NCBI GenBank assembly: GCA_029553475.1
Contig: JAKPKV010000114.1
Coordinates: forward strand, 186,001-250,000
Length of the DNA: 64,000 nt
DNA from: Armatimonadota bacterium
Lineage (GTDB): Bacteria > Armatimonadota > Hebobacteria > CAIYQO01
Reading direction: 5' to 3'
Part shown: piece after piece, positions 1 to 64,000 of the stretch
How positions within the stretch are numbered: position 1 is the first letter of the stretch
How the letters are laid out: every line of letters begins with the position of its first letter
Position numbers and translations under genes: made by a program
The notes under the pieces: model-generated
Database searches by the model: none
Seen by the model: the letters and a program-made list of their open reading frames with translations, nothing else
Told to the model about the DNA's origin: nothing

Positions 1-4
1 CGGG

Positions 5-847
5 GTGGTGATGCTCACCGTCTACCTCATCGGCCTGGCCTGCTCCACCACCCTGCGCGGGCTGGCGGGGGCGGCGCTGGCGCTGCTGCTCTGGCTCGCG
101 CTGATGATGGCCGGCGCCTTCTCGCTGGAATCCCAGTCCGATGTCAGCCCCGCCTGGTCATTCATCGGCAGCCTGGCGGGGCCGCCGCTGGCCGGGCTGG
201 TGCTGGCGCGTTTTGGCCTCACCCTCGCCCCCGGCGTGCGCCTGGCGCGCTTCGTGCTGCTGCTGTTCGTGCCGCTCGCCCTCGGCGCGCTGCTTGACCT
301 CACCCCGGCGAACACGCTGCTCAACCGTACCTGGCCCGATGTGCTGGTCAGCCCGTCCGGGCGGTATGCCATTGCCAGAGAGCAAACCAAAAACCGTGAA
401 CAGGCGTGGTGGGTGACGCTGGATGAGGGGGCGCGCCTGCCGCTGCCGGACGTCAGCGGCAACTTCCTCTGCTGGCTGCCGAATGACCGGTACGTGACGG
501 CCTTCATGGATGACACACAGCAGTGGAGGATCTCCCTCTACTGGTACGAGGGTGGGCGCATCGTGAGGCGGGCAGTCGAGTCGCCCGTTGCGGCGCGTTA
601 CCCCGAACGGGATGATTTCCAGCCCTCCCCGGACGGCCGCCATCTCCTGTATGGCGCCGACACCGCCTTGCTCCTCCTCGACCTCACCACCGGCGCCACG
701 CGCACCCTCGCCGGCCTGGATGCCGCCGCCCGTGAGCGATTCAGCCGTCACCGGTCCCCCTACGAACGTTTTTGGTGGCAGGACGCCGCGACGGTGGGCT
801 ATATTGACCCGGTGACGGAAAAGCGGGCGGTGGTGACGGTGCGGTAA
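5..847 (+). CDS. Membrane protein with C-terminal propeller-like region, probably 5'-truncated by the window edge
   Basis: The reading frame is open from the first bases, so the true start may lie upstream. The first 100 residues contain three or four hydrophobic segments, such as the one around AALALLLWLALMMAGAF. The rest is soluble and has two WD40/TolB-like blades marked by SPSGRYAIA near residue 115 and SPDGRHLLYG near residue 207. This layout resembles the end of a large membrane or ABC-2-permease-like protein carrying a WD40-like C-terminus. The specific function is not recognised. A GTG at position 5 and an ATG at 11 are candidate starts, but neither has a visible ribosome binding site inside the window. 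Confidence 0.6.
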   Translation: MVMLTVYLIGLACSTTLRGLAGAALALLLWLALMMAGAFSLESQSDVSPAWSFIGSLAGPPLAGLVLARFGLTLAPGVRLARFVLLLFVPLALGALLDLTPANTLLNRTWPDVLVSPSGRYAIAREQTKNREQAWWVTLDEGARLPLPDVSGNFLCWLPNDRYVTAFMDDTQQWRISLYWYEGGRIVRRAVESPVAARYPERDDFQPSPDGRHLLYGADTALLLLDLTTGATRTLAGLDAAARERFSRHRSPYERFWWQDAATVGYIDPVTEKRAVVTVR

Positions 848-1411
848 CCCCACCCTCATGCGGCCAACCGGTTTGGTTGCGTGTACGCTGCCGCTGGGCG
901 ACTACCCCCCGAAGCGGCCGGTGGGGGACGCGGCCCTCACCCCCCGGCCCCCTCTCCCAGCGGGAGAGGGGGGAGGCGTGTGGGGAGCGCGGCGGGGCGG
1001 GCGATGCAGATCAGGTGACCAATCCATCCCGTTCGTAGTGAGGCACGCAGCGGAGCGGAGTGCCGTCACACTGGGGACTGTCCCCCTGAACGCCGTGACC
1101 CGTTGACCCACAGGGGCTTCAGCGGGACTGTCCCCAGTGTGCGTGTCTGCAACCGTCAGCAACTCCGTACGCTCAAGCGATGGGGGATGTGACGGGGGAC
1201 AAGCCGCTTCGCTGCGTGCCGGGGCATATGGGGACAGTCCCGCTGAGGCCCCTGTGGATCAACGGGTTACGGCGTTCAGGGGGACAGTCCCCATTTCACG
1301 ACGAACGGGGTTTGGTGGGGCCGGGGTGTAAGGCGGGTTACACGGGGGCGCGGAAGGCATTCCATCGCGCTGCGGCGAATGAGGTGATGATGCTACCGTG
1401 GAGGGACGCGT
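848..1411. other. Gap between genes, repeat-filled
   Basis: Apart from the inverted element at 1028-1310, this stretch holds a C/G-rich hairpin near 943-975 (CCCTCTCCC followed by GGGAGAGGG). I see no convincing gene, and no clear promoter for the gene starting at 1412. Confidence 0.6.
1028..1310. repeat. Nested inverted-repeat element with GGGGACAGTCCC palindromes (REP/BIME-like)
   Basis: Two 65-bp units, 1072-1136 and 1229-1293, are near-exact reverse complements of each other. Each unit is itself bounded by short palindromes of the form GGGGACTGTCCCC. Outside them, GGCACGCAGCGGAGCGG near 1043 pairs with CCGCTTCGCTGCGTGCC near 1204, and CCCGTTCGT at 1028 pairs with ACGAACGGG at 1301. The whole element can fold on itself. 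Such palindromes are often associated with REP/RAYT systems. No transposase gene is visible nearby. Confidence 0.75.
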
Positions 1412-2407
1412 ATGACGCCTCGCGAGCGCGTGCTGGCGGCGCTGCGGCATGAGCAGCCGGACGTGACGCCGTATCAGATCAGCTTCACGCAGAAAGCCCG
1501 GGCGGCGATGGTCGCCTACACCGGCGATCCTGACTTTGATGCCGGCTGGGACAATGCCATCGCCTGGTACAGCGGCCTGGCCACGGCCGACGGCTGGCGC
1601 GAGGTGGCGCCGGCGGTCTGGGAGGATGCCTACGGGGTGCGCTGGGATCGCACCGTGGACCGGGACATCGGCGTGGTGTGCAACACGCGGGTGACGCCGG
1701 AGACGCTGGACGACTACCGCTTCCCCGAACTCCTCGACCCCGTCTACCTGGCGGACGCGCGGGCGGGGACGGACCGCTTCATCCTGGCGGACCTCGGCTT
1801 CAGCCTCTTCGAGCGCGCCTGGACGCTGGCCGGCATGGAGCACGTGTTGATGGCGATGGCCGCCGACCCCGGCTTCATCACCGCGCTGCTCGACCGCATC
1901 CTCGACTTCAACCTGCGGGTGATTGATCTCGCCTGCGCCCACGACATTGACGCCATGATGTTCGGCGATGACTGGGGGCAGCAGACTGGCCTCATCATGG
2001 GGCCGGCGCGGTGGCGCGCCTATCTCAAACCGCGCCTCGCGCGGATGTATGCCCGCGTGCACCACTACGGCAAATACGTCTTCATCCATAGCTGCGGCAA
2101 GGTAGACGCGGTGTTCCCCGACCTCATCGAGATCGGGCTCAACGCCTTTAACCCCTTCCAGCCGGAGGTGATGGACGTCGCCGCCGCCAAGCGCGCGTAC
2201 GGGCGCGACCTCACCTTCTTCGGCGGCATCAGCACCCAGCACACCCTGCCCTTCGGCACCCCGGAAGCGACCCGCGCGGAAGTGCGCTCCCTGCTCGCGA
2301 CGGTCGGCCGGGACGGCGGCTACATCGCCGCCCCCGCGCACAGCATCCCCGGCGATGCGAGGCCGGAGAACGTGCTGGCGATGATGGACGTGCTGCGGCA
2401 CCAGTAG
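1412..2407 (+). CDS. Uroporphyrinogen decarboxylase (URO-D) family protein
   Basis: The 331-residue protein begins TPRERVLAALRHEQPDVTP, the typical start of URO-D/MtaA-type proteins. Around residue 228 is IHSCGKVDAVFPDL, with the His-x-Cys zinc-type ligands seen in corrinoid methyltransferase relatives. It ends with the family signature AAPAHSIPGDARPENVLAMM. Armatimonadota- and Planctomycetes-type genomes often carry many such paralogs of unknown substrate. The His-x-Cys pair argues for a methyltransferase-like role rather than haem synthesis. There are no haem genes nearby. The exact substrate is unknown. Confidence 0.85.
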   Translation: MTPRERVLAALRHEQPDVTPYQISFTQKARAAMVAYTGDPDFDAGWDNAIAWYSGLATADGWREVAPAVWEDAYGVRWDRTVDRDIGVVCNTRVTPETLDDYRFPELLDPVYLADARAGTDRFILADLGFSLFERAWTLAGMEHVLMAMAADPGFITALLDRILDFNLRVIDLACAHDIDAMMFGDDWGQQTGLIMGPARWRAYLKPRLARMYARVHHYGKYVFIHSCGKVDAVFPDLIEIGLNAFNPFQPEVMDVAAAKRAYGRDLTFFGGISTQHTLPFGTPEATRAEVRSLLATVGRDGGYIAAPAHSIPGDARPENVLAMMDVLRHQ

Positions 2408-2484
2408 CGGCCCCGCCCCATGACGCTCCGTGCCGGGGGCACGCGGACCAAACCTCTCGCGGCAGGGCCGCGCGTCCGCCGCGG

Positions 2485-3591
2485 TCAGAGCATCTGCATC
2501 GGCATGACGACGTACAGGTAGTCGGGTTCGCCGTCGCCGCGCAGCAGGCCGGGACTGAGCGGGCCGCCGAGGTTGAGCTCGATGGCCTCGGTGTCGAGGA
2601 CGGCGAGCACGTCCTGCAGGTAGGCGGCGTTGAACGCGATCTCCACCGGATCGCCCTCCAGCGCGATGGGGATTTCCTCGTGCGCGTCGCCCACTTCGCC
2701 GGAGCGCGCTTCCAGGGTGAGGGTGGTCTCCGCCGAGTGGAAGACGATCTTATTGGACTCGGCGCGGGCGACGACCGCGGCGCGGCGCACGGCCTCGTAC
2801 AGCTCCTGGCGATTCGCCTTCAGGCGCTTCTGCAGGTCCTGCGGGATGACGCGGTCGTAGGCGGGGAAGGTGCCCTCGATGAGGCGGGAGACGAGCTGCA
2901 CGCGGCCCAGCACGAAGAGGATCTGGTTGTCGCCGATGTAGAGGGAGACGGGGTCTTCGCTGGAGCCGAGCAGGCGCAGCACTTCCTGCAGCGCGCGGGC
3001 GGGGATGATGGCGGCGACGTCTTTGGTGAACTGGCCGCCCACCGGCACGCGCTTCACCGCCAGCCGATGGGTGTCGGTGGCGGCCATGGTGACTAGTTGC
3101 CCGTCCCAGGCGAGCAGACAGCCGGTGAGGATGAGGCGGCTCTCGTCGGTGCTCGCGGCAAACTGCGTCTTGCGGATGAGGTCGCGCAGCACCGGGCCGG
3201 GCAGGGAGATGACGGCGTCCTGCGGCACGGAGGGCAGCACCGGGAATTCCTCGGCGGGCAGGCCGTGGATGGTGTATTGCGACGTGCCGGCCTTCAGCGT
3301 CAGCAGGTTGCGCTCGTTCGATTCGAGTTCCAGCTCGGCGTCGGGCAGGTTCGCTACCACGTCCTGCAGGATGCGCTCGGGCACGGTGATGGCGCCCGCC
3401 TCGTCCAGCTCGCCCACGGGCAGCGTGCAGGTCATCCCGATCTCCAGGTCGGTGGTCACCAGCTTGAGCTGGTCGCCGCGCGCTTCCAGGTAGACGTGGC
3501 TGAGGATGGGCAGCGTGCTGCGCGTGGCAATGGCGCGGGAGACGCTTTGCAGCGCTTCGTGGAACAGGCGTTTCGAGCAGGTGAATTTCAC
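2485..3591 (-). CDS. dnaN: DNA polymerase III beta subunit (sliding clamp)
   Basis: The 368-residue length is normal for DnaN. The N-terminus (MKFTCSKRLFHEALQSVSRAI, then LPILSHVYLEA) is diagnostic, and the three clamp repeats follow, ending in a YLYVVMPMQM-type C-terminus. The protein forms the ring that tethers DNA polymerase III to DNA. The start is a GTG preceded by AGGAG at about 6-nt spacing. It lies downstream of pilT on the same strand rather than next to dnaA, so this is not the usual origin arrangement. Confidence 0.97.
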   Translation of the reverse strand: MKFTCSKRLFHEALQSVSRAIATRSTLPILSHVYLEARGDQLKLVTTDLEIGMTCTLPVGELDEAGAITVPERILQDVVANLPDAELELESNERNLLTLKAGTSQYTIHGLPAEEFPVLPSVPQDAVISLPGPVLRDLIRKTQFAASTDESRLILTGCLLAWDGQLVTMAATDTHRLAVKRVPVGGQFTKDVAAIIPARALQEVLRLLGSSEDPVSLYIGDNQILFVLGRVQLVSRLIEGTFPAYDRVIPQDLQKRLKANRQELYEAVRRAAVVARAESNKIVFHSAETTLTLEARSGEVGDAHEEIPIALEGDPVEIAFNAAYLQDVLAVLDTEAIELNLGGPLSPGLLRGDGEPDYLYVVMPMQML

Positions 3592-3660
3592 GGCGGTTCT
3601 CCTGAATCATCCATCGGTACGCCGTTAGACAACGGCTTGCTTTATTGGTGAACACTTTTC

Positions 3661-3691
3661 TTCGCCATCTAGCGGCGAATCCCTTTTTTTT
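3661..3691 (+). terminator. Hairpin with T-tract between pilT and dnaN (plus-strand polarity)
   Basis: TTCGCC at 3661-3666 pairs with GGCGAA at 3674-3679, followed by a run of eight T at 3684-3691 on the plus strand. Neither flanking gene is on that strand, so it may stop antisense transcription. Alternatively the match is fortuitous. Confidence 0.35.
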
Positions 3692-3726
3692 CGCAAGATC
3701 TAGTGTCACGGGGGCACGGTCGGGAT

Positions 3727-4929
3727 TTACTGCGCCTGCGTGCGGATGCTGGCCTGCGCGAGGCGGCGGATCATCTGGCGCATTTCGGTGGCGTTGCCGG
3801 CGTAGGCGACGGCGTTCTGCTCGGTGATCAGGCCATCGCGGTAGTGGTTCAGCAGCGACATGTTCATGGACTGCATGCCGTAGTAGGCGCCCTCGTTGAT
3901 GGCCTGCGGGATGGAGCCGGGGCGGCCTTCCTCGATGAATTTGGCGATGGTGGGGGTGTTCATCATCACTTCCAGGGCGCAGACGCGGCGCTTGCCGTCA
4001 AGGGTGGGGATCAGTTTCTGCGAGATGACGCCGCGCAGGGTGGTGGAGAGGCGCATGCAGATCTGCTCTTTTTCATGCGGGGGGAACATGTTGAGGATGC
4101 GTTCCACCGTTTCCGCGGCGCTGTTAGTGTGCAGGGTGGAGAAGACCAGGTGGCCGGTTTCGGCGGCGGTCATGCCGACGGCCATCGTCTCCACGTCGCG
4201 CATCTCCCCGACGAGGATGACGTCCGGCGCCTGGCGGAGCACGGCGCGCAGGGCGTCATGGAAGTTGCCGGTATCTACCCCCACCTCGCGCTGGCTGACG
4301 ATGGAGAGCTTGTCGCGGTGGGAGAACTCGATAGGGTCCTCGATGGTGACGATGTTGCAGCGGCGGTTGGAGTTGATGAGGTCAATGATCGCCGCCAGCG
4401 TGGTGGTTTTCCCGGAGCCGGTCGGCCCGGTGACGATGATCATCCCCTGTTTCGGGGTGGCGAACTGCGACAGCACCTGGGGCAGCCCGAGCTCTTCCAG
4501 CGTGGGCATTTCCAGCGGGATGAGGCGCATGACGCAGCCGAGGGCGCCGCGCTGCTTGTAGATGTTCACGCGGAAGCGGATGACGTCGGGGATTTCCAGC
4601 GCGGTGTCGCATTCGGGGCGGTGTTTGAATTTCTCGCGCTGCTCCTCGCTCATCACGCCGTAGAGGAAAATTTCTTCCATCTGCTTGGCGGTCAACGGTT
4701 CGATGTCGAGCTGGACGATTTTGCCGGCGATGCGCAGCGAGGGCGGGGCGCCGGCTTTCCAGAAGATGTCGGAGGCGCGCTCTTCCACCGCCTGCACGCA
4801 GATGGTGTCAAAAAACGAGCGCGGGTTGGTCGCCAGCAGGTCCTGCAGCTCCGCTTCCGACAGCTTGGGCGCGATGACCTCCTTGATGTCCGCAAAGAGC
4901 TCGCTTAGGCCCTGATCCGCATCCGTCAT
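3727..4929 (-). CDS. pilT: PilT/PilU-type twitching-motility ATPase
   Basis: This 400-residue type IV pilus retraction-type ATPase acts at the inner membrane to power pilus disassembly. All hallmarks are visible: Walker A GPTGSGKTTT near residue 165, Asp box TIEDPIEF, Walker B ILVGEMRDVET, and His box STLHTNSAAETVERI. The N-terminal region includes the usual DIFWKAGAPPSLRI core. The family's usual AIRNLIRE-like C-terminal motif is not obvious. It starts 24 nt after the stop of the upstream secreted-protein gene, which suggests cotranscription. The many prepilin-like proteins in this window give it plausible substrates. Confidence 0.93.
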   Translation of the reverse strand: MTDADQGLSELFADIKEVIAPKLSEAELQDLLATNPRSFFDTICVQAVEERASDIFWKAGAPPSLRIAGKIVQLDIEPLTAKQMEEIFLYGVMSEEQREKFKHRPECDTALEIPDVIRFRVNIYKQRGALGCVMRLIPLEMPTLEELGLPQVLSQFATPKQGMIIVTGPTGSGKTTTLAAIIDLINSNRRCNIVTIEDPIEFSHRDKLSIVSQREVGVDTGNFHDALRAVLRQAPDVILVGEMRDVETMAVGMTAAETGHLVFSTLHTNSAAETVERILNMFPPHEKEQICMRLSTTLRGVISQKLIPTLDGKRRVCALEVMMNTPTIAKFIEEGRPGSIPQAINEGAYYGMQSMNMSLLNHYRDGLITEQNAVAYAGNATEMRQMIRRLAQASIRTQAQ

Positions 4930-4953
4930 GATGTCCCCCCGTTGAGAGTCGCG

Positions 4954-5694
4954 TTATTCGAGCCCGGCGGCGGCTTTCCAGCGCGCCAGCAGCCGGGCGA
5001 CAACCAGCCCGGCGCCCGCGCCGATGAGGCCGGCCAGCAGGATCCACCCTCCTATTCGCCACAGACGGGCGCGTCCCTCTTGCGGCGAATAGCGCGGAAT
5101 GGACACCGGGCCGGGCGCCGGGGTGTCCATGGTGACGTGGATGCCGTAAAAGGCCATCGCGATCGGCGCGTTGGGCGGCGTCGTCTCCGGCGGGTCCACC
5201 GTCACGCGCACGCCGTGGTCCGCGTAGTGCTGCACGCCGCGATAGGTGAACGGGCCCTGGATGATGTAGAGGAGCTGCAGCTCGGACACGTGCGGGGCGA
5301 GGGTCTCGACGAAGGGGGCGATGGGCAGCGTGCCGTCGCCGCGCGGCACCACCGGCATGGTGAACGCCAGCCCGATGCCGCTGTCCTCCACGAAGCGCGG
5401 ATCGCCGGCGGCGTAGGTCATCCCTTCCGGCGAGCTCTTCAGCTTCACCCCCAGCGCCAGCGCGATCTCCAGCAGCCTGTTCCGGTCGGTGTTGTTGACG
5501 ATGCGGATGGAGACGGTGTCGCGGCCGGCGCGGGCGCTGACGTCGGCGTTCACCGCCACGTAGGCCTTGCCGCGCGCCGGCGGCGGCTCGGCCGATGCCG
5601 GCGACGCGCCCGCCAGCGCAAGGAGCACGGCGAGCAACGGCAGCCAGCGAATGACGAGGCGGCGCACGATTTTCACGCGTCGGAATATACCCAT
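4954..5694 (-). CDS. Secreted, C-terminally membrane-anchored protein of unknown function
   Basis: The protein has about 246 residues when started at the ATG at 5692-5694. The longer frame runs back into tRNA-Ala and cannot be the start. Residues 10-32 form a signal peptide (LPLLAVLLALAGASPASA). The exported part is beta-rich and has no motif I recognise. A hydrophobic helix near the end (WILLAGLIGAGAGLVVARLL) is followed by basic residues. Orientation and spacing place it in a run tRNA-Ala, this gene, pilT, dnaN. The function is unknown; a pilus-related envelope role is only a guess from context. Confidence 0.75.
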   Translation of the reverse strand: MGIFRRVKIVRRLVIRWLPLLAVLLALAGASPASAEPPPARGKAYVAVNADVSARAGRDTVSIRIVNNTDRNRLLEIALALGVKLKSSPEGMTYAAGDPRFVEDSGIGLAFTMPVVPRGDGTLPIAPFVETLAPHVSELQLLYIIQGPFTYRGVQHYADHGVRVTVDPPETTPPNAPIAMAFYGIHVTMDTPAPGPVSIPRYSPQEGRARLWRIGGWILLAGLIGAGAGLVVARLLARWKAAAGLE

Positions 5695-5795
5695 CTTGGC
5701 GCTCACGCAACCACGGGCCTCGTTCGCGTTGCCCGCGTCGGGCTGGCATGAAAAAACCGCCCGGCCAACTGGGCGCGAGCGGTGGTAGATTCGGG

Positions 5796-5871
5796 TGGTG
5801 GAGCCAGACGGACTCGAACCGACGACCCCTTGCATGCCATGCAAGTGCTCTCCCAACTGAGCTATGGCCCC
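5796..5871 (-). tRNA. tRNA-Ala (anticodon GGC), CCA encoded
   Basis: Read on the minus strand the gene is 76 nt. It has acceptor GGGGCCA pairing with TGGCTCC, including the G3:U70 alanine identity pair. The D arm is AGCTCAGTTGGGAGAGC, the anticodon stem-loop is CTTGC-ATGGCAT-GCAAG with anticodon GGC, and the T arm contains GGTTCGAGTCC. The terminal CCA is encoded at 5796-5798. Confidence 0.97.
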
Positions 5872-5984
5872 ACGCGAACAGGAGCATTGTACGCCATGCG
5901 CGCGAGATTGTCAAGGCAGGGTGCCGCGTCATCGCGGTGTCCGCTCGTCGGAGCGGCACGGCTGTCCTGCCGCCGCGGACGGTT

Positions 5985-6206
5985 CCAACAATTACGTATT
6001 TTCGGAAATTACTATACGGCTATGGGCCTTTTTTGTCAAGCATTTTGAGCATTTCCCCGCCAAAACACCCCTGGCATCGCCACCGGACAGCAGCCCTCGG
6101 GGGCAAAATGCCCCCCATGCAGGCGTCAGAGAGCGCCAGATGACACATTTTCACCTGCTGGCTTCCGAAAATACGTAATTTCCGGAAATGTGTAAATTCC
6201 CGAAAA
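5985..6206. repeat. About 210-bp palindromic regulatory element, copy 1
   Basis: Both ends carry palindromes of the type TTCCGAAAAT-n-ATTTCCGGAA (near 5990-6010 and 6163-6187). The centre holds a hairpin, GGGGGCA-AAA-TGCCCCC, near 6098-6115. The second copy at 21,330-21,540 keeps the ends, the TTTTTTGTCAAG block and the hairpin position. The element lies just upstream of a prepilin-like gene at both loci. Confidence 0.65.
6011..6039 (-). promoter_or_regulatory. Sigma-70-type promoter reading toward tRNA-Ala
   Basis: On the minus strand, TTGACA (6034-6039) and TATAGT (6011-6016) are separated by exactly 17 bp. Transcription would start near 6004 and run into tRNA-Ala and the downstream secreted-protein/pilT genes. 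The promoter is embedded in the palindromic element copied at 21,330-21,540. Confidence 0.75.
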
Positions 6207-6249
6207 CGTGGCATCAGCCATGCATGATGTTGGAAAGGAGCGCAACGGT

Positions 6250-7470
6250 ATGTTTCACACGCCAAGCGAGGGAACCCGACGCGCGGGCTTCACCCTCATC
6301 GAACTGCTGGTCGTCATCGCCATTATCGCGATTCTCGCCGCCATCCTCTTTCCCGTCTTCGCCAAAGCGCGGGAAAAGGCGCGGCAGAACTCCTGCCTGA
6401 ACAACCAGCGGCAAATTGCCCTCGCCATCCAGATGTACGTGCAGGATCACGACGAGACCTACCTGGACCCGGACGATACCGTCGCCTGGTCCAGCCTGCT
6501 GGCGGCCTACAACGAGCCGACCATCTACGACTGCCCCACGAAGACCGGCAAAGGGAAAAACACCGCGCCGGAATACGGCATGAACGCCTACTTTTTCGGC
6601 ACGGCGGCGGGCGACAACACCCGGCCGTCCGACACCATCATGCTGGCGGACCTGGTGCTGGACCTCACAAACGCCAACTACTCCATCAGCGATCCCGACG
6701 TGCAGATTGATCTGCGGCACAGTACGGGGACGGTGCTGGCGTTTGCGGATGGCCACGTGCAGGCGGTGCCGATTCCCCAGGGCAAGATGATGTGGGATGT
6801 GATCCTGGCGAACAACTGGCTGTTCATCCCCGATGGCAGTCCGGTGCCCTTCAAGCTGACGGGCAACGGGTATGGCGTGGTGTGCAGCATTCCGGAACGC
6901 GGCACGGCCGGCTACGTCGTCTTCCGCAACGCCCGCCCCGAGCAGCAACCGTCCTGGGTGACGGGTTGGGACCTCACCGACCCGGCGAAGCTGGGCTATC
7001 CCCCCGGACAGTCGAACTATACCACGACGAATTACGACACGGCGTGGAAATACTTCGACGGCGCCAACTACGCGTCGCTCACCTGCGCCGCCGGCACCTA
7101 TCGCGGCGCGCTGATGTCCGCCTGCAGTCCGCGCAAGCTCGGCACCACCGCGGCCAGCGCGCTGACGCTGACGGTCACCGTGGACCCGGCGGAAACCAAG
7201 CCGCATACGCTGACCTACTGGACGCTATGCTACGACCCGTGGAGCAGCACGGGCGGCGACCAGTATATCAAGGTGAGCAGCGCGGCGGATGCGAACCTGG
7301 CCACGCCGGACATCCTGCTGCCCCGTGACTACACGCACTGCCAGGATAACGCCACGCGCAAATCCGGCATGTACGTCACCATCGGCTTCACCGGCTCCAT
7401 CCAGATCAAGCTCTGGCGCGGGGCGGGGGGCGCGGGATGCGACCACGCCGGGGCGTTCCTCTTCGATTGA
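6250..7470 (+). CDS. Prepilin-type N-terminal cleavage/methylation domain protein (H-x9-DG family)
   Basis: I start the gene at the ATG at 6250 because AAAGGAG lies about 10 nt upstream; a longer frame begins at 6208. About 406 residues. The type III signal ([22 protein letters not shown]) is followed by [14 protein letters not shown], and a prepilin peptidase would cut before the Phe. An H-x9-DG motif ([12 protein letters not shown]) is near residue 158. The C-terminal half is beta-rich, like a carbohydrate-binding fold, and is unique to this paralog. The probable role is a surface-exposed pseudopilin-like protein assembled by the type II secretion/type IV pilus machinery. Confidence 0.88.
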
Positions 7471-7595
7471 TACCCGTGGCGCGGCATCACGCCCGGCCGT
7501 CCGCCCCGCTGCCAACGCGGGCGGCGCGCCGCCCGCGCGACCGCCCCGGGGGCGAGCACGGGTCTGTATCCATACTGCTCTCGCATGGCCGCGAC

Positions 7596-7618
7596 GGGCC
7601 CCGGCGGGGCCGGGGCCC
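7596..7618. terminator. GC-rich hairpin between convergent genes
   Basis: A perfect 10-bp stem, GGGCCCCGGC with GCCGGGGCCC and a 3-nt loop, lies between the prepilin gene ending at 7470 and the minus-strand gene ending at 7630. There is no T-tract, so termination activity is inferred from position only. Confidence 0.45.
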
Positions 7619-7629
7619 GGGCCGTGCCG

Positions 7630-7929
7630 CTACAGCTTTTCCTCCAGCGATTGCTCCTCGTAGTCCAGCGAGATGGCTTTATCGCGCCGGTCATCGAGTT
7701 TGAGCAGGATCACCACGCGGTCGGCGCCTTCCTGGAAGGGCACCTCTTCCATCGCCTTCACCGCCTGCAGGATGGTATCGAGGTCGCCCTCCACGTTGGT
7801 GCCGGTGGAGGTGACGTCATACGTCAGGTCGAACCGCTCCAGCACTTTCACGCTGTCGGCCAGCATCCGGCTGATGCTGGGGGAGTTCGTGCCGACGGGA
7901 ATCAACGCAATATCCGCCACAACCGCCAT
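7630..7929 (-). CDS. Thiamine-binding protein of the MTH1187/YkoF-like family
   Basis: The 99-residue length matches the family. It shows the expected pattern ADIALIPVG near the start, LTYDVTSTGTNVEGDLDTIL in the middle and RVVILLKLDDR near the end. Members fold as small ferredoxin-like proteins that bind thiamine or related compounds in the cytoplasm. The start has AGGAGGGAT-type sequence just upstream. The next gene upstream on this strand, a nitroreductase, is 88 nt away. No thiamine pathway genes are adjacent, so the pathway link rests on the family alone. Confidence 0.88.
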   Translation of the reverse strand: MAVVADIALIPVGTNSPSISRMLADSVKVLERFDLTYDVTSTGTNVEGDLDTILQAVKAMEEVPFQEGADRVVILLKLDDRRDKAISLDYEEQSLEEKL

Positions 7930-8017
7930 GAGAATCCCTCCTTTACGCGATGGGTCGCTCCCGTATTGTACCGGCGCGGCGGGGGCGGCTGCGCGCGAAG
8001 AGCGGACACGCGTGGCG

Positions 8018-8509
8018 TCAGTACCGTTCCCAGTGCAGCACGTCGCGCAGGGGGCGCTTGTCCGGGGCGGGCGTCTCGGCGGCGTAGCCGACGGCGACGT
8101 GGGAGACGACGCGATACCCCTCCGGGGCGCCGAGGAGGGCGCGAACCTCGTCGGCGTAGGGCTTCTTGTCGCCGGCCACCCAGCAGGTGCCCAGCCCCAG
8201 CGCGGCGGCGGCCACCAGCAGGTTCTGCGTGGCGGCGGCGCCGTCTTCCAGGTAGTATGGCGTGTCGCGGCAGAGCACCACGATCACCGCGGCGGCCTGG
8301 GTGAAGAACTTACCGTATTCGCAGATCGCCGCCAGCGTCGCGCGCGTGGCGGCGTCCGTCACCACCACGAACTCCCACGGCTGCTCGTTGCACGCGGTGG
8401 CCGCCAGCCGGGCGCAGTCCACCAGCCTCTCCAGGTCCTCGCGCGCTACCGCGCGATCTTGATAGCGGCGAATGCTCCGCCGGGTGCGAAGAGCGGTCAA
8501 GGCATCCAC
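8018..8509 (-). CDS. Nitroreductase family protein (FMN-dependent)
   Basis: 163 residues. The N-terminus LRTRRSIRRYQDRAV holds the FMN-phosphate-binding arginines, and ATACNEQPWEFVVV is the second conserved block. The central LVAAAALGLGTCWVAG is the usual GxGxxW-like motif. The C-terminal HVAVGYAAETPAPDKRPL is also typical. These enzymes reduce quinones, nitro compounds or related acceptors with NAD(P)H in the cytoplasm. The actual substrate cannot be read from sequence. Confidence 0.9.
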   Translation of the reverse strand: MDALTALRTRRSIRRYQDRAVAREDLERLVDCARLAATACNEQPWEFVVVTDAATRATLAAICEYGKFFTQAAAVIVVLCRDTPYYLEDGAAATQNLLVAAAALGLGTCWVAGDKKPYADEVRALLGAPEGYRVVSHVAVGYAAETPAPDKRPLRDVLHWERY

Positions 8510-8721
8510 AGAGGTACTCCTTCACAGGGTGATGACTTGTTATACCACGGGGGGCGGGCGGTGGCAATGCCGCGCGGCAGCCGGCTGTGTGCCCATGCCC
8601 TCATCTCCGCCCCCCTCTCCTTGCTTTTCCGCCTGTTGTCGCGTATATTAAAGCGGTTTAAATGCAACGCTTGCGCGCGTGCCGTGTCAAACCAGGCAAG
8701 CGAACCTCCAAGGAGCCTTCC

Positions 8722-11700
8722 ATGCGCGTGCTTTTCGTAGTGGCGGTGGTCTGGGCCGCGGCGGCAGCCGTGGCCCAGCAGACGGCGGTGCTGACCTTCG
8801 ATCAGCCGGGGACGGCGGGCATCTGCGGGTATCGGCAGATGTGGGATACGCCGGTGGTGACGGCGGAGGACGGCGTCACCGAGATGCCGGAGGGCGGCTT
8901 TGCGGACCGCCGCCTCATCGCGCCGTGGGCGCCGGCGAAGCGGAAGAATGGCGAGCTGCCGGGCGGGCTGGTGATGGACGCCATCCACCGCAGCCTGCTG
9001 GTGCGCTTCCCCGGCGCGGCGGAGGGCATCGCCGCGCAACTGCAAAAGGGCTACGTCATCGGGAAAGCCGAATTGGTGCTGCCCTTCCTGGACAACGAGC
9101 TGGTGCCGGAGGGGGTGACGGCGATGGGCGGGCGCCCGCCGGCGGACGGCGGCTACCTGTACCGCACGAACTGGGGCGTGCTGGAGCAGTACAAAGCGGA
9201 AGACCCCACCTGGCACGCGGTGGCCTGGGCGCTGCGCAAGCCCTGGATGGCCGATCCCGAGCTCGGCCCCACCTACAACGCCTACCTCAACGGCGCCGGC
9301 TACTGGGCGAAATTCGGCGCGCAGGACGAGGCGCAGGACCGTTTTCCCGCGCGGCTGGGCCCGGTGGAAGTGTCCGGGCGCGCGCCGGAAGGGCGCATGG
9401 ACATCACCGCCACCCTCACCGATCCCGCCTACGGGGCGACGCCCGCCGCGCGCCTGCGCCGGCTGGCGGACTGCGGCTTCCTGCTGAAAAAGCTGGAAAC
9501 CTACGATTACCGCTACTACACCGGCGCCTACGAGTGGGCTACCGGCACCGGCGGCCACGGCCTGCGCATCAAAACGCCGAAACTGGTGGTGACCTTCGCC
9601 CGCTCCGCCCGCGCCCCGCGGCCCGGCGCACTGCCGCCGGCGGCCGACGTGGCGCGGCTGGCGGACGAACTGCGGCAGGCCGGCGCCGGCGGCGCGCCCA
9701 CGGCGGTGATGCCGACGACGGAAGAAATCCTCGCCATCGCCGAGCGGCACAAGTTCAGCAAGCCGGCGTGGATGCCCGAGTGGCAGTGGCGGCGCGTGCA
9801 GGAGCTGAAAGGCTTCACCGACCAGGACAAGGGCGACGTGCCGTTCTGGTACGCCTACGTGCCGGGCTACGCCCGCCGGCTGGGCCACGCGCCGGAGCAG
9901 GTCTACCCCATCTGGCTGGATTACATCCTCAGCAAGCCCTATCGCGGCTGGGATGGCTTCTCCGCCGCCAGCGATACCCTCTTTTGGAACCTGTACCGGG
10001 ACGCCATGCCCGCGCCGGTGCGCGATCATCTGCAGAATAACTGGAAAGCGTGGTCGCTGGACGATCAAAAGACCGAGGAGCTGGACCACCCGCAGGCGAT
10101 GCAACTCTGGTACGGGAATCAGAACAAATATTACCGGGAGACCGGCGACTGGCGCGGCAACACCAGCTTCTACCGCGACGGCTATTGCTACGTCATCTCC
10201 ACCATGAACTTCAATCACACCGCGGCGCTGGGCGCGCTGCTCGGCGGCGACATCGCCGGCTCCGCGCGCATGATGGCCGACGGCCGCCACGGGCTGGAAT
10301 ATTTCCCGCTGCGCCTGTGGACCTGGTACGACGGCACCGCGCAGGAGGCCATTGACCACTACTACTACGCCATCACCTTGAGCGACCAGAAAATGTTCGC
10401 CGACTTCGGCCCCACGCATTTCGACCGGCTGATGGGCCAGAGCTGCCTGGCGAAATCCATGGACGAGCTGATCTCCGCCTATCACCCCGGCCTGCGCCAC
10501 TTCATCAGCACGTCGGGACGCACGTCGGTGCCGAAATACCTGCTGGCGGCGCAGGACGGGCTGCAATATATCGTGCACACCATGAGCAAGAGCGGCGCGC
10601 TGCACGACGTGGACAACCCGGCGCCGCCCTTCAAAACGTCGGTGATTGACGGGCATTTTAGCCCGCGCGAGGCGGCGCTGCAGAGCACCACCGGCCCCTG
10701 GGGCCCGGAGTGGATGGCGAACATGGTGGACGACAAGCCGCTGCCGTTCGAGATGACCACCTCCTTCAAGCAGTGGGGCACGCACCTGCTGCATCCGCTG
10801 TGGCGGCGCACCTACCTGGGGGTGAATTACGGGCTGGCCAGCGGCGATATCCCCGGCGGCATCGTGCAGGTGATGGCCCAGTGGCGGCGCGCGGCGAAGC
10901 AGGTGGACAACATCCAGGAGCTCGGCACCATGACCGTGCGCTGCGGCATCAACGACACCCCGATGGTGAACGCCGCCGCCGGCTGGATGGAGCCGCAGGG
11001 GCAGCAGGCGGTGCTGCAGCACAAAAACAAGCTCATCACCCTCACCAGCCCCTATAAGATGAGCGGGCGCGACGGGGTGAAGAGCCTGCAGACCACCGCC
11101 GCCTTCTACAACTTCCAGCAGCCCGCGCCGGCGTGGGAGATCTACCTTGACGGCGTGCGGGTGGAGACGCTGCCCGCGACCTGCCGGCAGGGCCAGCGCA
11201 TCACCATCAAGGACGGCCTCACCTACATCGGCGTCATCCCGCTGCCGGCGACGAATCTGGGGCGGACGGAGGAGGTGGTGCTGCGCGCCGGCGCGCCGCA
11301 GACGTACGATAACGTGACCACCGCCCCGGCGCTGCAGATTGATGCCTACACCCTGAAACGGGAGGCGGCGCTGGCGACGGACGCCGACTGGACGCCCATT
11401 GACCGCGCCTACGGCGGCTTCGTCATCGAATATGGCGACGACGCCGAGTACGCGGACTTCGCCGCCTTCCAGCGGCACATCGGCGACGCGACGCTGACCG
11501 TGCGCTGGGAGGAGGCCGCGGCGACGGCGCACGTGACCTACGCGAGCGGCGCCGACACGATGGAGATGGGGGTGAAGACGGAGTACCGCGGCGGCGACCA
11601 CCCGTCAACCGAATGCTTCGCCTATCGCCGGGTGAACGGCGCGTGGCCGTATCTGGCGCCGGGGATGGACCGCGACAGCACCTTCACGCAGATGGGCGCC

Positions 11701-12708
11701 ACCGGGCGGCTGGAGAAGGGTGGCGCGGTGCTCACCTGCGAGCCGGGCGTCACCGGCTACCTGCAGGCCGAGCCGGCCAGCGGCACCTACGCCGGCTTCA
11801 ATCCGCTGCCCGACCCGACGCTGTGGTCGCTCAGCGTCCCCGGCGGGGTGACGGTGAAGGCGGACGGCCGCGTGAGCCTGCTGCGCTGCGCCGTGCAGCC
11901 CGCGGCGAACAGGCTGCTGGTGGATTACGGCGTGAAGGACGGGCAGCAGACCCCGGATATGGCCACCGCGCTGCTCGTCTTCGGGCTGAAGGCCGCGCCC
12001 GCGGTGGAAGTGAACGGCAAGGCGGTCGCCGGCCCACTCGCGGCCGTCACCGCCGACGGGCACACCGCCTATGTCGTCCCGCTGCTCGGCGCCGTGCCGG
12101 CGGGCGTGGAGGCCCGCTACGCGCGCGCCCAGCAGCTTTTCGCGCTCCTGGGCAACCGCGAGGAGAAGCCGGTCTTCGTGCAGGACTGGTACATCGCCGG
12201 CCCCTTCTACAATGATTTCCTGGGCAAAGGCTACAAGAAAAACGTCTACGAGCCGGAGCGGGCGCCGGGGACGGTGGACTTGAATGCCACCTACACCGGC
12301 GTGAACGACGAAGGCACAGAGGCGCCGGTGCGCTGGACGCGCCTGCCCGCGGCCGGGCCGCTGGGCAGCGGCCCGGTGAACCTGCTCGACGCGATGAAGC
12401 CCAACAAGGGCGTCTGCGCCTTCCTGTATACGAAGATCACCAGCGACCGCGACCGTCAGGTCACCCTTTACACCGGCAGCGACGAATATATGACGGTGTG
12501 GCTGAACGGCGAGAAGGTGCTCGCCAACCCCTACTACCGCGCGGCGCTGAAGGACCAGGACAAGGCGGTCATCACCCTGAAGACGGGAGAGAACACCGTG
12601 CTGGTGAAGCTCGCCCACGGCTGGGAGGGCTGGAACTACTTCTTCCGCCTGGGCGACGAATTCGGCTTCCCGGTGACGGAGGGGATCAGCTACGGGTTCG
12701 GGGGGTGA
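8722..12708 (+). CDS. Very large secreted protein, paralog of the 29,382-32,885 gene, possibly polysaccharide-active
   Basis: 1,328 residues from the ATG at 8722, which follows AAGGAGCC. It has a short signal peptide (LFVVAVVWAAAAAVAQ). An N-terminal beta module carries IHRSLLVRFPGAAEGIAAQLQKG and is followed by a long, Trp- and Tyr-rich, mostly helical region with GDWRGNTSFYRDGYCYVIST. A C-terminal jelly-roll-like domain contains YTGSDEYMTVWLNGEKVL. The helical core is reminiscent of the alpha/alpha-toroid fold of polysaccharide lyases, but I see no confident catalytic motif. It shares whole blocks with the second giant protein of this window, which lacks the final jelly-roll. The function is unknown; the glycan role is inferred from architecture. 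Confidence 0.75.
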   Translation: MRVLFVVAVVWAAAAAVAQQTAVLTFDQPGTAGICGYRQMWDTPVVTAEDGVTEMPEGGFADRRLIAPWAPAKRKNGELPGGLVMDAIHRSLLVRFPGAAEGIAAQLQKGYVIGKAELVLPFLDNELVPEGVTAMGGRPPADGGYLYRTNWGVLEQYKAEDPTWHAVAWALRKPWMADPELGPTYNAYLNGAGYWAKFGAQDEAQDRFPARLGPVEVSGRAPEGRMDITATLTDPAYGATPAARLRRLADCGFLLKKLETYDYRYYTGAYEWATGTGGHGLRIKTPKLVVTFARSARAPRPGALPPAADVARLADELRQAGAGGAPTAVMPTTEEILAIAERHKFSKPAWMPEWQWRRVQELKGFTDQDKGDVPFWYAYVPGYARRLGHAPEQVYPIWLDYILSKPYRGWDGFSAASDTLFWNLYRDAMPAPVRDHLQNNWKAWSLDDQKTEELDHPQAMQLWYGNQNKYYRETGDWRGNTSFYRDGYCYVISTMNFNHTAALGALLGGDIAGSARMMADGRHGLEYFPLRLWTWYDGTAQEAIDHYYYAITLSDQKMFADFGPTHFDRLMGQSCLAKSMDELISAYHPGLRHFISTSGRTSVPKYLLAAQDGLQYIVHTMSKSGALHDVDNPAPPFKTSVIDGHFSPREAALQSTTGPWGPEWMANMVDDKPLPFEMTTSFKQWGTHLLHPLWRRTYLGVNYGLASGDIPGGIVQVMAQWRRAAKQVDNIQELGTMTVRCGINDTPMVNAAAGWMEPQGQQAVLQHKNKLITLTSPYKMSGRDGVKSLQTTAAFYNFQQPAPAWEIYLDGVRVETLPATCRQGQRITIKDGLTYIGVIPLPATNLGRTEEVVLRAGAPQTYDNVTTAPALQIDAYTLKREAALATDADWTPIDRAYGGFVIEYGDDAEYADFAAFQRHIGDATLTVRWEEAAATAHVTYASGADTMEMGVKTEYRGGDHPSTECFAYRRVNGAWPYLAPGMDRDSTFTQMGATGRLEKGGAVLTCEPGVTGYLQAEPASGTYAGFNPLPDPTLWSLSVPGGVTVKADGRVSLLRCAVQPAANRLLVDYGVKDGQQTPDMATALLVFGLKAAPAVEVNGKAVAGPLAAVTADGHTAYVVPLLGAVPAGVEARYARAQQLFALLGNREEKPVFVQDWYIAGPFYNDFLGKGYKKNVYEPERAPGTVDLNATYTGVNDEGTEAPVRWTRLPAAGPLGSGPVNLLDAMKPNKGVCAFLYTKITSDRDRQVTLYTGSDEYMTVWLNGEKVLANPYYRAALKDQDKAVITLKTGENTVLVKLAHGWEGWNYFFRLGDEFGFPVTEGISYGFGG

Positions 12709-12876
12709 GGCGCGTATCCCGGCGGGCGAGACGCGCGTCGCGCGTCGGCCCCCCCTCCCCCCTGGAGGGCGAGACTCCGTCGAGCCGCGCGCGTAGGGGC
12801 CGGTGGTATATACTCCCATACCTTTGACCGGGTGCCACGGGCATCAGTCTATGCATCACCGATCCCTGCCCCTACG

Positions 12877-12909
12877 CGCAACCCCTCCCCCAACGGGGGA
12901 GGGGTTGCG
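12877..12909. terminator. Perfect GC-rich hairpin between convergent genes
   Basis: CGCAACCCCTCCCCC pairs perfectly with GGGGGAGGGGTTGCG across a 3-nt loop. It lies between the stop of the giant secreted protein and the stop of the minus-strand MraY fusion, in the position of a bidirectional terminator. Similar C/G-rich hairpins occur near 943-975, 32,966-32,994 and 45,961-45,990, so it may equally be a dispersed repeat. Confidence 0.45.
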
Positions 12910-12914
12910 TCTCA

Positions 12915-15900
12915 CTACAGCGGCGCGCCGCGCATCTCCCACGGCCAGCAGGCGCCGAGCAGCTCGCGCAATTCGCCGGCATCGTCGCGGCGGGCCAGCA
13001 GGCTTTCCGCGGTGCGCAGGTACCACTCCATGGCGTCCACCCGCGCCCGGTCCTCGAATTTGCGATAGAAATTGGCGGCGGAGCCGGCGTAGAAGACCAT
13101 TTTCAGGATGGCGGCGGCGTCCAGCGCTTCCGGGGTGACGGTCAGCAGCGGCGGTCCTTCGCCGGGGAGCTGGTCGTGATAGAGAGCGCGCAGGCCCTCC
13201 ACGTCGGCCTCGGACAGATCCGCTTCCGGCGAGTAGAGCAGCGCGGCGAGGTCGAAGGCCGCCGGGCCGAGGGTCGCCTGCTCGAAATCCACCGCGGTGA
13301 CGCGGCCGTCGCCCAGCTGGATATTGCCGGGGGTGCATTCGAAGTGGATGAAGGTTTTCGGCGCCTCCAGCACGGCGCCCACCACCGGTCGCAGCGCCAG
13401 CTCCAGCCGCCCGAGCTGCGCCGGCGTGAGCTGCGCGTGCCGCAGCGCCAGGATGCGGTTGAGGGCGATGGTGATGGCGTTGAGGAAGTAATCCGGGGTG
13501 AGCACTTCCTTCACGATCTTGCGCACCTCGCGCTCCAGCCGCGGCAGCACGGGCAGCACGTGCGTGTAGAGGGTGGTGAGCATCTGCACGCCGCCGCGGA
13601 CCAGCGCCAGCCGTCCCGCGCGGTCGCCGGCGGGCAGCGCCGCCAGCAGGCCGGCCAGGTCCTGCGCGCCCAGGTCTTCCAGGAAGAGCACCGCCTGATG
13701 GGAGCCGAGATAGCCGCCCAGCGGGCGGGGCACCGGCGCCCCCGCTTCGTGGAGGATCTGCAGCACGCCGCGCTCGCGCCGGTAGCAGGCGGAGAAGAAC
13801 GTCACCTGCTGCTCTTCGTAGCACTTCGCGATCAGCCGTTCGGGCAGCGGCGCGTGCGGCGCGATCTGGATGCGGTACAGGGTGTTGCGCGACGGTTTCG
13901 TCAACCGGGTGAACTCCACCACCACTAGCGGCCCCTGCGCCTCCATCGCCAGGCTGAGCTCGGCCGGCGTCAGGCGCAGCAGCTCGGCCAGCTCCAGCGT
14001 GGGCGTGCGCGCCGGCTGCTTGCCCGGCTCCGCCAGCGTCTGCACCCAGCGCAGCGCCTCCAGCAATTCGTCGCGGCGCACGGCGAGGATGGTGTCCATG
14101 CGGCGATACAGGTCCGGGCCGGCGGCGGCGTCCAGCTCGCCCAGCCGCTCCGCCTTGAAGCGCTCGTAATCGAGCAGCTCGCGCAGTTGCTGGGTGTATT
14201 GCATCGCCGTGTCCAGCTCGCGCAGCAGCCGCTCTACCTCGTCGCGCGCGGGCGCGCGCCCCTCGCGCACCGCCTGCTCCAGCTCGCCCACGTGCCCCAT
14301 CACGTGGTGGTACAGCTTGCCGGCCATGTTGCCGATCTGCACCTTCGCGTGCTGGATCTCCACCGGCAGGCCCGGATTGCGCGCCAGCCGTCCGGCGGGC
14401 AGCTGCTCCAGCAGCTTGATCGCCTTCAGGTACTCGTTGCCCTTCAGGTACATCTCGCCGAGCTGCACGGCCAGGCTCTCGCGATTGAGCAGGTTGCGCT
14501 GCGGCACGCGCTCCCATTCCTCCACCGCGCCGTCATAGCGCCGGTTCGCGTAATAGATCTTCCCCAGGGTCACGTGCGCCTCGATTTCGGAGAGGCTGCG
14601 CCAGAGGACCCCCTCGGCGGCGTTGGCGTTCACCATCGTCTCGGTGATGTCGGTGTAATACTCGACGGCGTAGCGCGGGCAGCCGAAAATCGTCACCGGC
14701 AGCCCTTTGTAGAGCGTCAGCACGCGCTCGGAGGCGCCGTCCACCGCCTCCAGGCCGAGGAAGTAGTTCGCCTGCACCGCTTTCTGTACCGCCGCCATCA
14801 GCAAAAAGACGGCCTGCAGCACCAATCCGAGCACCCAGAACCAGCCGGCGGGGGTGGCGCCGTAGGCGGCGGGGAAGGCGAGGATGCCCAGCGCGGCGAT
14901 GAGGACGCCGGTGAAGCCGTACAGGCCGAGAATCTGCCACGGCCCCCAGTTCAGCGCCTGGAAATGGTGGTGCAGCGGCGTCACCAGGAAGGGACGAAAC
15001 TCCTCGGTGGTCTGGTGGCGCAGCAGGCGGATGGGCCCGCGGAAGATGCGCAGCACCGACATCTGAATCATCACCGAGAGCGTGGTGATGATGAAGAGCG
15101 CGCCGAAGAGGAGCAGCAGCCACTCGGTGGCGGAGAGCAGCGCCAGCGCCCCCAGCGCCGCCCCCATGCCCAGCGCGCCGGTGTCGCCCATGATGATCTT
15201 CGCCGAGGGCAGGTTGAAGAGCAGAAAACCGAGGACGGCGGCGATGGCGAGCAGCGGCAGCAGCGCGGGGGTGGTCTCGTGGCGCAGCAGCGCGGCCAGC
15301 ACCAGGTAGCCGGCGAAGGACACGAGCAGGCTGGAGCCGGCCAGCCCGTCCAGCCCGTCAATGAGATTGGCCGCGTTGGACGCCCCCACCAGCACGAGAA
15401 TCCCAAAAAGCCAGAAGAAGGCGTAGAACGGCACCCAGCCGACGAAGGGCAGGAAGACGGCGGTGGCGTGCTGGCCCGGCACCTCGCGCAGGTGGATGAT
15501 GAGCGCGGTGAAGATGATGGCGGCGACGAGCTGCGGCAGCAGTTTCGCCCGCTCGCTCAATCCCCGCGCGGCGGTGATTTTGCGCCAGTCGTCAATGAAG
15601 CCGATGGCGGCGAACACCAGGCCGCACGCCAGCCAGACCCAGGGGAGCGGCGGCGCGGCGGAGGTCTCCGCCCCGGCGCGGGGCGCGAGGGCGGCGGCGC
15701 ACGCCACCCCGGCCAGCAGCGCGCCGAAGATGGCCACCCCGCCGCCGAGGGGTTTCTTGCGGCGCGGGTAGTGGCGATACACCTGCTCTTTGCCTTCCTT
15801 GCGCTCCTGCGAGCCGAATCGCGGACGGCTCTCCCGCCCTGGACGGGCCAGATACAGGATGAAACGCGTGCCGAGCACACTGGCGAGCAGCGTGACCACG

Positions 15901-15935
15901 GCCAGCAGCAGATAACGGACGGTCTCCGACATCAC
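12915..15935 (-). CDS. Fusion of MraY-like phospho-sugar transferase, TPR region and APH-type phosphotransferase
   Basis: 1,006 residues. Residues 1-380 are a polytopic MraY/WecA-superfamily enzyme with RRKKPLGGGVAIF, the FIDDWRK aspartates, SNAANLIDGLDGLAG, IIMGDTGALGMG and, characteristic of MraY, TPLHHHFQALNW. Residues 420-560 hold helical TPR-like repeats. Residues 640-980 resemble an aminoglycoside/choline phosphotransferase, with FIHFECTPGNI near 860 as catalytic loop and VDFEQA as metal loop. The usual catalytic Asp of HxDxxxxN is Glu here. MraY makes lipid I on the cytoplasmic membrane face. No mur genes are adjacent, so this may be a specialised lipid-linked sugar transferase rather than the essential MraY. 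Confidence 0.85.
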   Translation of the reverse strand: MMSETVRYLLLAVVTLLASVLGTRFILYLARPGRESRPRFGSQERKEGKEQVYRHYPRRKKPLGGGVAIFGALLAGVACAAALAPRAGAETSAAPPLPWVWLACGLVFAAIGFIDDWRKITAARGLSERAKLLPQLVAAIIFTALIIHLREVPGQHATAVFLPFVGWVPFYAFFWLFGILVLVGASNAANLIDGLDGLAGSSLLVSFAGYLVLAALLRHETTPALLPLLAIAAVLGFLLFNLPSAKIIMGDTGALGMGAALGALALLSATEWLLLLFGALFIITTLSVMIQMSVLRIFRGPIRLLRHQTTEEFRPFLVTPLHHHFQALNWGPWQILGLYGFTGVLIAALGILAFPAAYGATPAGWFWVLGLVLQAVFLLMAAVQKAVQANYFLGLEAVDGASERVLTLYKGLPVTIFGCPRYAVEYYTDITETMVNANAAEGVLWRSLSEIEAHVTLGKIYYANRRYDGAVEEWERVPQRNLLNRESLAVQLGEMYLKGNEYLKAIKLLEQLPAGRLARNPGLPVEIQHAKVQIGNMAGKLYHHVMGHVGELEQAVREGRAPARDEVERLLRELDTAMQYTQQLRELLDYERFKAERLGELDAAAGPDLYRRMDTILAVRRDELLEALRWVQTLAEPGKQPARTPTLELAELLRLTPAELSLAMEAQGPLVVVEFTRLTKPSRNTLYRIQIAPHAPLPERLIAKCYEEQQVTFFSACYRRERGVLQILHEAGAPVPRPLGGYLGSHQAVLFLEDLGAQDLAGLLAALPAGDRAGRLALVRGGVQMLTTLYTHVLPVLPRLEREVRKIVKEVLTPDYFLNAITIALNRILALRHAQLTPAQLGRLELALRPVVGAVLEAPKTFIHFECTPGNIQLGDGRVTAVDFEQATLGPAAFDLAALLYSPEADLSEADVEGLRALYHDQLPGEGPPLLTVTPEALDAAAILKMVFYAGSAANFYRKFEDRARVDAMEWYLRTAESLLARRDDAGELRELLGACWPWEMRGAPL

Positions 15936-15983
15936 GCTTATGATACCGCGCGGATGCGGGAGCGTCCAGCGCGCCTACCTGTG

Positions 15984-16508
15984 GCGGGTCGTCACGCTGT
16001 ACCGTGCCTCGTCCATCGTCGGGAACGCCGTCCCTGGCGTTCCGGGTCGCTGGTGACCGCGGGCGGCTCGACAAAATGAACACCGGAACGCCACGGAGGG
16101 CGTTCCCTACGCTGGACGCGGCACGGTACAGCGTGACGACCCGCTACAGTTAGGGATTAGGGGGTCGTTACGTTGTCGCTTGTTCTTCGCATCCGTTTAC
16201 GCGTCTTGTCGGGAATGTCCCGCCGAGGCATTCCCCTGCGTGACGCCGAGGCAGATGTGATCGGCGTGTAGAGTTTGGTAGCGGATACAACCGCGCACCG
16301 TTTCGGGAATGCCACAGCGGGACATTCCCGACAAGCGCCGGTAGCGATGGTGCAGGCACGGTCTAGCGTGACGACCCGCTACAATTAGGGGTTGGGGCGC
16401 GCACGACGGTTTGCCTGGCAAGCTACGGCGCGACAACCGGCTATCCCCAACCCCTCACCCCTAATCCCGACGCTGGACGCGGCACGGTCTAGCGTGACGA
16501 CCCGCTAC
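15984..16508. repeat. Cluster of long inverted and direct repeats
   Basis: A 25-bp arm at 15984-16008 is perfectly complementary to 16120-16144 (GGCACGGTACAGCGTGACGA and five further bases). The same GGCACGGTCTAGCGTGACGA sequence recurs directly at 16355 and 16481. Between the copies lie further palindromes built on GAACGCC/GGCGTTC and TCGGGAATGTCCCGC. Each copy is followed by an A/TTAGGG-rich segment or by the next gene. The same family flanks the insertion sequence at 38,327-39,350. There is no gene in this interval. Confidence 0.75.
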
Positions 16509-16510
16509 AC

Positions 16511-17587
16511 CTACCGGCGCATGCGCTGCACCTCGCCGATGGCGAGCACGGTGACGACCCAGGCGGCGAGGAGCTGCAGGCAGACGGTGAGGGGGGCAAA
16601 AAGCGCGGCGAGCAGCTCGGTTTGCGCCCTCGTCAGGCCGGCGATGGGGAAGTCCCCGAGATTGTTCTCGAACAGCACGGCCAGCGCGACGATGGGATTG
16701 CCGAGGAGCAGCAGCTCCAGGTCAAACAGCATCGCGGCGCCGGGCAGGTAGAGGAGCAGGCACACCGCGACGGCGCTGACGCCCCACAGCGCCAGGTTCA
16801 CCAGCCGGGGCATGCGGTGGCGCAGCACGAGGGTGAGCAGCACGGAGATGACGGTGGCGGGCGCCGCCGCCAGCGTGAGCAGCGTGCCGACGGTGAGGAG
16901 CAGCTGCAGGATGATTTCGCCGTCGGCGGAATGAAAGCCCTCCATCAGCCTGGCGCCCACCGGCAGCAGGCCCAGCCAGGCCAGGCAGCCGGCATAGGCG
17001 AGCACCACGGCGGTGGTGGTTTTGGCGAAGCGCGCGGAGCAGTAGATGCCGATGGCGCCGAACATCGCCACCGCGGCGACGATGACGGCCAGCGACCAGC
17101 AGAACTGCGCCGGGTCCACCCCGCCGAGGAAAAAGGAGATGGCGCCCACCGGCAAGCCGCAGAGCAGGATGATGACCACGAAGCTCAGCGAGGAGAGCAT
17201 CTTGCCCAGCACCAGGTTGGCGCTGGTGAGGCGGGTGAGGAGCAGCAATTCCAGCGTCTGCTGCTCGCGCTCGATGGAGATGGCGCCGGCGGTGAGCGCG
17301 GGGGCGATGAGCGCGCAGAGGATGCCCTCCACGATCATCAGCCCGACGAACAGCCCGTGGCCCAGCTCCGCCATGTGCATGCCGACGTCGGTGACATCGC
17401 CATAGCTGACGTCCCCCCACCCCGACACGAGGATGAGCAGGCCGATAGCGATGGTCAGCCCGGTGACGATGAAGAGCAGGATGGGCGCGCGGATGCCGCG
17501 CATGCGCGAGCGCATCTCCTTCATGAGCACCGGCAGCGAGATGGCGCGCTCCAGGCGCGCGAGCAGCGGCGATGCGGCAGTGGCCAT
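16511..17587 (-). CDS. ABC-2 type transporter permease
   Basis: The start at 17587 is chosen because ACGGAGGACCCG precedes the ATG. 358 residues. Six or more membrane helices are visible, beginning after a cytoplasmic segment PVLMKEMRSRMRG that is typical of permeases of the GldF/NosY type. The stretch SIEREQQTLELLLLTRLTSANLVLGK is the conserved ABC-2 coupling region. No ATPase subunit gene is adjacent, so the partner must be encoded elsewhere. The substrate is unknown. It starts 29 nt after the stop of the upstream prepilin-like gene and may be cotranscribed with it. Confidence 0.88.
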   Translation of the reverse strand: MATAASPLLARLERAISLPVLMKEMRSRMRGIRAPILLFIVTGLTIAIGLLILVSGWGDVSYGDVTDVGMHMAELGHGLFVGLMIVEGILCALIAPALTAGAISIEREQQTLELLLLTRLTSANLVLGKMLSSLSFVVIILLCGLPVGAISFFLGGVDPAQFCWSLAVIVAAVAMFGAIGIYCSARFAKTTTAVVLAYAGCLAWLGLLPVGARLMEGFHSADGEIILQLLLTVGTLLTLAAAPATVISVLLTLVLRHRMPRLVNLALWGVSAVAVCLLLYLPGAAMLFDLELLLLGNPIVALAVLFENNLGDFPIAGLTRAQTELLAALFAPLTVCLQLLAAWVVTVLAIGEVQRMRR

Positions 17588-17616
17588 CGGGTCCTCCGTG
17601 AGCATCCGCCGTGGTT

Positions 17617-18516
17617 TCACGGCAGCGTCAGTCCGTCCAGCGGCCGCGGTTTGCGGCAGACGATGGAAACGTGCCCCGTCCCGGCGGGATTGCCGAAGGT
17701 GTAGGTGGTATCCACCTTCTCGCCGGCGGCGTCGGTGTAGCAATACAGCGCGAAGGCTTTGCCCTTGCCGGGGCTGATGGTCAGGTCGGCCGTGGCGAGC
17801 ACCAGCCCCGCCTCCGGGGGCGCCGCGCCGCCGGCGGCGGAGACGGCGGCGGTGATCGCGGCGCCGCCGTCATTCACCAGCAGCACCGCGCCGCCTTCCT
17901 CCACCGCGCCGTCCGCGCCGGCGGCGTCATCGGCGGCGCGGTAGGTGATCGTCTCGCGCAGCGCGCCGAAGGAAAACAGGGTGCCCTCGTCGCCGCTGCC
18001 CCAGATCACCGGCGAGGACGCCGCCGGGAACTGCTGCACGTGGCCGTCCACGAAGCTGGCGACGTAGCCCTTCGCGTGGCGCGCCATGTCCACGTCGCCG
18101 GCGTCTTCCAGCAGGCCGGTGGTGGCGTCGGCGGTCACCACCACCTTCTGCGGCTCCTTCACGTCGCCCATCGCCACCCCGTAGAGGTAGAAGTTCATCG
18201 CCACTTCAGGGTCGTCGGGGGTGCCGCCGCGGTTGGTGCTGGGGCAGTTGAAGAGTTTCCCATCGGCGTGGTTGGCGATGTCCGCGCGCCAGACCTTCGG
18301 GTCGGGCTCGCCCATCACCCCGGGGAAATATTCCTTGTTGTCCTGAATGAGCATCTGGAAAGCCATGGCGAGCTGCCGCTGATTGCTCATGCAGGTGGTC
18401 TGCCAGGCTTTTTCGCGGACGCGGGCGAAGACGGGGAAGAGCAGGGCGGCCAGGATGAGGATGATGGCGATGACCACCAACAGCTCAATCAGGGTGAAGG
18501 CGCGAACGCGGCCCAT
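17617..18516 (-). CDS. Prepilin-type N-terminal domain protein, short paralog
   Basis: 299 residues. The leader [18 protein letters not shown] is followed by LFPVFARVREKAWQTTC. An H-x9-DG motif appears as RHAKGYVASFVDGHV near residue 150. The C-terminal 120 residues are beta-rich, Ala/Gly-rich and unlike those of the neighbouring paralogs. The ATG is preceded by AAAGGAGCC. It is the last of three consecutive prepilin-like genes on this strand and probably encodes an exported, cell-surface protein. Confidence 0.85.
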   Translation of the reverse strand: MGRVRAFTLIELLVVIAIILILAALLFPVFARVREKAWQTTCMSNQRQLAMAFQMLIQDNKEYFPGVMGEPDPKVWRADIANHADGKLFNCPSTNRGGTPDDPEVAMNFYLYGVAMGDVKEPQKVVVTADATTGLLEDAGDVDMARHAKGYVASFVDGHVQQFPAASSPVIWGSGDEGTLFSFGALRETITYRAADDAAGADGAVEEGGAVLLVNDGGAAITAAVSAAGGAAPPEAGLVLATADLTISPGKGKAFALYCYTDAAGEKVDTTYTFGNPAGTGHVSIVCRKPRPLDGLTLP

Positions 18517-18714
18517 CGCCGGCTCCTTTCACGGGTACAGGGTACGTGCAGCATACCAATTGCAGCATGCCCTGACAAGAGGACGCGCAAACGAGGGCCG
18601 CGTCATGGGTGGGGCGGGGCGTGCCAGCCGGCGCGCGCCCCGGATGGGGGGAGCGGAAAGGCCGCGCGGGGAGCCGGGGGCGGGCTCCCCGCGCGGTCAA
18701 GGGGAGGACGCGGG

Positions 18715-19959
18715 TCAGTCGAAGAGCACGCCGGCGAGGCCGTTCCAGGCGGTGGCGGTGGGCACCGACTGCCGGATGGTGATGACCTCGCCGATGGCGT
18801 TCGCCTGGAAGGTCAGGCGCGTCCACGGGACCTGCCCATCGGTCGGATACGCGGCCGTGGAGGCCTTGAGCGTCATGGCGTTGTCGAACACCTCGTATTT
18901 GAAGGACTGCGGCGTGACGGTTGCGGTGGTGCCCCCGATCAGCGTGATGGTATGCACCGCGGTATCCTTCATCGTCAACAGGACTTCGAACCCCTGGGTG
19001 TTCTGCGTCGGCTTCATGTAGTAGCGCGAGCAGTTGCCAGTGGGATACTTCACCCCATTGCCCCGGTAGGGAGAGACTTTCACGCTGTCATTATAGGACA
19101 CCCAGAAAAATTTTCCGGTCTGGCCGTAGTCCGTGTCATGGTAGTACGGGCCGCCGGAGGCATTATACGCGGTGATGCGGAAGGTGGCGTAGGTGGGCGC
19201 ACTGGTGATCATCGAGCCGGGGTCGGAGGCCTTCAGGATATGCCAGTACCCCTCTTTGCCGTACAGGGAGAGGTCCAGCGCATAATACGTGTTGGCGCCC
19301 TCGAGATAGCTAATGCCGGCATCGTTGCCGTCAAAGCAGGTGGCCGGCTGCGCCACCCACCAGGGGGGCACGTTCTGGCCCACGACGACCCATCCCTTCT
19401 TCCCCGCCAGCGCGAAGGTGTCGCTGCCGGGCACCGCCGCGTATTCCACGTGGCCGTCGAGGAAGCTGAAGACGCTGCCGCCGTTGTGCCGGGCGTCCAC
19501 GTCCAGCCCCGGCGATTGCAGCAGGCGCAGGTAGGCGCCCGGATTGTCCACCTTCGGGTTGACGACGCGGTCGGCGAGGATCAGCGTCAGGTCCGGCTTC
19601 GGCAGGTCGCCCAGCGCCATGCCGCACAGCGACTGGTTGAAGGCATATTCCGGATTGGTGTTCGTGCCGGTGCCCACGCCGGTGGGACAGTCGTAGATCG
19701 TCGGCTCATTATAGTCCTTCAGCAGCGACGACCAGGCGGTGGTGCCGGTATCCGGGGGCAGCAACTCGTCGTTGTCCTGGATATACATGCTCAAGGCGAT
19801 GGCGATCTGCCGCTGATTGTTGATACAGGAGTTGGTGCGCGCTTTTTCGCGCGCCTTGGCAAACACGGGGAAGAGGATGGCCGCCAGGATCGCAATGATG
19901 GCGATCACGACCAAAAGCTCGATGAGGGTGAACCCTCGCGGATATCGCAGGGTACGCAT
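18715..19959 (-). CDS. Prepilin-type N-terminal domain protein (H-x9-DG family)
   Basis: 414 residues with leader [23 protein letters not shown], then [17 protein letters not shown]. An H-x9-DG motif is at [17 protein letters not shown] near residue 155. Residues 190-414 form a Tyr- and Thr-rich beta-type region that ends [10 protein letters not shown]. The same LFD ending occurs in the proteins at 6250 and 28,037, so these share a related C-terminal module. It is probably surface exposed. Confidence 0.88.
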
Positions 19960-20019
19960 GATGTCTTACCTCCGCTATGTACAGATGCACGCAGGGCACG
20001 GTGCCCGCGCACGAGGGGC

Positions 20020-21273
20020 TTATTGCGCGACGCCGCCCCAGATTTCCACTTCGGTGATGGTGGCGATGCAGGCGTCCGCCCCGTCGTCCGTCGTGTGGCC
20101 CATGCGCACGGCGATGTCGGCAAAGGCGCCGGAGAGCGGAATCTCCACGTCATACCAGGCGAAATTGTCCTGGTTGGCCGAGACCGTCGGCGTGAAGCTG
20201 GCGAGGACGATCCACGGGTTGCCCGCGACGAACGCCGTGCCGCCGCCGCTCACCACGCGGCCGATCACCTCGACGGGCTGCACGGTATTCCAGCGACCGA
20301 CCCAATTGCTGTTGCCCATCTGGAAGCGCATCTTCGTCGGGATGAAGGCCGGCGTCAGCCCCGCCCACCCGGACACCATCTGCGGGGTGTTGATCGCCGC
20401 GGTGCCGGCGGCATTGGGGATGGTGCCCGCGTTGGAGATATCCGGGTGGCGGCCGGAGCACGAGGGATTGGCGGTGGACGGCCACGGGGTGACCTGGCCG
20501 TCCAGCAGCGCCCCGCGCAATGGCGTCACGCCGCCGCTCATATACCACTGGTAGTTGTAAAATGTGCCGGCGGTGAGCCCCTGGCCGGCCTTGACCACCC
20601 ACCAGGCGGAATTCGCGCCGCCGCTGGGGTCGGTGGCGTCAATTTTCCACTCCGCCTGGCCGACCAGCGCGACGGCGGTGATGCCGGCGGCGTACAACTG
20701 GGTGGAGAGGGTCTGCCCGGACTTGACGGTGATATTCTTCACCGAGCCGTCGGCGGTGGCGATCACCACGCTGTTATTATGGCGGGCGTCCAGCACGGTA
20801 TTGAGGTAGTTGGCGGCGTTCGGGTTCACCCCGGTGAAGTCGCACTTGCCGGTGATGCCGGCTTTCTTCAGGTCGGCGAGGAGCAGCATGGTGGTGGGCG
20901 ACTTGATGGTGCCTTCCGGCACGCCGTAGAGCAGGCTGTTCATGGCGTATTCCGGCGCATTATTCGTGCCGGTGCCGGTGAGCGTCGGACAGTCGTAGAT
21001 GCCGGGGCCGTTGTAGGTGACCAGCTTCGACGCCCAGGCGTTGTTGCCCGGATCGAAGAACTTCTCCTGGTTGTCCTGGGTATACATCTGGATCGCCAGC
21101 GCGATCTGGCGCTGGTTGTTCAGGCAGGTGTTCTGCCGGGCCTTTTCGCGGGCGCGGGCGAACACGGGGAAGAGAATGGCGGCGAGGATCGCGATGATGG
21201 CGATCACCACCAGCAGTTCGATGAGGGTGAAGCCCGCGCGGCGGCGGGTCCCCCTGCTCCGCAGATGAGACAT
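20020..21273 (-). CDS. Prepilin-type N-terminal domain protein (H-x9-DG-like family)
   Basis: 417 residues with leader [23 protein letters not shown] and [17 protein letters not shown]. The H-x9-DG-like motif is [17 protein letters not shown] near residue 165. The C-terminal region ends [10 protein letters not shown], a carbohydrate-binding-module-like ending different from that of the 18,715 gene. The gene is preceded by a strong minus-strand promoter at 21,351-21,380 within a repeated palindromic element. The upstream sequence TGAAAGGAGTG is a good ribosome binding site for the start at 21273. Confidence 0.88.
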
Positions 21274-21329
21274 ACGCGTACACTCCTTTCAAAAAAGCAC
21301 GCAGCATGGCCAACGCCACAGGTTCCGAA

Positions 21330-21540
21330 AATCGCGCGTTTCCGGAAATTAGTCTACACGGCAGGGACCTTTTTTGTCAAGAATCGGGAGCCTTTGCCCC
21401 CCAATGCCCCCAGTAACGCCCCAGCACAGCAGCCCTCGGAGGCACAGGGTGCCCCATTCGAGCCCGGAGAAGCGCCCGGCGGCACGGTTGGTCGTCTGCT
21501 GACTTCAGAAAACGCGCGATTTTCGGAAGCCGCGGCGCGG
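21330..21540. repeat. About 210-bp palindromic regulatory element, copy 2
   Basis: It matches copy 1 (5985-6206) in its end palindromes, the TTTTTTGTCAAG block, a CAGCAGCCCTCGG segment and a CTGCTG-CTTC segment. The central hairpin is GGCAC-AGG-GTGCC here and GGGGGCA-AAA-TGCCCCC in copy 1. The bases differ but the pairing is kept. Confidence 0.6.
21351..21380 (-). promoter_or_regulatory. Promoter of the 20,020-21,273 prepilin gene
   Basis: On the minus strand, TTGACA (21375-21380) and TAGACT (21351-21356) are 18 bp apart. The start site would be about 70 nt upstream of the gene. The palindrome TTCCGAAAAT-n-GTTTCCGGAA at 21,333-21,350 overlaps the predicted start site, so it is a candidate operator. 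Confidence 0.65.
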
Positions 21541-21577
21541 GCGCAGACAGTCGCCATCTCCCCAAGGGCGAGCCCCT

Positions 21578-21711
21578 GGGCGGGCGAGCGTCCCCGCGAG
21601 CCGACTCCGGGGGGAAGTGATCGTCTGTCGTGTTCGATAGCAAGACTATCTCGTGAACACGACGGATAAGACTTCCCCCCGGAGTCGGCTCGCGGGGACG
21701 CTCGCCCGCCC
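21578..21711. repeat. Perfect 41-bp inverted repeat forming a giant hairpin (MITE-like)
   Basis: The arm 21578-21618 is an exact reverse complement of 21671-21711. Inside it, GTCGTGTTC pairs with GAACACGAC, and GATAG with CTATC. The outer end CGCGGGGACGCTCGCCCGCC also occurs alone at 24,803-24,822. No open frame spans it. Confidence 0.8.
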
Positions 21712-21760
21712 ATTTTGCGCTCGCGAGGACGCTCGCCTGCCGAGGAGAGGGCCGGGGAGG

Positions 21761-21891
21761 CATATGCGTCACGATAGGGTTCGCGTATCCTTACGTACTC
21801 ATACTCGAACTCGGAATCAGCTACGTGCGGACAGGATGTCCGCGCTCCGATAGGCACGAGTACGAGCGCTGACGCGCTGATGACGCGTATG
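21761..21891. repeat. MITE-like element with CATATGCG ends, copy 1
   Basis: The ends CATATGCGTCA and TGACGCGTATG are inverted. The interior holds CTCATACTCGAACTCGG and, toward the other end, GCACGAGTACGAGC. A related element lies at 33,003-33,146. The rest of the gap to the gene at 22,210 contains a possible -10 (TATACT, 21,934-21,939) and a very GC-rich leader, but no Mg riboswitch that I can recognise. Confidence 0.55.
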
Positions 21892-22209
21892 AGGATGAGG
21901 ATGGGGACGACGTTTTCGCCGCCGCGCGTTCATGGTATACTGACACGGCGCCGGCACCCCCGCGATCTCGCCGGCGCGTTCGCCCGGTGCGAGCCGGCGG
22001 TCAACCTGGCCGCCGCGGGGGCCGCGGATGGCGTGCGCACGTCGCGCACGCGCGTTCCCCGCGGCCCCGTGGAACCCGATGGACGAGAGTTGTCGTAGAC
22101 AATATTACCCGACACGGGGTGCGGCGGCCCTGCCGCCGGAGTGATCCGCTCGCGCCGGCCCACCCCATGACGGCGCCGCCCCGGCGGGCGGCGTGGAGGG
22201 AGGTGGGCT

Positions 22210-23988
22210 GTGCTCTTCCTGGCGCACATCCTCAACCGGCCGGTGCGCGACGCCGCCGGCGCCCGGCTGGGCTGGGTGGAGGACCTGGTCCTCACCGGCC
22301 TGGAGCTGTTTCCGCGCATCGAATACCTCGTGCTCGCGCGCCGCGGGCGCGGGGCCGTCTTCGTGCCCTGGGATGCCGTGGACGAGATCAACGGCGCGCT
22401 GCGCCTGGCGGCGGAGCGCGAGGCGCTCGCCACCGTGCCGGTGGACCCCGATGCCATCTTCCTCCGCCGCGACATCCTGGATAAGCAGGTGGTGGATATC
22501 AACGGCCGCCGGGTGGTGCGCGTGAACGACCTGCAGCTCGCCACCCTCAACAACGAGCTGCGGCTCATCGGCGCCGATATCGGCGTGGGCGGGCTGCTGC
22601 GCCGGTTGAACCTGGAAGGGCCGGTGCGCGGGGCGCTGCGCCGCCTGAACGGCCGCCTGCCGGAGCGCGTGATCCCCTGGAACTACGTGGAGGGGCTGGA
22701 AACGGAGTGGGCGTCCGTGCGGCTGAATGTCTCGCACCGCCGCCTGCACGAGCTGCCCCCCACGGACATCGCGGACATTCTCCAGCAGCTGCAACCCTTC
22801 GACCGCGAGGAGCTGGCGCGCGCCATTGACGACGAGACGCTGGCCGATACCCTGCCCTACCTGGAAGAGGCGATGCAGGCGGCGCTGCTGCGCGCGATGG
22901 GCGACGACCGCGCGTCCGATATCGTGGAGATGATGCCGCCGGACGACGCCGCCGACGCGCTGGGCGAGCTGACCGACGCGCAGGCGGAGCGCATCCTGCA
23001 CCTGATGGAGCCGGCGGACGCCGAGGACGTGCGCGCGCTGCTGCGCTACGACGAGGATACCGCCGGCGGGTTGATGACCACCGAGTTCATCGCGCTGCCG
23101 GAGGCGATGACCGCCGCCGCGGCGATCGCCGCGCTGCGCCACCTCGCCCCCGAGGACGCGGAAACGATCTACTATATCTACGTCACCGACGCGGCGGGCC
23201 GCCTGCGCGGGGTGCTCTCGCTGCGCGACCTGCTCACCGCCGCCGAGGAGACGCCCGTGGGCGCCATCATGCGCGGCGAGGTGGTGAGCGCGCGGGTGGG
23301 GGACGACCAGGAGACGGTGGCGCATCTCTTCACCCGCTATCACCTGCTGGCGCTGCCGGTGGTGGATGACGAGGAGGTGCTGCGCGGCATCGTCACCGTG
23401 GACGATGCGCTGGACGTGCTGCACGAGGAAGCCGAGGAAGACCTCTCGCGGGCGGCGGGCGCGGTGGAGGAGAGCGCGGTGCTCGCCTCCCCGTGGGCGC
23501 TCTCGGCGCTGCGCCTGCCCTGGCTGCTGGGCACGGCGGCCGCCGGCCTGCTGGTGGCGCTGTACCTGCAGCTCTACCGGGAAGCGCCGGAGCGGCTCAC
23601 CTCGCTGCTGGTGCTGCTGCCGCTGGTGCTGCTGCTCGGCGTGCAGCTCGGCGGCCAGGGCGCGGCGGTCACCCAGGTCGCGCTGGCCGAAGAGGCGACG
23701 GTGGGCGAGATCCTGCGCGGGCACCTGCGCCGCCTGTGGCCCGTGGGCCTCGGGCTCAGCGTGCTGGCGGCGCTGCTCGGCGCGGTCTACGCGTGGCTGG
23801 GCGCGCGGGCGCATCCGGGGCCGGTGGGCGCGGTCATCGCGCTGGCGCTGGTGCTGGAGATGCTGGTGGGCAGCCTGCTGCCGCTCCTCCTCCATCGCCT
23901 GCGCTGGGATCCCGTGCTCGTCAGCCGCCCCGCCCTCGCCGTGCTCGCGCTGCTGCTGGGGGTGCCGCTGCTGGCGTGGGCGCTGTGA
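22210..23988 (+). CDS. MgtE-like transporter with N-terminal PRC-barrel
   Basis: 592 residues from a GTG preceded by GGAGGTGG. Residues 1-75 look like a PRC barrel (VRDAAGARLGWVEDLVLTG). Residues about 175-300 are the helical MgtE N-domain (LPPTDIADILQQLQPFDREE, MPPDDAADALGEL), and two CBS domains follow to about residue 410. Five hydrophobic helices end the protein. In the first pore segment the usual GGN-x-G-x-Q reads GVQLGGQG. In the last helix the family's Mg-binding Asp is replaced by Leu/Ala (LAVLALLLG). The protein may be a divergent or non-magnesium transporter, or a sensor. Confidence 0.8.
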   Translation: MLFLAHILNRPVRDAAGARLGWVEDLVLTGLELFPRIEYLVLARRGRGAVFVPWDAVDEINGALRLAAEREALATVPVDPDAIFLRRDILDKQVVDINGRRVVRVNDLQLATLNNELRLIGADIGVGGLLRRLNLEGPVRGALRRLNGRLPERVIPWNYVEGLETEWASVRLNVSHRRLHELPPTDIADILQQLQPFDREELARAIDDETLADTLPYLEEAMQAALLRAMGDDRASDIVEMMPPDDAADALGELTDAQAERILHLMEPADAEDVRALLRYDEDTAGGLMTTEFIALPEAMTAAAAIAALRHLAPEDAETIYYIYVTDAAGRLRGVLSLRDLLTAAEETPVGAIMRGEVVSARVGDDQETVAHLFTRYHLLALPVVDDEEVLRGIVTVDDALDVLHEEAEEDLSRAAGAVEESAVLASPWALSALRLPWLLGTAAAGLLVALYLQLYREAPERLTSLLVLLPLVLLLGVQLGGQGAAVTQVALAEEATVGEILRGHLRRLWPVGLGLSVLAALLGAVYAWLGARAHPGPVGAVIALALVLEMLVGSLLPLLLHRLRWDPVLVSRPALAVLALLLGVPLLAWAL

Positions 23989-23992
23989 CGGC

Positions 23993-24736
23993 TCACTCCA
24001 GCAGGCCGTGGTCTTTCACGCTCGCCCGGTAGGCCCGCGCGATTTTACGGGCCAGCAGCGGGCCGGCGGTGTTCCAGCGGATGTTGAGACGCGGGATGAG
24101 GAAGGGATCGGTCTCGCTGACGAGGGCGCCCAGCCGGGTGGTGGTGGCATAGCGGTAGCCGGCCTCGGCGACGGCGTCGCGCACCCGCGCGTCCACCTCG
24201 CCGTAGGGGTAGGAAAAGCCGAGCACGGGCCCCCCCAGCAGGTCTTCCAGCAGGTGTTTTGACGAGCGCACCTCATCCACCAGCTTCTCGTCGGAGAGCG
24301 TGGTCAGCCGCGGGTGGGTCATGGTGTGCGAGCCGATCTCCACGCCGGCGGCGGCCGCCGCTTTCAGGTCGTCCAGCGTCATCATCGGCTCGGTGCGATC
24401 GCCCCGCGCTTCGTCCCAGGCGTTCGTCTTGCCGATCGCGCCCACCACCACGAAGATCGTCGCCGGCACGCGCAGCGCCTGCAGGATGGGGCAGGCGAAA
24501 CGCCGCACGGAAGAGTAGCCGTCGTCGAAGGTGACGCAAAAGCGCCCGGCGGTGTGCTCGGTGGCGGCCATCTCCCGCGCCAGCGACACCGGCCGGTAGC
24601 CCTGTCCCAGCAGATCGCGCATCTGCCAGCGCAGCAGCGCCGGCAGCACGTACTGCCCCCGCACGGTGGAGCGCGCCAGCGGGCTCCCGATACGGTGGTA
24701 GAGCAAGACCAGCGATGGATGGGTGATGAGACTCAT
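23993..24736 (-). CDS. Polysaccharide deacetylase (NodB-homology, CE4) protein
   Basis: 247 residues. Motif 1 is TFDDGYSS near residue 70, with the catalytic base and metal Asp. Motif 2 is SHTMTHPRLT near residue 135, with the two metal His. FSYPYGEVD is the third motif. No signal peptide is visible, although the N-terminus VLLYHRI is typical of the family. The enzyme would remove N- or O-acetyl groups from a polysaccharide or peptidoglycan. It converges with the MgtE-like gene, 4 nt apart. Confidence 0.9.
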   Translation of the reverse strand: MSLITHPSLVLLYHRIGSPLARSTVRGQYVLPALLRWQMRDLLGQGYRPVSLAREMAATEHTAGRFCVTFDDGYSSVRRFACPILQALRVPATIFVVVGAIGKTNAWDEARGDRTEPMMTLDDLKAAAAAGVEIGSHTMTHPRLTTLSDEKLVDEVRSSKHLLEDLLGGPVLGFSYPYGEVDARVRDAVAEAGYRYATTTRLGALVSETDPFLIPRLNIRWNTAGPLLARKIARAYRASVKDHGLLE

Positions 24737-24849
24737 CGGCGTTCGTCACCGTGTACCGGGGAGGGCCGGCCCCGATGTCTTGTGCGGAGTGCAACGATGG
24801 CGCGCGGGGACGCTCGCCCGCCCGCTTTCGTGCAACGCCGCGGCCCCGG

Positions 24850-26547
24850 TTACCCTTTCATCTTCTGCTCGATCTTCGCCCAGGTGTCGCGCAGCGTCAC
24901 CGTGCGGGTGAAGACCGGGCGGCCGGGGGCGGTGTCGGGGTCTACGCAGAAGTAGCCCAGGCGCTCGAACTGAAAACGCGCCCCGGCGGGGGCGTCGGCG
25001 ATGCTCGGCTCCACGTAGCCGGTGAGCACCTCCAGCGAGTTCGGGTTCAGGTTGGCGGTGAAGTCCTGGCCGATGGGCACGTCGTCCGGGTTCGGCTTCA
25101 GGAAGAGGTGGTCGTACAGGCGCACCTCGGCGGGCACGGCGTGGGCGGCGGACACCCAGTGCAGGGTGGCCTTCACCTTACGGCCGTCGGGGGCGTCGCC
25201 GCCCCTCGTCGCCGGGTCGTAGGTGCAGCGCAGCTCGGCGATCTCGCCGCGCTCGTCCTTCACCACTTCCCGGCAGGTGATGAAGTAGGCGTAGCGCAGC
25301 CGCACCTCGCGGCCGGGGGCCAGCCGGTAGAATTTCGGCGGCGGGTCCTCGCGAAAATCGTCGCGCTCGATGTAGAGTTCGCGGCTGAAGGGCACCGGGC
25401 GCGCCCCGGCGGACGGATCCTCCGGGTTGTTCACCGCCGGCATCTCCTCCACCTGGCCCGCCGGGTAGTTGGTGATGACCACTTTGAGGGGGCGCACGAC
25501 CGCCATCGCGCGCTGACTCGTCCTGTTCAGGTCGTCGCGCAGGCAGTCTTCCAGCACGGCGATGTCCACCACGCTGTCAATCTTCGTCACGCCGATCTTG
25601 GCGCAGAACTCGCGGATGGCCGACGGCGTGTAGCCGCGGCGGCGCATCCCCGCCAGCGTCGGCAGGCGCGGGTCGTCAAAACCCCGCACGTGGCCGCCCT
25701 TCACCAGCACCAGCAGACGGCGCTTGCTCATCACCGTGTAGGTGAGGTTGAGGCGCGCGAACTCGAGCTGCCGCGGGTGATAGATGCCCAGCGCGTCGAG
25801 GAACCAATCGTACAGCGGGCGGTGGATTTCGTACTCCAGCGAGCAGAGCGAGTGGGTGATGCCCTCGATGGAGTCCTCCAGCCCGTGCGCCCAGTCGTAC
25901 ATCGGGTAGATGCACCACGCGTCCCCCTGGCGGTGGTGCGCCTGGTGCAGGATGCGGTACATCACCGGGTCGCGCAGGTTCAGGTTGCCGGAGGCCATGT
26001 CAATCTTCGCCCGCAGCGTGCGGCTGCCGTCGGGGAATTCTCCCGCGCGCATCCGCGCGAAGAGATCGAGGTTCTCCGCCACTGTGCGGGTGCGATAGGG
26101 GCTGGGCGCCCCCGGCTCGGTGAGGGTGCCGCGCGTGCGCGCCACTTCTTCCGCCGAGAGGTCGCAGACGTAGGCCTTGCCCTTCGTGATCAGGTCCACC
26201 GCCCACTCGTACATCTGCGCAAAATAGTCGGAGGCGTAGAAGATGCGGTCTTCGAAATCGGCGCCCACCCAGCGCACGTCCGCGATGATGGCGTCCACGT
26301 ACTCCTGCTCTTCCTTGGCCGGGTTGGTGTCATCGAAGCGCAGGTTGAATTTGCCGTTGAAGTCGCGCGCGATGCCGTAGTCAATCCACAGCGCCTTGGC
26401 GTGGCCGATATGCAGGTAGGCGTTCGGCTCGGGCGGGAAGCGCGTGTGCACGCGGTCAAAGCGCCCGCTGCGCAGGTCGTCCCGCACCGCCTCGCGGATG
26501 AAGTCGGCCCGGATCGCTTCACTCGGATTACTGCTCGGTGTCTCCAT
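24850..26547 (-). CDS. glnS: Glutaminyl-tRNA synthetase
   Basis: 565 residues, the normal length for GlnRS. The class I signature HIGH is present in [15 protein letters not shown] near residue 47, and the KMSKS-type loop is VMSKRRL near residue 275. The tRNA-contact and anticodon-binding beta-barrel regions follow. The protein charges tRNA-Gln with glutamine in the cytoplasm. A bacterium with GlnRS may not need the GatCAB transamidation route for Gln. The start [10 protein letters not shown] is short and acidic before the conserved core, as usual. Confidence 0.96.
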
Positions 26548-26664
26548 CGCTCACTCCGCCGGCACGGCTGCCCCGCGCTCGTGGGACGCCGGGTGCCCGG
26601 TCCCGTCATTGTGCCACACGGCGGGGTTGGGGTCAAGGAAAACGCGCCGCCAATACGGCGGTGA

Positions 26665-27795
26665 TTATCGCGGGGCGGGACCGGTGGTCTGGCGCACCAT
26701 CAGCGTGGTGGTGAAGCTGAAGGATTCAACGCCATCGTGTGCTTCCCCGGTGAGCGTGTCCATCAGCAGCGCGCCGGCGCGTTCGCCGATCGCGCGCAGC
26801 GGCAGGCGGATGCTGGTGAGACGGTTACGGCCCATGTCATCGGGGAAGGCGTGCGTGTCATCATGCCCGATCACGCTGATGCGCTCGGGGACCGCGATGC
26901 CGGCTCGCGCCAACTGGCGGCACAGGTGAATGGCGCAGGCGTCATTCCAGCCGAGGAAGGCCGTCACCTCGGGGTGGGCGTCAAGAAAGGCGGCCAGCGA
27001 CGTCTCGCTGTCCTGTGACGGCAGGGTATACACCGGCTCCGGCGGGTCCATCACGGTGCCCGCGTCCATCCACGGGATATTGACGTAGAGCAGGCTGAGA
27101 TGGAGCGCGGGGTCGAGGCCATGCCGCCGCAGCGCGGTCGCGACGCCATGCAGACGGGCTTCGGCCAGGCTGACGGCATGCATCGGCACCAGGTGCACCA
27201 GATGCCGATGTCCCAGTGCCAGCAGGTGCTCCGCCGCGTCCTCGGCGCCCGCGTCCTCGGTGGCCAGCACCGCGGGGATCATGTCATACGGGTAGAGCAC
27301 GGAGACGATGGGACGCTGCGCGAAACCGGGTTCCTCGCGCAACTGGGTGATGATCGTCTGTCCCACGGTGCCGATTGTTTGGAAGAGGATCAGGCCGTCA
27401 ATATCGCCGTGCTGCACCGTGGCGGGGAGGGTGAGGCGTAGCTGCTCTGGCGGTCGGCGATTCTCGACCGAAATGATGAGCAGGTTGAAGCCGGTGCCCC
27501 GCAGTGCGTCGCAAATGCCGATGAAGACCTCCAGGAAGTAGGCCGAGGAGGAGAAATCTTCCGGAATCGACAGGCCGACGACGCGGTTGAGCGCCGTGTG
27601 CCGGGACTTCATCAGCGCCAGCCGCCGCGCGGCGTGGTGGAGCTCCGGGCGGTAGCCCAGGATGTCCGCCGTGGCGCGCACGTGCGCGGCGGTGGCCGCC
27701 TGGATGCGCGGATCACCGTTCAGCACCATCGAGACGGTGGATTTGCTGAATCCACTGGCGCGCGCGATATCACGGATGGTGACCGGTTTCTTCAT
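26665..27795 (-). CDS. LacI-family transcriptional regulator
   Basis: 376 residues from the ATG at 27795; an upstream in-frame extension is ignored because the helix-turn-helix must be N-terminal. Residues 3-26 form that DNA-binding domain (VTIRDIARASGFSKSTVSMV). A periplasmic-binding-protein-like sugar-sensing domain follows, with typical segments LGWNDACAIHLCRQL and ISVIGHDDTHA. It is probably a repressor released by a sugar. A perfect 20-bp palindrome stands 96 nt upstream and a second, degenerate copy overlaps the divergent promoter. It therefore likely controls both itself and the neighbouring prepilin and giant-secreted-protein genes. Confidence 0.92.
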   Translation of the reverse strand: MKKPVTIRDIARASGFSKSTVSMVLNGDPRIQAATAAHVRATADILGYRPELHHAARRLALMKSRHTALNRVVGLSIPEDFSSSAYFLEVFIGICDALRGTGFNLLIISVENRRPPEQLRLTLPATVQHGDIDGLILFQTIGTVGQTIITQLREEPGFAQRPIVSVLYPYDMIPAVLATEDAGAEDAAEHLLALGHRHLVHLVPMHAVSLAEARLHGVATALRRHGLDPALHLSLLYVNIPWMDAGTVMDPPEPVYTLPSQDSETSLAAFLDAHPEVTAFLGWNDACAIHLCRQLARAGIAVPERISVIGHDDTHAFPDDMGRNRLTSIRLPLRAIGERAGALLMDTLTGEAHDGVESFSFTTTLMVRQTTGPAPR

Positions 27796-27840
27796 CGCTC
27801 GAATTCCCGGTAGACGTCGCCATGCGGGGCATGCCTTGAT

Positions 27841-27910
27841 AGCGTATGGGATTATCCCCGGTCTGTCAATGTGAGCACTTCGCGGCAAGGCAAGTGGACC
27901 GGTCCACTTG
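27841..27910 (-). promoter_or_regulatory. lacI-type gene promoter and upstream operator
   Basis: On the minus strand, TTGACA (27864-27869) and TACGCT (27841-27846) are 17 bp apart. The perfect palindrome CAAGTGGACCGGTCCACTTG (27891-27910) lies just upstream of the -35. It has the CG-centred form typical of LacI-family operators. Confidence 0.75.
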
Positions 27911-27949
27911 CCGGGCGTATACAGCGTGTGTGATCGCCTCTTGAGTGTA

Positions 27950-27996
27950 TTGACAGATCGCATTTTTCAGTATACCATAGAATTGGACCGGTTCAA
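27950..27996 (+). promoter_or_regulatory. Divergent promoter with LacI-type operator at the start site
   Basis: TTGACA (27950-27955) and TACCAT (27973-27978) are 17 bp apart on the plus strand. TTGGACCGGTTCAA (27983-27996) shares the GGACCGG core with the perfect operator at 27,891 and sits where transcription would begin. This is the classical position for repression of the gene at 28,037. Confidence 0.75.
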
Positions 27997-28036
27997 AAGC
28001 CTCCGGTTACTTCTTGTCCTTAGGGAGTAGTACACC

Positions 28037-29224
28037 ATGAAACGACAGGCCGGCTTTACCCTCATCGAGTTGCTGGTGGTCATCGCCATCATCGCGATCT
28101 TGGCCGCCATCCTCTTCCCCGTCTTCGCGAAAGCCCGTGAGAAAGCCCGTCAGACTACCTGCCTGAACAATCAGCGCCAGATCGCCATCGCGATCAGCAT
28201 GTATGTGCAGGATCACGACGAAGCCTTCATGTCTTCCGATGCGACGGCCTGGTCTGCCAAGCTGGCCGCGTATAACGAAGCGAGCATCTACGACTGTCCG
28301 ACGCTCACGGGTCGCGGCACGAATACCCAGCCGGAATATGCCTTCAACAGTCAGTTGCTCGGTTCGGCGCTCGGCGACGTCGAGAACCCCGCGGCGACGG
28401 TGATGACGTGCGATACGAAGCCGGCATCCAATTCGACCGCTCTGCTGACGACCACGGCCAGCATGGACACGCGCCACAACAACGGCGTCGTCGTGACGGC
28501 GGCGGATGGGCACGTGCAGTATGTCGGCGGCAGCCCCGCTCTCTGGAAGAATCTGCTGAGAGGCGGGCTCTCGCTCAACTTTGCCCCGTGGGGCGTGATG
28601 GTGCCGTTCGCGCAGAGCACGACCCGGAATGAGGACTTGACGATGCTGGCCTCGCAAGGCTACTGGGTGTGCAACGGGACCTGGAGCAATAACTACGTGC
28701 TCGTCAAGAAACCGTCCTGGATCAGCGATGCCTGGAAAGTCCGGACGGACTCCGATACATCGGACCCGCTGAATGCCTGTAATGCCGTGAAATTCTTCTC
28801 CGATGCCGCCTGCACCACGGGCGTCGCCACGAGTTATAACGGCACTGCCCTCTATCACTGGCGCTCGACGAATGCCTTCAACAATACCTACACGATCCCC
28901 GGGCTGACGGTCAAGCAAGCGCTCACGCCCGCCAGCAGCGCCCTGGTCGCGCGGATGCAGATCACGTTAACCGATACGAACGTGCACGGGGTGACGGTCG
29001 TCGTCAAGGGGAGTAACGAGAACGGCATCGTGTACACAGCCACGCTGGCCAACGATGCCACGAAAACCGTCAGCAGCAGCGGCGGGTGGCAGGAGAGTAT
29101 TGACGGCGAAACGTATGGGTATTTCACGGTGCAGGCCAATGCGCCCGGCGATGTCGTGAATCTGACCGTCACCTTCCCCGCGGCGGGGACGGGCAAAGGA
29201 ATTTCCGCCGTGCTCTTCGACTAG
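28037..29224 (+). CDS. Prepilin-type N-terminal domain protein under the LacI-type operator
   Basis: 395 residues. The leader [18 protein letters not shown] is followed by [17 protein letters not shown]. An H-x9-DG motif is [18 protein letters not shown] near residue 155. The beta-rich C-terminal half ends [10 protein letters not shown], like the proteins at 6250 and 18,715. The leader region has TAGGGAG about 7 nt before the start. Its base composition is less GC-extreme than that of its paralogs. The regulator and giant-protein neighbours suggest that it is produced in response to a glycan and displayed on the surface. Confidence 0.88.
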
Positions 29225-29381
29225 ACGCATCCGCTTCACAGACCGCCGACCGGCAGCGCCAGCCCAGGGAGTCTCGCGCTGCCGGTGATGGTATCGGCGA
29301 GCAGCCGGCCGGCTGTCCGCAACGCCATCACTTTCCCGGTGTCAAACGCTGTAACGCGCTTTCGCGACCTGGAGTACCCTG

Positions 29382-32300
29382 ATGATGCGAAACATTGTAT
29401 CCCTCGTTCTGCTGCTGACCGCCCTCTGCGCTGTCGCCGAGCAGCTCATCTTCGACGCCCCGCAGACGGCGGGGATGAGCGGCTTCCGCGCCCACTGGGA
29501 TCAGCCGATCCCGGTGGCGGAGGACGGCAAGCGCGTGGTGACGGATGCCGTGGTGAAGGACCGCGGGCAGACGGCGGTGTGGGACGGCGCCACCCCCGGC
29601 CCGCTGGCCTTCGACGCCGTGCACCGCAGCCTGCTGGTGCGCTTCCCCGGCGCGGCGGAGGCGATCGCCGCCGCGCTGGCGAAGGGGCAGGTGGTCGAGA
29701 AGGTCGAGCTGGTGCTGCCCTATCTCGACGAGGAAATCTGGGCGCAGGGACGCATTGATTACCCCAGCGCCGACGGCTACCGCTACCGCACGAACTGGGA
29801 CTGCGACAAGCTCTATCGCGCCCAGCGCCCGAACTGGCACGCCGTCGCCCACGCGCTGCGCAAACCCTGGCAGGCGGATGCCCGGATCGGCCCCACCTAT
29901 AACGCCGCCGTCAACGGCGCAATCTACTGGAAGCGTTTCGGCGCCACCGACACCGCCGAGGACCGCTTTCCCGCGCAGCTCGGCCCGGCGGAGGTATCCT
30001 CCTATCATCCCGACGGTCGTATGGACGTCACCGCCGTGCTGGCCGACGCCGCCTACGGCGCAACGCTGGCGGAGCGCCTGCGCGTGCTCGCGGACTGCGG
30101 GTTCGTCGTGAGCAAATGGGAAGTGTATGACGCCCGCTATTTCCAGGGGGCCTACGAGTGGGCGATCAGCACCGGCCCGCGCGCCATCCTCATCCGGCAG
30201 CCGCAGTTGGTGGTCACCCTGAAAGCCGGCAAGGCGGAGACGGTGGCGCTGCCCGCGGCGGCCGACGTGCCGGCGCTGGCGGCGCGGCACACGGACACGC
30301 CGCTGGGCGCGCCGACGGCCACCGTGCCCACCCCCGCCGAGGTGGCGGCGATGAACGCCCGCTTCCTGGCGAAGCCCGCCTGGATGCCCGATTGGCAGTA
30401 CGCGCACGTGCGCCAGTTGATGAGCCTGGAGCACGGTGGCGCGGTGCTGCCCTTCTACTACCGCATCGTGCCGCAGCACGTCATCAACCGCGCCGTTCAG
30501 GAAGCGACGCAGGCGGCGTCCAAGGCGGCGGGCAAGCGGGTGGAGATCTCCGCTGACGAGAAGGATTACGCCGTCTACCTCGCCTGGCTCGACTGGGTGC
30601 ATGGCCGGCCGCCGCGGTACTTCGAAGGACATCTCACCGCCGCCGACAACGCGACGCAGTGGTATAACTATCGCGACGCCATGCCCGGCCCGGTCAGAGA
30701 TTCCATCATCCGCTGCTGGATGGCCTGGCTGATGCCCGACCGCGAGACGGCGATGACCGACAAGCAGCGCAAGGATTTCGGCGATACCACCGGCAAGCTC
30801 ATCCACCCGATGGCCGACGACCCGCGCGTGGGCGTGGATGCCGCCGGCAAGCAGGCGGTATGGAACCAGGGCGACACCTACTACAAGCTGACCGGCGACT
30901 GGCGGGGCAACAAGAGCTACTATCGCTCCGGCTTCACCCGCATGATGAGCACCGCCAACTTCAACAGCAGCGCCGCCTCCGGCGCGCTGCTCAACGGGCA
31001 GATCATCGGCTCCGAGCGCGCGATGGCGGACGGACGCGCCGGCCTGATGAGGTTCCCCTTCTGGATGTGGACGCACAGCGCCGGCGTCGGCCAGGAATAT
31101 ATTGACCACTACTACTGGGCCATTGCCACGGCGGGCAATAAGCTCTTCGCGGATTATGCCGAGCGTCCGGAAGATCAGATGGCGGGCTGGAGCATCATCA
31201 CGAAGACCGTCAATGATCTCGCCGGCGGCTACCACCCGAACCTGAAAAAACTCATCGGACCGGCCAGCCGCACCTGTTATCCGCATGTACTTGGCCGGCA
31301 GGATGGCCTCTATCATCTTCTGCACGTCCTCTCTCCGCGCGGCGCCCTCTGCGATGCCGACACCGGCGTGTTGCCGGGCATCACGCCGGAAAAGGATGAG
31401 CGCGGGCGCGTGCCCCGTCCGGTCAGCGCCTGGGGACATGACTACCCACCCGCGACAGTGGCGCTGCAAAGCCTTTCGGGTCCGTGGGCGGACCCGTGGT
31501 TCGCCGAACTGCTCGACGAGAAGCCGCTGCCCTGGTACGCGCTCGCCGAAAAGAAGGTGGTGGCCGCCGGCGATTGGGTGAGCACCTATTTCGGCGTCAA
31601 TTACGGCTTGAGCAGCATCCGCTTGACGAACCAGCGCATCCACGTGCTCGCGCACTGGCGGCGCAAGGCGGAGCTGCCTTCCACCATGCGCGACATCGGC
31701 ACCCTCGACATGCGCATCGGCATCAACCAGACGCAGATCGCCGAAGATGGCGCCGGCGTCATCAGCGAACAGGGGCGTTACCGCACCTATCAGCACCGCA
31801 ACACGCTCATCATGCTGGCGCGACCGAACCCCGGCTTCATGAACGGGCAGAAGGAGATCAAGAGCGTGCAATGCACCGCCGCGCTCTTCAACTTCGAGCT
31901 GCCCGCGCCGACCTGGGAAGTTTTCGTGGATGGCGCGAAAGTCGAAGCGCTGCCCGCCGTCGCGAAGCATGGCCAGGTGATTACCGTGAAGGATGGCGTG
32001 AGCTACCTCGCCATTCGCCCATTGCCCACCGACGATCTCGGCCGCGATGTCGAAATCACCCTGGAGCCGGGCGTGCCGCAGGCATCGGCCTCGTATCGCG
32101 ACACCGTGATCCACCCGGCCCTCCTCGTGAATGCGTATCTCTACCGGAAAGAGGCGGTCATCGGCGCCGACGCGCTGAAGCGGCTGGGGGGCGCCCGCAC
32201 CGGCTTCATCGTCGAGATGGGCGACGTGAACGAATACGGCAGTTTTGAAAAATTCCAGGCGCACATCCGCGGCGCGCGACTGCGCGCCGGGCAGGATGGC

Positions 32301-32885
32301 GCGGTGACCTACCAAAACGGGGAAGACACCCTCGTCGCGACCTGGGACGCCTTCACGGTGAACGGCGTTGATCCCTACGCCTACGCCAAGGAGCAGAAGC
32401 TGTGGCAAGACACCTCGCTCTCCCAGATGGGGCAGGGTCGGCTGGAGAAAGGCGGCGCGGTGGTCGAGCGCGAGCCCTCGTGGGCCAATATGTTCCTGCA
32501 AACCTTCCCGAAGCAGAAGATCTACGTGGCGATGAACCTGCTGCCGAACTACCTCAAGTACGCCTTCCGCGAGCCGGGCGGGGTGACGATCGTCGCCGAC
32601 GGCGCCTGCTCCATGGGCCGCTGGGCGGTGAAGGACTCCCGCGAGATTGACATCAAGTACCATCCGTTCGGCGGCGAATACCTGCCGAAAGCCGATGTCC
32701 CGGCGGCCTCGCTCCTCTTGATCTCCGGCGCGAAGGAAAAACCGCGGGTGACGCTGAACGGCAAAGACGTCACCGGCGCGCTCAAGGCGTGGCAACAGGA
32801 CGGCGCGAGCGGCTGGCTGGTCTCCCTCACCGGGGCATTCCCGGCGGATGCGGAGATCGCCGCGCGGCTGGCGGCGGCGAAATAG
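29382..32885 (+). CDS. Very large secreted protein, paralog of the 8,722-12,708 gene
   Basis: 1,167 residues with a signal peptide (IVSLVLLLTALCAVA). The N-terminal module shares VHRSLLVRFPGAAEAIAAAL with its paralog. The central region again shows GDWRGNKSYYRSGFTRMMST followed by a Tyr/Trp-rich helical stretch. The protein ends in a beta-rich region but lacks the terminal jelly-roll present in the other copy. It is the second gene behind the LacI-type operator, 157 nt after the prepilin gene. I do not recognise a characterised family. A polysaccharide lyase- or hydrolase-like role is inferred from export, size and context only. Confidence 0.72.
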   Translation: MMRNIVSLVLLLTALCAVAEQLIFDAPQTAGMSGFRAHWDQPIPVAEDGKRVVTDAVVKDRGQTAVWDGATPGPLAFDAVHRSLLVRFPGAAEAIAAALAKGQVVEKVELVLPYLDEEIWAQGRIDYPSADGYRYRTNWDCDKLYRAQRPNWHAVAHALRKPWQADARIGPTYNAAVNGAIYWKRFGATDTAEDRFPAQLGPAEVSSYHPDGRMDVTAVLADAAYGATLAERLRVLADCGFVVSKWEVYDARYFQGAYEWAISTGPRAILIRQPQLVVTLKAGKAETVALPAAADVPALAARHTDTPLGAPTATVPTPAEVAAMNARFLAKPAWMPDWQYAHVRQLMSLEHGGAVLPFYYRIVPQHVINRAVQEATQAASKAAGKRVEISADEKDYAVYLAWLDWVHGRPPRYFEGHLTAADNATQWYNYRDAMPGPVRDSIIRCWMAWLMPDRETAMTDKQRKDFGDTTGKLIHPMADDPRVGVDAAGKQAVWNQGDTYYKLTGDWRGNKSYYRSGFTRMMSTANFNSSAASGALLNGQIIGSERAMADGRAGLMRFPFWMWTHSAGVGQEYIDHYYWAIATAGNKLFADYAERPEDQMAGWSIITKTVNDLAGGYHPNLKKLIGPASRTCYPHVLGRQDGLYHLLHVLSPRGALCDADTGVLPGITPEKDERGRVPRPVSAWGHDYPPATVALQSLSGPWADPWFAELLDEKPLPWYALAEKKVVAAGDWVSTYFGVNYGLSSIRLTNQRIHVLAHWRRKAELPSTMRDIGTLDMRIGINQTQIAEDGAGVISEQGRYRTYQHRNTLIMLARPNPGFMNGQKEIKSVQCTAALFNFELPAPTWEVFVDGAKVEALPAVAKHGQVITVKDGVSYLAIRPLPTDDLGRDVEITLEPGVPQASASYRDTVIHPALLVNAYLYRKEAVIGADALKRLGGARTGFIVEMGDVNEYGSFEKFQAHIRGARLRAGQDGAVTYQNGEDTLVATWDAFTVNGVDPYAYAKEQKLWQDTSLSQMGQGRLEKGGAVVEREPSWANMFLQTFPKQKIYVAMNLLPNYLKYAFREPGGVTIVADGACSMGRWAVKDSREIDIKYHPFGGEYLPKADVPAASLLLISGAKEKPRVTLNGKDVTGALKAWQQDGASGWLVSLTGAFPADAEIAARLAAAK

Positions 32886-33002
32886 GCGTCGTGTGCTCCG
32901 CCGCCGGGTGCACGCAAAAACTGTGAGACCGCACTGCTGCTTCCCCCTGCGGCGCTCACCGCTCCCCCCGGCCCCCTCCCCTGCGCGGGGAGGGGGCCGG
33001 GG

Positions 33003-33146
33003 CATATGCGCCATCATAGCGTCAGCGCTCTTCTCGTGCTCGTGCTCGTAACTCGAAAACATCGGTGGCGATGTGTGTTGACGATGACGTTCGTCGAGTA
33101 CGAGTACGAGCACGAGGGAAGCGTCAGGTATATCGTGACGCGTATG
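33003..33146. repeat. MITE-like element with CATATGCG ends, copy 2
   Basis: The ends CATATGCG and GACGCGTATG are inverted. Inside, CTCGTGCTCGTGCTCGTAAC (from 33033) pairs with GAGTACGAGTACGAGCACGA (to 33115). It sits just downstream of a C/G-rich hairpin (32,966-32,994) in the gap between the giant protein and the DUF4091 gene. No gene is seen in 32,886-33,281. Confidence 0.55.
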
Positions 33147-33281
33147 GGGCCGGGGGGAGAGGGGAGCGCCGGTCGAAAGGAAGCGCACAAGCTGTGCGGG
33201 CACCCCCGCCGCCCTGACGAAAGGAGTTGGCCGCCGGAAGCGCGAATGTGTGTGCCAGTCACCCACGGGAGGTACTCCGTC

Positions 33282-34964
33282 ATGCCGTTCCCCCGCGCAC
33301 AGCTTCAACTCTGGGTCGCCGACCCGTTGGAGAAGATTTTTCGTACGTCCGCCCCGCCGGCGAAGCCGTCGAAGCACGTGCGTCTGGACGCCGCGCGGGG
33401 CGAGGTGGTGAGCGGCCAGCTCGTGCTGCGGACGGAGGGCGTCAACGCCGGGATTGACCGTGTGGAGATCGTCCCGCCGCGGAGTGAGGCGGGCGCGGCC
33501 ATCCCCATCGAGCAGCGCTGGGTGGGCTATACCTACGTGCCGCAGCCGGCGTGGGGGGTGGACCCGGAGCGGCTGGAGGGCGAGGCGCCGGGGCTGTATC
33601 CCGACCCGCTGTATCCCGTCTACGAGACGCACACCCACCCGCACCACTACAACCCCGACCACAGCGCGGCGCTCTTCGACGGGCGGCCGCGGGCGCTGTG
33701 GCTCACCGCGCGCGTGCCGGGCGATGCCCCGCCGGGCGCGTACCGCGGCGCGGTGAAGATCACGCTGGCCTACTGGGGCGACGTGCTCACCGTGCCGGTG
33801 ACGCTGACCGTGCACGCGGCGACGCTGCCGGCGGAGCCGACCTGCGGGGTGGAGAACTGGTTCGTGCTGGCGAGCGTGGCGCGGCAGCATGAGGTGGCGT
33901 GGTGGAGCGAGGCATTCTGGCGGTTGGTAGACGCCTACTTCCGCAACATGGCCGACCACCGGCAGACGCACATCGTGGTGCCGATGTACGAGCTGATTGA
34001 GTGGCGCGTGGATGCCGCGGGCGCGCTGGCGCTGGACTGGACGCGCTTTGACCGCTACGTGGAGGCGGCGCTGCGCGCGGGATTGCGACAGCTCTCCGGC
34101 AACCACCTGGCGACGTATACCTACGACAACAAGAGGTTCAAAGCGGGGGTGCACACCTTCCAGGTGGAGGGCGGGCGCGCCCGCTACCGCCTGTTCGAGG
34201 GGCGCACGCGGCGCGCGCGCGCGTGGCTGGCGTGGTTCCTGCCGCGGCTGCAGGCGCACCTGCGGGAGCAGGGCTGGCTGGACCGCTGGTGGCAGCACGT
34301 GCGCGACGAGCCGCTGGGGGTGGAGAAGGATTACGAGGCGATTCGCCGGGCGGTGAAGCGCTACGCCCCCGCCTTCCGCACCATTGACGCGCTGCACGGG
34401 CCCATCGTGCGGGCGTGCGACTGCTGGGTGCCGCAGTTGGACGCCTGGGGGCAGCACCTCGACTATTTTCGCGCGCGGCAGCAGGCGGGCGACCGGGTGT
34501 GGACCTACGTCTGCTGCGGCCCCACCGGGCGCTACGCGAATCGCTTCATTGACCAGCGGAGCATCCTCCCCCGGCTCCTCTTCTGGATCATGGCGCGCTA
34601 CGGGGCTACCGGCTACCTGCACTGGGGGTACAACTGGGCGGACGGGCCGGTGCCGGAGATGGATACCACCGGCTTTCTGCCCGCGCAGGGGCCGGTGCAG
34701 TCCGGCGACGTCTGCGTGGTCTACCCCGGCCCGCACGGCCCCCACGACAGCATCCGCTGGGAGATGCAGCGCGAGGGCCTGCAGGACTACGAACTCCTGC
34801 GCCTGCTCGCCGCCGAAGACCCGAAAAAAGCGGAGACCATCGCCGCCCGCCTGGTGAAGGGCTTTGACGGGTATATTACGGATACGGCGGCCTTCCGCGC
34901 CGCGCGGCGGGCGCTGCTGCGGGCGGTGAGCCGGGCGCAAACGCGAGAAGCGGTAGAGGTGTGA
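33282..34964 (+). CDS. DUF4091 / GH123-like glycoside hydrolase-type protein
   Basis: 560 residues from the ATG at 33282, which has GGAGGT 8 nt upstream. An N-terminal beta-sandwich of about 180 residues leads into a TIM-barrel-like region with RWWQHVRDEPLG near residue 345. The tail GYLHWGYNWADG and GPHDSIRWEMQREGLQDYELL are hallmarks of DUF4091 proteins related to GH123. The D-E pair in HVRDEP is the likely catalytic pair in that family. No signal peptide is visible, so it may act in the cytoplasm. The substrate is unknown; hexosamine glycans are the family precedent. Confidence 0.82.
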   Translation: MPFPRAQLQLWVADPLEKIFRTSAPPAKPSKHVRLDAARGEVVSGQLVLRTEGVNAGIDRVEIVPPRSEAGAAIPIEQRWVGYTYVPQPAWGVDPERLEGEAPGLYPDPLYPVYETHTHPHHYNPDHSAALFDGRPRALWLTARVPGDAPPGAYRGAVKITLAYWGDVLTVPVTLTVHAATLPAEPTCGVENWFVLASVARQHEVAWWSEAFWRLVDAYFRNMADHRQTHIVVPMYELIEWRVDAAGALALDWTRFDRYVEAALRAGLRQLSGNHLATYTYDNKRFKAGVHTFQVEGGRARYRLFEGRTRRARAWLAWFLPRLQAHLREQGWLDRWWQHVRDEPLGVEKDYEAIRRAVKRYAPAFRTIDALHGPIVRACDCWVPQLDAWGQHLDYFRARQQAGDRVWTYVCCGPTGRYANRFIDQRSILPRLLFWIMARYGATGYLHWGYNWADGPVPEMDTTGFLPAQGPVQSGDVCVVYPGPHGPHDSIRWEMQREGLQDYELLRLLAAEDPKKAETIAARLVKGFDGYITDTAAFRAARRALLRAVSRAQTREAVEV

Positions 34965-34966
34965 GG

Positions 34967-35461
34967 ATGGAACAGGAAGCAAGACAGGCGCTGGTGCCGC
35001 CGACGCCGCCGGCGGATGCGGCAGCGCTGAAACGAACGCGGCCGGCGGCCGTGACCGCCATCGCGGTGGTTCTCATCCTCTTCTCAGTGATAGAACTGGT
35101 ACGATCGATGGGCCATCTTTCTCTGTTGGCATCAGGCGGTGTCTTCTATCAGCATGAGCCGTATCAACTGATCATGTCTTGGTTCACGCTGGTGACCCGA
35201 CTGATTTTCGGGGTATTGGGCATCATCTTCAGTATTGCGCTGCTCGGCATGCGGCGGTGGGCGCGGAAGAGCGTCGTGGCGCTGCTATCAGCGCGGATCG
35301 GCCTTTTCGTCGTGAATTTCATCACCTCCGCCATCATCGCCCGCGTTCCCACCAGTCTGATGGTGCTGTTATGGTCAGTCTGGGTCTGGGTACTGCTCCA
35401 CAGTCTCATGCTCGTCGTATTGCTCCTGCCAGGCATACGCCGGGCGCTCGATGAACGGTGA
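34967..35461 (+). CDS. Small integral membrane protein, unknown function
   Basis: 164 residues starting 2 nt after the DUF4091 stop, with GAGGTGTGAGG as ribosome binding site. A proline- and charge-rich N-terminus (PPTPPADAAALKRTRP) precedes four hydrophobic helices. The next gene encodes a similar four-helix protein whose N-terminus is also rich in PPTPPA, so the two look like tandem relatives. The tight spacing implies translation coupled to the upstream gene. Function is not recognised. Confidence 0.7.
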   Translation: MEQEARQALVPPTPPADAAALKRTRPAAVTAIAVVLILFSVIELVRSMGHLSLLASGGVFYQHEPYQLIMSWFTLVTRLIFGVLGIIFSIALLGMRRWARKSVVALLSARIGLFVVNFITSAIIARVPTSLMVLLWSVWVWVLLHSLMLVVLLLPGIRRALDER

Positions 35462-35504
35462 GAGCTCCCCTGCCCCCTGGGCTCGCATGATCGAGGTGTC
35501 ACCG

Positions 35505-36026
35505 ATGGATCAGAACACCGGACACGTTACCCCCGCGCCCATTGTGCCGCCGACGCCGCCGGCGGCGCGGGGGGAGGCGGGGCGGCCGCCGCAGCCGCCG
35601 GAGCTGCCCTTTGTGGCGGGGATGCTGGTGGTGATGGCGCTGTATTACCTCTTCGAGGCGGCCTGGTTCTGGCGGCTGCGGATTCTCGTCGGGCTGCGGC
35701 CCGCGCCGCTGTCGCCGCTGGTGCTCATCGCCTGGGGCAGCATCGTGCTGCGGCTGCTCTTCGTGCCGTGGTCGGTCTACGTGGTGGCGGGCATCCTGCG
35801 CGCGGCGCCGTGGGCGCGGCGGGCGCTGCTGGTCACACTGGTGAGCGCCGTCGGCGTCACCGTGGGCACCTATCTGCTGGCGGGCGCCGCCGGCGGGCTC
35901 ACCGGCCCGGCGCTGGCCACGCTGGCGGAGATCGCCCGCACGTCCAGCGTCTTTTACCTCTTCATCACGCTGGTCCTCTTCCGCGACGAGGCGTCGCACT
36001 ACCTGCGCTCGCGCGGGCGGCGGTAG
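35505..36026 (+). CDS. Small integral membrane protein, relative of the upstream gene
   Basis: 173 residues from the ATG at 35505, which has GAGGTG 7 nt upstream; an earlier in-frame ATG at 35451 overlaps the previous gene. The N-terminal 40 residues are Pro-rich (VPPTPPAARGEAGRPPQPPE) and four hydrophobic helices follow. The stop is 12 nt from the convergent glycosyltransferase stop. Function is unknown. Confidence 0.7.
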   Translation: MDQNTGHVTPAPIVPPTPPAARGEAGRPPQPPELPFVAGMLVVMALYYLFEAAWFWRLRILVGLRPAPLSPLVLIAWGSIVLRLLFVPWSVYVVAGILRAAPWARRALLVTLVSAVGVTVGTYLLAGAAGGLTGPALATLAEIARTSSVFYLFITLVLFRDEASHYLRSRGRR

Positions 36027-36037
36027 CGGCGGCGCGG

Positions 36038-38110
36038 TCAGGCGTTGCGGTGGATGAGCAGCCGTTCGCGGGCGGCGGCGGCCACTTCGGCGGGCGACAC
36101 CGTGCCCAGGCAGCGCTGTTCGGCGCAGTCGTCGCCGCGGCAGGGACGGCAGTGCGTGGGGTGGTAGAGGCTCTGGCCGCGCGGGTGCGGCAGCCGGCAC
36201 TGCGCGGGGTCGGTCGGCCCGAAGATGCCGATGGCGGGCACGCCCAGCAGGTCGGCGAGATGGAGCACGCTGTCATCGGGCGCCACCACCAGCGAGGCGC
36301 GGGCGAGCACCGCGCCCAGCATCAGGCTGTCGTGGATGGGCACCGCTGATTCCGGCGCGCTCGGCCGGCCCAGCCCGCGCGCGTCCAGCACCAGCAGTGT
36401 GTCGGCCGTCTCCGCGGTCAGCAGCCGGATGAGCGCCGCCCACGCCGCCGCCGGCCACTCGCGCCCGGGCGCGGCCTGCCGGCTGAGCAGGATGAAGCCG
36501 TCGGTCGGCTCCACGCCCAACGACACCAGCGTCAGATCCATCAGCTCGCGGATATCGGTCGGCAGGTCCGGCGGCGCCGCGGAGACGCCCTCCGCCACCC
36601 CCAGCGCGTGCAGGAGGTGCGTCATGCGCCCGGGCGAGTCGCCCCCGCGCGCGTGGATGGGATCGCTGAGCACCAGTGAGCCGCGGCCGTCGGCGAAGCC
36701 CACCCGGTGCGGCGCCAGCGAGGCGGTGGTGATGGCGTAGTCCGTCAGCGTGTCGCCGTAGGTGATGCAGACATCCGCGCGCGGGCGCAGCAGGTCGCGC
36801 GCCCGCGCCCCCCACTCGCGCGCCGTCCGCGGCTTCTCCAGCACCGCCTGCCCCAGCTCCAGCGCCTGCAGCAGCCGGCGGTGGGCGGGCGCCGCCACCA
36901 GGGTGAGGTGCGCCAGCGGATACTGCGCGCGCAGCGCGGTGATGCCCGGCAGGGTGAACAGCAGCGCCCGCAGGTCGTCCGGCAGCACCAGCGTCACCTG
37001 GTGCGGCGCGCGGGTGAGCACGCCCATCGGCGCCGTGCGCCGGTAGTAGGTGGCGATGTGCGCGGTGCGGGTGGTGCGCTCCATCTGCGCCAGCACGGCG
37101 GCCTGGTCCTCGGCGGCGAAGCGCTCGCGATACTGCGGGTAGGCGAAGAGGCCGATGATTTCCGCCGCCAGGGCGCGCGCGGTGAGCGGGTCCAGCCGGC
37201 CGTGCTTGCCGCAGCAGGTGAACGCCGCCACCTGCGCGGTATCCGGCGTGTAGGTGCCGATCATCCCCGCCGCGCCCGCCGCCACCAGCGCCACCCCGGC
37301 GCCGATGGCCTCCATGGCAAAACGCCCGGAGCCCACCGTCACCGTGGCCAGCGAGAGGAGCTGGCGGAGATCCTCGCGGTAGCCGGGCAGCAGCACCGCG
37401 CGCCGCCCCAGCCGCTCATTCACCTCCAGCGCCGCGCCCTCCAGCTCCGGCAGCCGCAGGCCATCGCCCACGATCACCGCCTGCAGGTCGGGCAGGTGGT
37501 CGGCGATGTGCGGCATCGCCTCGATGAGCGCCAGCGCCACGTCCGCCTCGCTGCCGTGATAGCGGTCGGCCAACAGCACCACCGGCGCCTCGTCCTCCAC
37601 CCCCAGCTCCGCCGCCAGGAAGCGGTTGCGCGGGATGGGCGCGCCGTCGTCCGGCGACAGCAGGTAGCCGGTGGTGATGACGGGGATGGCGGGCAGCCGG
37701 CGCGCCACCTGCTCGCGCAGGTAGTTGCACTGCACGAAGACCGCCGACGCGGTGCGGAAATTCGCCGGGATGATGCTGGGGAGATCGTCGTGCCCCAGCG
37801 TGGCCACCCCGCCCGCGCCGATGAGCATCGTCAACGGCAGCACGCTGTGCGCGATGTACGCGCCGAAGGCGTGGATGATGTGCGGGTCCAGGTCGTGGAG
37901 CGCCCGCGCCAGCCGGCGCTCCTCGCAGGGCCAGGGGAGATCGTCCGCCACCACCCGCGCCGCGCGCAACGGGTGGCGCCACGGCCCCGACGCGCCCACG
38001 GCGATCACTTCATCGCCGCGCGCCGCCAGCCCGAGCGCCAACTGCGCCGCCTCCGCCCGGAGGCCCAGCGCGTCACTGGTTGGAAAGCAGACCAGAATGC
38101 GCGATGCCAT
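36038..38110 (-). CDS. Two-domain glycosyltransferase fusion (GT4-like plus GT9-like)
   Basis: 690 residues. Residues 1-360 form a GT-B enzyme of the GT4 type: an N-terminal RILVCFPTSDALGLRAEAAQ, then VIVGDGLRLPELE and the donor-site region GYREDLRQLLSLATVTVGSGR. Residues 375-690 match a heptosyltransferase-like GT9 domain, with HLTLVAAPAHRRLL, the donor region VVAPDDSVLHLADLLGVPAIG and FGPTDPAQC. Such domains are normally separate proteins. It probably adds sugars to a cell-surface glycan or lipid at the cytoplasmic membrane. Cysteines cluster in the last 50 residues (HCRPCRGDDCAEQRC), as in GT9 proteins. Confidence 0.85.
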   Translation of the reverse strand: MASRILVCFPTSDALGLRAEAAQLALGLAARGDEVIAVGASGPWRHPLRAARVVADDLPWPCEERRLARALHDLDPHIIHAFGAYIAHSVLPLTMLIGAGGVATLGHDDLPSIIPANFRTASAVFVQCNYLREQVARRLPAIPVITTGYLLSPDDGAPIPRNRFLAAELGVEDEAPVVLLADRYHGSEADVALALIEAMPHIADHLPDLQAVIVGDGLRLPELEGAALEVNERLGRRAVLLPGYREDLRQLLSLATVTVGSGRFAMEAIGAGVALVAAGAAGMIGTYTPDTAQVAAFTCCGKHGRLDPLTARALAAEIIGLFAYPQYRERFAAEDQAAVLAQMERTTRTAHIATYYRRTAPMGVLTRAPHQVTLVLPDDLRALLFTLPGITALRAQYPLAHLTLVAAPAHRRLLQALELGQAVLEKPRTAREWGARARDLLRPRADVCITYGDTLTDYAITTASLAPHRVGFADGRGSLVLSDPIHARGGDSPGRMTHLLHALGVAEGVSAAPPDLPTDIRELMDLTLVSLGVEPTDGFILLSRQAAPGREWPAAAWAALIRLLTAETADTLLVLDARGLGRPSAPESAVPIHDSLMLGAVLARASLVVAPDDSVLHLADLLGVPAIGIFGPTDPAQCRLPHPRGQSLYHPTHCRPCRGDDCAEQRCLGTVSPAEVAAAARERLLIHRNA

Positions 38111-38373
38111 GCGTCACGAACCCAACGACCAGAATTGCTGACAGTATCTCTTCTCAATACGACGCCACGGTGCGCGTTCCTGCCGACGCCGCGCATTCTT
38201 TGGCGGAATTTTCGTCTGGCTGGACAGCGGGCGAGGCTTCGCATAAAATACCCCTGTAGCGGGGTGTGACGCTGTCTCGTGCTCTGCGCACCGACCGCTG
38301 GTCGGGGTGAGGGGTTGGGGATTAGGTGTAGTGGTCCTTCAGATTGTACTTTGACAAGCGAATAGAGTCCTGA

Positions 38374-39084
38374 CTAGTCGGGCCATCGGCACTGGGCATG
38401 CCGTGGGTACTCACGCTGATAGACGGCCCAGGGGGTCTCCCCGCCCAAGCCCTGATGCGGGCGCTGGGTGTTGTAGGCCATCTCCCAGAGCCGGTACTGA
38501 TAGCGCCGCTCCTCGGGATCGGTAAATCGCAGCACGTGAAAGCACTCGGCATTATCCGTGCGGTGACTGCGCTCCACGATGCCATTTTGCCAGGGGGAGC
38601 GGGGCGCACTGGTGCCGTGCTGCAAGCCCAGCCGGGCCAGCATCCGCTGAAAGGCGGTCTGCCGCTCAGGATGGGCGGTGTCGCGCATGGTGAACTCCGG
38701 CGCATTATCCGTCCACACCAGGGTAAACGGCGGGAGCCGATCACGCGCCCGCTCCAGGACACCGGCCACCGTCTCCGTGCGGTGGTCCGAATGAATCTCC
38801 GCATACTTTAGGCGCGTGCGCAGGTGAATGACGGCGATCTTGTACGCAAACCCCGTGCCGCCCTGGATCGCGGGCAACTGTTGGACATCCATCTGCACGC
38901 GGTGGCGCCCGACGGGAATCGGCCGGCGCCCCCGTTTGTGACGCGGGGGCGCGGAGGCCAGCCGTCCGGCCGTGTGCAGGATATGCCGCACGACCCGGCG
39001 GGTGAGCGTCGGATACACGGGCCGCAATTCCTGGGTCAGGCGACGGGTGCCCCAGCCCGGATACCGGCGCTGGAAATGCCACAC
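38374..39084 (-). CDS. IS481 transposase, DDE catalytic part
   Basis: This is an rve-type integrase core with the first Asp in VQMDVQQL, the second in LVWTDNAPEF, and the Glu in NGIVERSHRTDNAE, a spacing and motif typical of IS481. The open frame continues upstream past position 39084 into the C-run at 39,100-39,105. The natural protein is therefore probably the frameshifted fusion with the helix-turn-helix part, not a separate protein. The catalytic triad is intact. Confidence 0.88.
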   Translation of the reverse strand: MWHFQRRYPGWGTRRLTQELRPVYPTLTRRVVRHILHTAGRLASAPPRHKRGRRPIPVGRHRVQMDVQQLPAIQGGTGFAYKIAVIHLRTRLKYAEIHSDHRTETVAGVLERARDRLPPFTLVWTDNAPEFTMRDTAHPERQTAFQRMLARLGLQHGTSAPRSPWQNGIVERSHRTDNAECFHVLRFTDPEERRYQYRLWEMAYNTQRPHQGLGGETPWAVYQREYPRHAQCRWPD

Positions 39085-39092
39085 CGCCGCCT

Positions 39093-39296
39093 TTAGGCCG
39101 GGGGGCGCTTGGTCCTCCGGTGATGCGGGGCCGTACTCCGATCCCGGGGATCCTCCCGATGGACCCAGCGGCGAACGGTCTTGGTGGCCACCCGATAGCG
39201 GGCAGCCAGTTCGGTAATGCTGGCGCCCTGTAGGAACTCTGCGCGCATCGCTTGGCGTTGCGCAATGGTTAATTTGGCATTGGCGTGATACTGCAT
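39093..39296 (-). CDS. IS481 transposase, N-terminal helix-turn-helix part
   Basis: 67 residues from the ATG at 39296, which lies inside the insertion sequence. It contains a helix-turn-helix (LTIAQRQAMRAEFLQGASIT, then ELAARYRVATKTVRRW) that recognises the element ends. It stops just before the DDE part, in a different frame. The junction contains a run of six C on the coding strand, where a -1 shift would join the two parts. Confidence 0.85.
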   Translation of the reverse strand: MQYHANAKLTIAQRQAMRAEFLQGASITELAARYRVATKTVRRWVHREDPRDRSTAPHHRRTKRPPA

Positions 39297-39499
39297 GCCA
39301 GGGCTATACCCATATTCGTTTGTCAAAGTACAATCTGAAGGACCACTACAATTAGGGATTAGGGGGTCGTCACGTTGGCGTTTGCGTATCAGGGCAACCG
39401 TCTGTAGCGCGCGCCCCAATCCCTAATCCCTCATCCCTACGCCGGACGCGGCACGGTCTATCGTGACGACTCACGACATACCCCTGATGGAGGTGCGCC

Positions 39500-40837
39500 A
39501 TGCGGGAGATCGGATCGCGCGTCGAGATGTTCGTGGACCACTGGCTCATCGAGCGGATGGCGGGCACGGCCCTGCGGCTGCACCCGCCGGTGAAGCGCGA
39601 GGTGGTCTTCACCGCTGATCAGCCGTGGGAGAACCACTGGACGGGGTATTACTCCGTGGTGCAGGACGGCGATATGATCCGCCTCTATTACCGCGGCGCC
39701 TCGGAAGCCGACGGCAACGGCTGGGAGCCCACCTGCTGCGCCGAGAGCGGCGACGGCATCACCTTCACCCGCCCGAAGCTGGGGCTGGTAGACTTCAATG
39801 GCAGCACCGCCAATAACATCATCTGGCGCGGGGTGATCTCGCATAACTTCGCCGCCTTCCGCGACGCCAACCCCGCCGCCGACCCGGCGGCGCGCTATAA
39901 GGCGCTGGGCGGGCTGGGGTTCGAGCACGCGGGGCTCTACGCGCTGGGGTCGGCGGACGGCCTCCACTGGTCGCTGCTCCAGGAGGCGCCGGTGATGACG
40001 GAGGGCGCCTTCGATTCGCAGAATATCGCCTTCTGGGATGCCCGCATCGGCGCGTACCGCTGCTACTCCCGCTACATCGTCCCCACCGAGGAGACGCCGT
40101 GGTTCCGCGCCATCCAGAGCTGCACCTCGGCGGATTTCCTCCACTGGACGCCCCCCGTGCCCAATGCCTACACTGTGCCGCCGGAGGAGTTTTACACCAA
40201 CGCCACCGTGCCCTGCCCGGGCGCCGAGCACATCTACCTCTCCTTCCCCAAACGCTTCCTGCCGGGCCGGCACAAGGTGCTGGCGCACGACAGCCCCGGC
40301 GTCTCGGACGCCGTCTTCATGACTAGCCGCGACGGCGTGCACTGGGACCGCACCTTCCGCGAGGCGTGGGTGCGCCCGGGCCGCGACGAGCGCAACTGGA
40401 CGCAGCGCAGCAACATGACCGCCTGGGGCATCGCCGAGACCGCGCCGGACGAGTTCTCCCTTTACATCAGCGAGCACTACTCGTGGCCGGATAACCGCCT
40501 GCGCCGGATGACGGTGCGCAGGCACGGCTTCGCCGCGGTGCACGGCGGCGTGCCGGGCGGCGAGATGGTCACGCGCGCCTTCACCTTCACCGGCGCGCGG
40601 CTGCACCTGAACTACGCCACCTCGGCGGCGGGCAGCCTGCGCTGTGAGCTGCAGCAGGCGGACGGCACGCCCATCCGCGGCTTCACGCTGGCCGACTTCC
40701 CCGCGCTGTATGGCGATGAAATTGACGCCGTGGCGGCCTGGGCCGGCGGCGACGACCTCTCCGCGCTGGCCGGCACCCCGGTGCGCCTGCGCGTGGCGCT
40801 GGAGGATGCGGATTTGTTCGCGATTCAGCTGCGGTGA
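39500..40837 (+). CDS. Glycoside hydrolase-like five-bladed beta-propeller protein
   Basis: 445 residues. The ATG follows TGGAGGTGCGCC. It begins with FVDHWLIERMAGTALRLHPP, a start seen in GH32/GH43-like proteins of Planctomycetes and Armatimonadota. Recurrent propeller elements are visible, such as MIRLYYRG, DGITFTRP, DGLHWSLL and DGVHWDRTF. No signal peptide is present. The C-terminal 90 residues form a beta-sandwich (LHLNYATSAAGSLRCELQ). It would probably cleave or bind a glycoside; the specificity is unknown. It is followed 17 nt later by the lyase-like gene. Confidence 0.75.
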   Translation: MREIGSRVEMFVDHWLIERMAGTALRLHPPVKREVVFTADQPWENHWTGYYSVVQDGDMIRLYYRGASEADGNGWEPTCCAESGDGITFTRPKLGLVDFNGSTANNIIWRGVISHNFAAFRDANPAADPAARYKALGGLGFEHAGLYALGSADGLHWSLLQEAPVMTEGAFDSQNIAFWDARIGAYRCYSRYIVPTEETPWFRAIQSCTSADFLHWTPPVPNAYTVPPEEFYTNATVPCPGAEHIYLSFPKRFLPGRHKVLAHDSPGVSDAVFMTSRDGVHWDRTFREAWVRPGRDERNWTQRSNMTAWGIAETAPDEFSLYISEHYSWPDNRLRRMTVRRHGFAAVHGGVPGGEMVTRAFTFTGARLHLNYATSAAGSLRCELQQADGTPIRGFTLADFPALYGDEIDAVAAWAGGDDLSALAGTPVRLRVALEDADLFAIQLR

Positions 40838-40853
40838 GCGAGGAGAAGCGTAT

Positions 40854-42998
40854 ATGCACCGGGCAATGGGCATGCTGGTCTGTGGCATATTCCTGCTGGG
40901 TGGAGGGACGATGATGAGTAGCGCGGCAACCGACCCCGCGAGCGTCGCCTGGGTCTGCGAACGGCATCCCGACCGCGTGCGGCAGCTTTTTGCGAGCCTG
41001 GCGCTGGATCGTCCCGGATTCGCGGCCGTGAGCGCGGCGGCGGACCGGCGGGACTGGCCCGCCGCGTGCGAAGCGCTGCTGGCCTATTATCGCGACGGCG
41101 CGGCGGGCGCGTGGCTGCGCCGGCCGGCGCCGGGACAGGGCACGCGGCCGGTCGCCGAGAAGATGCTGCGGGATACCTTCACCTTCTACACCATCGAGGG
41201 CACCGTGCCGCGCGGCGAAGACGGCGGGCTGCAATGGGAGTGGAGGGGGCCGAATCACGACTTTGAGTGGGCGCTGGCGCTGAATCGCCACCAGTATGTC
41301 GCCAGCCTGGTCGCCGCCTACGGCGAGACCGGCAACGCGGCCTACGCGCGCTATGTGGACGCGGTCATCCGCGACTGGGTGACGGCGAATCCGTATCCCG
41401 ACCGGAAGAACGTCGGCGCCGCCTGGCGCGGGCTGGAGGTGAGTTTCCGCCCGAAGGCCTGGGCCGCCGCCTTCTACGGGCTGATGGCGGTGGACGCCCT
41501 CACGCCGGCGACGCGCATCCTGCTGCTCTCCAGCCTGCCCGACCACGCGCGCTATCTGCGGAGTTACCACGCCGGCGGCAACTGGGCGACGATGGAGATG
41601 AGCGGCCTCGCGCTCATCGCCGCCGCCTGGCCGGAATTCTCCGCGGCGAACGCGTGGCTGGATTACGCGACCCGGACGCTGACGCGGGAAATCACCGCCC
41701 AGGTGTATCCGGACGGCGTGCAGAAGGAGCTGACCAGCCATTACCACTGGGTGGCGTTGACGAATTTTGAACAATTTGCCGGGACCCTGCGGCAGATCGA
41801 GGCGCCGCTGCCCGCCCGCTTCACCGATGGGCTGCGGGGGATGTGGCACTACCTGGCCTCCAGCATGGGGCCGGACGGCGCCAACCCGCTCAACAACGAC
41901 TCCGACCGCACCGATTACCGCGCGCGGGTGGCGGCGGCGGCCGCGACCTATCAGCGTCCGGACTGGCTGTACATCGCCACCAACGGCGAGCGGGGCATCG
42001 CGCCCGCGCACCCCTCCGTCGTCTTCCCCTGGGCGGGGCAGGTGGTGATGCGCGGCGGGTGGGACGCGCGGGCGCAGTGGGCCTTCTTCGACATCGGCCC
42101 CTGGGGCATCGGGCATCAGCACAACGATAAGCTGCACCTCTCCCTCGCGGCGGGCGGGCGCGAGCTGCTGGTGGACGGCGGCCGCTACACCTACATTGGC
42201 GGCGACTGGCGCCACTACTTCGTGTCCTCCGCGGCGCACAACGTCATACTCGTAGACGGACAGGGTCAGCGGGCGGATGCGCGCGAAGCGGACGCCGCCG
42301 TCCCCGTGGAGTCGGTGGCCATCCACCCGGCATTCGACTACGCGCGCGGGACGTTCAGCGCGGGCTATGCCGATCTCGAAGGCGCCGCGGAGCATACGCG
42401 GGTCGTGATCTACCTGCGCGGGAAATACTGGGTCGTCATTGATCGCATCGAGACGGACCGCCCGCGCACCATCACGCCGCTGTGGCACTTCCACCCCGAC
42501 TGCGCCGTGCGCACCGAGGGGTCATCGGTCCTCACCACCGACGCGGGTGCCGCCAACCTGCGCATCCAGCCGGTGGGATCGCTCACCTGGACCACCGCGC
42601 TGGTGCGCGGCCAGGAGACCCCGGCGATCCAGGGGTGGTACAGCCGGCAGTATAACGAGAAGGCGCCCGCGACCTGCGCCGCCTACACCGCCCACATCGC
42701 GGGCACGACGACGACCGCCTGGGTGCTGGCCCCCGGCGACGGCGCGGCGCCGGCGGTGACGGCGCGGTGGCTGCCGGCGCCGGAGGGCGCGGCGCGGCTG
42801 ACGGTGGCGCTGCCGGGCGAGGCGCCGGTGGAAATCGCCGCGCGCCTGGCCGGCACGGGAGCCGTGCCGCTCACCGGTGGCCTGACGCTGGACGGGGCCT
42901 GCGCGATACTGCGGCCCGGGCAGCCGCCGCTGGTGGCGCACGGGCGCATCCTGGATGACAGCGGGCGCGTCAGGGCGGAAGGGGGAGCGGATGACTGA
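40854..42998 (+). CDS. Heparinase II/III-like polysaccharide lyase
   Basis: 714 residues from the ATG at 40854, which has GAGGAGAAG upstream. A signal-like hydrophobic N-terminus (MLVCGIFLLGGGTMMSSAA) suggests export. An alpha/alpha-toroid region contains LTSHYHWVALTNFEQFAG. The heparinase II/III signature is GIGHQHNDKLHLSLAAGGRE followed by LLVDGGRYTYIGGDWR near residue 430. Such enzymes cleave acidic polysaccharides (alginate, heparin and others) by beta-elimination. The last 8 bp overlap the esterase start, so the two are translationally coupled. Confidence 0.88.
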   Translation: MHRAMGMLVCGIFLLGGGTMMSSAATDPASVAWVCERHPDRVRQLFASLALDRPGFAAVSAAADRRDWPAACEALLAYYRDGAAGAWLRRPAPGQGTRPVAEKMLRDTFTFYTIEGTVPRGEDGGLQWEWRGPNHDFEWALALNRHQYVASLVAAYGETGNAAYARYVDAVIRDWVTANPYPDRKNVGAAWRGLEVSFRPKAWAAAFYGLMAVDALTPATRILLLSSLPDHARYLRSYHAGGNWATMEMSGLALIAAAWPEFSAANAWLDYATRTLTREITAQVYPDGVQKELTSHYHWVALTNFEQFAGTLRQIEAPLPARFTDGLRGMWHYLASSMGPDGANPLNNDSDRTDYRARVAAAAATYQRPDWLYIATNGERGIAPAHPSVVFPWAGQVVMRGGWDARAQWAFFDIGPWGIGHQHNDKLHLSLAAGGRELLVDGGRYTYIGGDWRHYFVSSAAHNVILVDGQGQRADAREADAAVPVESVAIHPAFDYARGTFSAGYADLEGAAEHTRVVIYLRGKYWVVIDRIETDRPRTITPLWHFHPDCAVRTEGSSVLTTDAGAANLRIQPVGSLTWTTALVRGQETPAIQGWYSRQYNEKAPATCAAYTAHIAGTTTTAWVLAPGDGAAPAVTARWLPAPEGAARLTVALPGEAPVEIAARLAGTGAVPLTGGLTLDGACAILRPGQPPLVAHGRILDDSGRVRAEGGADD

Positions 42999-43893
42999 CT
43001 GGCGCCGCATCGTGTTCGGCTGCCTGCTCGCCGGCGTGGCGGCCGTGAGCGCCTGGGCGCAAGCCCCGGCGGAGGAGGGCGTGACCATCCGTGCCGACCT
43101 GGCCTATAAAACCGGGCGCGGGCTCAGCGTCTACGAGCGCACGCGCTGCAAGCTGGACCTGTACCTGCCGACGGGGCAGACCGATTTCCCCACCATCGTC
43201 TGGTTTCACGGCGGCGCGCTGATGGGCGGGTCGAAGGCGGACGCGGTGACGGCCGCGGTGGCGACGGCCTTCGCGCGCCGGGGCGTAGCGGTGGCGGTGG
43301 CGAACTATCGGCTCTTCGACCGGGTGAAGTACCCCGCCTACGTGGACGACGCGGCGGCGGCGACGGCGTGGACGGTGCGGCATATCGCCGCGCACGGCGG
43401 CGCGCCGAAGAAGGTGTTCGTCTCCGGGCACTCCGCCGGGGCGTACCTGGCGGCGATGGTGGGCATGGACCCGCGCCGGCTGCGGGCGCACGGGCTGCAC
43501 ACCTCGGCGGTGGCCGGCGTCATCCCCATCAGCGGGCAGATGCTCACCCACTTCACCGTGCGCCGCGAGCGCGGCGTGCCCAATCCGGAGACGACGCCCA
43601 CGCTGGACGAGGCCGGCCCCGCCTACCACGCCCGCAAGGACGCCCCGCCCATCCTCTGCCTCTGCGGCGGCGAGGACTGGCCCGCCCGCGCCGAGGAGAA
43701 CCGCTACTTCATCGCCATCCTCAAAGCCAACGGCCACGCCGCCTGCGCCTACCAGGAGTTCCCCGGCCGCGACCACGGCACCATCCTCAGCCTCCTCGCC
43801 GCGCCCGACGATCCGGCAATGGCGGCGATTCTGGCGTTCATCGCGCAATACAGCCCGCCGCCCGCGGCCGTCACCCCCCCGCCGCGCGCGTAG
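42991..43893 (+). CDS. Secreted alpha/beta-hydrolase (esterase-like)
   Basis: 300 residues from the ATG at 42991, preceded by GGGGGAGCGG. A signal peptide is present (IVFGCLLAGVAAVSAWAQA). The oxyanion-hole motif is WFHGGALMGG near residue 71, the nucleophile elbow is VSGHSAGAYL near 150, the likely acid is in GGEDWPARAEEN, and the catalytic His is in FPGRDHGT. It belongs to the BD-FAE/carboxylesterase type. Given the overlap with the lyase gene it may remove acetyl or feruloyl-like groups from the same glycan. That link is inferred from context. Confidence 0.88.
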   Translation: MTDWRRIVFGCLLAGVAAVSAWAQAPAEEGVTIRADLAYKTGRGLSVYERTRCKLDLYLPTGQTDFPTIVWFHGGALMGGSKADAVTAAVATAFARRGVAVAVANYRLFDRVKYPAYVDDAAAATAWTVRHIAAHGGAPKKVFVSGHSAGAYLAAMVGMDPRRLRAHGLHTSAVAGVIPISGQMLTHFTVRRERGVPNPETTPTLDEAGPAYHARKDAPPILCLCGGEDWPARAEENRYFIAILKANGHAACAYQEFPGRDHGTILSLLAAPDDPAMAAILAFIAQYSPPPAAVTPPPRA

Positions 43894-43897
43894 CGCC

Positions 43898-45804
43898 GTG
43901 GGCGGGGGCATACGCCGGGCGATCACGCACTATCCCGTGTACAATCAGAGCGCGAGAGCGGAGATCGGCGGAACGATCAACGATGATCCAGCATGGCGCG
44001 CCGTGCTACGGCAAGATGCCCTGTCACGCTTCCCCATCGGCCTGTTCACCCTGGACGCGCGGGGGGCGGTGACGTACATGAACCCTGAAGGATACCGGCT
44101 GCTGGGACACCTCCCGGAGGCGCTGGTCGGCTGCCCATTGGCGGAGGTGCTCTTCGCCTCCGATCAGACGCGCTGGGAGGAGGCGCTGGCGCGCGCCGGC
44201 GCCCAGGAGGCCCCGGTATACGAGGCGTGCCGCCTGCGGGGCGGCGGGCCGGAGGAACGCTGGGTCCAATTCCGTGTACGCGCCATACGTGACGCCGGCC
44301 ACCTGGTCGGCATGGCCGGCGCGTGCGCCGACGTCCCCACCGATGGCCTCGACCACTGCCAGCTCGTGCGGGATGAGCATCTGCGCATGCTGCTGGATCA
44401 TTCCAGCGACATCATGTCCATTTTGGGGGCAGATGATCGGCCGTTGTACATCACGCCGCAGGCGTTGATGCGCATCACCGGATATACGGTCAAAGAGTAT
44501 TGGCATCATCCGCTCACACATTACGTGCACCCGGACGACCTGCCGGAGGCGATGGCCCTCGCGGAAGCCTGGCGCGCGCATCCGCCGGCGGAGGGGGTGC
44601 TGGTGTGGCGCGTGCGCAGAAAGTCGGAGGAGTACGTCTAGATGGAAAGCCGCACGCGCCCGGTGCTCGACGCCCGCGGGCAGCTCCTCTATCTCGTCCA
44701 GATCGGGTGCGACATCACGGCGCAAAAAGCGCTGGAGCTCGCCTTGCGGGAACGCGCCGAGGAGCTGGCGCGCGCCAACGCCGAGCTCGCCCGCGGCGCG
44801 CCTGAAGGATGAGTTCCTCGCCGGCATGAGCCATGAGCTGCGCACGCCGTTGACCGCCATCCTCGGCTCGCGGAAGGGCTGCAGCTCGGCATCGGCGGCG
44901 GGGCGCTGACCGATGCGCAGCTCGAGATGATCGGCACGCTGGAGGAAAGCGGGCGGCACCTGCTGGCGCTCATCAATGACGTGCTGGACCTGTCGAAACT
45001 CCAGGCCGGACGGCTGGAGCTGGACCGCGAAGCGACGGACCTGCCGGCGTGCTGCGCGGCCGCCGTGCGCCTGGTCGGCGAGCTGGCGCGCGAGAAGCGC
45101 CAGCGCCTGCGCCTGGAGGTGGCGGAGGAGATCGCCTATGCCCGCGTTGACCCGCGCCGCGTGAAGCAGATGCTGGTGAACTTGCTGAGCAACGCCGTGA
45201 AATTCACCCCGCCGGAGGGGGAGATCACGCTGGCGGCGCGCGGGGACGCCGCCGCCGGCCTGCTGCACCTCACCGTGCGGGACACCGGCATCGGCATCGC
45301 GCCGGAGGACTAGGCGAAACTGTTCCACCCCTTCGTGCAACTGGATGCCCGCCTGGCGCGGACTTACTCGGGCACCGGCCTCGGCCTGTCGCTGGTGAAG
45401 CAACTGGCGGAATTGCACGGCGGCACGGTGGCGGTGGAGAGCGCGCCCGGACAGGGCAGCCGCTTCACCATCACCCTGCCCTGGGAGGCCTGCCCCGCCC
45501 CGGCGGACGAGCTGGACGCGCCGGCCCCCGACGCCCCGGCGCGTCGGGGGCCGGCGATGCCCCGCGGTGATCCTGATGGACGTGCAGATGCCCGGCCTGG
45601 ACGGCCTGCAAGCCACGCAGCGCCTGCGCGCCCTGCCCGGCTTCGCCGCCCCCCCCCATCATCGCCATCACCGCGCTGGCCCTGCCCGGCGACCGCGACC
45701 GCTGCCTGGCCGCCGGCATGACCGACTACCTCAGCAAACCCCGCAGCCTGGAGCGCATCGCCCGGGCGATTGCGCGCGCGCGGGGGGTGGCGCAAGGGTC
45801 CTGA
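43898..45804 (+). pseudogene. Decayed hybrid histidine kinase (PAS-PAS-HisKA-HATPase-receiver remnant)
   Basis: Two PAS domains (PIGLFTLDARGAVTYMNPEG and LLDHSSDIMSILGADDRP) run to a TAG at 44639-44641, in the place where relatives read EYVWMES. After further kinase linker the frame shifts near 44,805, just before the phospho-acceptor box [17 protein letters not shown]. It shifts again near 44,870. An in-frame TAG at 45311-45313 interrupts the ATPase domain (GIGIAPED[15 protein letters not shown]). The receiver lacks its first half ([13 protein letters not shown] is fused to the tail), and a C-run near 45,650 breaks it again. Both substitutions and indels are present, so this is real decay. 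Confidence 0.9.
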
Positions 45805-46282
45805 CCGTCTCAGCCGCGCTGTCAGCAAGCAAGCAACGATGCGTGGCCTGTTGGGCCGGTGGCCAGGTGCAGGGTGCGCTACTGCAGAGGTGTCCATCAT
45901 CCTGCGCGTGTGTCATCCTCCGGCACTGCTCCCGACAGGGAAGCCGACCAATCCGTCGCTCCCCTTCCCAGGTAGGGGAGGGGGTGGGGGAGAGGTGAGC
46001 CCTCCGTTCCATCGCCAGGTGGGGGGCGTCCTATGCTGGACAGCGCTGATGATACCGGCAAACATGCGGTGTTCTTCGCCGGACTACTAGGGCAAATCGG
46101 AAGAATGCTGTTCCGCATTGGAGCTGTTGGGCACGGTTTCCCTGGGAGCGCGGCCATTCGCCTGCGCGGACAGCACAGTGGAAGAGCATGTTCATGATTT
46201 GCACTAGTATTACTCCCGTATGGATTTGATGACATCCTCAGCTTTGCACTGTAGCAGGTCAGTTGAAACAGCCGGGCGGTAT
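45805..46282. other. Gap without recognisable gene
   Basis: The interval contains a C/G-rich hairpin near 45,961-45,990 of the kind seen in other gaps of this window. I find no supported gene or promoter here. Confidence 0.5.
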
Positions 46283-46663
46283 TTAGCGCCAGCCGCCCTG
46301 GTAGATGTAGTCAGACGCTGTGTTATTCGTCAGCCGGGTCTTCCCCGTGCCGTCGGCGTTCATCACGTAGATCTGATAGTTGCCGTCGCGGTCCGAGTGA
46401 AAGGCGATCTTGTTCAGCAGCACGCCGCCGCCGGGTAAGCCTTGGGCCGGGCGGGTCTCCACGTGGCCGTCCACGAAGGCCGCCACCGTCTTGCCCAGGT
46501 GGCGCTCATCAATATGCCGGGCGGAGCCCATCACGGTGGCGCCGGCTTTCGCGTCGGCCGTCATCGTTCAGGTCTCCGGGGCGGTCACCTCGCCCAGCGC
46601 CCGGCCGAACAGCCGGTGGGAGAAGGCGTATTCCGGAGAGGTGATCTTATAGACTACTTTCAT
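46283..46663 (-). pseudogene. C-terminal relic of a prepilin-like H-x9-DG protein with TolB-like tail
   Basis: The first fragment reads SPEYAFSHRLFGRALGEVTA and matches the PEYAF-x-ALGD block of the intact prepilin proteins of this window. A TGA follows. The frame then continues with [20 protein letters not shown] (H-x9-DG). The tail [20 protein letters not shown] is a TolB/WD40-like propeller blade. The type III signal and first third are absent. It marks the left edge of the accessory zone, next to the ligase gene. Confidence 0.75.
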
Positions 46664-46693
46664 CTAACGCCTCCCGCATTTCCCCTTAATCTA

Positions 46694-47791
46694 TCAGATC
46701 GATGTCTGTAACCGTTGCTCACGTTCATGCCGCTCCAAGGCGAGATCAATGAGACGCTCCACCAGCTTGCCGTATGGCAGGCCGCTGGCTTCCCAAAGTT
46801 TTGGATACATGCTGATGCTGGTAAAGCCGGGGATGGTGTTGATTTCGTTGACTATCGCTTTACCGTTGGGGCGCAGGAAAAAGTCCACGCGCGCCATGCC
46901 TTCGCAGCAGAGCGTTTGGAACGTTTGTACGGCCAGTCGCCGGAGATGCTCTCCCGTGCCCTGCTCGATCTCCGCTGGAATCTTGAGTAACGCGCCATGT
47001 TCGTCCAGGTATTTGGCCTCGTAGCTGTAAAAGTCATGGGTCGGGATGATTTCACCCAGGCAGGATGCCGTTGGCTCGTCATTACCGAGAACAGCACACT
47101 CGATCTCCCGACCCTCGATGAATTCTTCGATGAGCACTTTTGTGTCGAACTTCAGGGCTTCCCGTAGCGCGGTTGCATAGTCCTCGGTGTTCGTTACCTT
47201 GCTTACACCGACTGAAGAACCAGCATTGGCGGGCTTGATGAAAAACGGCGAGCCGAGTCGCGTCACGACCTCATCATAGGTTAGCGTCACCGCGTGCCGC
47301 GCGTTCACTGCAAGGAAATTGGCCACGGGAATACCGGCGTCACGCAACAGCCGTTTCGCCACATCCTTATCCATGCCGACTGCCGAACCGAGCACCCCGG
47401 CACCGACAAAAGGCAGGTTTGCCAATTTCAACATCCCCTGCACTGTGCCATCCTCACCCAGTGGACCATGCAGCACCGGGAACACCACATCAATGGGCGT
47501 TGCGCGATGACTATCGGTCAAGACGGACAACCGCTGTTCACTACCGCCAGGTACGACGGCCACGGGATGTGCCGAAGGACAAAGGGCAATCTGCTCGGGG
47601 TCATCCGCATGCAGCAACGGCCGGGCGTTGTCGCATAATGCCCACCTCCCCTCCTTATCGATACCGATGAACACCATCTCAAATCGCTCGGGGTCCAGGG
47701 TGCGGATAATACTCTGCGCCGACAATAACGACACCGCATGCTCGGTCGATTTCCCGCCGAACACCACCCCAACACGAATCTTTCGTTCCAT
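46694..47791 (-). CDS. ddl: D-alanine-D-alanine ligase
   Basis: 365 residues, the usual length for DdlA-type enzymes. It begins RVGVVFGGKSTEHAVSLLSA. The ATP-grasp motifs IKPANAGSSVGVSKV and EINTIPGFTSISMYPKLW are intact. The omega loop reads YSYEAKYLD, with the Tyr typical of D-Ala-D-Ala rather than D-Ala-D-Lac ligases. It makes the dipeptide for peptidoglycan precursors in the cytoplasm. The base composition is lower in GC than the left part of the window and no other cell-wall gene is adjacent. It therefore looks acquired, perhaps giving tolerance to a ligase inhibitor such as cycloserine (inference). Confidence 0.95.
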   Translation of the reverse strand: MERKIRVGVVFGGKSTEHAVSLLSAQSIIRTLDPERFEMVFIGIDKEGRWALCDNARPLLHADDPEQIALCPSAHPVAVVPGGSEQRLSVLTDSHRATPIDVVFPVLHGPLGEDGTVQGMLKLANLPFVGAGVLGSAVGMDKDVAKRLLRDAGIPVANFLAVNARHAVTLTYDEVVTRLGSPFFIKPANAGSSVGVSKVTNTEDYATALREALKFDTKVLIEEFIEGREIECAVLGNDEPTASCLGEIIPTHDFYSYEAKYLDEHGALLKIPAEIEQGTGEHLRRLAVQTFQTLCCEGMARVDFFLRPNGKAIVNEINTIPGFTSISMYPKLWEASGLPYGKLVERLIDLALERHEREQRLQTSI

Positions 47792-47911
47792 GGTTCTACT
47801 CCTGACTCAGATGACTGTGATGAGCATACTTTGCCTGAACTCTCTCATCTGCCTTCTCGGCAAAGCGCATGAGTGTCTACTCGATGGCCGGATAACAGCA
47901 CTACCAGTAAT

Positions 47912-47939
47912 TGTATATGGCTTCAGTGCTTTTTGTCAC
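47912..47939 (-). promoter_or_regulatory. Possible ddl promoter
   Basis: On the minus strand, GTGACA (47934-47939) and TATACA (47912-47917) are 16 bp apart, about 120 nt upstream of the ddl start. The fit is moderate. Confidence 0.4.
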
Positions 47940-47976
47940 GGCGATACTGATAGCAGTACAGGGATACCCCTTCTGA

Positions 47977-48313
47977 CCTCCGGATGATGTCCGCAGCCCC
48001 ACCCACCAACCTCTGGATGGGGTGAGGGGTCGTCCGGAGGTTCCAGAGAATCAGAGGGAGAATTGGCCCATTTAGGGCTTTGTAGTGGGGCAAACGCTGT
48101 TTGGATCGTCCAGAGGTTTCGGTACCGAAAGGTGTTCACCCAGGCGGATTTGCGCGTAGAACGTGGCGTGTTGGTCCGAGGTCGCCCTGAGCCAACAAAC
48201 CGCCGAGAGGCGGTTTGAGGCGAAGATATGGTGGAGGAAAAGTGCCTGAAATCGAAAATTCTCCGAGGAAACAGGGATGAATGCCTACCAGAAATTCTTC
48301 GAAACTGATTCTA
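47977..48313 (+). repeat. Cassette-associated repeat, copy A
   Basis: It starts with the inverted box pair CCTCCGGA (47977) and TCCGGAGG (48033). A second direct box, GTCCAGAGG, is at 48108. AAACCGCC-GAGA-GGCGGTTT forms a hairpin at 48197-48216. It ends near CTGATTCTATCG. It lies immediately after the 3' end of the minus-strand endonuclease VIII-like gene. Confidence 0.8.
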
Positions 48314-48366
48314 TCGTATCTTCTATCGTACCAAGGATTGGATGATTATCCCTGAAACGCACGGCA

Positions 48367-49193
48367 CTATATTTCCTGGCATGCCGGGCAGCAATAGATG
48401 CTGCCGCCCATGAAGCTTGCCTTGCGGATGAGGCTCTCGCAGTCCGGGCAGGGTCGGTCCACCGTATATCTGCTCATCCTGGTCCGGTAACCTCCGGGAT
48501 TGCCGAAGAGGTCGGCTTCCGTGTCGCGCCCGCCCTGGTCGGTCATGGCCGCGAGGGTCGATTTCACCGCGGTGAACAGCGCGTCACGTTCCGGTGGCGT
48601 CAGGGTGGCGAGTTTATGCTTGGGATGGATTTTCGCCGCGAGAAGGATGTCTTGCAGGACGCCATTCCCCAGGCCGGGGATGCGCTGTTCGGTGGCGAGG
48701 AAGGTTTTGGCACAGAGTTTGTGCGTTGCCGGATCATCGAGCAGGTCACGGAAATAACGCGCGTCAAACGCCTGCGACAACGGCGAGGGCTTAGTCTTCG
48801 CTGTCTGATAATACGGGTTGTCCAAGGCACCGGCAGGGAAACACCACAACCCGCCGTACATCTGCACCGAGCCGATCACCGCGTCACCACCGGCGAATTC
48901 GAGCAGCAGTTGATGCTTGTGGGACGTTGTTCGCCACTCCGATACAGACGCAGCCCCGCACCTTCGGCAATCAGCAGGGTGACATCGTCAACGACGATCT
49001 CGACAAACCCGCCCCATGCGCAGGACGCGCCAACGGTTTTTCCGCACAACCGCGCCGGATACTCCCGCGGATCGCCGAAATACCAGGCCCACTTCTGCGG
49101 GGATGTCGCCGCAGTGACGGCGGCAATCCGCTTGCCCTGCACGGCGGCATTCAACTGTACCGCGAGCGCTTGTGCTTCCGGGATCTCTATCAT
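48367..49193 (-). pseudogene. Endonuclease VIII/Fpg-like DNA glycosylase with one frameshift
   Basis: Joining two frames at about 48,925 gives an unbroken protein of about 275 residues. The N-terminal part starts MIEIPEAQALAVQLN and continues with YFGDPREYP. After the shift come HKHQLLLEFAGGDAVIGSVQ and the C-terminal zinc finger CPDCESLIRKASFMGGSIYC. The family's N-terminal catalytic Pro is Ile here, as in a divergent Firmicutes-type subgroup, while the Glu is kept. It would excise oxidised bases. One indel could be decay or an assembly error. Confidence 0.8.
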
Positions 49194-49299
49194 GGCGGGG
49201 ATAGTCTCCTTCCTTTACGATCACGTAAGCGGCTGGTACATCATGCATCGAGTGGTAGGCAACCTTCATTTCTTCTCACCGTTAACAGTGGTCTCCGGC

Positions 49300-50109
49300 T
49301 CAACTGGAAATTGGACCACCTAGTAATGCATCGCGACACCGCCCGCATGAATGGTTTGCGCACCGTGTTATGTCGGGTGTCTCCCGAATCAGTCGTGTCG
49401 CCGTTTTGAGCACATCGTTTGCAGGCAAGATAATCCATTCACTACTGCCGACGCAGCTCTTTTTCGCGAATTGATCGAGAACGGGTGCGAATTGATCAAA
49501 TCCTTCTGAGCATCCACCACTTTCGACCATCATAGGCTGGCCATCCTGTGCGTTTGCCCAACGCCGAAATGGTGTGCGGCCAGCGAGTTTCTCCGCCAAA
49601 TGGAGTAACGTCATGCGCCGGTAGCTTACACCCGCTAAGAGAATTACCCCATTCATCTCTGAGAGTTTCTTAAGTGGAACGAATGCATCCACTGGCATTT
49701 GAGGCGCGATTAGGACTGCTGCAAGCGGGCCAACAGCACAAAAAGAGAGTAGGGGGTGGTTTCCTCGAAATCTAGAAGGCATGTTAACAATAGACTGTGG
49801 AATGGCACCCATATCTTTATCGATGACAGTACTTTCTGGCGTGTAAACTAGCGTACTCCTACTCTCAGACGTCCGATTATAGTCGTACCCATTTCGTTCA
49901 GGACGGAGGTGCTCTGGGGGCGGGATACGGAAATCATCGGCGAAGGTTGGTACCAATACTGTACATCTTTCGGCAAGAAATGCCTCGACAATAGTGGATG
50001 CTCCCTGGTCTACCCATCCGAATGAGCGCAGTGACGAGTGCAGACAAACCGGAAGACCGGAAAGCCCAAGGCTGCAGATCGAACTTCTAAGCTCTGCTTC
50101 AGTTAACAT
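49300..50109 (-). CDS. AAC(3)-family N-acetyltransferase (aminoglycoside acetyltransferase-like)
   Basis: 269 residues from the ATG at 50109, which follows CGGAGAG. Family signatures are LHSSLRSFGWVDQGASTIVE near residue 20, TVLVPTFADDF, and FRGNHPLLSFCAVGPLAA, which holds the conserved HP. The antibiotic-NAT fold uses acetyl-CoA and may modify the 3-amino group of aminoglycosides. Many environmental members have other or unknown substrates, so resistance is not proven. It starts 20 nt after the zinc-ribbon gene and is probably in one operon with it. Confidence 0.88.
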   Translation of the reverse strand: MLTEAELRSSICSLGLSGLPVCLHSSLRSFGWVDQGASTIVEAFLAERCTVLVPTFADDFRIPPPEHLRPERNGYDYNRTSESRSTLVYTPESTVIDKDMGAIPQSIVNMPSRFRGNHPLLSFCAVGPLAAVLIAPQMPVDAFVPLKKLSEMNGVILLAGVSYRRMTLLHLAEKLAGRTPFRRWANAQDGQPMMVESGGCSEGFDQFAPVLDQFAKKSCVGSSEWIILPANDVLKTATRLIRETPDITRCANHSCGRCRDALLGGPISS

Positions 50110-50129
50110 ATGCTCTCCGTGCTGATGCT

Positions 50130-50390
50130 TCAAAGCGTTCGCCAACGCTTCAGCTTTGGGATGCTTCGTGTCAGCATCCATGCGATGAACCCCGGCGTCC
50201 CCATCTCTTTTAGTTTGCCGACACAGAAGCGCTGCATGTCTGCAGCAGTCCGAATCTCGGGAGAAGTAAAGGCGCCATCCTGGTAGCAGTAGCTGCAGTA
50301 GTCGGTATTTTGGGTGCCGTCCTCGTTGGTTCCACCGTTCTCTGGATCCTTCTTCATCGGCATCCCGCAACTCTGACAGAACTTGTTCAC
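50130..50390 (-). CDS. Small zinc-ribbon domain protein
   Basis: 86 residues from a GTG with GGAGG 7 nt upstream. The N-terminus FCQSCGMPMKKDPENGGTN, then YCSYCYQDGAF, gives two Cys-x2-Cys pairs, the pattern of the putative zinc-ribbon family found in Firmicutes next to resistance or MarR-type genes. It is probably a small metal-binding accessory protein. The C-terminal FIAWMLTRSIPKLKRW resembles relatives. It is the first gene of the pair with the AAC(3)-type gene. Confidence 0.85.
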   Translation of the reverse strand: MNKFCQSCGMPMKKDPENGGTNEDGTQNTDYCSYCYQDGAFTSPEIRTAADMQRFCVGKLKEMGTPGFIAWMLTRSIPKLKRWRTL

Positions 50391-50593
50391 CTCGTTTCCT
50401 CCACATTGAGCTCGTTATTCTACGATAGCGACCATTTGCTCGGCAGGGGCCCACGATGGTATTGTCAACGACAGGGATCGTATTCCTCATTTCGGCAACG
50501 TCGCCTGCGGCTGACAATGAGAGCAAAGATGGGAACGATGTCTGCGCAATTGACACGTAAATGCTTCTCAGTGTTTTACAGCGCTTCCACCCC

Positions 50594-50599
50594 AGTATA
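50594..50599 (-). promoter_or_regulatory. Extended -10 element upstream of the zinc-ribbon/AAC(3) genes
   Basis: On the minus strand the sequence TGGTATACT is an extended -10. The -35 is weak. The roughly 200-nt leader to the start codon at 50390 holds no clear gene. Confidence 0.4.
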
Positions 50600-50769
50600 C
50601 CACTTTTCCGCTTTTTGAAAGATCGCTTCCGCATGGCGTTAACCTGGCTGGAGAATCTCGCAGAGCGGTAGAGCGAATCTGGCGATTTCGGGGGGAGGGG
50701 CGATGGCCGTAGTCTTAAGGTAAGGCCGTGCGATCTCTTTCGGAAAGCAGATTTGTGCTCACAGCGCAT

Positions 50770-51172
50770 TTACGGGATAGGTACCCGATACTCCCAACCT
50801 TCTCGCCAGCCAAAGTCCGCGCGAATCAGCTCCTCCAACGGGATGCCGTTGCGCAGATGATCAAACGCCCACCGGGTTGCCACATGTCCGATCACCAGCA
50901 CACGCGCGCCCTCCCAATAGGCGCAGAGATCAGGGAGCACACGTCCGACCCGCGTCACCGCTTGCCGCCAGCTCTCCCCATCGTGTGTGTGGAGGAGGCG
51001 GGCAATCACCGGCAGGATGTTCAGGGGTCCCTCCACCTTGGCAAAGCTCGCATCCGCCTGGCACCGCGCGGCGACTTCGCGCATGTTGGAGACATTGCTC
51101 ATGGGCAGTGTGGCTATCGGCAGCCCTGCCTGCCGGATATCACAGATCAACTCATCGCCGGGGTAGCCGGGT
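50770..51172 (-). pseudogene. Histidine phosphatase (phosphoglycerate mutase) family, N-terminus lost
   Basis: The open part reads GYPGDELICDIRQAGLP and ends with VLVIGHVATRWAFDHLRNG and FGWREGWEY, which is the C-terminal half of a histidine phosphatase domain with its second catalytic His (GHV). The essential N-terminal RHG motif is missing, because the frame runs directly into repeat copy B at 51,174. The 5' end appears to have been replaced by the repeat. Confidence 0.75.
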
Positions 51173-51173
51173 A

Positions 51174-51459
51174 GTGGACGAATTGGGGTAATCCGGAGCC
51201 TCCAGAGAATCAGAGAGAGAATTGGCCCGTTCGGGGCTTTTCAGCGGGAACCTCGTCCAGAGGTTTGGCGGTCGAAAGGTGTTCACACAGGCGGATTTGA
51301 GCGTAGAACGTGGCATGTTGGGCTATGTCCGCCCTAAGCCAAAAACCGCCCGGAGGCGGTTTGAGATGGGAGATATGCTGGAGGAAAGATGTCTGACATC
51401 GAAAATTCTCCAATGAAGTGGGGATGCGTGCCTACCAGAAATACTTCGAAACTGATTCT
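51174..51459 (+). repeat. Cassette-associated repeat, copy B
   Basis: It aligns throughout with copy A, including the box GTCCAGAGG (51255), the hairpin AACCGCC-CGGA-GGCGGTT and the end CTGATTCTATCG. The first box pair is degenerate (GTGGAC, ATCCGGAG). The similarity to copy A continues past the repeat into the duplicated glycosylase tail. Confidence 0.8.
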
Positions 51460-51501
51460 ATCGTACCAAGGATTGGATAATTATCCCTGAAACGCACGGC
51501 A

Positions 51502-51636
51502 CTATATTTCCTGGCAGTCCGGGCAGCAATAGATGCTGCCGCCCATGAATGTTTCCTTGCGGATGAGGCTCCCGCAGTCCGGGCACGGTCGGTCAAAGAT
51601 ATATAGGCTCATAGTGGTTCGGTAAATCTTGGACGA
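51502..51636 (-). pseudogene. Duplicated 3' tail of the endonuclease VIII-like gene
   Basis: About 44 codons encode RTTMSLYIFDRPCPDCGSLI followed by RKETFMGGSIYCCPDCQEI and a stop, the zinc-finger end of the gene at 48,367-49,193. The rest of the gene is absent. The fragment keeps the same distance to its repeat as the full copy does. Confidence 0.85.
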
Positions 51637-51647
51637 ACTTAAAACGG

Positions 51648-52328
51648 TCAATTCTTTATGTTTTCTTCTGCTTTTATCAGAAAATTATAAATAGGCGCGA
51701 GGATTTTATAACCTTCTGCTACTGTGGCAGATAGTTCGTCAGAATACAACAAGTCAAAGTCAGTGCTCTTCCTGAGAAAACAGATCGTTTTGCGATCAAG
51801 CCAATTTCGTAAATGTTCCGGCATATCGGGATACCGGCTTTTCTTATACAGATCACCTTCAAGCTGGAATATCTCTTGATTTTCATATGTCGAAAGCGCA
51901 GTATTGAAATCTTTATCACCAGATAATATCAGCCTGCGTATGCTTTCCATACTTGCAGTCCCCGCCGAATAATAACCACAGCCGTACAAAAAGCTATCAG
52001 GAGAAATAACGAAGAAAAACTCCGGCAATCCCGTGTTCTTTTCACGGACAAACATACACCACATGATGTCGCGAAACAGGGATTTATCCTTGGAAAAACG
52101 CGTGTCGCGCCATATGCGCGATACTGACCCGCCAACCTTTGGCGAGCAGATCAGCTTATCGTCAATATCCAACAGGACAGACGAAAGTTCATCGGCAAGC
52201 GATATCAATGGCGCGATCACAAATTCATGGTATTGCTCTTTATGCACCCCAAACCATGCTTTGTCATTTTGAAGACGGTTTTCAACGAGAAAATCGATGG
52301 TTTCCTGAGAAAATAAGGCGATCATCAT
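51648..52328 (-). CDS. DUF2461 family protein
   Basis: 226 residues. The conserved start FSQETIDFLVENRLQNDKAW, then RIWRDTRFSKDKSLFRDIMW and the YGCGYYSAG segment identify the DUF2461 (TIGR02453) family. The biochemical role is unknown. The ATG overlaps the TGA of the flavin-reductase gene (ATGA), so translation is coupled. It is the last intact gene of the MarR-led operon. The base composition is AT-richer than that of the host genes. Confidence 0.9.
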   Translation of the reverse strand: MMIALFSQETIDFLVENRLQNDKAWFGVHKEQYHEFVIAPLISLADELSSVLLDIDDKLICSPKVGGSVSRIWRDTRFSKDKSLFRDIMWCMFVREKNTGLPEFFFVISPDSFLYGCGYYSAGTASMESIRRLILSGDKDFNTALSTYENQEIFQLEGDLYKKSRYPDMPEHLRNWLDRKTICFLRKSTDFDLLYSDELSATVAEGYKILAPIYNFLIKAEENIKN

Positions 52329-52915
52329 TGCTCCTTCCTAAATAAATCCTTCCAATCTCCCGTCATGCCCTTCGGGACGGGGTTCAACGTATAATAGAGA
52401 CCTGCTCCTGAACTTTCCCAGATAACCGGCGCGGCTGATTTCATGCGTTCTTCCAAGCTTTTTGTTTCGTCCATGAGTTCTGTTGCTGCCAGAACATTGC
52501 GTATCTTGCAGATGAAAACCTCATTGCCTTGCAGCGGGATTGATTGATTGACCTCCAGCTCGTATACCCACGGGCTGTCCGTCAATATTGGAACATCCAG
52601 CACCGCGCCACGCTCAACCGCTATTGGTATATCCATCTTCCCCGGCGTATAGCCTGCGGTATGGCCCAGATAATCCGCGAGCGGGAGCAACTGTTCTGTC
52701 ACCAGATTCGCGGAAAAAACCTTGCTTGCGTGTATACGGTCAATCGTCAACTTTCGCTGGCCGATACTCGCCATGACGCCCAATTCTGAGTCCCAGCAAT
52801 AACTGAACCAGCAAAACAGTCCGAAATTTGGGGTGCCATCCTCTTTGTATGTCCCGTACATGAACAGTGCTTGGGGACAAAAAGAATTGATCTTGCCGAT
52901 TGATACTTTGTCCAT
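52325..52915 (-). CDS. Flavin reductase-like domain protein
   Basis: 196 residues. Segments SFCPQALFMYGTYKEDGTPN, then GVMASIGQRKLTIDRIHASK and FSANLVTEQLLPLADYLGHT, fit flavin reductase-like FMN-binding split-barrel proteins. It probably binds FMN and reduces flavin or acts as a flavin-dependent oxidoreductase. It lies downstream of the MarR regulator and a 44-residue protein, in an arrangement common in Firmicutes redox or stress operons. Confidence 0.85.
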   Translation of the reverse strand: MDKVSIGKINSFCPQALFMYGTYKEDGTPNFGLFCWFSYCWDSELGVMASIGQRKLTIDRIHASKVFSANLVTEQLLPLADYLGHTAGYTPGKMDIPIAVERGAVLDVPILTDSPWVYELEVNQSIPLQGNEVFICKIRNVLAATELMDETKSLEERMKSAAPVIWESSGAGLYYTLNPVPKGMTGDWKDLFRKEQ

Positions 52916-52983
52916 GGGTCATACTCCTCTCAGTTTCAAAAACTTGTTTTTCTCACGCTTACATTAAGCGTGGTTTACCTGGA

Positions 52984-53118
52984 TTAAGCTCCTTGCGAAA
53001 TCTCACGCACTTGATCGACTAATTCGTGTTCGCAATACTCCATGTCCACGGCATCATACAGGCTGTTGGCCGCATCCAACCAGACGGGATCATAATCTTG
53101 TCTTAACCTGTAATACAT
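52984..53118 (-). CDS. 44-residue protein between MarR and flavin-reductase genes
   Basis: The frame starts at the ATG at 53118, overlapping the end of the MarR gene by 16 bp. It encodes an acidic peptide with YRLRQDYDPVWLDAANSLYD and YCEHELVDQVREI. The overlap and acidic, helix-prone composition suggest a real, coupled product. No family is recognised. A 7-bp hairpin (CACGCTT/AAGCGTG, 52954-52972) lies between this gene and the next. Confidence 0.5.
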   Translation of the reverse strand: MYYRLRQDYDPVWLDAANSLYDAVDMEYCEHELVDQVREISQGA

Positions 53119-53600
53119 CGCTTTCCTTCCTCTTGCATGTCTCCTTTATCAAATGCTTCCTCTGCGGTGGTGACGTTGGTCAGGATCCGGCGCAGTGTGC
53201 CCTCGAATTGCCCGATCTCGGCTGAAGAAAGCCCCGCGTAACATACGGCGTTCATGGCTTCCGAAACGGCAGTGTAGCGGTCCTCCCATTCCCTGTGCTT
53301 CTCCGTGAGACGCACCAGGATGCTGCGGCGGTCGTTGGGTGACGGGACTCGCGTGATCCACCCATCCTGCTCCAACCGGTCCAGCATATTGGTCAGTGTC
53401 GACTTTTTGAGCGCGGTGCGAGCCGCTAAGGCCTGGATCGGGATACCGTCCCCCTGCCAGAGCGCAAAGAGGATGCGCCCCTGCGCCGGATTGAATTCTT
53501 CAACGCCGTGCTGCTTCAGCAACCGCGCGAAGACCCGCCCGCTGATGTGATGGATTTTCGCAATGAGAAAGCCGCCTTCATGCTCGATCTGCACTGGCAT
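53103..53600 (-). CDS. MarR-family transcriptional regulator
   Basis: 165 residues. The winged helix-turn-helix covers residues 50-110, with IPIQALAARTALKKSTLTNM, LDRLEQDGWITRVPSP, then NDRRSILVRLTEK, the canonical MarR DNA-binding region and wing. It probably responds to a small ligand or oxidant and represses its own operon. A palindrome, TATAGT-n-ACTATA, overlaps the promoter at 53,835-53,864. The start overlaps the end of the preceding small gene by 23 bp. Confidence 0.92.
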   Translation of the reverse strand: MPVQIEHEGGFLIAKIHHISGRVFARLLKQHGVEEFNPAQGRILFALWQGDGIPIQALAARTALKKSTLTNMLDRLEQDGWITRVPSPNDRRSILVRLTEKHREWEDRYTAVSEAMNAVCYAGLSSAEIGQFEGTLRRILTNVTTAEEAFDKGDMQEEGKRCITG

Positions 53601-53799
53601 CCACCGTGAATTGCATGGTCTCTTTCGTCATGTCGTGATAATATTCGGCGAAGACGGGCCGAATCCGCACGATGGTGTAATCCATGCCTTCGAGGCCGCG
53701 GTCGTAATACCCCGCCCCCCCGTCCTCCCATAGGCCTCGCTTGATCGTCATGTCAGCGCCCACTTCGGCATCCCCTGCCACCAGCAAACCTTGCCTCAT
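53578..53799 (-). CDS. Short pyridoxamine-phosphate-oxidase-like protein, probably N-terminally truncated
   Basis: 73 residues. LLVAGDAEVGADMTIKRGLW, then YTIVRIRPVFAEYYHD, resembles the second half of PPOX/general-stress FMN-binding proteins. The first half of the domain is missing, yet an ATG with AAAGGAGAATCCGC just upstream makes it a plausible expressed gene. It is the first frame after the operon promoter. It may be a deletion remnant kept as a leader gene, so the assignment is tentative. Confidence 0.5.
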   Translation of the reverse strand: MRQGLLVAGDAEVGADMTIKRGLWEDGGAGYYDRGLEGMDYTIVRIRPVFAEYYHDMTKETMQFTVDASADRA

Positions 53800-53834
53800 T
53801 GCGGATTCTCCTTTATGGAGTAATAATCTGATAT

Positions 53835-53864
53835 AGTATAGTTTTGTATCGTACTATATGTCAA
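53835..53864 (-). promoter_or_regulatory. Promoter/operator of the MarR operon
   Basis: On the minus strand, TTGACA (53859-53864) and TATACT (53835-53840) are 18 bp apart. The spacer and -10 form an inverted repeat, TATAGTACGATACAAAACTA, that is a likely MarR operator. Binding there would block RNA polymerase. Confidence 0.8.
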
Positions 53865-53989
53865 GTGCTTGCTTCTAATAGAGAGCGAGGGCCTAGCAAA
53901 ACTGGAATATTGTTAATAAGATGGAAGCTACAAAGCACGGCCCCCATGTATGTCAACCCCAAACCTGACCACAATTGGGAGGAACGTAG

Positions 53990-54290
53990 CCTGTGGACGG
54001 GTTTGAGGTAGTCCACAGGTTTTAGAGAAACAGAGAGAGAAAAGGCCGATTTTGGGCTTTTGTGGGGTATGAGCGCCGGCACCTCGTCCACAGGTTTTGC
54101 CATCCAAATGTGTTCAAACAGGCCGATTCGTGCGTAGAAAGTGGCGTGTTGAGCGATGGTCGCCCTGAGCCAAAAAACCGCCGAGAGGCGGTTTGCGGCG
54201 AAGGTATGGTGGAGGAACAGTATCTGAAATCGAAAGGTCATGGCGAGATATGGTTCGAGTGCCTACCAGGTGCATAAGCAAACTGATTCT
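53990..54290 (+). repeat. Cassette-associated repeat, copy C
   Basis: Box 1 is CCTGTGGAC (53990), box 2 GTCCACAGG (54011) and box 3 GTCCACAGG (54086). All three carry the same variant core. The hairpin AAACCGCC-GAGA-GGCGGTTT follows near 54,176. It ends about 65 bp from the 3' end of the GNAT pseudogene. Confidence 0.8.
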
Positions 54291-54355
54291 CAGTGCAGAG
54301 AATAATATCTGTTTACTGCGATTGTAGGAGAGTTGGCTCGCCGGATCGGTCTGCA

Positions 54356-54862
54356 TCATACCGTCTCCAGATCGATCCAGTACCGCGCATGCGCCTTACC
54401 GGTTTCGGAGTCCGTGCCGTCAGAGTCGCGCACGGTACCGTTCTTGACCATCGCCCGGGCAGAGGCGTAGTTGTCGAGATTGCAGGTGAGCAGCACGCGT
54501 GCCAGTCCCAGCGTGCGCGCCTTGTCAAGCGCCTGCGCTAACATGCGGGTCGCGCATCCCTGCCCGCGTCGGAGGGGCGCACGAAGTAGCCGATGTGGCC
54601 ACCGCAGTTTTCCAGCGCGGGGGTGAGGCGGTGGCGCAGTTTTAACACGCCAACCATCCGATCACCACGCACCGCCCAGTAGACATTCTGCGGTACCGCC
54701 CAGTCCGGCAGACCCTCGCCCCGTGCCTCACGTTTGAGCTGTTCTACGAACACAGCGAAATCGTCTCCCGGCAGGCGGTAATACCTCTCCGGATCTCCAT
54801 TCTCCACGAATTCGGCGATGAAGGCCAGCTATTCTTGCTTGAGGTAGGTGGTCGGGTCGACG
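54356..54862 (-). pseudogene. GNAT-family acetyltransferase, broken by a stop and a frameshift
   Basis: The reading HLVDPTTYLKQE-stop-LAFIAEFVENGD shows a TAG replacing a Tyr codon. Then ERYYRLPGDDFAVFVEQL, VYWAVRGDRMVGVLKLRHRL and GHIGYFVRPS follow. A frameshift near 54,570 leads into RGQGCATRMLAQALDKA and the C-terminal half. The acetyl-CoA loop (RGQGCA) falls right at the shift. It is fused in frame to the end of the upstream HAD gene. Confidence 0.85.
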
Positions 54863-55604
54863 AGATGTATATCATCATTCGCTGGCAGATTCACGTTCAG
54901 ATATGTCATGACTTGTTCAATCCGTTCGATCACCGGCCCGTCCCATTGGCGGGGATCGGCTTCCCGCATGACAATATCCCGTTCGTGTAGCGCGCAGAGC
55001 AGAACGGGCGTCATATCGGCCTGCCGGGCGCCGGTGAGTTCGCGACCGCTGCCATCGCCGACGTAGAGGCATCGCGCCGGTGGAACGCCTAATTGCGCAT
55101 AGATGAGTTGATACAATCGCGGGTCGGGCTTGCGCGCGCCGGCGGCACAGGAGAAGACCGTGGCGTGGAAGCGCCCGGCAAAGGCCGTCTGCTCCCACAC
55201 GTCGGGCACTTCCCACGAGCAGTCGCTGAGCAGCCCCAGCTTGTATCGTTGCGCCGCCAGCGCGCCAGCGCGGCTAGCGTGTCAAGGGTGCCGGAGCGTG
55301 GTGTCAGACTGCCCAGGCCAAAGCGCACGCGCTGTAACTGGACGGCGCGCTCGACCATCTCGTCCGTGGGCATAATGCCGAAGCGATCGCAGATGTAGCG
55401 GATTTGCGCCGCCGTGCTCGGTAGACTCCCCACGCGGCGCTGGTGGCGAAACTGCTCTTCCACCCAGCAGGCAATGAACGCCTCGCGGTCGATACCAAGC
55501 ATCTCCGCCGTCTCGCGCAGGCAGGTGTGATACACCTGATCGGTCACATTATCAACGAGCGTGCCGAAGAGGTCAAAAATCACTGCATCATACCGCCGGT
55601 TCAT
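54829..55604 (-). pseudogene. HAD-superfamily hydrolase, one frameshift, in-frame run into GNAT
   Basis: Starting at 55604 (AAAGGAACCCGT before the ATG), motif I is VIFDLFGTLVDN. The cap domain follows. Near 55,265 the frame shifts, after which YKLGLLSDCSWEVPDVWEQ is recovered. KPDPRLYQLI and the metal motif YVGDGSGRELTGARQADM are in the second frame. The expected C-terminus VIERIEQVMTYL has no stop and continues into GNAT-like sequence. It would be a small-molecule phosphatase if intact. Confidence 0.85.
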
Positions 55605-55619
55605 ACGGGTTCCTTTCAT

Positions 55620-55950
55620 AACGCATAACGACCACGTGCAATATTAACCACCTTCGCTAGCTAATACAGCAAATCCTGTCAAAGAACAGGAGGATTACAT
55701 TGATAAAAAGAGCAGGAGCCTATAGGCGTAATATACGGCTTCGAACACCCATCATCTCCCAGGCACATACCATCGTTCGAACAGCACATAGAGAACTGCC
55801 GACTAAGAGGCAAAAACCCCTCATTTTTCGACTCCCACCCGGAGAAGGAGAAAGAGGAGAGACCCGGCCCAACACGTTATTCATCCTCAATTTGACCTCA
55901 AAATATCCCTGTGATCCCATTCTCTCTCCGCCCCACAAACTGTCTCAGCA
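55620..55950. other. Gap between HAD gene and repeat D
   Basis: About 330 bp without a convincing gene or promoter for the HAD gene. The sequence is AT-richer than the host genes. Confidence 0.45.
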
Positions 55951-56245
55951 CCTCCGGACTGAAGATCCGGACGAGGTCGGGCTAGTCCGGAGGTTTCAGA
56001 GAATCAGAGAGAGAATCAGCGTGTTTTGGGTTGAAATGGGGTGGATAAGCGCAGCACCTCGTCCGGAGGTTTTGCCGCCCGAAGGTGTTCAGACAGGCCG
56101 ATTCGTGCGTAGAAATACGCGTGTCGGGCTCTGCACGCTCTAAGCTGAGAAACTGCCCAGAGGCGGTTTGCGGCGAAGGTATGGTGGTGCAAGAGTGCCT
56201 GGGATCGAATGCTCTCCGAGTGAACAGTGATGTCTCCTCATGCGA
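55951..56245 (+). repeat. Cassette-associated repeat, copy D
   Basis: Box 1 is CCTCCGGAC (55951), box 2 GTCCGGAGG (55985) and box 3 GTCCGGAGG (56061), all with the CGG core. The hairpin region is degenerate here (AAACTGCC-CAGA-GGCGGTTT). It ends about 30 bp from the 3' end of the intact GNAT gene. Confidence 0.8.
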
Positions 56246-56277
56246 AGGGGAGTCGAGATGTCTTCTAAAACGTATTA

Positions 56278-56769
56278 TCACACGAGTGATATGCTCATAG
56301 GGATGTAATCCATCTCTTGCCCATTACGGAATCGATGCTTATCCCGTTGTCCAGATTGAAATCCAGCTTTCTGATAAAAAGCTTCAGCAAACAGTGATGA
56401 TCGACACCACACTAGGGATAGTCCAACTCGGTTTGCTTCGGTGAGTAACCTGTTGAGGATGCAGGTTCCGATACCTTGCCTGACAAATGCTGGTAAGACA
56501 AACATACCTGTAATTTCGCCAGTATTACAATCCAATGTCCCGAAACCGACTGCACATGAGTCGATCTCGGCAACGAGAACGAATTGATATTCCTTTGTCA
56601 TATAACGCTCGGGACACAGGCCATCTCCCCAAGCCTTGACCTCACCATCCGTATAAACCATTCTCCCTAGATCAAAGATCGACGTGCGTTGAATATGGCA
56701 CAACGTTTCTCGATCTTGTTGAGTGGCTTTGCGAAGCTTTATGCGATTATTATCCGACATATAGATCAT
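56278..56769 (-). CDS. GNAT-family N-acetyltransferase behind an attenuator
   Basis: 163 residues from the ATG at 56769, which has AGGAG about 9 nt upstream. Motifs are IKLRKATQQDRETLCHIQRT, FVLVAEIDSCAVGFGTLD, then the acetyl-CoA-binding GMFVLPAFVRQGIGTCILNR with the Q/RxxGxG/A pattern. The C-terminal AEAFYQKAGFQSGQ is typical. The substrate is unknown. The gene has its own promoter, a leader peptide and a terminator hairpin directly upstream, so it is probably induced by a ribosome-targeting compound or amino acid shortage (inference). It is intact, unlike its neighbours. Confidence 0.9.
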   Translation of the reverse strand: MIYMSDNNRIKLRKATQQDRETLCHIQRTSIFDLGRMVYTDGEVKAWGDGLCPERYMTKEYQFVLVAEIDSCAVGFGTLDCNTGEITGMFVLPAFVRQGIGTCILNRLLTEANRVGLSLVWCRSSLFAEAFYQKAGFQSGQRDKHRFRNGQEMDYIPMSISLV

Positions 56770-56803
56770 AATGCCTTGCTTCTCCTGCTGGATTTTACCA
56801 CCT

Positions 56804-56912
56804 AAAAAACCCAAGGGTACTACCCTTGGGTCTGGACGGTGTATGCTGTTTAATAAGCCTAGTCTTACCTTACCCAGCAGCAAATCGTCCAGACCCCTTG
56901 TTAAGAAGGGGT
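56804..56912 (-). promoter_or_regulatory. Transcription attenuator with alternative hairpins
   Basis: Read on the minus strand: hairpin 1 is ACCCCTT/AAGGGGT (56893-56912). Then a 10-bp stem CGTCCAGACC/GGTCTGGACG joins 56829-56838 to 56886-56895. Then a perfect 9-bp terminator stem CCCAAGGGT/ACCCTTGGG (56810-56830) is followed by six T (56804-56809). Hairpin 1 and the long stem share three bases, as do the long stem and the terminator, so the folds compete. Confidence 0.75.
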
Positions 56913-56953
56913 TGGAATGCCAACAGACTAAACTGGGTAAGCAGAGTGCGCAT
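56870..56953 (-). CDS. Leader peptide of the GNAT attenuator (27 residues)
   Basis: The ATG at 56953 has GGAG 5 nt upstream. The peptide begins MRTLLTQFSLLAFQPLLN and ends GRFAAG. Its codons run through hairpin 1 and into the first arm of the long stem, so the position of a ribosome on it would decide which hairpin forms. The arrangement resembles leader peptides of antibiotic-inducible resistance genes. Confidence 0.7.
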   Translation of the reverse strand: MRTLLTQFSLLAFQPLLNKGSGRFAAG

Positions 56954-56971
56954 ATTATCTCCGATAACGGT

Positions 56972-57000
56972 AGTATAGGGAGTGATTGCTCTATCGTCAA
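56972..57000 (-). promoter_or_regulatory. Promoter of the attenuated GNAT gene
   Basis: On the minus strand, TTGACG (56995-57000) and TATACT (56972-56977) are 17 bp apart. Transcription would start near 56,965, only a few bases before the leader-peptide ribosome binding site. Confidence 0.8.
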
Positions 57001-57028
57001 TGAGAACTATGCACGGTTTCAGCTATAA

Positions 57029-57258
57029 CCTCCGGACAAGATAATGGGGTAGTCCGGAGGTTTCAGAGAAAGAGAGAGATTTAGCCGATTTTGGTCGATT
57101 TGGGGGCTTTGGGGCGGGAACCGAGTCCACAGGTCCTGCGGGCGAAATGTGTTCACCTAGGCCGATTTGAGCGTAGAAGGTGGCGTGTTGGGCCGAGGTC
57201 GCCCTCGGCCGAAAAACTGCCGAGAGGCGGTTTGCGGCGAAGATATGGTGGAGGCGGG
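57029..57258 (+). repeat. Cassette-associated repeat, copy E
   Basis: Box 1 is CCTCCGGAC (57029), box 2 GTCCGGAGG (57052) and box 3 GTCCACAGG (57125), so the third box carries the other variant. The hairpin AACTGCC-GAGA-GGCGGTT follows. It is the last copy and marks the right edge of the minus-strand gene array. The four-gene plus-strand operon begins beyond it. Confidence 0.8.
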
Positions 57259-57543
57259 GCGTACCCCTGAATATCCACAGCATTATCGTACCGCGCCGTC
57301 GCTAACAAATTGAGGCGAAATCGAGCAGGGTTCGTCACGGCACGTGTTTCCCTGCTCTCCTCAATCCGCTTCCTCGTCTTTCTTCGTATCTTTCGTAGGG
57401 GCGGGCCTTCCATGTGTTTCAAACTATGCGGCAAGTGCCATTTCTGCAATGCCCTTCGCCAGGCACCATCACTTTGTCCAGCGCAATTCTATGCTGCCAA
57501 GGTTTTGAGAAGGCCCGCATCAAGTATTGTAGCATGAAGGCCG

Positions 57544-57608
57544 ACAACCCCCAATCCCTGTCCTTCATACCTTTCGCCAGGAATATACATGCGCAAGAAG
57601 GGGGTTGT
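57544..57608 (+). promoter_or_regulatory. Leader hairpin covering a ribosome-binding-like G-run
   Basis: ACAACCCCC (57544-57552) pairs perfectly with GGGGGTTGT (57600-57608). The G-run lies 6-10 nt before an in-frame ATG at 57611 that could serve as an alternative, longer start of the kinase gene. No gene is visible in 57,259-57,543. Confidence 0.5.
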
Positions 57609-57703
57609 TAATGAATGGCGAAAGTTGCGGTAAACGCCTAGAGAAAGATAGTGCTCTTCGCACTCATTGGGTTTCTTTCGATACCTCCAAAGGGGAATTG
57701 CTA

Positions 57704-58339
57704 ATGAATACCCCAAAAAAGGGCATCTTTATCACTATTGAAGGTGGGCATGGCACTGGGAAAACTGCTTGCATTTCTCATCTTCGCGAACGTCTCGTTG
57801 AACGCGGGCAAACAGTTGTTTTGACCAATGACCAATCTGGAACAGCACTCGGCAAGCAAATACGTGCCATCAACCTTACAAACCATCCGGTTAATCCAGA
57901 TTTTCTGACTGAAGCGTTACTTATCGCAGCGGCGAGTAGACAGAATCTCGTCGAAGTAATCAGACCGTCACTAGCACGAGGAGATATTGTGATATGTGAA
58001 CGCTATGGTGACGCCTTTTATGCCTTCCAGGGCTTTGGGAGGCATATAGAGATGGCTTTTCTACAATCACTACGTAGTCGGATCGAAGAAGGTATGGCTC
58101 CTCCTGATGTAACATTGCTTCTTGACGCACCTGCTGCAGTAACACTCTCTCGTTTGTTACCCGCTTCACGGCACCGCATCGAGCGTGAATGCTTGCATTT
58201 CCATGAAGCAGTCCGTCAAGGTTACATTACTATAGCTTCTGACAACCAGGAGAGAATAACCGTTATAGATGCTCTTATGCCACTTCCCGATGTATTAGAA
58301 ACCGCTTGGCAACACCTGTGCCAGAAGCTCAAACTATAA
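57704..58339 (+). CDS. Thymidylate kinase-like nucleotide kinase
   Basis: 211 residues from the ATG at 57704; a longer start at 57611 would add 31 residues. The P-loop FITIEGGHGTGKT is at the N-terminus. ICERYGDAFYAFQGFGR is the substrate-binding DR-Y motif with Glu in place of Asp. PDVTLLLDAPAAVTLSR and the lid segment HFHEAVRQGYITIA follow. The family phosphorylates dTMP to dTDP with ATP. The changes EGGHG for EGxDG and ER for DR could indicate an altered nucleotide. It is the first gene of a tight AT-rich operon whose next start is 12 nt downstream. Confidence 0.88.
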   Translation: MNTPKKGIFITIEGGHGTGKTACISHLRERLVERGQTVVLTNDQSGTALGKQIRAINLTNHPVNPDFLTEALLIAAASRQNLVEVIRPSLARGDIVICERYGDAFYAFQGFGRHIEMAFLQSLRSRIEEGMAPPDVTLLLDAPAAVTLSRLLPASRHRIERECLHFHEAVRQGYITIASDNQERITVIDALMPLPDVLETAWQHLCQKLKL

Positions 58340-58351
58340 GGACGTTCATTC

Positions 58352-59257
58352 ATGTTAGGCTCTAATGTTCCGACAACAGGTGGCTTCAAGGTAGGCTTCA
58401 CGTTCGCAGAAGAGTGGGGTTGCGAATGCATCCAGCTTTATTTGACTAGTTCGCGGCGGTGGGCTGTTCCGCCACTTGATCCCATAATGCGCGAAGCTTT
58501 CCGAACAACTTGGCAAGAAAGCCACGTGAGCGCTATAATCTCCCATATCCCTTTCCTAGTCAACCTAGCATCGCCCGATAAGGAACTCTGCGAGAAATCG
58601 GTTGATCGTCTGGCAGTAGAACTCCAACGTGCCTTTGATCTAGGCATAACAACAGTAGTGTTACACCCTGGGAGTGCGAAAGGTATACCTTACTCATCAG
58701 CGTTATGTCGTGTTGCAGACAACATACGCATTGCTGTCACAAGGGCCAAGGTAGAATCCATTAACCTTCTGGTCGAAACGATGGCAGGGCAAGGAACATC
58801 ACTGGGCTCGAAGTTTGAACAACTCGCTGAGATCATAGCTTTGGTGAAGGACGACGTAAAGATTGGAGTATGCGTAGATACTGCACATATATATGAAGCT
58901 GGATATGACATTAAAGGGTATGACGGATATTCGCATATCTGGGCATTGTTTGATAAAGTCATCGGTATCCAACGGCTTGGGGCCATTCATGTGAATGATT
59001 CACTTGCGCCTTACAATTCTAGAATTGACCGACATGCGCCAATTGGTGAAGGACAAATTGGGTTACAGTTCTTCCATGCACTCGTCCGGGACGCACGCTT
59101 CGATAGAGTGCCTATCATTTCTGAAGTTCCCGATTTGTTAGCCGATGGTGAGAGAAACTTTCGATTACTAGTGAAGCTCCGTGATATGCCAAATGATTTG
59201 CCTGCAGATGATAATCGAATAATAACCGGGGTTATGCAATACACACTACCGTTCTAA
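58352..59257 (+). CDS. Endonuclease IV (Nfo)-like AP endonuclease family protein
   Basis: 301 residues. All nine zinc ligands of the family can be matched: His in SHIPFLVNLAS, His in LHPGSAKG, Glu in ETMAGQG, Asp and His in CVDTAHIYEAGYD, His in HVNDS, Asp and His in RIDRHAPIGEGQIG, and Glu in ISEVP. The spacing fits Nfo, so a metal-dependent TIM barrel that nicks DNA at abasic or damaged sites is likely. The N-terminus GSNVPTTGG matches the GAHVSxxGG of Nfo. Placement between a nucleotide kinase and a dNTPase is unusual. Confidence 0.9.
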   Translation: MLGSNVPTTGGFKVGFTFAEEWGCECIQLYLTSSRRWAVPPLDPIMREAFRTTWQESHVSAIISHIPFLVNLASPDKELCEKSVDRLAVELQRAFDLGITTVVLHPGSAKGIPYSSALCRVADNIRIAVTRAKVESINLLVETMAGQGTSLGSKFEQLAEIIALVKDDVKIGVCVDTAHIYEAGYDIKGYDGYSHIWALFDKVIGIQRLGAIHVNDSLAPYNSRIDRHAPIGEGQIGLQFFHALVRDARFDRVPIISEVPDLLADGERNFRLLVKLRDMPNDLPADDNRIITGVMQYTLPF

Positions 59258-59281
59258 CGTTGCGTCCAGAGGAAGGAGTTT

Positions 59282-60577
59282 ATGATGATCCGCGAAAAGA
59301 TTAAGGATTTTAGAGCGAAACACGCACTCACACAATATGTTGAAATTTCGGGAGAGGAAAGCACAAGGCGGGTATACCACCACGACCGTGCTGAAGTAAC
59401 ATATTGTCCGTATTTTAGACGGATGGCATTTCGTCGTTATCATTTTCCGAATCGTGGGCCAGAAAACAGAACGAGATTATTGCACAGCATTGAAGTATCT
59501 ACAATGGCTTCAGGTATGGCAAGGCGTCTGCTGGTTGATGTTGACCTTACTGAAGCAATCGCACTTGGACACGATATCGCCCAACCACCGTTAGGTTATC
59601 CAGTCGAGGGATTATTACGCGATTTTGTTGGCGATGGCCAGTATAATCATGCAAAACTTAGCTCGCGAATACTATTATGGAACTCCTTGAAAGACGAAGG
59701 TACAAAGCAATTTGAGGAATTAGAATCGCGAGGGTGTTATTCTATTGTAGAAATTAATGGTGGTGGTAAGAAGATCGCTACAATCACGGATGAAGCGATT
59801 GATGGGATAATGAAACATACACCACCATACGTTGAAGGACGCCCATCCATAGTTGCTGACCCTCCTCTCACGATTGAAGGACAACTTGTCAGAGTTGCTG
59901 ATACACTTTCCTACATTTCTCAGGAGATAGACGAGGCGCTTAGGATTAATAAGTCATTTGTTGAAAAACTGCAATCCTATGCAGGATGCGATACGTTTAC
60001 TTTACACACAGATTCCAAAGATATTGTAATGACACGTGAAGATTTACTAGCGCCGCCATTCCCTAGATCAACGAATTACGGTGAAAATTTTCTTAACTGG
60101 ATATTTAGCCCTGCATTCGGACCGCATGTAACTTCTATGATCCGCAGGTTTGAAGAAGTAGCAAAGGCACAATTGCTGACAAAACAATGTGACCGAAAGC
60201 CTTCGCACTATTGCGAACGTAGTAGATTACCTATCTTGCCATTTGATCCTACTTTACAATTTCTTATTGATTTTCTTTGGAAAGACTTTATTATTGATAC
60301 AGTGAATCAAGAGCCAGTGATCGTATCAGTTGTCGAGAACAATAGAAGTAAAATATGCAAGTTACTTGATCTATTGTATAAATATATTGACGATTACCGT
60401 GACAATGAGTTGGAGACCAGAAGACATGAATTACGAACCTATGAATTATCACTTAAAGAAGGTACAGAGTTATTCACTCGTGTTTTAATAGCAAATTATA
60501 TATCTTGCCTTACCGATGAAGGCGTTGATATTGCTCTTAGTCAGCTAGAAGAAATCAGTCGGAGGAGTGCTGTATGA
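59282..60577 (+). CDS. dGTPase-like HD-domain triphosphohydrolase
   Basis: 431 residues. The start follows GGAAGGAG. CPYFRRMAFRR corresponds to the conserved SxAFRR of dGTPases. RTRLLHSIEVS contributes His68, ALGHDIAQPPLGYPVE contributes His97-Asp98, and VADTLSYISQEID near residue 205 gives the last metal Asp. Such enzymes cut dNTPs to nucleoside and triphosphate, and bacterial members can deplete dNTPs against phage. The stop overlaps the radical SAM start (ATGA). The gene is distinctly AT-rich. Confidence 0.9.
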   Translation: MMIREKIKDFRAKHALTQYVEISGEESTRRVYHHDRAEVTYCPYFRRMAFRRYHFPNRGPENRTRLLHSIEVSTMASGMARRLLVDVDLTEAIALGHDIAQPPLGYPVEGLLRDFVGDGQYNHAKLSSRILLWNSLKDEGTKQFEELESRGCYSIVEINGGGKKIATITDEAIDGIMKHTPPYVEGRPSIVADPPLTIEGQLVRVADTLSYISQEIDEALRINKSFVEKLQSYAGCDTFTLHTDSKDIVMTREDLLAPPFPRSTNYGENFLNWIFSPAFGPHVTSMIRRFEEVAKAQLLTKQCDRKPSHYCERSRLPILPFDPTLQFLIDFLWKDFIIDTVNQEPVIVSVVENNRSKICKLLDLLYKYIDDYRDNELETRRHELRTYELSLKEGTELFTRVLIANYISCLTDEGVDIALSQLEEISRRSAV

Positions 60578-61680
60578 TTGCCGGAGTAGATATGCTGACA
60601 ATAGACAAACGTATTGCAGAGCACTTTAGTAATGTCAAACAAGTGTTTCTTTACATTACAGACCGCTGTAATCTTGCATGTGACTACTGCCTATATAAGT
60701 CACATACTACATTTCAGTTGCATACGCAAGAAATAGAAGCACAGCTAGCCAAGAAGCTCATACTGACTTTTCGCAATATGGGAGCCGTGAAATTATCTAT
60801 TATTGGTGGCGAGCCAACTCTATATGACATTGAGAATGGCAATCGGGGGTTATTTGACATTATTAGCTACTCTAAGAGAATTGGCTATAGTTATGTGCGC
60901 ATGGACACGAATGGCGTATTTCAACAATGCATATTAGATGACGCCAATCTTATGAAACTAGATGAACTGAGTTTTAGTATAGATTCACATGATGAAGCGT
61001 TAAATGACTCTTGCAGGGGACATTGTTCGCTTAGCCGTGCGCTTCCTAATTTATTGTATGCGATTAAACGAGGATATCATGTTGATGTTACGATGTGTAT
61101 TCATAGACTTAACTCAGGGAGAGATACAGATAGTCGCCTTATGGCCTTAAATACGATCAATGCCCTGTATGAATATGGCGTTAAAAGGATAAATATACAT
61201 CCTGTGCTTCGGGTTGGAATTCCAAGAGACACGTGGACAAGTCATGCTTGCCTTGAAGTGGAAGAATGGTTATTGATTAGAAAAGAACTTGAAGAGGCAT
61301 ATGAATGCGGACAATTTCCTTTAGAAGTAAGAATACCTACAAGGTTTATTACGGATCAGGAACACTCATCAAATCCTAAGTATTACGGATATTGCTCGGT
61401 CAGGATGGGAGAACGGATACTTATTCACCCAGATGGTATTATCCGTTGTTGTGCATTATTAATCGGGACACCATACGGAATTGGTAGATATGATGAGACT
61501 TCAATAGTATGGGATACTAGCAGGACAAACGAATTGTATGGTCGCGATTTAGACTTATGGACCCCTTGCCCAATACAAAGGTTAGATGATAATTCTATAG
61601 TACCACTTTGTATTTCTTTTAAGCCTGGGCAAGGTGAATACGTATGGAGTAAAGAACTTGATTGGGATAGTCGCTCGTAA
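60574..61680 (+). CDS. Radical SAM enzyme with SPASM-like C-terminal cysteines
   Basis: 368 residues. The cluster-binding motif is TDRCNLACDYC (Cys32, Cys36, Cys39) and the SAM-binding GGEP is at residues 78-81. The C-terminal third has more cysteines (YGYCSVRMGERILIHPDG, then IIRCCALLIG and CPIQRL... LCISF), like a SPASM/Twitch auxiliary-cluster domain. It lacks the CFHT motif of viperins and has no cobalamin domain. The overlap with the dGTPase-like gene means that it is coexpressed. The substrate is unknown; a nucleotide is the natural suggestion from context. Confidence 0.88.
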   Translation: MIAGVDMLTIDKRIAEHFSNVKQVFLYITDRCNLACDYCLYKSHTTFQLHTQEIEAQLAKKLILTFRNMGAVKLSIIGGEPTLYDIENGNRGLFDIISYSKRIGYSYVRMDTNGVFQQCILDDANLMKLDELSFSIDSHDEALNDSCRGHCSLSRALPNLLYAIKRGYHVDVTMCIHRLNSGRDTDSRLMALNTINALYEYGVKRINIHPVLRVGIPRDTWTSHACLEVEEWLLIRKELEEAYECGQFPLEVRIPTRFITDQEHSSNPKYYGYCSVRMGERILIHPDGIIRCCALLIGTPYGIGRYDETSIVWDTSRTNELYGRDLDLWTPCPIQRLDDNSIVPLCISFKPGQGEYVWSKELDWDSRS

Positions 61681-61697
61681 AGTATGGCCATTATGAT

Positions 61698-61880
61698 ATG
61701 CGACGAGTTGCAATGCTTACTGAGCAGGAGTTCAGATACACATATTATTACAAGAATTATCGCATGGACACTTTACCCGTCAAGGAGTGGTTATGGTTTG
61801 ATTTGTGCCAACTGGCTTGCAGATACCTGCGCTCACTTCTACAACGTCTCCCGATTGCGGTTATCCTGCATACGAAGTAA
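61698..61880 (+). CDS. Possible small protein after the operon
   Basis: 60 residues, with TEQEFRYTYYYKNYRMDTLP and WLWFDLCQLACRYLRSLL. It begins 17 nt after the radical SAM stop but has no good ribosome binding site. It could be an expressed small protein or a 5' gene remnant. Alternative frames across 61,684-61,947 look less protein-like. Confidence 0.3.
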   Translation: MRRVAMLTEQEFRYTYYYKNYRMDTLPVKEWLWFDLCQLACRYLRSLLQRLPIAVILHTK

Positions 61881-61965
61881 ACGAAATAACGTTATGGTTA
61901 GTAATGGTTGCTTTGTCAACCGAGAAACTCCATACGCATTCAAGTAGGGAGCTGCCGACATAGTT

Positions 61966-61999
61966 AAGGATACCTGTATGCCCTACCCCCGGTATCCTT
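61966..61999. terminator. Hairpin downstream of the four-gene operon
   Basis: AAGGATACC pairs perfectly with GGTATCCTT across a 16-nt loop. There is no T-tract. The rest of 62,000-62,368 holds only a weak 61-codon minus-strand frame (62,005-62,190) that I do not recognise. Confidence 0.35.
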
Positions 62000-62368
62000 G
62001 AAACCTAAGCCTTCCTTTTCGCAACGGCCATCTGGCATTTTTTTATATGCGAGACAAGCCCGCCCGCCTTGAAATCTTCCAACCGGCCCACTTCTCCCCA
62101 TAACCGCATGACTTTAGAGTTATACGACACCATAACGCGTAAAGACGGACAACCGTCGTATCGAACCCATACCGCCTTTCTAAAAGCCAATAAAAGAGAC
62201 CCCCAACAAAAATTTACACGCCATCGGATGAATAGCTAGAGCTGGACACGACTTACCTTAACTGCAAAAGGGATTCATCTAGGCGTCGGAGAAACAATAG
62301 CTATATCAGTTTCGGTATTTTTGCACAGTGCATTCTGTAGCATTTCTCCTAATTGGGGGAGCCGGCCC

Positions 62369-64000
62369 ATGCGTATCTGTCGCCTTGACATTAACGGCTT
62401 TCGCGGAATCAAAGAAGGCTCGGTCACTTTCCCAGAGCACGCGCTTCTTCTTGGCCCCAATAATTGTGGAAAAACCACGGTGGCTGAGGCGTTGGCCTTA
62501 CTGTTTGGTCGGGAACGCGCTGTGACCCGCCAGTTATCGGATTGGGATTTCTTCGGCGGTACTCCCAAGGCTGATACGCGCTTCACGCTTATTGGGACAG
62601 TCACAGACTTCGGCGATGGAACGGTAACAGACCCAGGACAATTCCCCGATTGGTTTTGTGGTGAACGAGGCGCAACGCCTGTTTGGTTTCGTGAAGACAC
62701 GGGTGAAGTTCTATACGCTCCTGATCCGCCTCTCGGAACAAAACTGGCGGCGCAGATTGCTTTGACAGGCCGTTATGATGAGGACGCCTGTGAGTTTGAG
62801 ACGGTCCGATATTATTACCAGGGGCCTTGTGACCCTTTTACCGATCCCCACTTCGCTGTTCCACTCTTACGGCAACGCGAGATGGGAGTATTCGTCCTTC
62901 CATGTAACCGAGAATGGCAGGATGCCCTCTCTTTCAATTCATCAACGTTTCTTAAAGTACTACGGGAGTATGGCGCTGTTCCAGGGAAAAGCATTGACGA
63001 CTTAAAACAGGAGTTACGCTCTCCCGATGCCAAAATTGAAGACGCTACTCCGTTTACCGATATCATTCAGCTTGCAGAGCAAGAATTGCGTGGATTCTCA
63101 TTTCTTGCCCAAACCGATAAACTTGCCTACCGGCCAACGCAGTTAGATTCCCTCGCGGTTATGCGCAGCTTGGTCCCACACATTATGGGCGATGTGATTG
63201 AGTATCTGCCTGTGGCCCGGCAGGGGTCTGGGTTGATTTCACTGCAGACCTTCCTACTCCTCCTTGCCTTTGCTGACTATAATCGGAGGAAAGGCCGCAA
63301 TTTCGTCTTTATCGCTGAAGAGCCTGAGTTGCATCTCCATCCATCACTTCATCGTCGGCTCGCAACGCGCATCCGTGGCCTGAGCACGCAGTCAATCATT
63401 ACGACCCATTCGCCCAATATCGCAGCCGGGTATCAGCCACATTAAGTAATCTACCTGCAAAACCGCGAGGGAACGCTTATTTCTACGGTGCTGAAGCGGG
63501 AAGCTCCACAGACCATTCACCCTAATTCAATCCAAAAACTCTATACGACGAAGCGCCAGGCGCTCTACGATACGCTGATGAGCACATCAGTTGTATTGCC
63601 GGAAGGCGAATATGACCATGATTGGCTCTCTTTGCTACTACGCATTGCTGAAGCGGCTGCTGATCGGAACAATGCCGAGCAATTGAAGCCGTTTACTATT
63701 GTGCCAACGCAAAGTGCCATCATTGAAACATATGTCGAGTTGGTACGTCTACGACCCGATATAATCCCGCTGGTTGATGGCGATTCGCCTGGAAAAGGTT
63801 ACCTTACAACTCTGCAGAACCAGGCGAACCCTCCGCGTGCCATCATTACGTATGGCGATGACGCGGCTATCGAATGCCTTGCGGCATGGGTACTTGAACC
63901 CGCTCTAGCAAGCCCTGGCTCATGTCTCGCAAAGCTTCTCCCTGATCCTTCCACCCATACATTAAAAGGACTTCAGGATGCTTTAATTGGGATCAAGAAA
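62369..64000 (+). pseudogene. OLD-family ATPase-TOPRIM nuclease with an in-frame stop, continuing past the window
   Basis: From the ATG at 62369 the protein begins MRICRLDINGFRGIKEGSVT with Walker A LLGPNNCGKTT. The ABC-type end of the ATPase is FIAEEPELHLHPSLHRRLAT, then STQSIITTHSP. A TAA at 63443-63445 follows GYQPH. The same frame then stays open to the end and encodes a TOPRIM domain: VVLPEGEYDHDWLSLL, PLVDGDSPGKGYL and YGDDAAIECLAAW. A CAA-to-TAA change is the simplest cause. OLD proteins are DNA nucleases, several in anti-phage systems such as Gabija. Any partner gene would lie outside the window. Confidence 0.85.

Follow-up and report, generated by a model that had tools for sequence, protein, structure and literature searches.

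Five repeats in a single orientation lie in the window, the whole 64,000-nt stretch of DNA analysed here, and they are very probably junctions left as mobile elements integrated site-specifically, one after another, into the 3' end of the tmRNA gene, ssrA. Each copy is composite, consisting of an end module R of about 220 bp and a short core that matches the ssrA 3' end, and copies A-D also carry a second end module, LE. R would be the ssrA-proximal end of the element and LE its distal end, and integration would split the target at the core (TGGTGGAGG...) while keeping ssrA intact. Each newcomer at ssrA would displace the elements already there, and R-core-LE would mark every former border. 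In a last and separate step, a 29.7-kb island encoding a CcrB-like serine recombinase would have entered between copy E and ssrA. An essential RNA gene appears to act as a loading dock, which suggests that foreign genes can be stacked without an integron in an uncultured phylum; among those stacked are acetyltransferases, an AAC(3) relative, and repair and redox genes, along with a defence-rich island.

The repeats and the ssrA locus

The window lies on contig C186 of a 5.27-Mb genome in 194 contigs. The five same-orientation repeats reported by the sequence-only reading are real, since a repeat search of the window found five plus-strand copies of 190 nt with 64-78% identity to the reference copy. 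Copy A, which like the others is on the plus strand, has R at 48003..48229, the core TATGGTGGAGG, which is the reverse complement of the ssrA 3' end, at 48227..48237, and LE, the left-end module of the next element, at 48238..48312. Copy B has R at 51171..51376, a core with one mismatch at 51374..51384 and LE to about 51460, and copy C has R at 53985..54207, a core at 54205..54215 and LE to about 54290. The core of copy D, TATGGTGGTGC at 56180-56190, is degenerate and lies between R (55952..56182) and LE. In copy E, R (57017..57246) is joined to the 17-nt att core of the serine-recombinase island (57243..57259), identical to the ssrA 3' end at C186:272922-272938. The borders of the intervals A-B, B-C, C-D and D-E keep ssrA-derived att cores at 48227, 51374 (one mismatch), 54205 and 57244, with D degenerate, and an equal number of core matches was reached in 1 of 100 shuffles of the window. 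Copies A-D had been thought to begin near a gene 3' end, but it is the right (LE) end of the copies that adjoins gene 3' ends. Copies A and B share a further 170-nt stretch (90% identity) beyond R and LE, because the Fpg-like gene found after copy A recurs after copy B as a remnant of its 3' end.

DNA searches of the same genome returned five copies plus one 65-bp partial with copy A as the query, and five copies plus one 46-bp partial with copy C, so the repeat is not genome-wide here. Of 291 genomes of the phylum, 4 contain the exact R pattern and none contains a reversed control.

An intact ssrA is predicted on the minus strand at C186:272925-273317, outside the window and 29.7 kb to the right of copy E. 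The 17-nt core occurs exactly twice in the 5.27 Mb, at C186:243243 (copy E) and 272922 (ssrA), with no occurrence of the reversed control, and this pair bounds the low-GC island of 29.7 kb. The first part of the island occupies 57260..64000, and the rest extends beyond the window up to ssrA (C186:272938). Its large serine recombinase (LSR) has 527 aa, a Pfam Recombinase match (2.2e-21) and a best NCBIfam match to CcrB (2.9e-36) that is below the equivalog cut-off. The LSR ORF lies at the att end and runs into ssrA, overlapping att. Two features of ssrA-specific islands, an intact ssrA with a direct repeat of its 3' end and a CcrB-like recombinase ORF over att, are found in this island. As to the six-gene integration module of the Dehalococcoides islands, five ORFs scanned near the LSR gave Pfam matches to Prim-Pol and DUF3987 only.

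The ssrA 3' side lies within 400 bp of a contig end at 6 of 30 ssrA loci (30 of the 34 over-cut-off matches had loci) and the 5' side at 0 of 30, as expected if the sequence beyond ssrA varies. Of the 8 class members with a placeable ssrA, 4 have a contig that stops no more than 400 bp from the gene's 3' end, and stacking at ssrA may be the reason.

Cargo between the repeats

The packages between copies A and E measure 1.06-3.15 kb. As the sequence-only reading had stated, the genes between the repeats are on the opposite strand: among the ORFs scanned, Pfam matches fall on minus-strand ORFs only, and the ten plus-strand ORFs of at least 80 aa have none. All cargo genes given here are on the minus strand. 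The interval A-B holds an Fpg/MutM-like glycosylase gene (48367..49193), an ORF that matches AAC(3)-type N-acetyltransferases in its C-terminal half, with NCBIfam scores below cut-off (49300..50769), and a histidine-phosphatase-like fragment matched only at profile positions 113-168, below the curated cut-off (50770..51150). Interval B-C encodes a DUF2461 protein (51648..52328), a flavin-reductase-like protein (52325..52915) and a MarR-family regulator (53103..53600). C-D has a GNAT acetyltransferase fragment (54538..54807) and a HAD-like hydrolase gene (54829..55619). The fragment has no Pfam match itself and, over 83 residues, is 78% identical to a GNAT protein of 181 aa in the relative G002. 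In D-E (1.06 kb), a GNAT acetyltransferase (56278..57000) is the sole Pfam-matching ORF among those scanned. Several of these genes are broken, the Fpg-like and HAD genes into two ORFs each and the C-D acetyltransferase to an 89-aa piece. A D-Ala-D-Ala ligase family gene at 46694..47791 is probably cargo as well, with no junction found on its left.

The composition of the cargo is foreign. G+C drops near 46 kb from about 0.7 to about 0.5, and is 0.48-0.58 in the cargo intervals and 0.50 in the 29.7-kb island, compared with 0.71 and 0.69 in the flanks. The cargo DNA is little conserved in the relatives G001, G002, G004 and G006, with three matches besides R: the acetyltransferase region in G002 (C370, 76%) and G001 (C122, 73%), and an 83-bp stretch in G002 (C370). 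Neither R nor a tRNA was found in the 12 and 10 kb around the acetyltransferase-region matches of G002 and G001. The left flank at 40.0-46.25 kb has scattered matches and no empty site in G001, G002 and G006; no left border of the array was found, nor any relative with an empty site at the locus.

Junctions in relatives and candidate recombinases

R directly abuts ssrA in G002, the same-family MAG DeMMO6_22. In the class relative G006, R lies 0.3 kb from ssrA (E=1.4e-7), and the 334-bp module between them occurs at two further loci, there followed by core and LE. The ssrA flank of G004, also a class relative, has a weak R-like match (E=0.029). In the genome of the window, a divergent R ends 28 bp from the 3' end of a tRNA-Ala, the last bases of which are TGGTGGAG on the opposite strand, and the LE-like stretches nearby are weak (E 0.0004 and 0.11).

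Junction structure was compared across 24 sites from five genomes, giving 105 similarity blocks. Similarity breaks at the core in 43 of the 75 partial blocks, a count favoured by sampling, since the pattern used to gather 13 of the 24 sites starts at the core. Of the 41 left-anchored blocks, 21 break at +4..+9 and 12 stop only at +26..+28; of the 34 right-anchored blocks, 22 start at -4..-1. Among the 105 blocks, 12 pass through the core, 8 are out of register and 10 cannot be assigned to a class. R and LE are each found with other partners. Breaks that are frequent at the core, though not general, look from the alignments as would be expected for site-specific recombination.

In two relatives and on one tailed-phage contig, an LSR and a small partner gene lie 0.1-1.8 kb from R; the LSR and partner ORF are near R at L014, L017 and L019 as well as on the phage contig. 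An L017-type LSR was not seen on C186, where the LSR is 26% identical to that of L017; its nearest relative in this genome is on contig C34, and G006 has a single weak LSR match. The viral collection gave no match to a stricter R pattern and, with the phage-contig LSR as query, only that contig. LSRs like those near R in the relatives and on the phage contig, working in trans or from genes that have since disappeared, may have moved the R-LE elements, and the small packages may be cis-mobilizable remnants or passengers.

Alternative readings and known systems

Junctions of this kind are scattered in the class relatives G004 and G006, and no tRNA or tmRNA was found in the retrieved stretches that hold them, so targeting of ssrA and tRNA genes cannot account for every junction. 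The first ORF on the right has its 3' end towards the repeat at 19 of 25 sites, in a count based on simple picking of ORFs of at least 100 aa with the low end at +50 or beyond, in which the plus call for copy A comes from an ORF without a Pfam match over the Fpg-like gene. Both observations would suit a dispersed MITE- or REP-like repeat that inserts preferentially downstream of genes, with the ssrA likeness reflecting one favoured target and the cargo being ordinary island DNA. This is unlikely, as full copies in the genome of the window are confined to the ssrA island, plus the divergent one at tRNA-Ala, and as R and LE also turn up in other combinations and the core is a frequent breakpoint of similarity. 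A genome-wide spread between core genes with no 3'-end preference, which was to count against the cassette idea, is not seen in this genome, and the dispersed junctions of G004 and G006 mostly still face gene 3' ends. Growth of the array by duplication and homologous recombination between R copies, with no dedicated recombinase, is a still weaker candidate and very improbable. R, LE and the 170-nt Fpg 3' end common to copies A and B speak for it, and they make it likely that recombination inside the array has replaced cargo at least once; the remaining identified cargo differs between intervals, the composition is foreign, and roughly half of the breaks fall at the core.

Integron cassettes are gene-sized packages in one orientation with a recombination site next to gene 3' ends, and integron attC sites have the motif RYYYAAC ... 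GTTRRRY. The array resembles them in its gene-sized units, single orientation and site beside gene 3' ends, and on one contig of G004 an LE junction lies 1.1 kb from a XerC/D-like recombinase. A genuine integron, with atypical attC sites and a tyrosine integrase encoded far away, is nevertheless strongly disfavoured and hardly credible. The earlier statement that no canonical attC is present holds, with 0 box pairs (RYYYAAC and GTTRRRY within 160 nt, both strands) in the five copies and in 46.2-57.3 kb, and Rfam gave no match at E<=1 across 44-60 kb. None of the 10 PF00589 tyrosine recombinase matches of this genome is on C186, which leaves no IntI-type integrase among them beside the array, and the core, and with it the entry point, is the ssrA 3' end. 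The earlier proposal of an integron-like but different mechanism is partly right: foreign cargo does lie between same-orientation sites that behave as recombination sites. An unknown integron-like mechanism is not supported, since the core is the ssrA 3' end, ssrA and a serine recombinase lie 29.7 kb away from copy E, and islands stacked in tandem at ssrA have been described before (PMC3146451).

The closest published case is the ssrA islands of Dehalococcoides (PMC3146451). There, tandem low-GC islands downstream of ssrA are bounded by ssrA 3'-end repeats, a CcrB-like serine recombinase lies beside att with its ORF overlapping att and the ssrA 3' end, and the six-gene integration module includes a second recombinase and RecF-, ParB- and Mom-like genes (PMC3146451). 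Fifteen of the 31 islands lack an integration module and are read as possible cis-mobilizable elements joined by accretion (PMC3146451). The tandem arrangement, the low GC, the 3'-end repeats and the recombinase ORF over att recur here. The present array differs in its small packages of 1-3 kb, in junctions with a ~220-bp R and LE and not only a 20-bp repeat, in the association of R with an LSR and small partner ORF in relatives and the phage contig, and in its phylum, Armatimonadota. In CIME/ICE/IME accretion, as reviewed in PMC5704250, elements keep att, lose their integrase and stack by new entry at att beside the target gene. The stacking is alike, whereas element ends and recombinases differ; the intervals A-B to D-E likewise have target-derived att borders and no recombinase match among the ORFs scanned on both strands. 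The original Prochlorococcus work reportedly described tycheposons as cargo-carrying elements anchored at tRNA. Tycheposons and tRNA-anchored flexible islands have a tyrosine recombinase and span 4-200 kb as described in PMC10872708, so that tRNA-anchored cargo is shared while serine recombinases, tmRNA and 1-3 kb units set the present array apart. Among the papers listed on Armatimonadota mobile genetic elements with tmRNA and on Armatimonadota genomic islands, no title describes such an array.

A large conserved module on the att side, together with very small packages, points to a possible natural cassette system based on serine recombinases and parallel to integrons. Single genes with a portable R/LE module (about 220-300 bp) would circulate as 1-3 kb units, enter at the 3' end of tmRNA or tRNA, stack in one orientation and, in the G004/G006 lineage, spread as R-core-LE to other gene 3' ends. 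This extension is tentative and on balance doubtful.

R contains a hairpin, AAACYGCC-NNNN-GGCGGTTT, just downstream of the ssrA end, by eye a possible ssrA terminator; the reading was rejected, with 12 terminator-like sites against 11.3 expected in a mechanical scan that omitted this hairpin. A structured RNA was also rejected, as there was no Rfam match and the RNAalifold hairpin from the five copies had a covariation term of +4.16, no support for a conserved RNA. The variable dinucleotide of the inverted repeat agrees between arms in 9 of 17 rows, against a mean of 4.5 in shuffles, of which 82 of 10,000 reach it, and less clearly with a third site (6 and 8 of 17; 711 and 468 of 10,000). The pattern is weak for RNA and fits an inverted plus direct repeat, such as putative protein-binding arms.

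Anatomy of the repeats and the ssrA core

The five repeats of the window, copies A-E (47,977, 51,174, 53,990, 55,951 and 57,029), lie on the plus strand where the sequence-only reading had placed them, and, in line with its claim of genes on the opposite strand, Pfam matches between the copies fall on minus-strand ORFs only. The packages between successive copies measure 3.15, 2.83, 1.98 and 1.06 kb, and G+C is about 0.5 from about 46 kb of the window on, versus about 0.7 in the flanks. Alignment of copies from five genomes divides each copy into an end module of about 220 bp (R), a short core (TATGGTGGAGG) and, in copies A-D, the left-end module of the next element (LE), which starts after the core as roughly AANAGTGCCTGAAATCGAA. 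R contains an inverted repeat, roughly CCTNNGGAC / GTCCNNAGG, and an additional direct copy of GTCCNNAGG, and the R of the own family carries a hairpin, AAACYGCC-NNNN-GGCGGTTT. Copy E has a longer core, ATATGGTGGAGGCGGGG, and unrelated sequence beyond.

Searching the own genome with copy A or with copy C recovers all five repeats plus a short partial in each case; profile searching of selected stretches adds a divergent R (contig C156) and a fragment (C163). Partial copies aside, the repeats are confined to this locus of the genome. Comparison of the left flank with related genomes of the same genus (G001), family (G002) and class (G006) found neither the left border of the array nor an empty site. 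A stretch of about 40 bp at window 45959-46000 has about 30 short matches in G001, and is probably a dispersed short repeat.

The core of the repeats is the 3' end of the tmRNA gene ssrA, which ARAGORN places on the minus strand at C186:272925-273317, on the contig of the window but outside it. In plus-strand reading this end lies within ATATGGTGGAGGCGGGGGGAGTCGAACC, and the 17-nt ATATGGTGGAGGCGGGG occurs at exactly two sites in the genome, copy E and ssrA, 29,679 bp apart. The intervening C186:243260-272938, whose first part is window 57260-64000, has a G+C of 0.50, and at its ssrA-side end is a 527-aa serine recombinase (best NCBIfam model CcrB, score under its cut-off) whose ORF runs into ssrA. 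Given the 17-nt core pair, the G+C and the recombinase ORF entering ssrA, the best reading of copy E and ssrA is as the att pair of a single serine-recombinase island. Its cargo includes SspB/C/D-like genes and other defence-related genes. The island also holds genes for a HerA-like ATPase and an OLD/GajA-like ATPase, and a run of thymidylate kinase, TIM barrel, HD and radical SAM genes.

R modules and serine recombinases

R also occurs at tmRNA and tRNA gene ends on other contigs. In G002 it directly abuts ssrA, and in G006, from another family of the class, the 0.3 kb between R and ssrA is filled by a second module. On C156, 28 bp separate the divergent R from the 3' end of a tRNA-Ala gene, with TGGTGGAG in common at the gene end; on the far side, about 2.2 kb away, there are weak LE-like stretches. 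The interval of about 2.3 kb between them (7513-9880 of the C156 stretch L021) has one large ORF (554 aa) with sigma-70 domains.

Large serine recombinase genes, or their N-terminally truncated remains, lie near R in G002 (C96, C38) and G001 (C677), and form one family with 87-88% identity to the C38 protein where they overlap. With a 61-aa piece on a fourth contig, C149, the family is present on four of the six R-bearing contigs of these two genomes, which together have 11 zinc-ribbon recombinase matches. Scanning viral contigs with the R pattern identified a single contig, IMGVR_UViG_3300031566_000041, which has tail and baseplate genes. Its first 2.3 kb (L129) have the order recombinase, small ORF and R, the last fitting the model only at positions 11-125, with a gap of about 0.1 kb from small ORF to R (0.8 to 1.8 kb in G001 and G002). 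The recombinase shares 57% identity with the C38 protein, the small ORF shares 47-53% with the ORF that follows the recombinase in G001 and G002, and phrog_14161 ('recombinase') takes in both this small ORF and that of C96. We infer that R belongs to the attachment region used by phage-type serine integration modules. On C34 of the own genome, a related recombinase and small-ORF pair is a possible helper. The end of the phage contig resembles a tRNA T-arm by eye; ARAGORN finds no tRNA there.

Similarity breaks at the core

All-against-all comparison covered 24 junctions with 700 bp per side; positions below are relative to the first G of GGTGGAGG. Left-anchored similarity blocks stop at +4 to +9 in 21 of 41 cases and right-anchored blocks begin at -4 to -1 in 22 of 34, counts partly favoured by the gathering of 13 of the 24 sites with a pattern that starts at the core; this bias does not touch left-anchored breaks within the own family. 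A further 12 left-anchored blocks stop at +26 to +28, where the conserved start of LE ends, and other blocks cross the core (12), fall in no class (10) or are out of register (8). The clearest case, unaffected by how sites were collected, is a 334-bp module beside the G006 ssrA, which recurs at two other loci with 88-97% identity as far as the core, after which LE replaces ssrA at both. Site-specific recombination at the core would be expected to give such breaks.

Proposed successive entry at ssrA, and the range of R

Elements with LE and R ends probably entered the ssrA 3' end in succession, each new entry leaving R-core-LE at the preceding border, with the serine-recombinase island as the last arrival. 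The sequence-only reading of an integron-like array built by a different mechanism is right in part: foreign cargo does lie between co-oriented sites that act like recombination sites, but an unknown integron-like mechanism is not supported. What is observed is the core, the att pair, the position of R (against ssrA and close to a tRNA end), the breaks at the core and the composition; the acting recombinase and the mobility of the small packages are inferred. These packages may be what decay has left of larger elements, or they may be natural passengers of one gene each; the broken cargo genes and an Fpg 3' remnant common to A and B favour at least some decay and recombination.

PMC3146451 describes tandem Dehalococcoides islands downstream of ssrA, with 20-bp repeats of the ssrA 3' end at their borders; 16 of 31 carry an integration module, in which a CcrB-like recombinase gene overlaps the att site, and the 15 without one may be cis-mobilizable. 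The island here resembles those described in its place, repeat and att-overlapping recombinase. Among five ORFs scanned near that recombinase, Pfam matches were to Prim-Pol and DUF3987 only, which did not confirm the six-gene Dehalococcoides module. Accretion of integrase-less elements is among the subjects reviewed in PMC5704250. What is new is how small the packages are, how large and conserved the R and LE modules are, the connection with a recombinase on a phage contig, and the occurrence in this phylum.

The core-LE pattern is found four times in G004 and eight times in G006, both of the same class (at most 3 mismatches allowed; the reversed control gave 0 in each), and no tRNA or tmRNA was detected in the 9-20 kb stretches around these junctions. 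The first ORF on the right points its 3' end at the junction in 19 of 25 junctions. Junctions in this lineage thus seem to lie at ordinary gene ends, an arrangement that accretion at ssrA alone does not explain. In the G006 and G004 stretches (L118-L125, L092, L093, L095) the junctions are dispersed, most toward a gene 3' end, and in two pairs the members share one direction and are separated by 2.3-2.5 kb.

Of 291 genomes from the phylum, 4 have the exact R pattern and all four belong to the own class, an undercount since the pattern misses the divergent G001 copy. A public genome collection has it on three contigs, all from a single MAG (the own record may have been omitted). A contig end lies less than 400 bp from the 3' side of ssrA in 6 of 30 loci (four of the six in the own class) and from the 5' side in none of 30, which fits, indirectly, variable sequence past ssrA.

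Elsewhere in the window, stretches at 6.2-6.6, 18.4, 19.6-21.4 and 28.0-28.4 kb are alike and match the start of a gene on C163, pseudopilin-like by eye. A selenocysteine tRNA gene is predicted at window 3262-3336.

What the first reader, a model, noticed from the sequence alone, without database searches (positions are those of the whole stretch)
57544..61680. Four-gene operon: nucleotide kinase, Nfo-like nuclease, dGTPase-like enzyme and radical SAM enzyme
Seen directly: four plus-strand genes with a 12-bp gap, a 24-bp gap and an ATGA overlap, AT-rich against a GC-rich host, next to an OLD-family defence-type nuclease. Known: dGTPases deplete dNTPs against phage; prokaryotic viperins are radical SAM enzymes that often sit with nucleotide kinases and make chain-terminating nucleotides; oxetanocin synthesis pairs an HD phosphohydrolase (OxsA) with a radical SAM enzyme (OxsB). 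Inference: the set makes or processes a modified deoxynucleotide. The kinase would activate it, the radical SAM enzyme would alter the sugar or base, the HD enzyme would remove competing dNTPs or release the nucleoside, and the Nfo-like enzyme would act on DNA carrying it or protect the host. I do not know this combination as a named system.
Basis: partly seen in the sequence, partly recalled or inferred. Interest (0 to 1): 0.87.

Follow-up and report, generated by a model that had tools for sequence, protein, structure and literature searches.

The report
Nucleotide-enzyme operon on a mobile defence island
Four tightly packed bacterial genes (a nucleotide kinase, a DNA-repair nuclease, an altered dNTP-cutting enzyme and a radical-chemistry enzyme) sit at the end of a mobile anti-virus island and may together make or handle an unusual DNA building block, but this set was found in only one genome, so its function is a hypothesis.

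Summary
In detail: four + strand genes with 12-bp and 24-bp gaps and an ATGA overlap, AT-rich, beside Gabija-like genes. They encode a dTMP-kinase-family kinase, an endonuclease IV, a dGTPase-like HD protein and a radical SAM (rSAM) enzyme. The genome has separate standard copies of the first three, so this is an accessory set. It is the first cargo of a putative 29.7-kb island ending at the tmRNA gene, with a serine recombinase and SspD. New: the kinase keeps its catalytic residues, but every base- or 3'-OH-contacting position I could map is changed. The HD protein keeps its metal ligands but lost the His of the catalytic HE dyad. Endonuclease IV keeps all nine metal ligands. The rSAM enzyme belongs to a rare family (four relatives found, one broken) with four extra conserved cysteines; it fails tests for viperin and OxsB. 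No relative has the other three genes nearby. Best reading (0.4): a mobile, probably anti-phage cassette built around a modified nucleotide. Rivals: a nucleoside natural-product pathway, dNTP-pool control, chance assembly. The combination was not found in the papers searched, and its conservation was not shown.

The parts
57243..57259 (.). Putative left attachment site: 17-bp direct repeat ATATGGTGGAGGCGGGG, also at C186:272922-272938 at the 3' end of tmRNA
57704..58339 (+). Gene 1: dTMP-kinase-family nucleotide kinase (frame open from TTG 57605 and ATG 57611) with substituted base pocket
58352..59257 (+). Gene 2: endonuclease IV (Nfo) homologue, all nine metal ligands kept
59282..60577 (+). 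Gene 3: dGTPase-like HD protein, metal ligands kept, catalytic His of the HE dyad replaced by Tyr
60574..61680 (+). Gene 4: radical SAM enzyme with CxxxCxxC and four further conserved cysteines (C274, C293, C332, C346)
62321..63445 (+). Neighbour: GajA-like ATPase ORF, interrupted by an in-frame TAA at 63443-63445; the same frame continues from 63488
63488..64000 (+). Neighbour: remainder of the GajA-like frame, running out of the window; a GajB-like helicase follows on the contig

Best explanation
A horizontally acquired four-enzyme cassette, carried at one end of a mobile defence island, that makes and handles a non-standard nucleotide. Shown: operon layout; accessory status; position next to Gabija-like and Ssp-type genes in a putative island ending at tmRNA; a kinase with intact phosphate-transfer machinery but substituted positions where standard dTMP kinases read the thymine and the 3'-OH; an endonuclease IV with a complete metal site; an HD protein with a metal site but without the catalytic His; an rSAM enzyme of a distinct rare family. 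Inferred: the rSAM enzyme alters a nucleotide (or nucleoside), the altered kinase phosphorylates that product, phage polymerase incorporates it or is stalled by it, the endonuclease IV cuts or trims DNA carrying it (protecting the host or destroying phage DNA), and the HD protein binds or hydrolyses the nucleotide to control its level.
For: Operon and families. The host has its own kinase (C119:55182), Nfo (C122:50174) and dGTPase (C186:89211), at 35-40% identity to the operon copies. Kinase against 15 relatives: TREPGG, nearly all invariant in 15/15, reads TNDQSG; Arg74-equivalent (R in 15/15) is Ser; Asp9-equivalent (D/E in 15/15) is His; Phe70-equivalent (aromatic in 14/15) is Ile; Asn100-position (T/S in 15/15) is Phe; P-loop Lys, DR-motif Arg and lid Arg/Glu are kept (residue roles from PMC3619541). 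HD protein: positions 101 and 106 are His in 14/14 relatives, Gln and Tyr here; metal ligands H68, H97, D98, D207 kept; H126/E129 is the catalytic dyad in dGTPases (PMC12265719). Island: 17-bp direct repeats, tmRNA, serine recombinase, Prim-Pol, GajA/GajB-like, HerA-like, SspD. Weak hint on substrate: distant rSAM relatives lie near PfkB and Nudix genes (N. farcinica), a nucleotidyltransferase (actinomycetes), CYTH (Clostridia) or a TIR/Nudix pair.
Against: No second copy of the four-gene set was found. The closest rSAM relatives (41-43%) have other neighbours. Top structural matches of the rSAM model are split between viperin, MoaA and peptide-modifying enzymes, and the model's C-terminal part is unreliable. 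One relative lies in a cluster with PqqD, which suggests peptide chemistry. The altered pockets could be drift in genes on their way to loss: the GajA neighbour is interrupted. No phage assay or enzymology exists.
Confidence: 0.4

Rival explanations
1. Part of a small nucleoside or sugar-nucleotide natural-product pathway (a secreted antimetabolite with self-protection by the endonuclease IV), carried by the island but not a phage-defence system.
For: Close rSAM relatives in rumen Alphaproteobacteria lie in a biosynthetic-looking cluster (nitroreductase, second rSAM, HD hydrolase, APH kinase, a 502-aa protein without a family match) and one in Clostridia lies with an ABC exporter and PqqD. Oxetanocin pairs an HD phosphohydrolase with an rSAM enzyme, and the albucidin locus lists a thymidylate kinase among nearby genes (PMC7074753).
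Against: No transporter, tailoring enzyme or regulator in the operon; flanked by defence genes; no cobalamin domain seen as in OxsB.
Confidence: 0.22
2. dNTP-pool control: the HD protein, sensing or cutting dNTPs, and the kinase, setting dTTP or a related pool, starve phage or sense its nucleotide metabolism, as in Clover or dGTPase defence; the rSAM enzyme is auxiliary.
For: PADLOC's defence dGTPase model matches over residues 21-415 (E 1.7e-21). In Clover, dTTP activates a dGTPase (PMC12265719).
Against: The His of the HE dyad is Tyr, the neighbouring conserved His is Gln, and the kinase's thymine contacts are changed. There is no CloB-like nucleotidyltransferase in the operon.
Confidence: 0.15
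3. Chance assembly: four unrelated accessory genes gathered on a recombining island without a shared function.
For: No second copy of the set. GC differs between genes 1-2 (47%) and 3-4 (39-41%). The region holds repeats and an interrupted neighbour.
Against: Tight spacing with a 4-bp overlap; three second copies of nucleotide or DNA enzymes in one operon, two of them with altered substrate or catalytic sites.
Confidence: 0.15
4. The rSAM enzyme modifies a small peptide; the other genes are incidental.
For: Four extra conserved cysteines give a SPASM/twitch-like auxiliary site; one relative lies in a cluster with PqqD; SkfB, PqqE and other peptide-modifying enzymes are among the structural matches.
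Against: No precursor peptide gene was found: the small ORFs behind the operon (61684-61947, 61698-61880) match nothing in the plasmid collection, and no PqqD-like gene is present in the operon.
Confidence: 0.08

Closest known systems
Prokaryotic viperins (pVip), often next to nucleotide kinases
   Same: Radical SAM core; matches the PADLOC pVip models (E 2.9e-15) and viperin structures; a kinase in the same operon; defence setting.
   Different: Far below the NCBIfam viperin cut-off (53 against 180 bits); longer, with a C-terminal conserved four-cysteine set; comes with Nfo and an HD protein.
Anti-phage dGTPases and Clover (CloA/CloB)
   Same: HD protein with dGTPase-like metal site; near full-length match to the PADLOC dGTPase model.
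   Different: The catalytic His of the HE dyad is Tyr; clear identity to dGTPases (about 26-41%) only over the N-terminal half; no nucleotidyltransferase partner.
Oxetanocin (OxsA/OxsB) and albucidin gene sets
   Same: HD-domain protein plus radical SAM enzyme acting on nucleotides; the albucidin locus lists a thymidylate kinase nearby (PMC7074753).
   Different: OxsB is a cobalamin-dependent rSAM enzyme; the enzyme here shows no cobalamin domain. From general knowledge, OxsA is a different, smaller HD type.
Bacterial dTMP kinase (Tmk)
   Same: Passes the TIGR00041 cut-off; P-loop, DR-motif Arg and lid residues kept.
   Different: Residues that contact thymine and the 3'-OH are substituted at positions nearly invariant in 15 relatives.
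Endonuclease IV (Nfo)
   Same: Passes TIGR00587; nine metal ligands kept; Arg at the R37 position kept.
   Different: Tyr72-equivalent is Phe; located in an operon with nucleotide enzymes; second copy in the genome.

Membership tests
Prokaryotic viperin (pVip) | Score above the curated NCBIfam cut-off (NF038283, 180 bits) | tested here: not met
   53.2 bits
Prokaryotic viperin (pVip) | Radical SAM CxxxCxxC motif | tested here: met
   C32, C36, C39
Prokaryotic viperin (pVip) | Makes a 3',4'-didehydro ribonucleotide | not testable with these tools
   needs enzymology
dGTPase / dNTPase | HD metal ligands (His, His-Asp, Asp) | tested here: met
   H68, H97, D98, D207; 14/14 relatives agree
dGTPase / dNTPase | HE catalytic dyad (H126/E129) | tested here: not met
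   Tyr106 and Glu109; His in 14/14 relatives
dTMP kinase | Score above TIGR00041 cut-off | tested here: met
   123.7 against 83.25
dTMP kinase | Residues that contact thymine and the ribose hydroxyl (Asp9, Phe70, Arg74, Asn100 of the M. tuberculosis enzyme) | tested here: not met
   His, Ile, Ser, Phe; mapped by motif
Endonuclease IV | Curated cut-off and nine metal ligands | tested here: met
Oxetanocin-type pathway (OxsA/OxsB) | Cobalamin-binding domain on the radical SAM enzyme | tested here: not met
   Pfam finds only Radical_SAM and Fer4_12
Clover | CloB nucleotidyltransferase next to the HD protein | tested here: not met
   not among the operon's genes
Anti-phage defence system | Protects against phage | not testable with these tools
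   location in a defence island only:

The most novel reading that the evidence does not exclude
A new type of nucleotide-modifying defence cassette: a radical SAM enzyme of an uncharacterised family makes a non-standard deoxynucleotide, a repurposed dTMP kinase activates it, an HD protein without the HE dyad senses or clears it, and an endonuclease IV acts on DNA that contains it.
Probability: 0.28. Interest if true: 0.85.

Novelty: new variant of a known kind. Interest (0 to 1): 0.5.

Why it matters
If the cassette makes a modified nucleotide, it would add a DNA-directed counterpart to viperins and a further radical SAM chemistry on nucleotides, with its own activating kinase and a matching DNA nuclease. 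The kinase and HD protein are also concrete cases of household enzymes whose substrate or catalytic residues were changed on a mobile island, which can be tested enzyme by enzyme.

Tried and rejected
No match for the rSAM protein in the phage collection, and no relative in viral contigs with the single protein or the close-family profile. A mixed profile gave only generic, distant rSAM proteins. Kinase, Nfo and HD proteins: no relative in viral contigs from their own peptide patterns, and the HD motif HDIAQPPLGYP gave none. The operon as DNA has no match in plasmids. Frameshift or pseudogene in the operon: none, all four frames are open. Precursor peptide behind the operon: no match. RNA families in 46-64 kb: none. 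Empty site in the sister genome: its contig ends before tmRNA. Literature: no paper in the library holds three or more of the terms radical SAM, thymidylate kinase, endonuclease IV and dGTPase. A structure job for the HD protein was not run, since no suitable alignment was on hand. (PAPS reductases in the genome) added nothing to the question.

Full report
WHAT IS THERE. The window is G000:C186:186001-250000 of a 5.27-Mb, 194-contig genome. Four + strand genes lie at 57605/57704-58339, 58352-59257, 59282-60577 and 60574-61680. Curated models identify gene 1 as dTMP-kinase family and gene 2 as endonuclease IV, both above cut-off. Gene 3 matches dGTPases below cut-off (best NF002327, E 9.6e-30; PADLOC dGTPase over residues 21-415, E 1.7e-21). 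Gene 4 is a radical SAM protein that matches MoaA, viperin and others only below cut-off. GC is 47, 47, 41 and 39% against 65-70% in the host part of the window.

ACCESSORY COPIES. The same genome has another dTMP kinase (C119:55182), another endonuclease IV (C122:50174) and another dGTPase (C186:89211), 35-40% identical to the operon's proteins over the matched parts. The operon is therefore not a displaced household operon.

SETTING. The GajA-like frame next door carries an in-frame TAA at 63443-63445 and is followed beyond the window by a GajB-like helicase; then, on the other strand, a HerA-like ATPase, a 1377-aa protein with a weak BrxC/D match, SspD (PADLOC E 1.1e-103), DUF4007, DUF3987 and a Prim-Pol; and, on the + strand, a large serine recombinase whose gene runs into the 3' end of tmRNA. 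A 17-bp direct repeat, ATATGGTGGAGGCGGGG, lies at window 57243-57259 and at C186:272922, the tmRNA 3' end. GC returns to host values just beyond. I read this as a 29.7-kb island inserted at tmRNA with the operon as its first cargo. Two cautions: about 12 of the 17 bases also occur in a local repeat family, and serine recombinases were not known to target tRNA or tmRNA genes when Islander was written (PMC4383910).

KINASE. Against 15 dTMP kinases of the phylum, catalytic residues are kept (P-loop Lys53; DR-motif Arg133; lid Arg191 and Glu193; Gln142). Substituted positions: TREPGG to TNDQSG (R, E, P and the first G each 15/15); Asp/Glu to His49; aromatic to Ile107; Arg to Ser111; Ser to Ala137; Thr/Ser to Phe138; Tyr to Phe141 (numbering from TTG 57605). 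In the M. tuberculosis enzyme Phe70 stacks on thymine, Arg74 and Asn100 bond to it, and Asp9 bonds to the ribose hydroxyl (PMC3619541). My mapping of those residues is by motif, not from a structure. The simplest reading is a kinase that no longer reads dTMP in the normal way.

HD PROTEIN. Metal ligands His68, His97, Asp98 and Asp207, and Glu109, are kept (14/14). The stretch that reads GHxPFGHxGE in relatives reads AQPPLGYPVE here: His to Gln101 and His to Tyr106. The second is the His of the HE dyad that dNTP hydrolysis requires in this family (PMC12265719). Positions 126, 208, 214, 215 and 218 are also changed against near-invariant residues. So the family resemblance is to dGTPases, but ordinary dNTPase activity is not expected.

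ENDONUCLEASE IV. All nine metal ligands are kept: H65, H105, E142, D176, H179, H213, D226, H228, E258. The Tyr72 equivalent is Phe68. It should be an active phosphodiesterase on damaged or abasic DNA (established for the family); its role here is inferred.

RADICAL SAM ENZYME. A scan of contigs of 84,980 species gave three full-length relatives at 41-43%: L065 (uncultured Clostridium), L066 and L067 (rumen Alphaproteobacteria, near-identical to each other). A further, broken one is in Clostridia (G427, three in-frame TAA). The other class and order searches gave none. The family has C274, C293, C332 and C346, NPKYYGYC and FKPxQxExVW in common. The AlphaFold model is moderate (pLDDT 65; C-terminal part below 50) and matches viperin, SkfB, MoaA and PqqE at similar strength, so it does not decide the substrate. 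No relative has a dTMP kinase, endonuclease IV or dGTPase nearby. Neighbours instead: nitroreductase, second rSAM, HD hydrolase, APH kinase (L067); CYTH, PqqD, ABC exporter (G427). More distant relatives (24-28%) lie by a CAP12-type TIR protein and Nudix (G031), a nucleotidyltransferase, FAD monooxygenase and second rSAM (Nocardia, Kitasatospora plasmids), or an ORF with a P-loop-like start, PfkB and Nudix-like genes (N. farcinica). Nucleotide and phosphoryl-transfer enzymes recur, which is suggestive only.

HOW IT MAY WORK. Steps shown: an accessory operon on a putative defence island; altered kinase and HD sites; intact endonuclease IV site; a distinct rSAM family. Steps inferred: the rSAM product is a nucleotide; the kinase activates it; the HD protein controls it; the endonuclease IV acts on DNA containing it; phage is the target. 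I put 0.4 on this chain in outline and 0.28 on the full novel version.

NOVELTY. I know of no named system with this combination and found no paper that joins these families. Because no second copy was found, I call it a new variant of a known kind (nucleotide-based defence or nucleoside-modifying gene sets), not a new category.

Noticed in passing
48020-57254: Five copies of a ~240-bp repeat (74-80% identical, same orientation; starts about 48020, 51174, 53991, 55969, 57045), several ending in TATGGTGGAGG like the tmRNA 3' end. Between them lie single accessory genes (aminoglycoside acetyltransferase-like, flavin reductase/DUF2461, MarR, GNAT). Possibly stacked earlier insertions or a cassette array.
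   Followed up: partly
57243-57259 and L021:11922-12317: Putative island boundaries at tmRNA with a large serine recombinase, although serine recombinases were not known to target tRNA or tmRNA genes (PMC4383910).
   Followed up: partly
63443-63445: In-frame TAA inside a GajA-like gene; the frame continues from 63488. Decayed gene or assembly error.
   Followed up: no
L017:9625-18919 and L021:1-4217: SspD-type gene set with HerA-like ATPase, DUF4007 and a 1377-aa protein with a weak BrxC/D match; the make-up looks unusual for a phosphorothioation system.
   Followed up: no
L002:588-2472: CAP12/Pycsar-type TIR protein immediately before a radical SAM protein, with a Nudix-like gene behind, in another genome of the phylum.
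   Followed up: no
L065:10001-11530: Radical SAM protein of the same family extended at its C-terminus by a receiver-like stretch (no Pfam match for it), behind a LysR regulator.
   Followed up: no
L019:5211-9335: N. farcinica plasmid locus with an ORF that starts like a P-loop kinase (no Pfam match), a radical SAM gene, a cupin-like, a PfkB and a Nudix-like gene; a locus of the same length is in the viral collection (L023).
   Followed up: partly
L071:8740-15565: Clostridial cluster with CYTH, PqqD, ABC exporter and a pyruvate-kinase-barrel protein around a radical SAM gene broken by three TAA codons.
   Followed up: no
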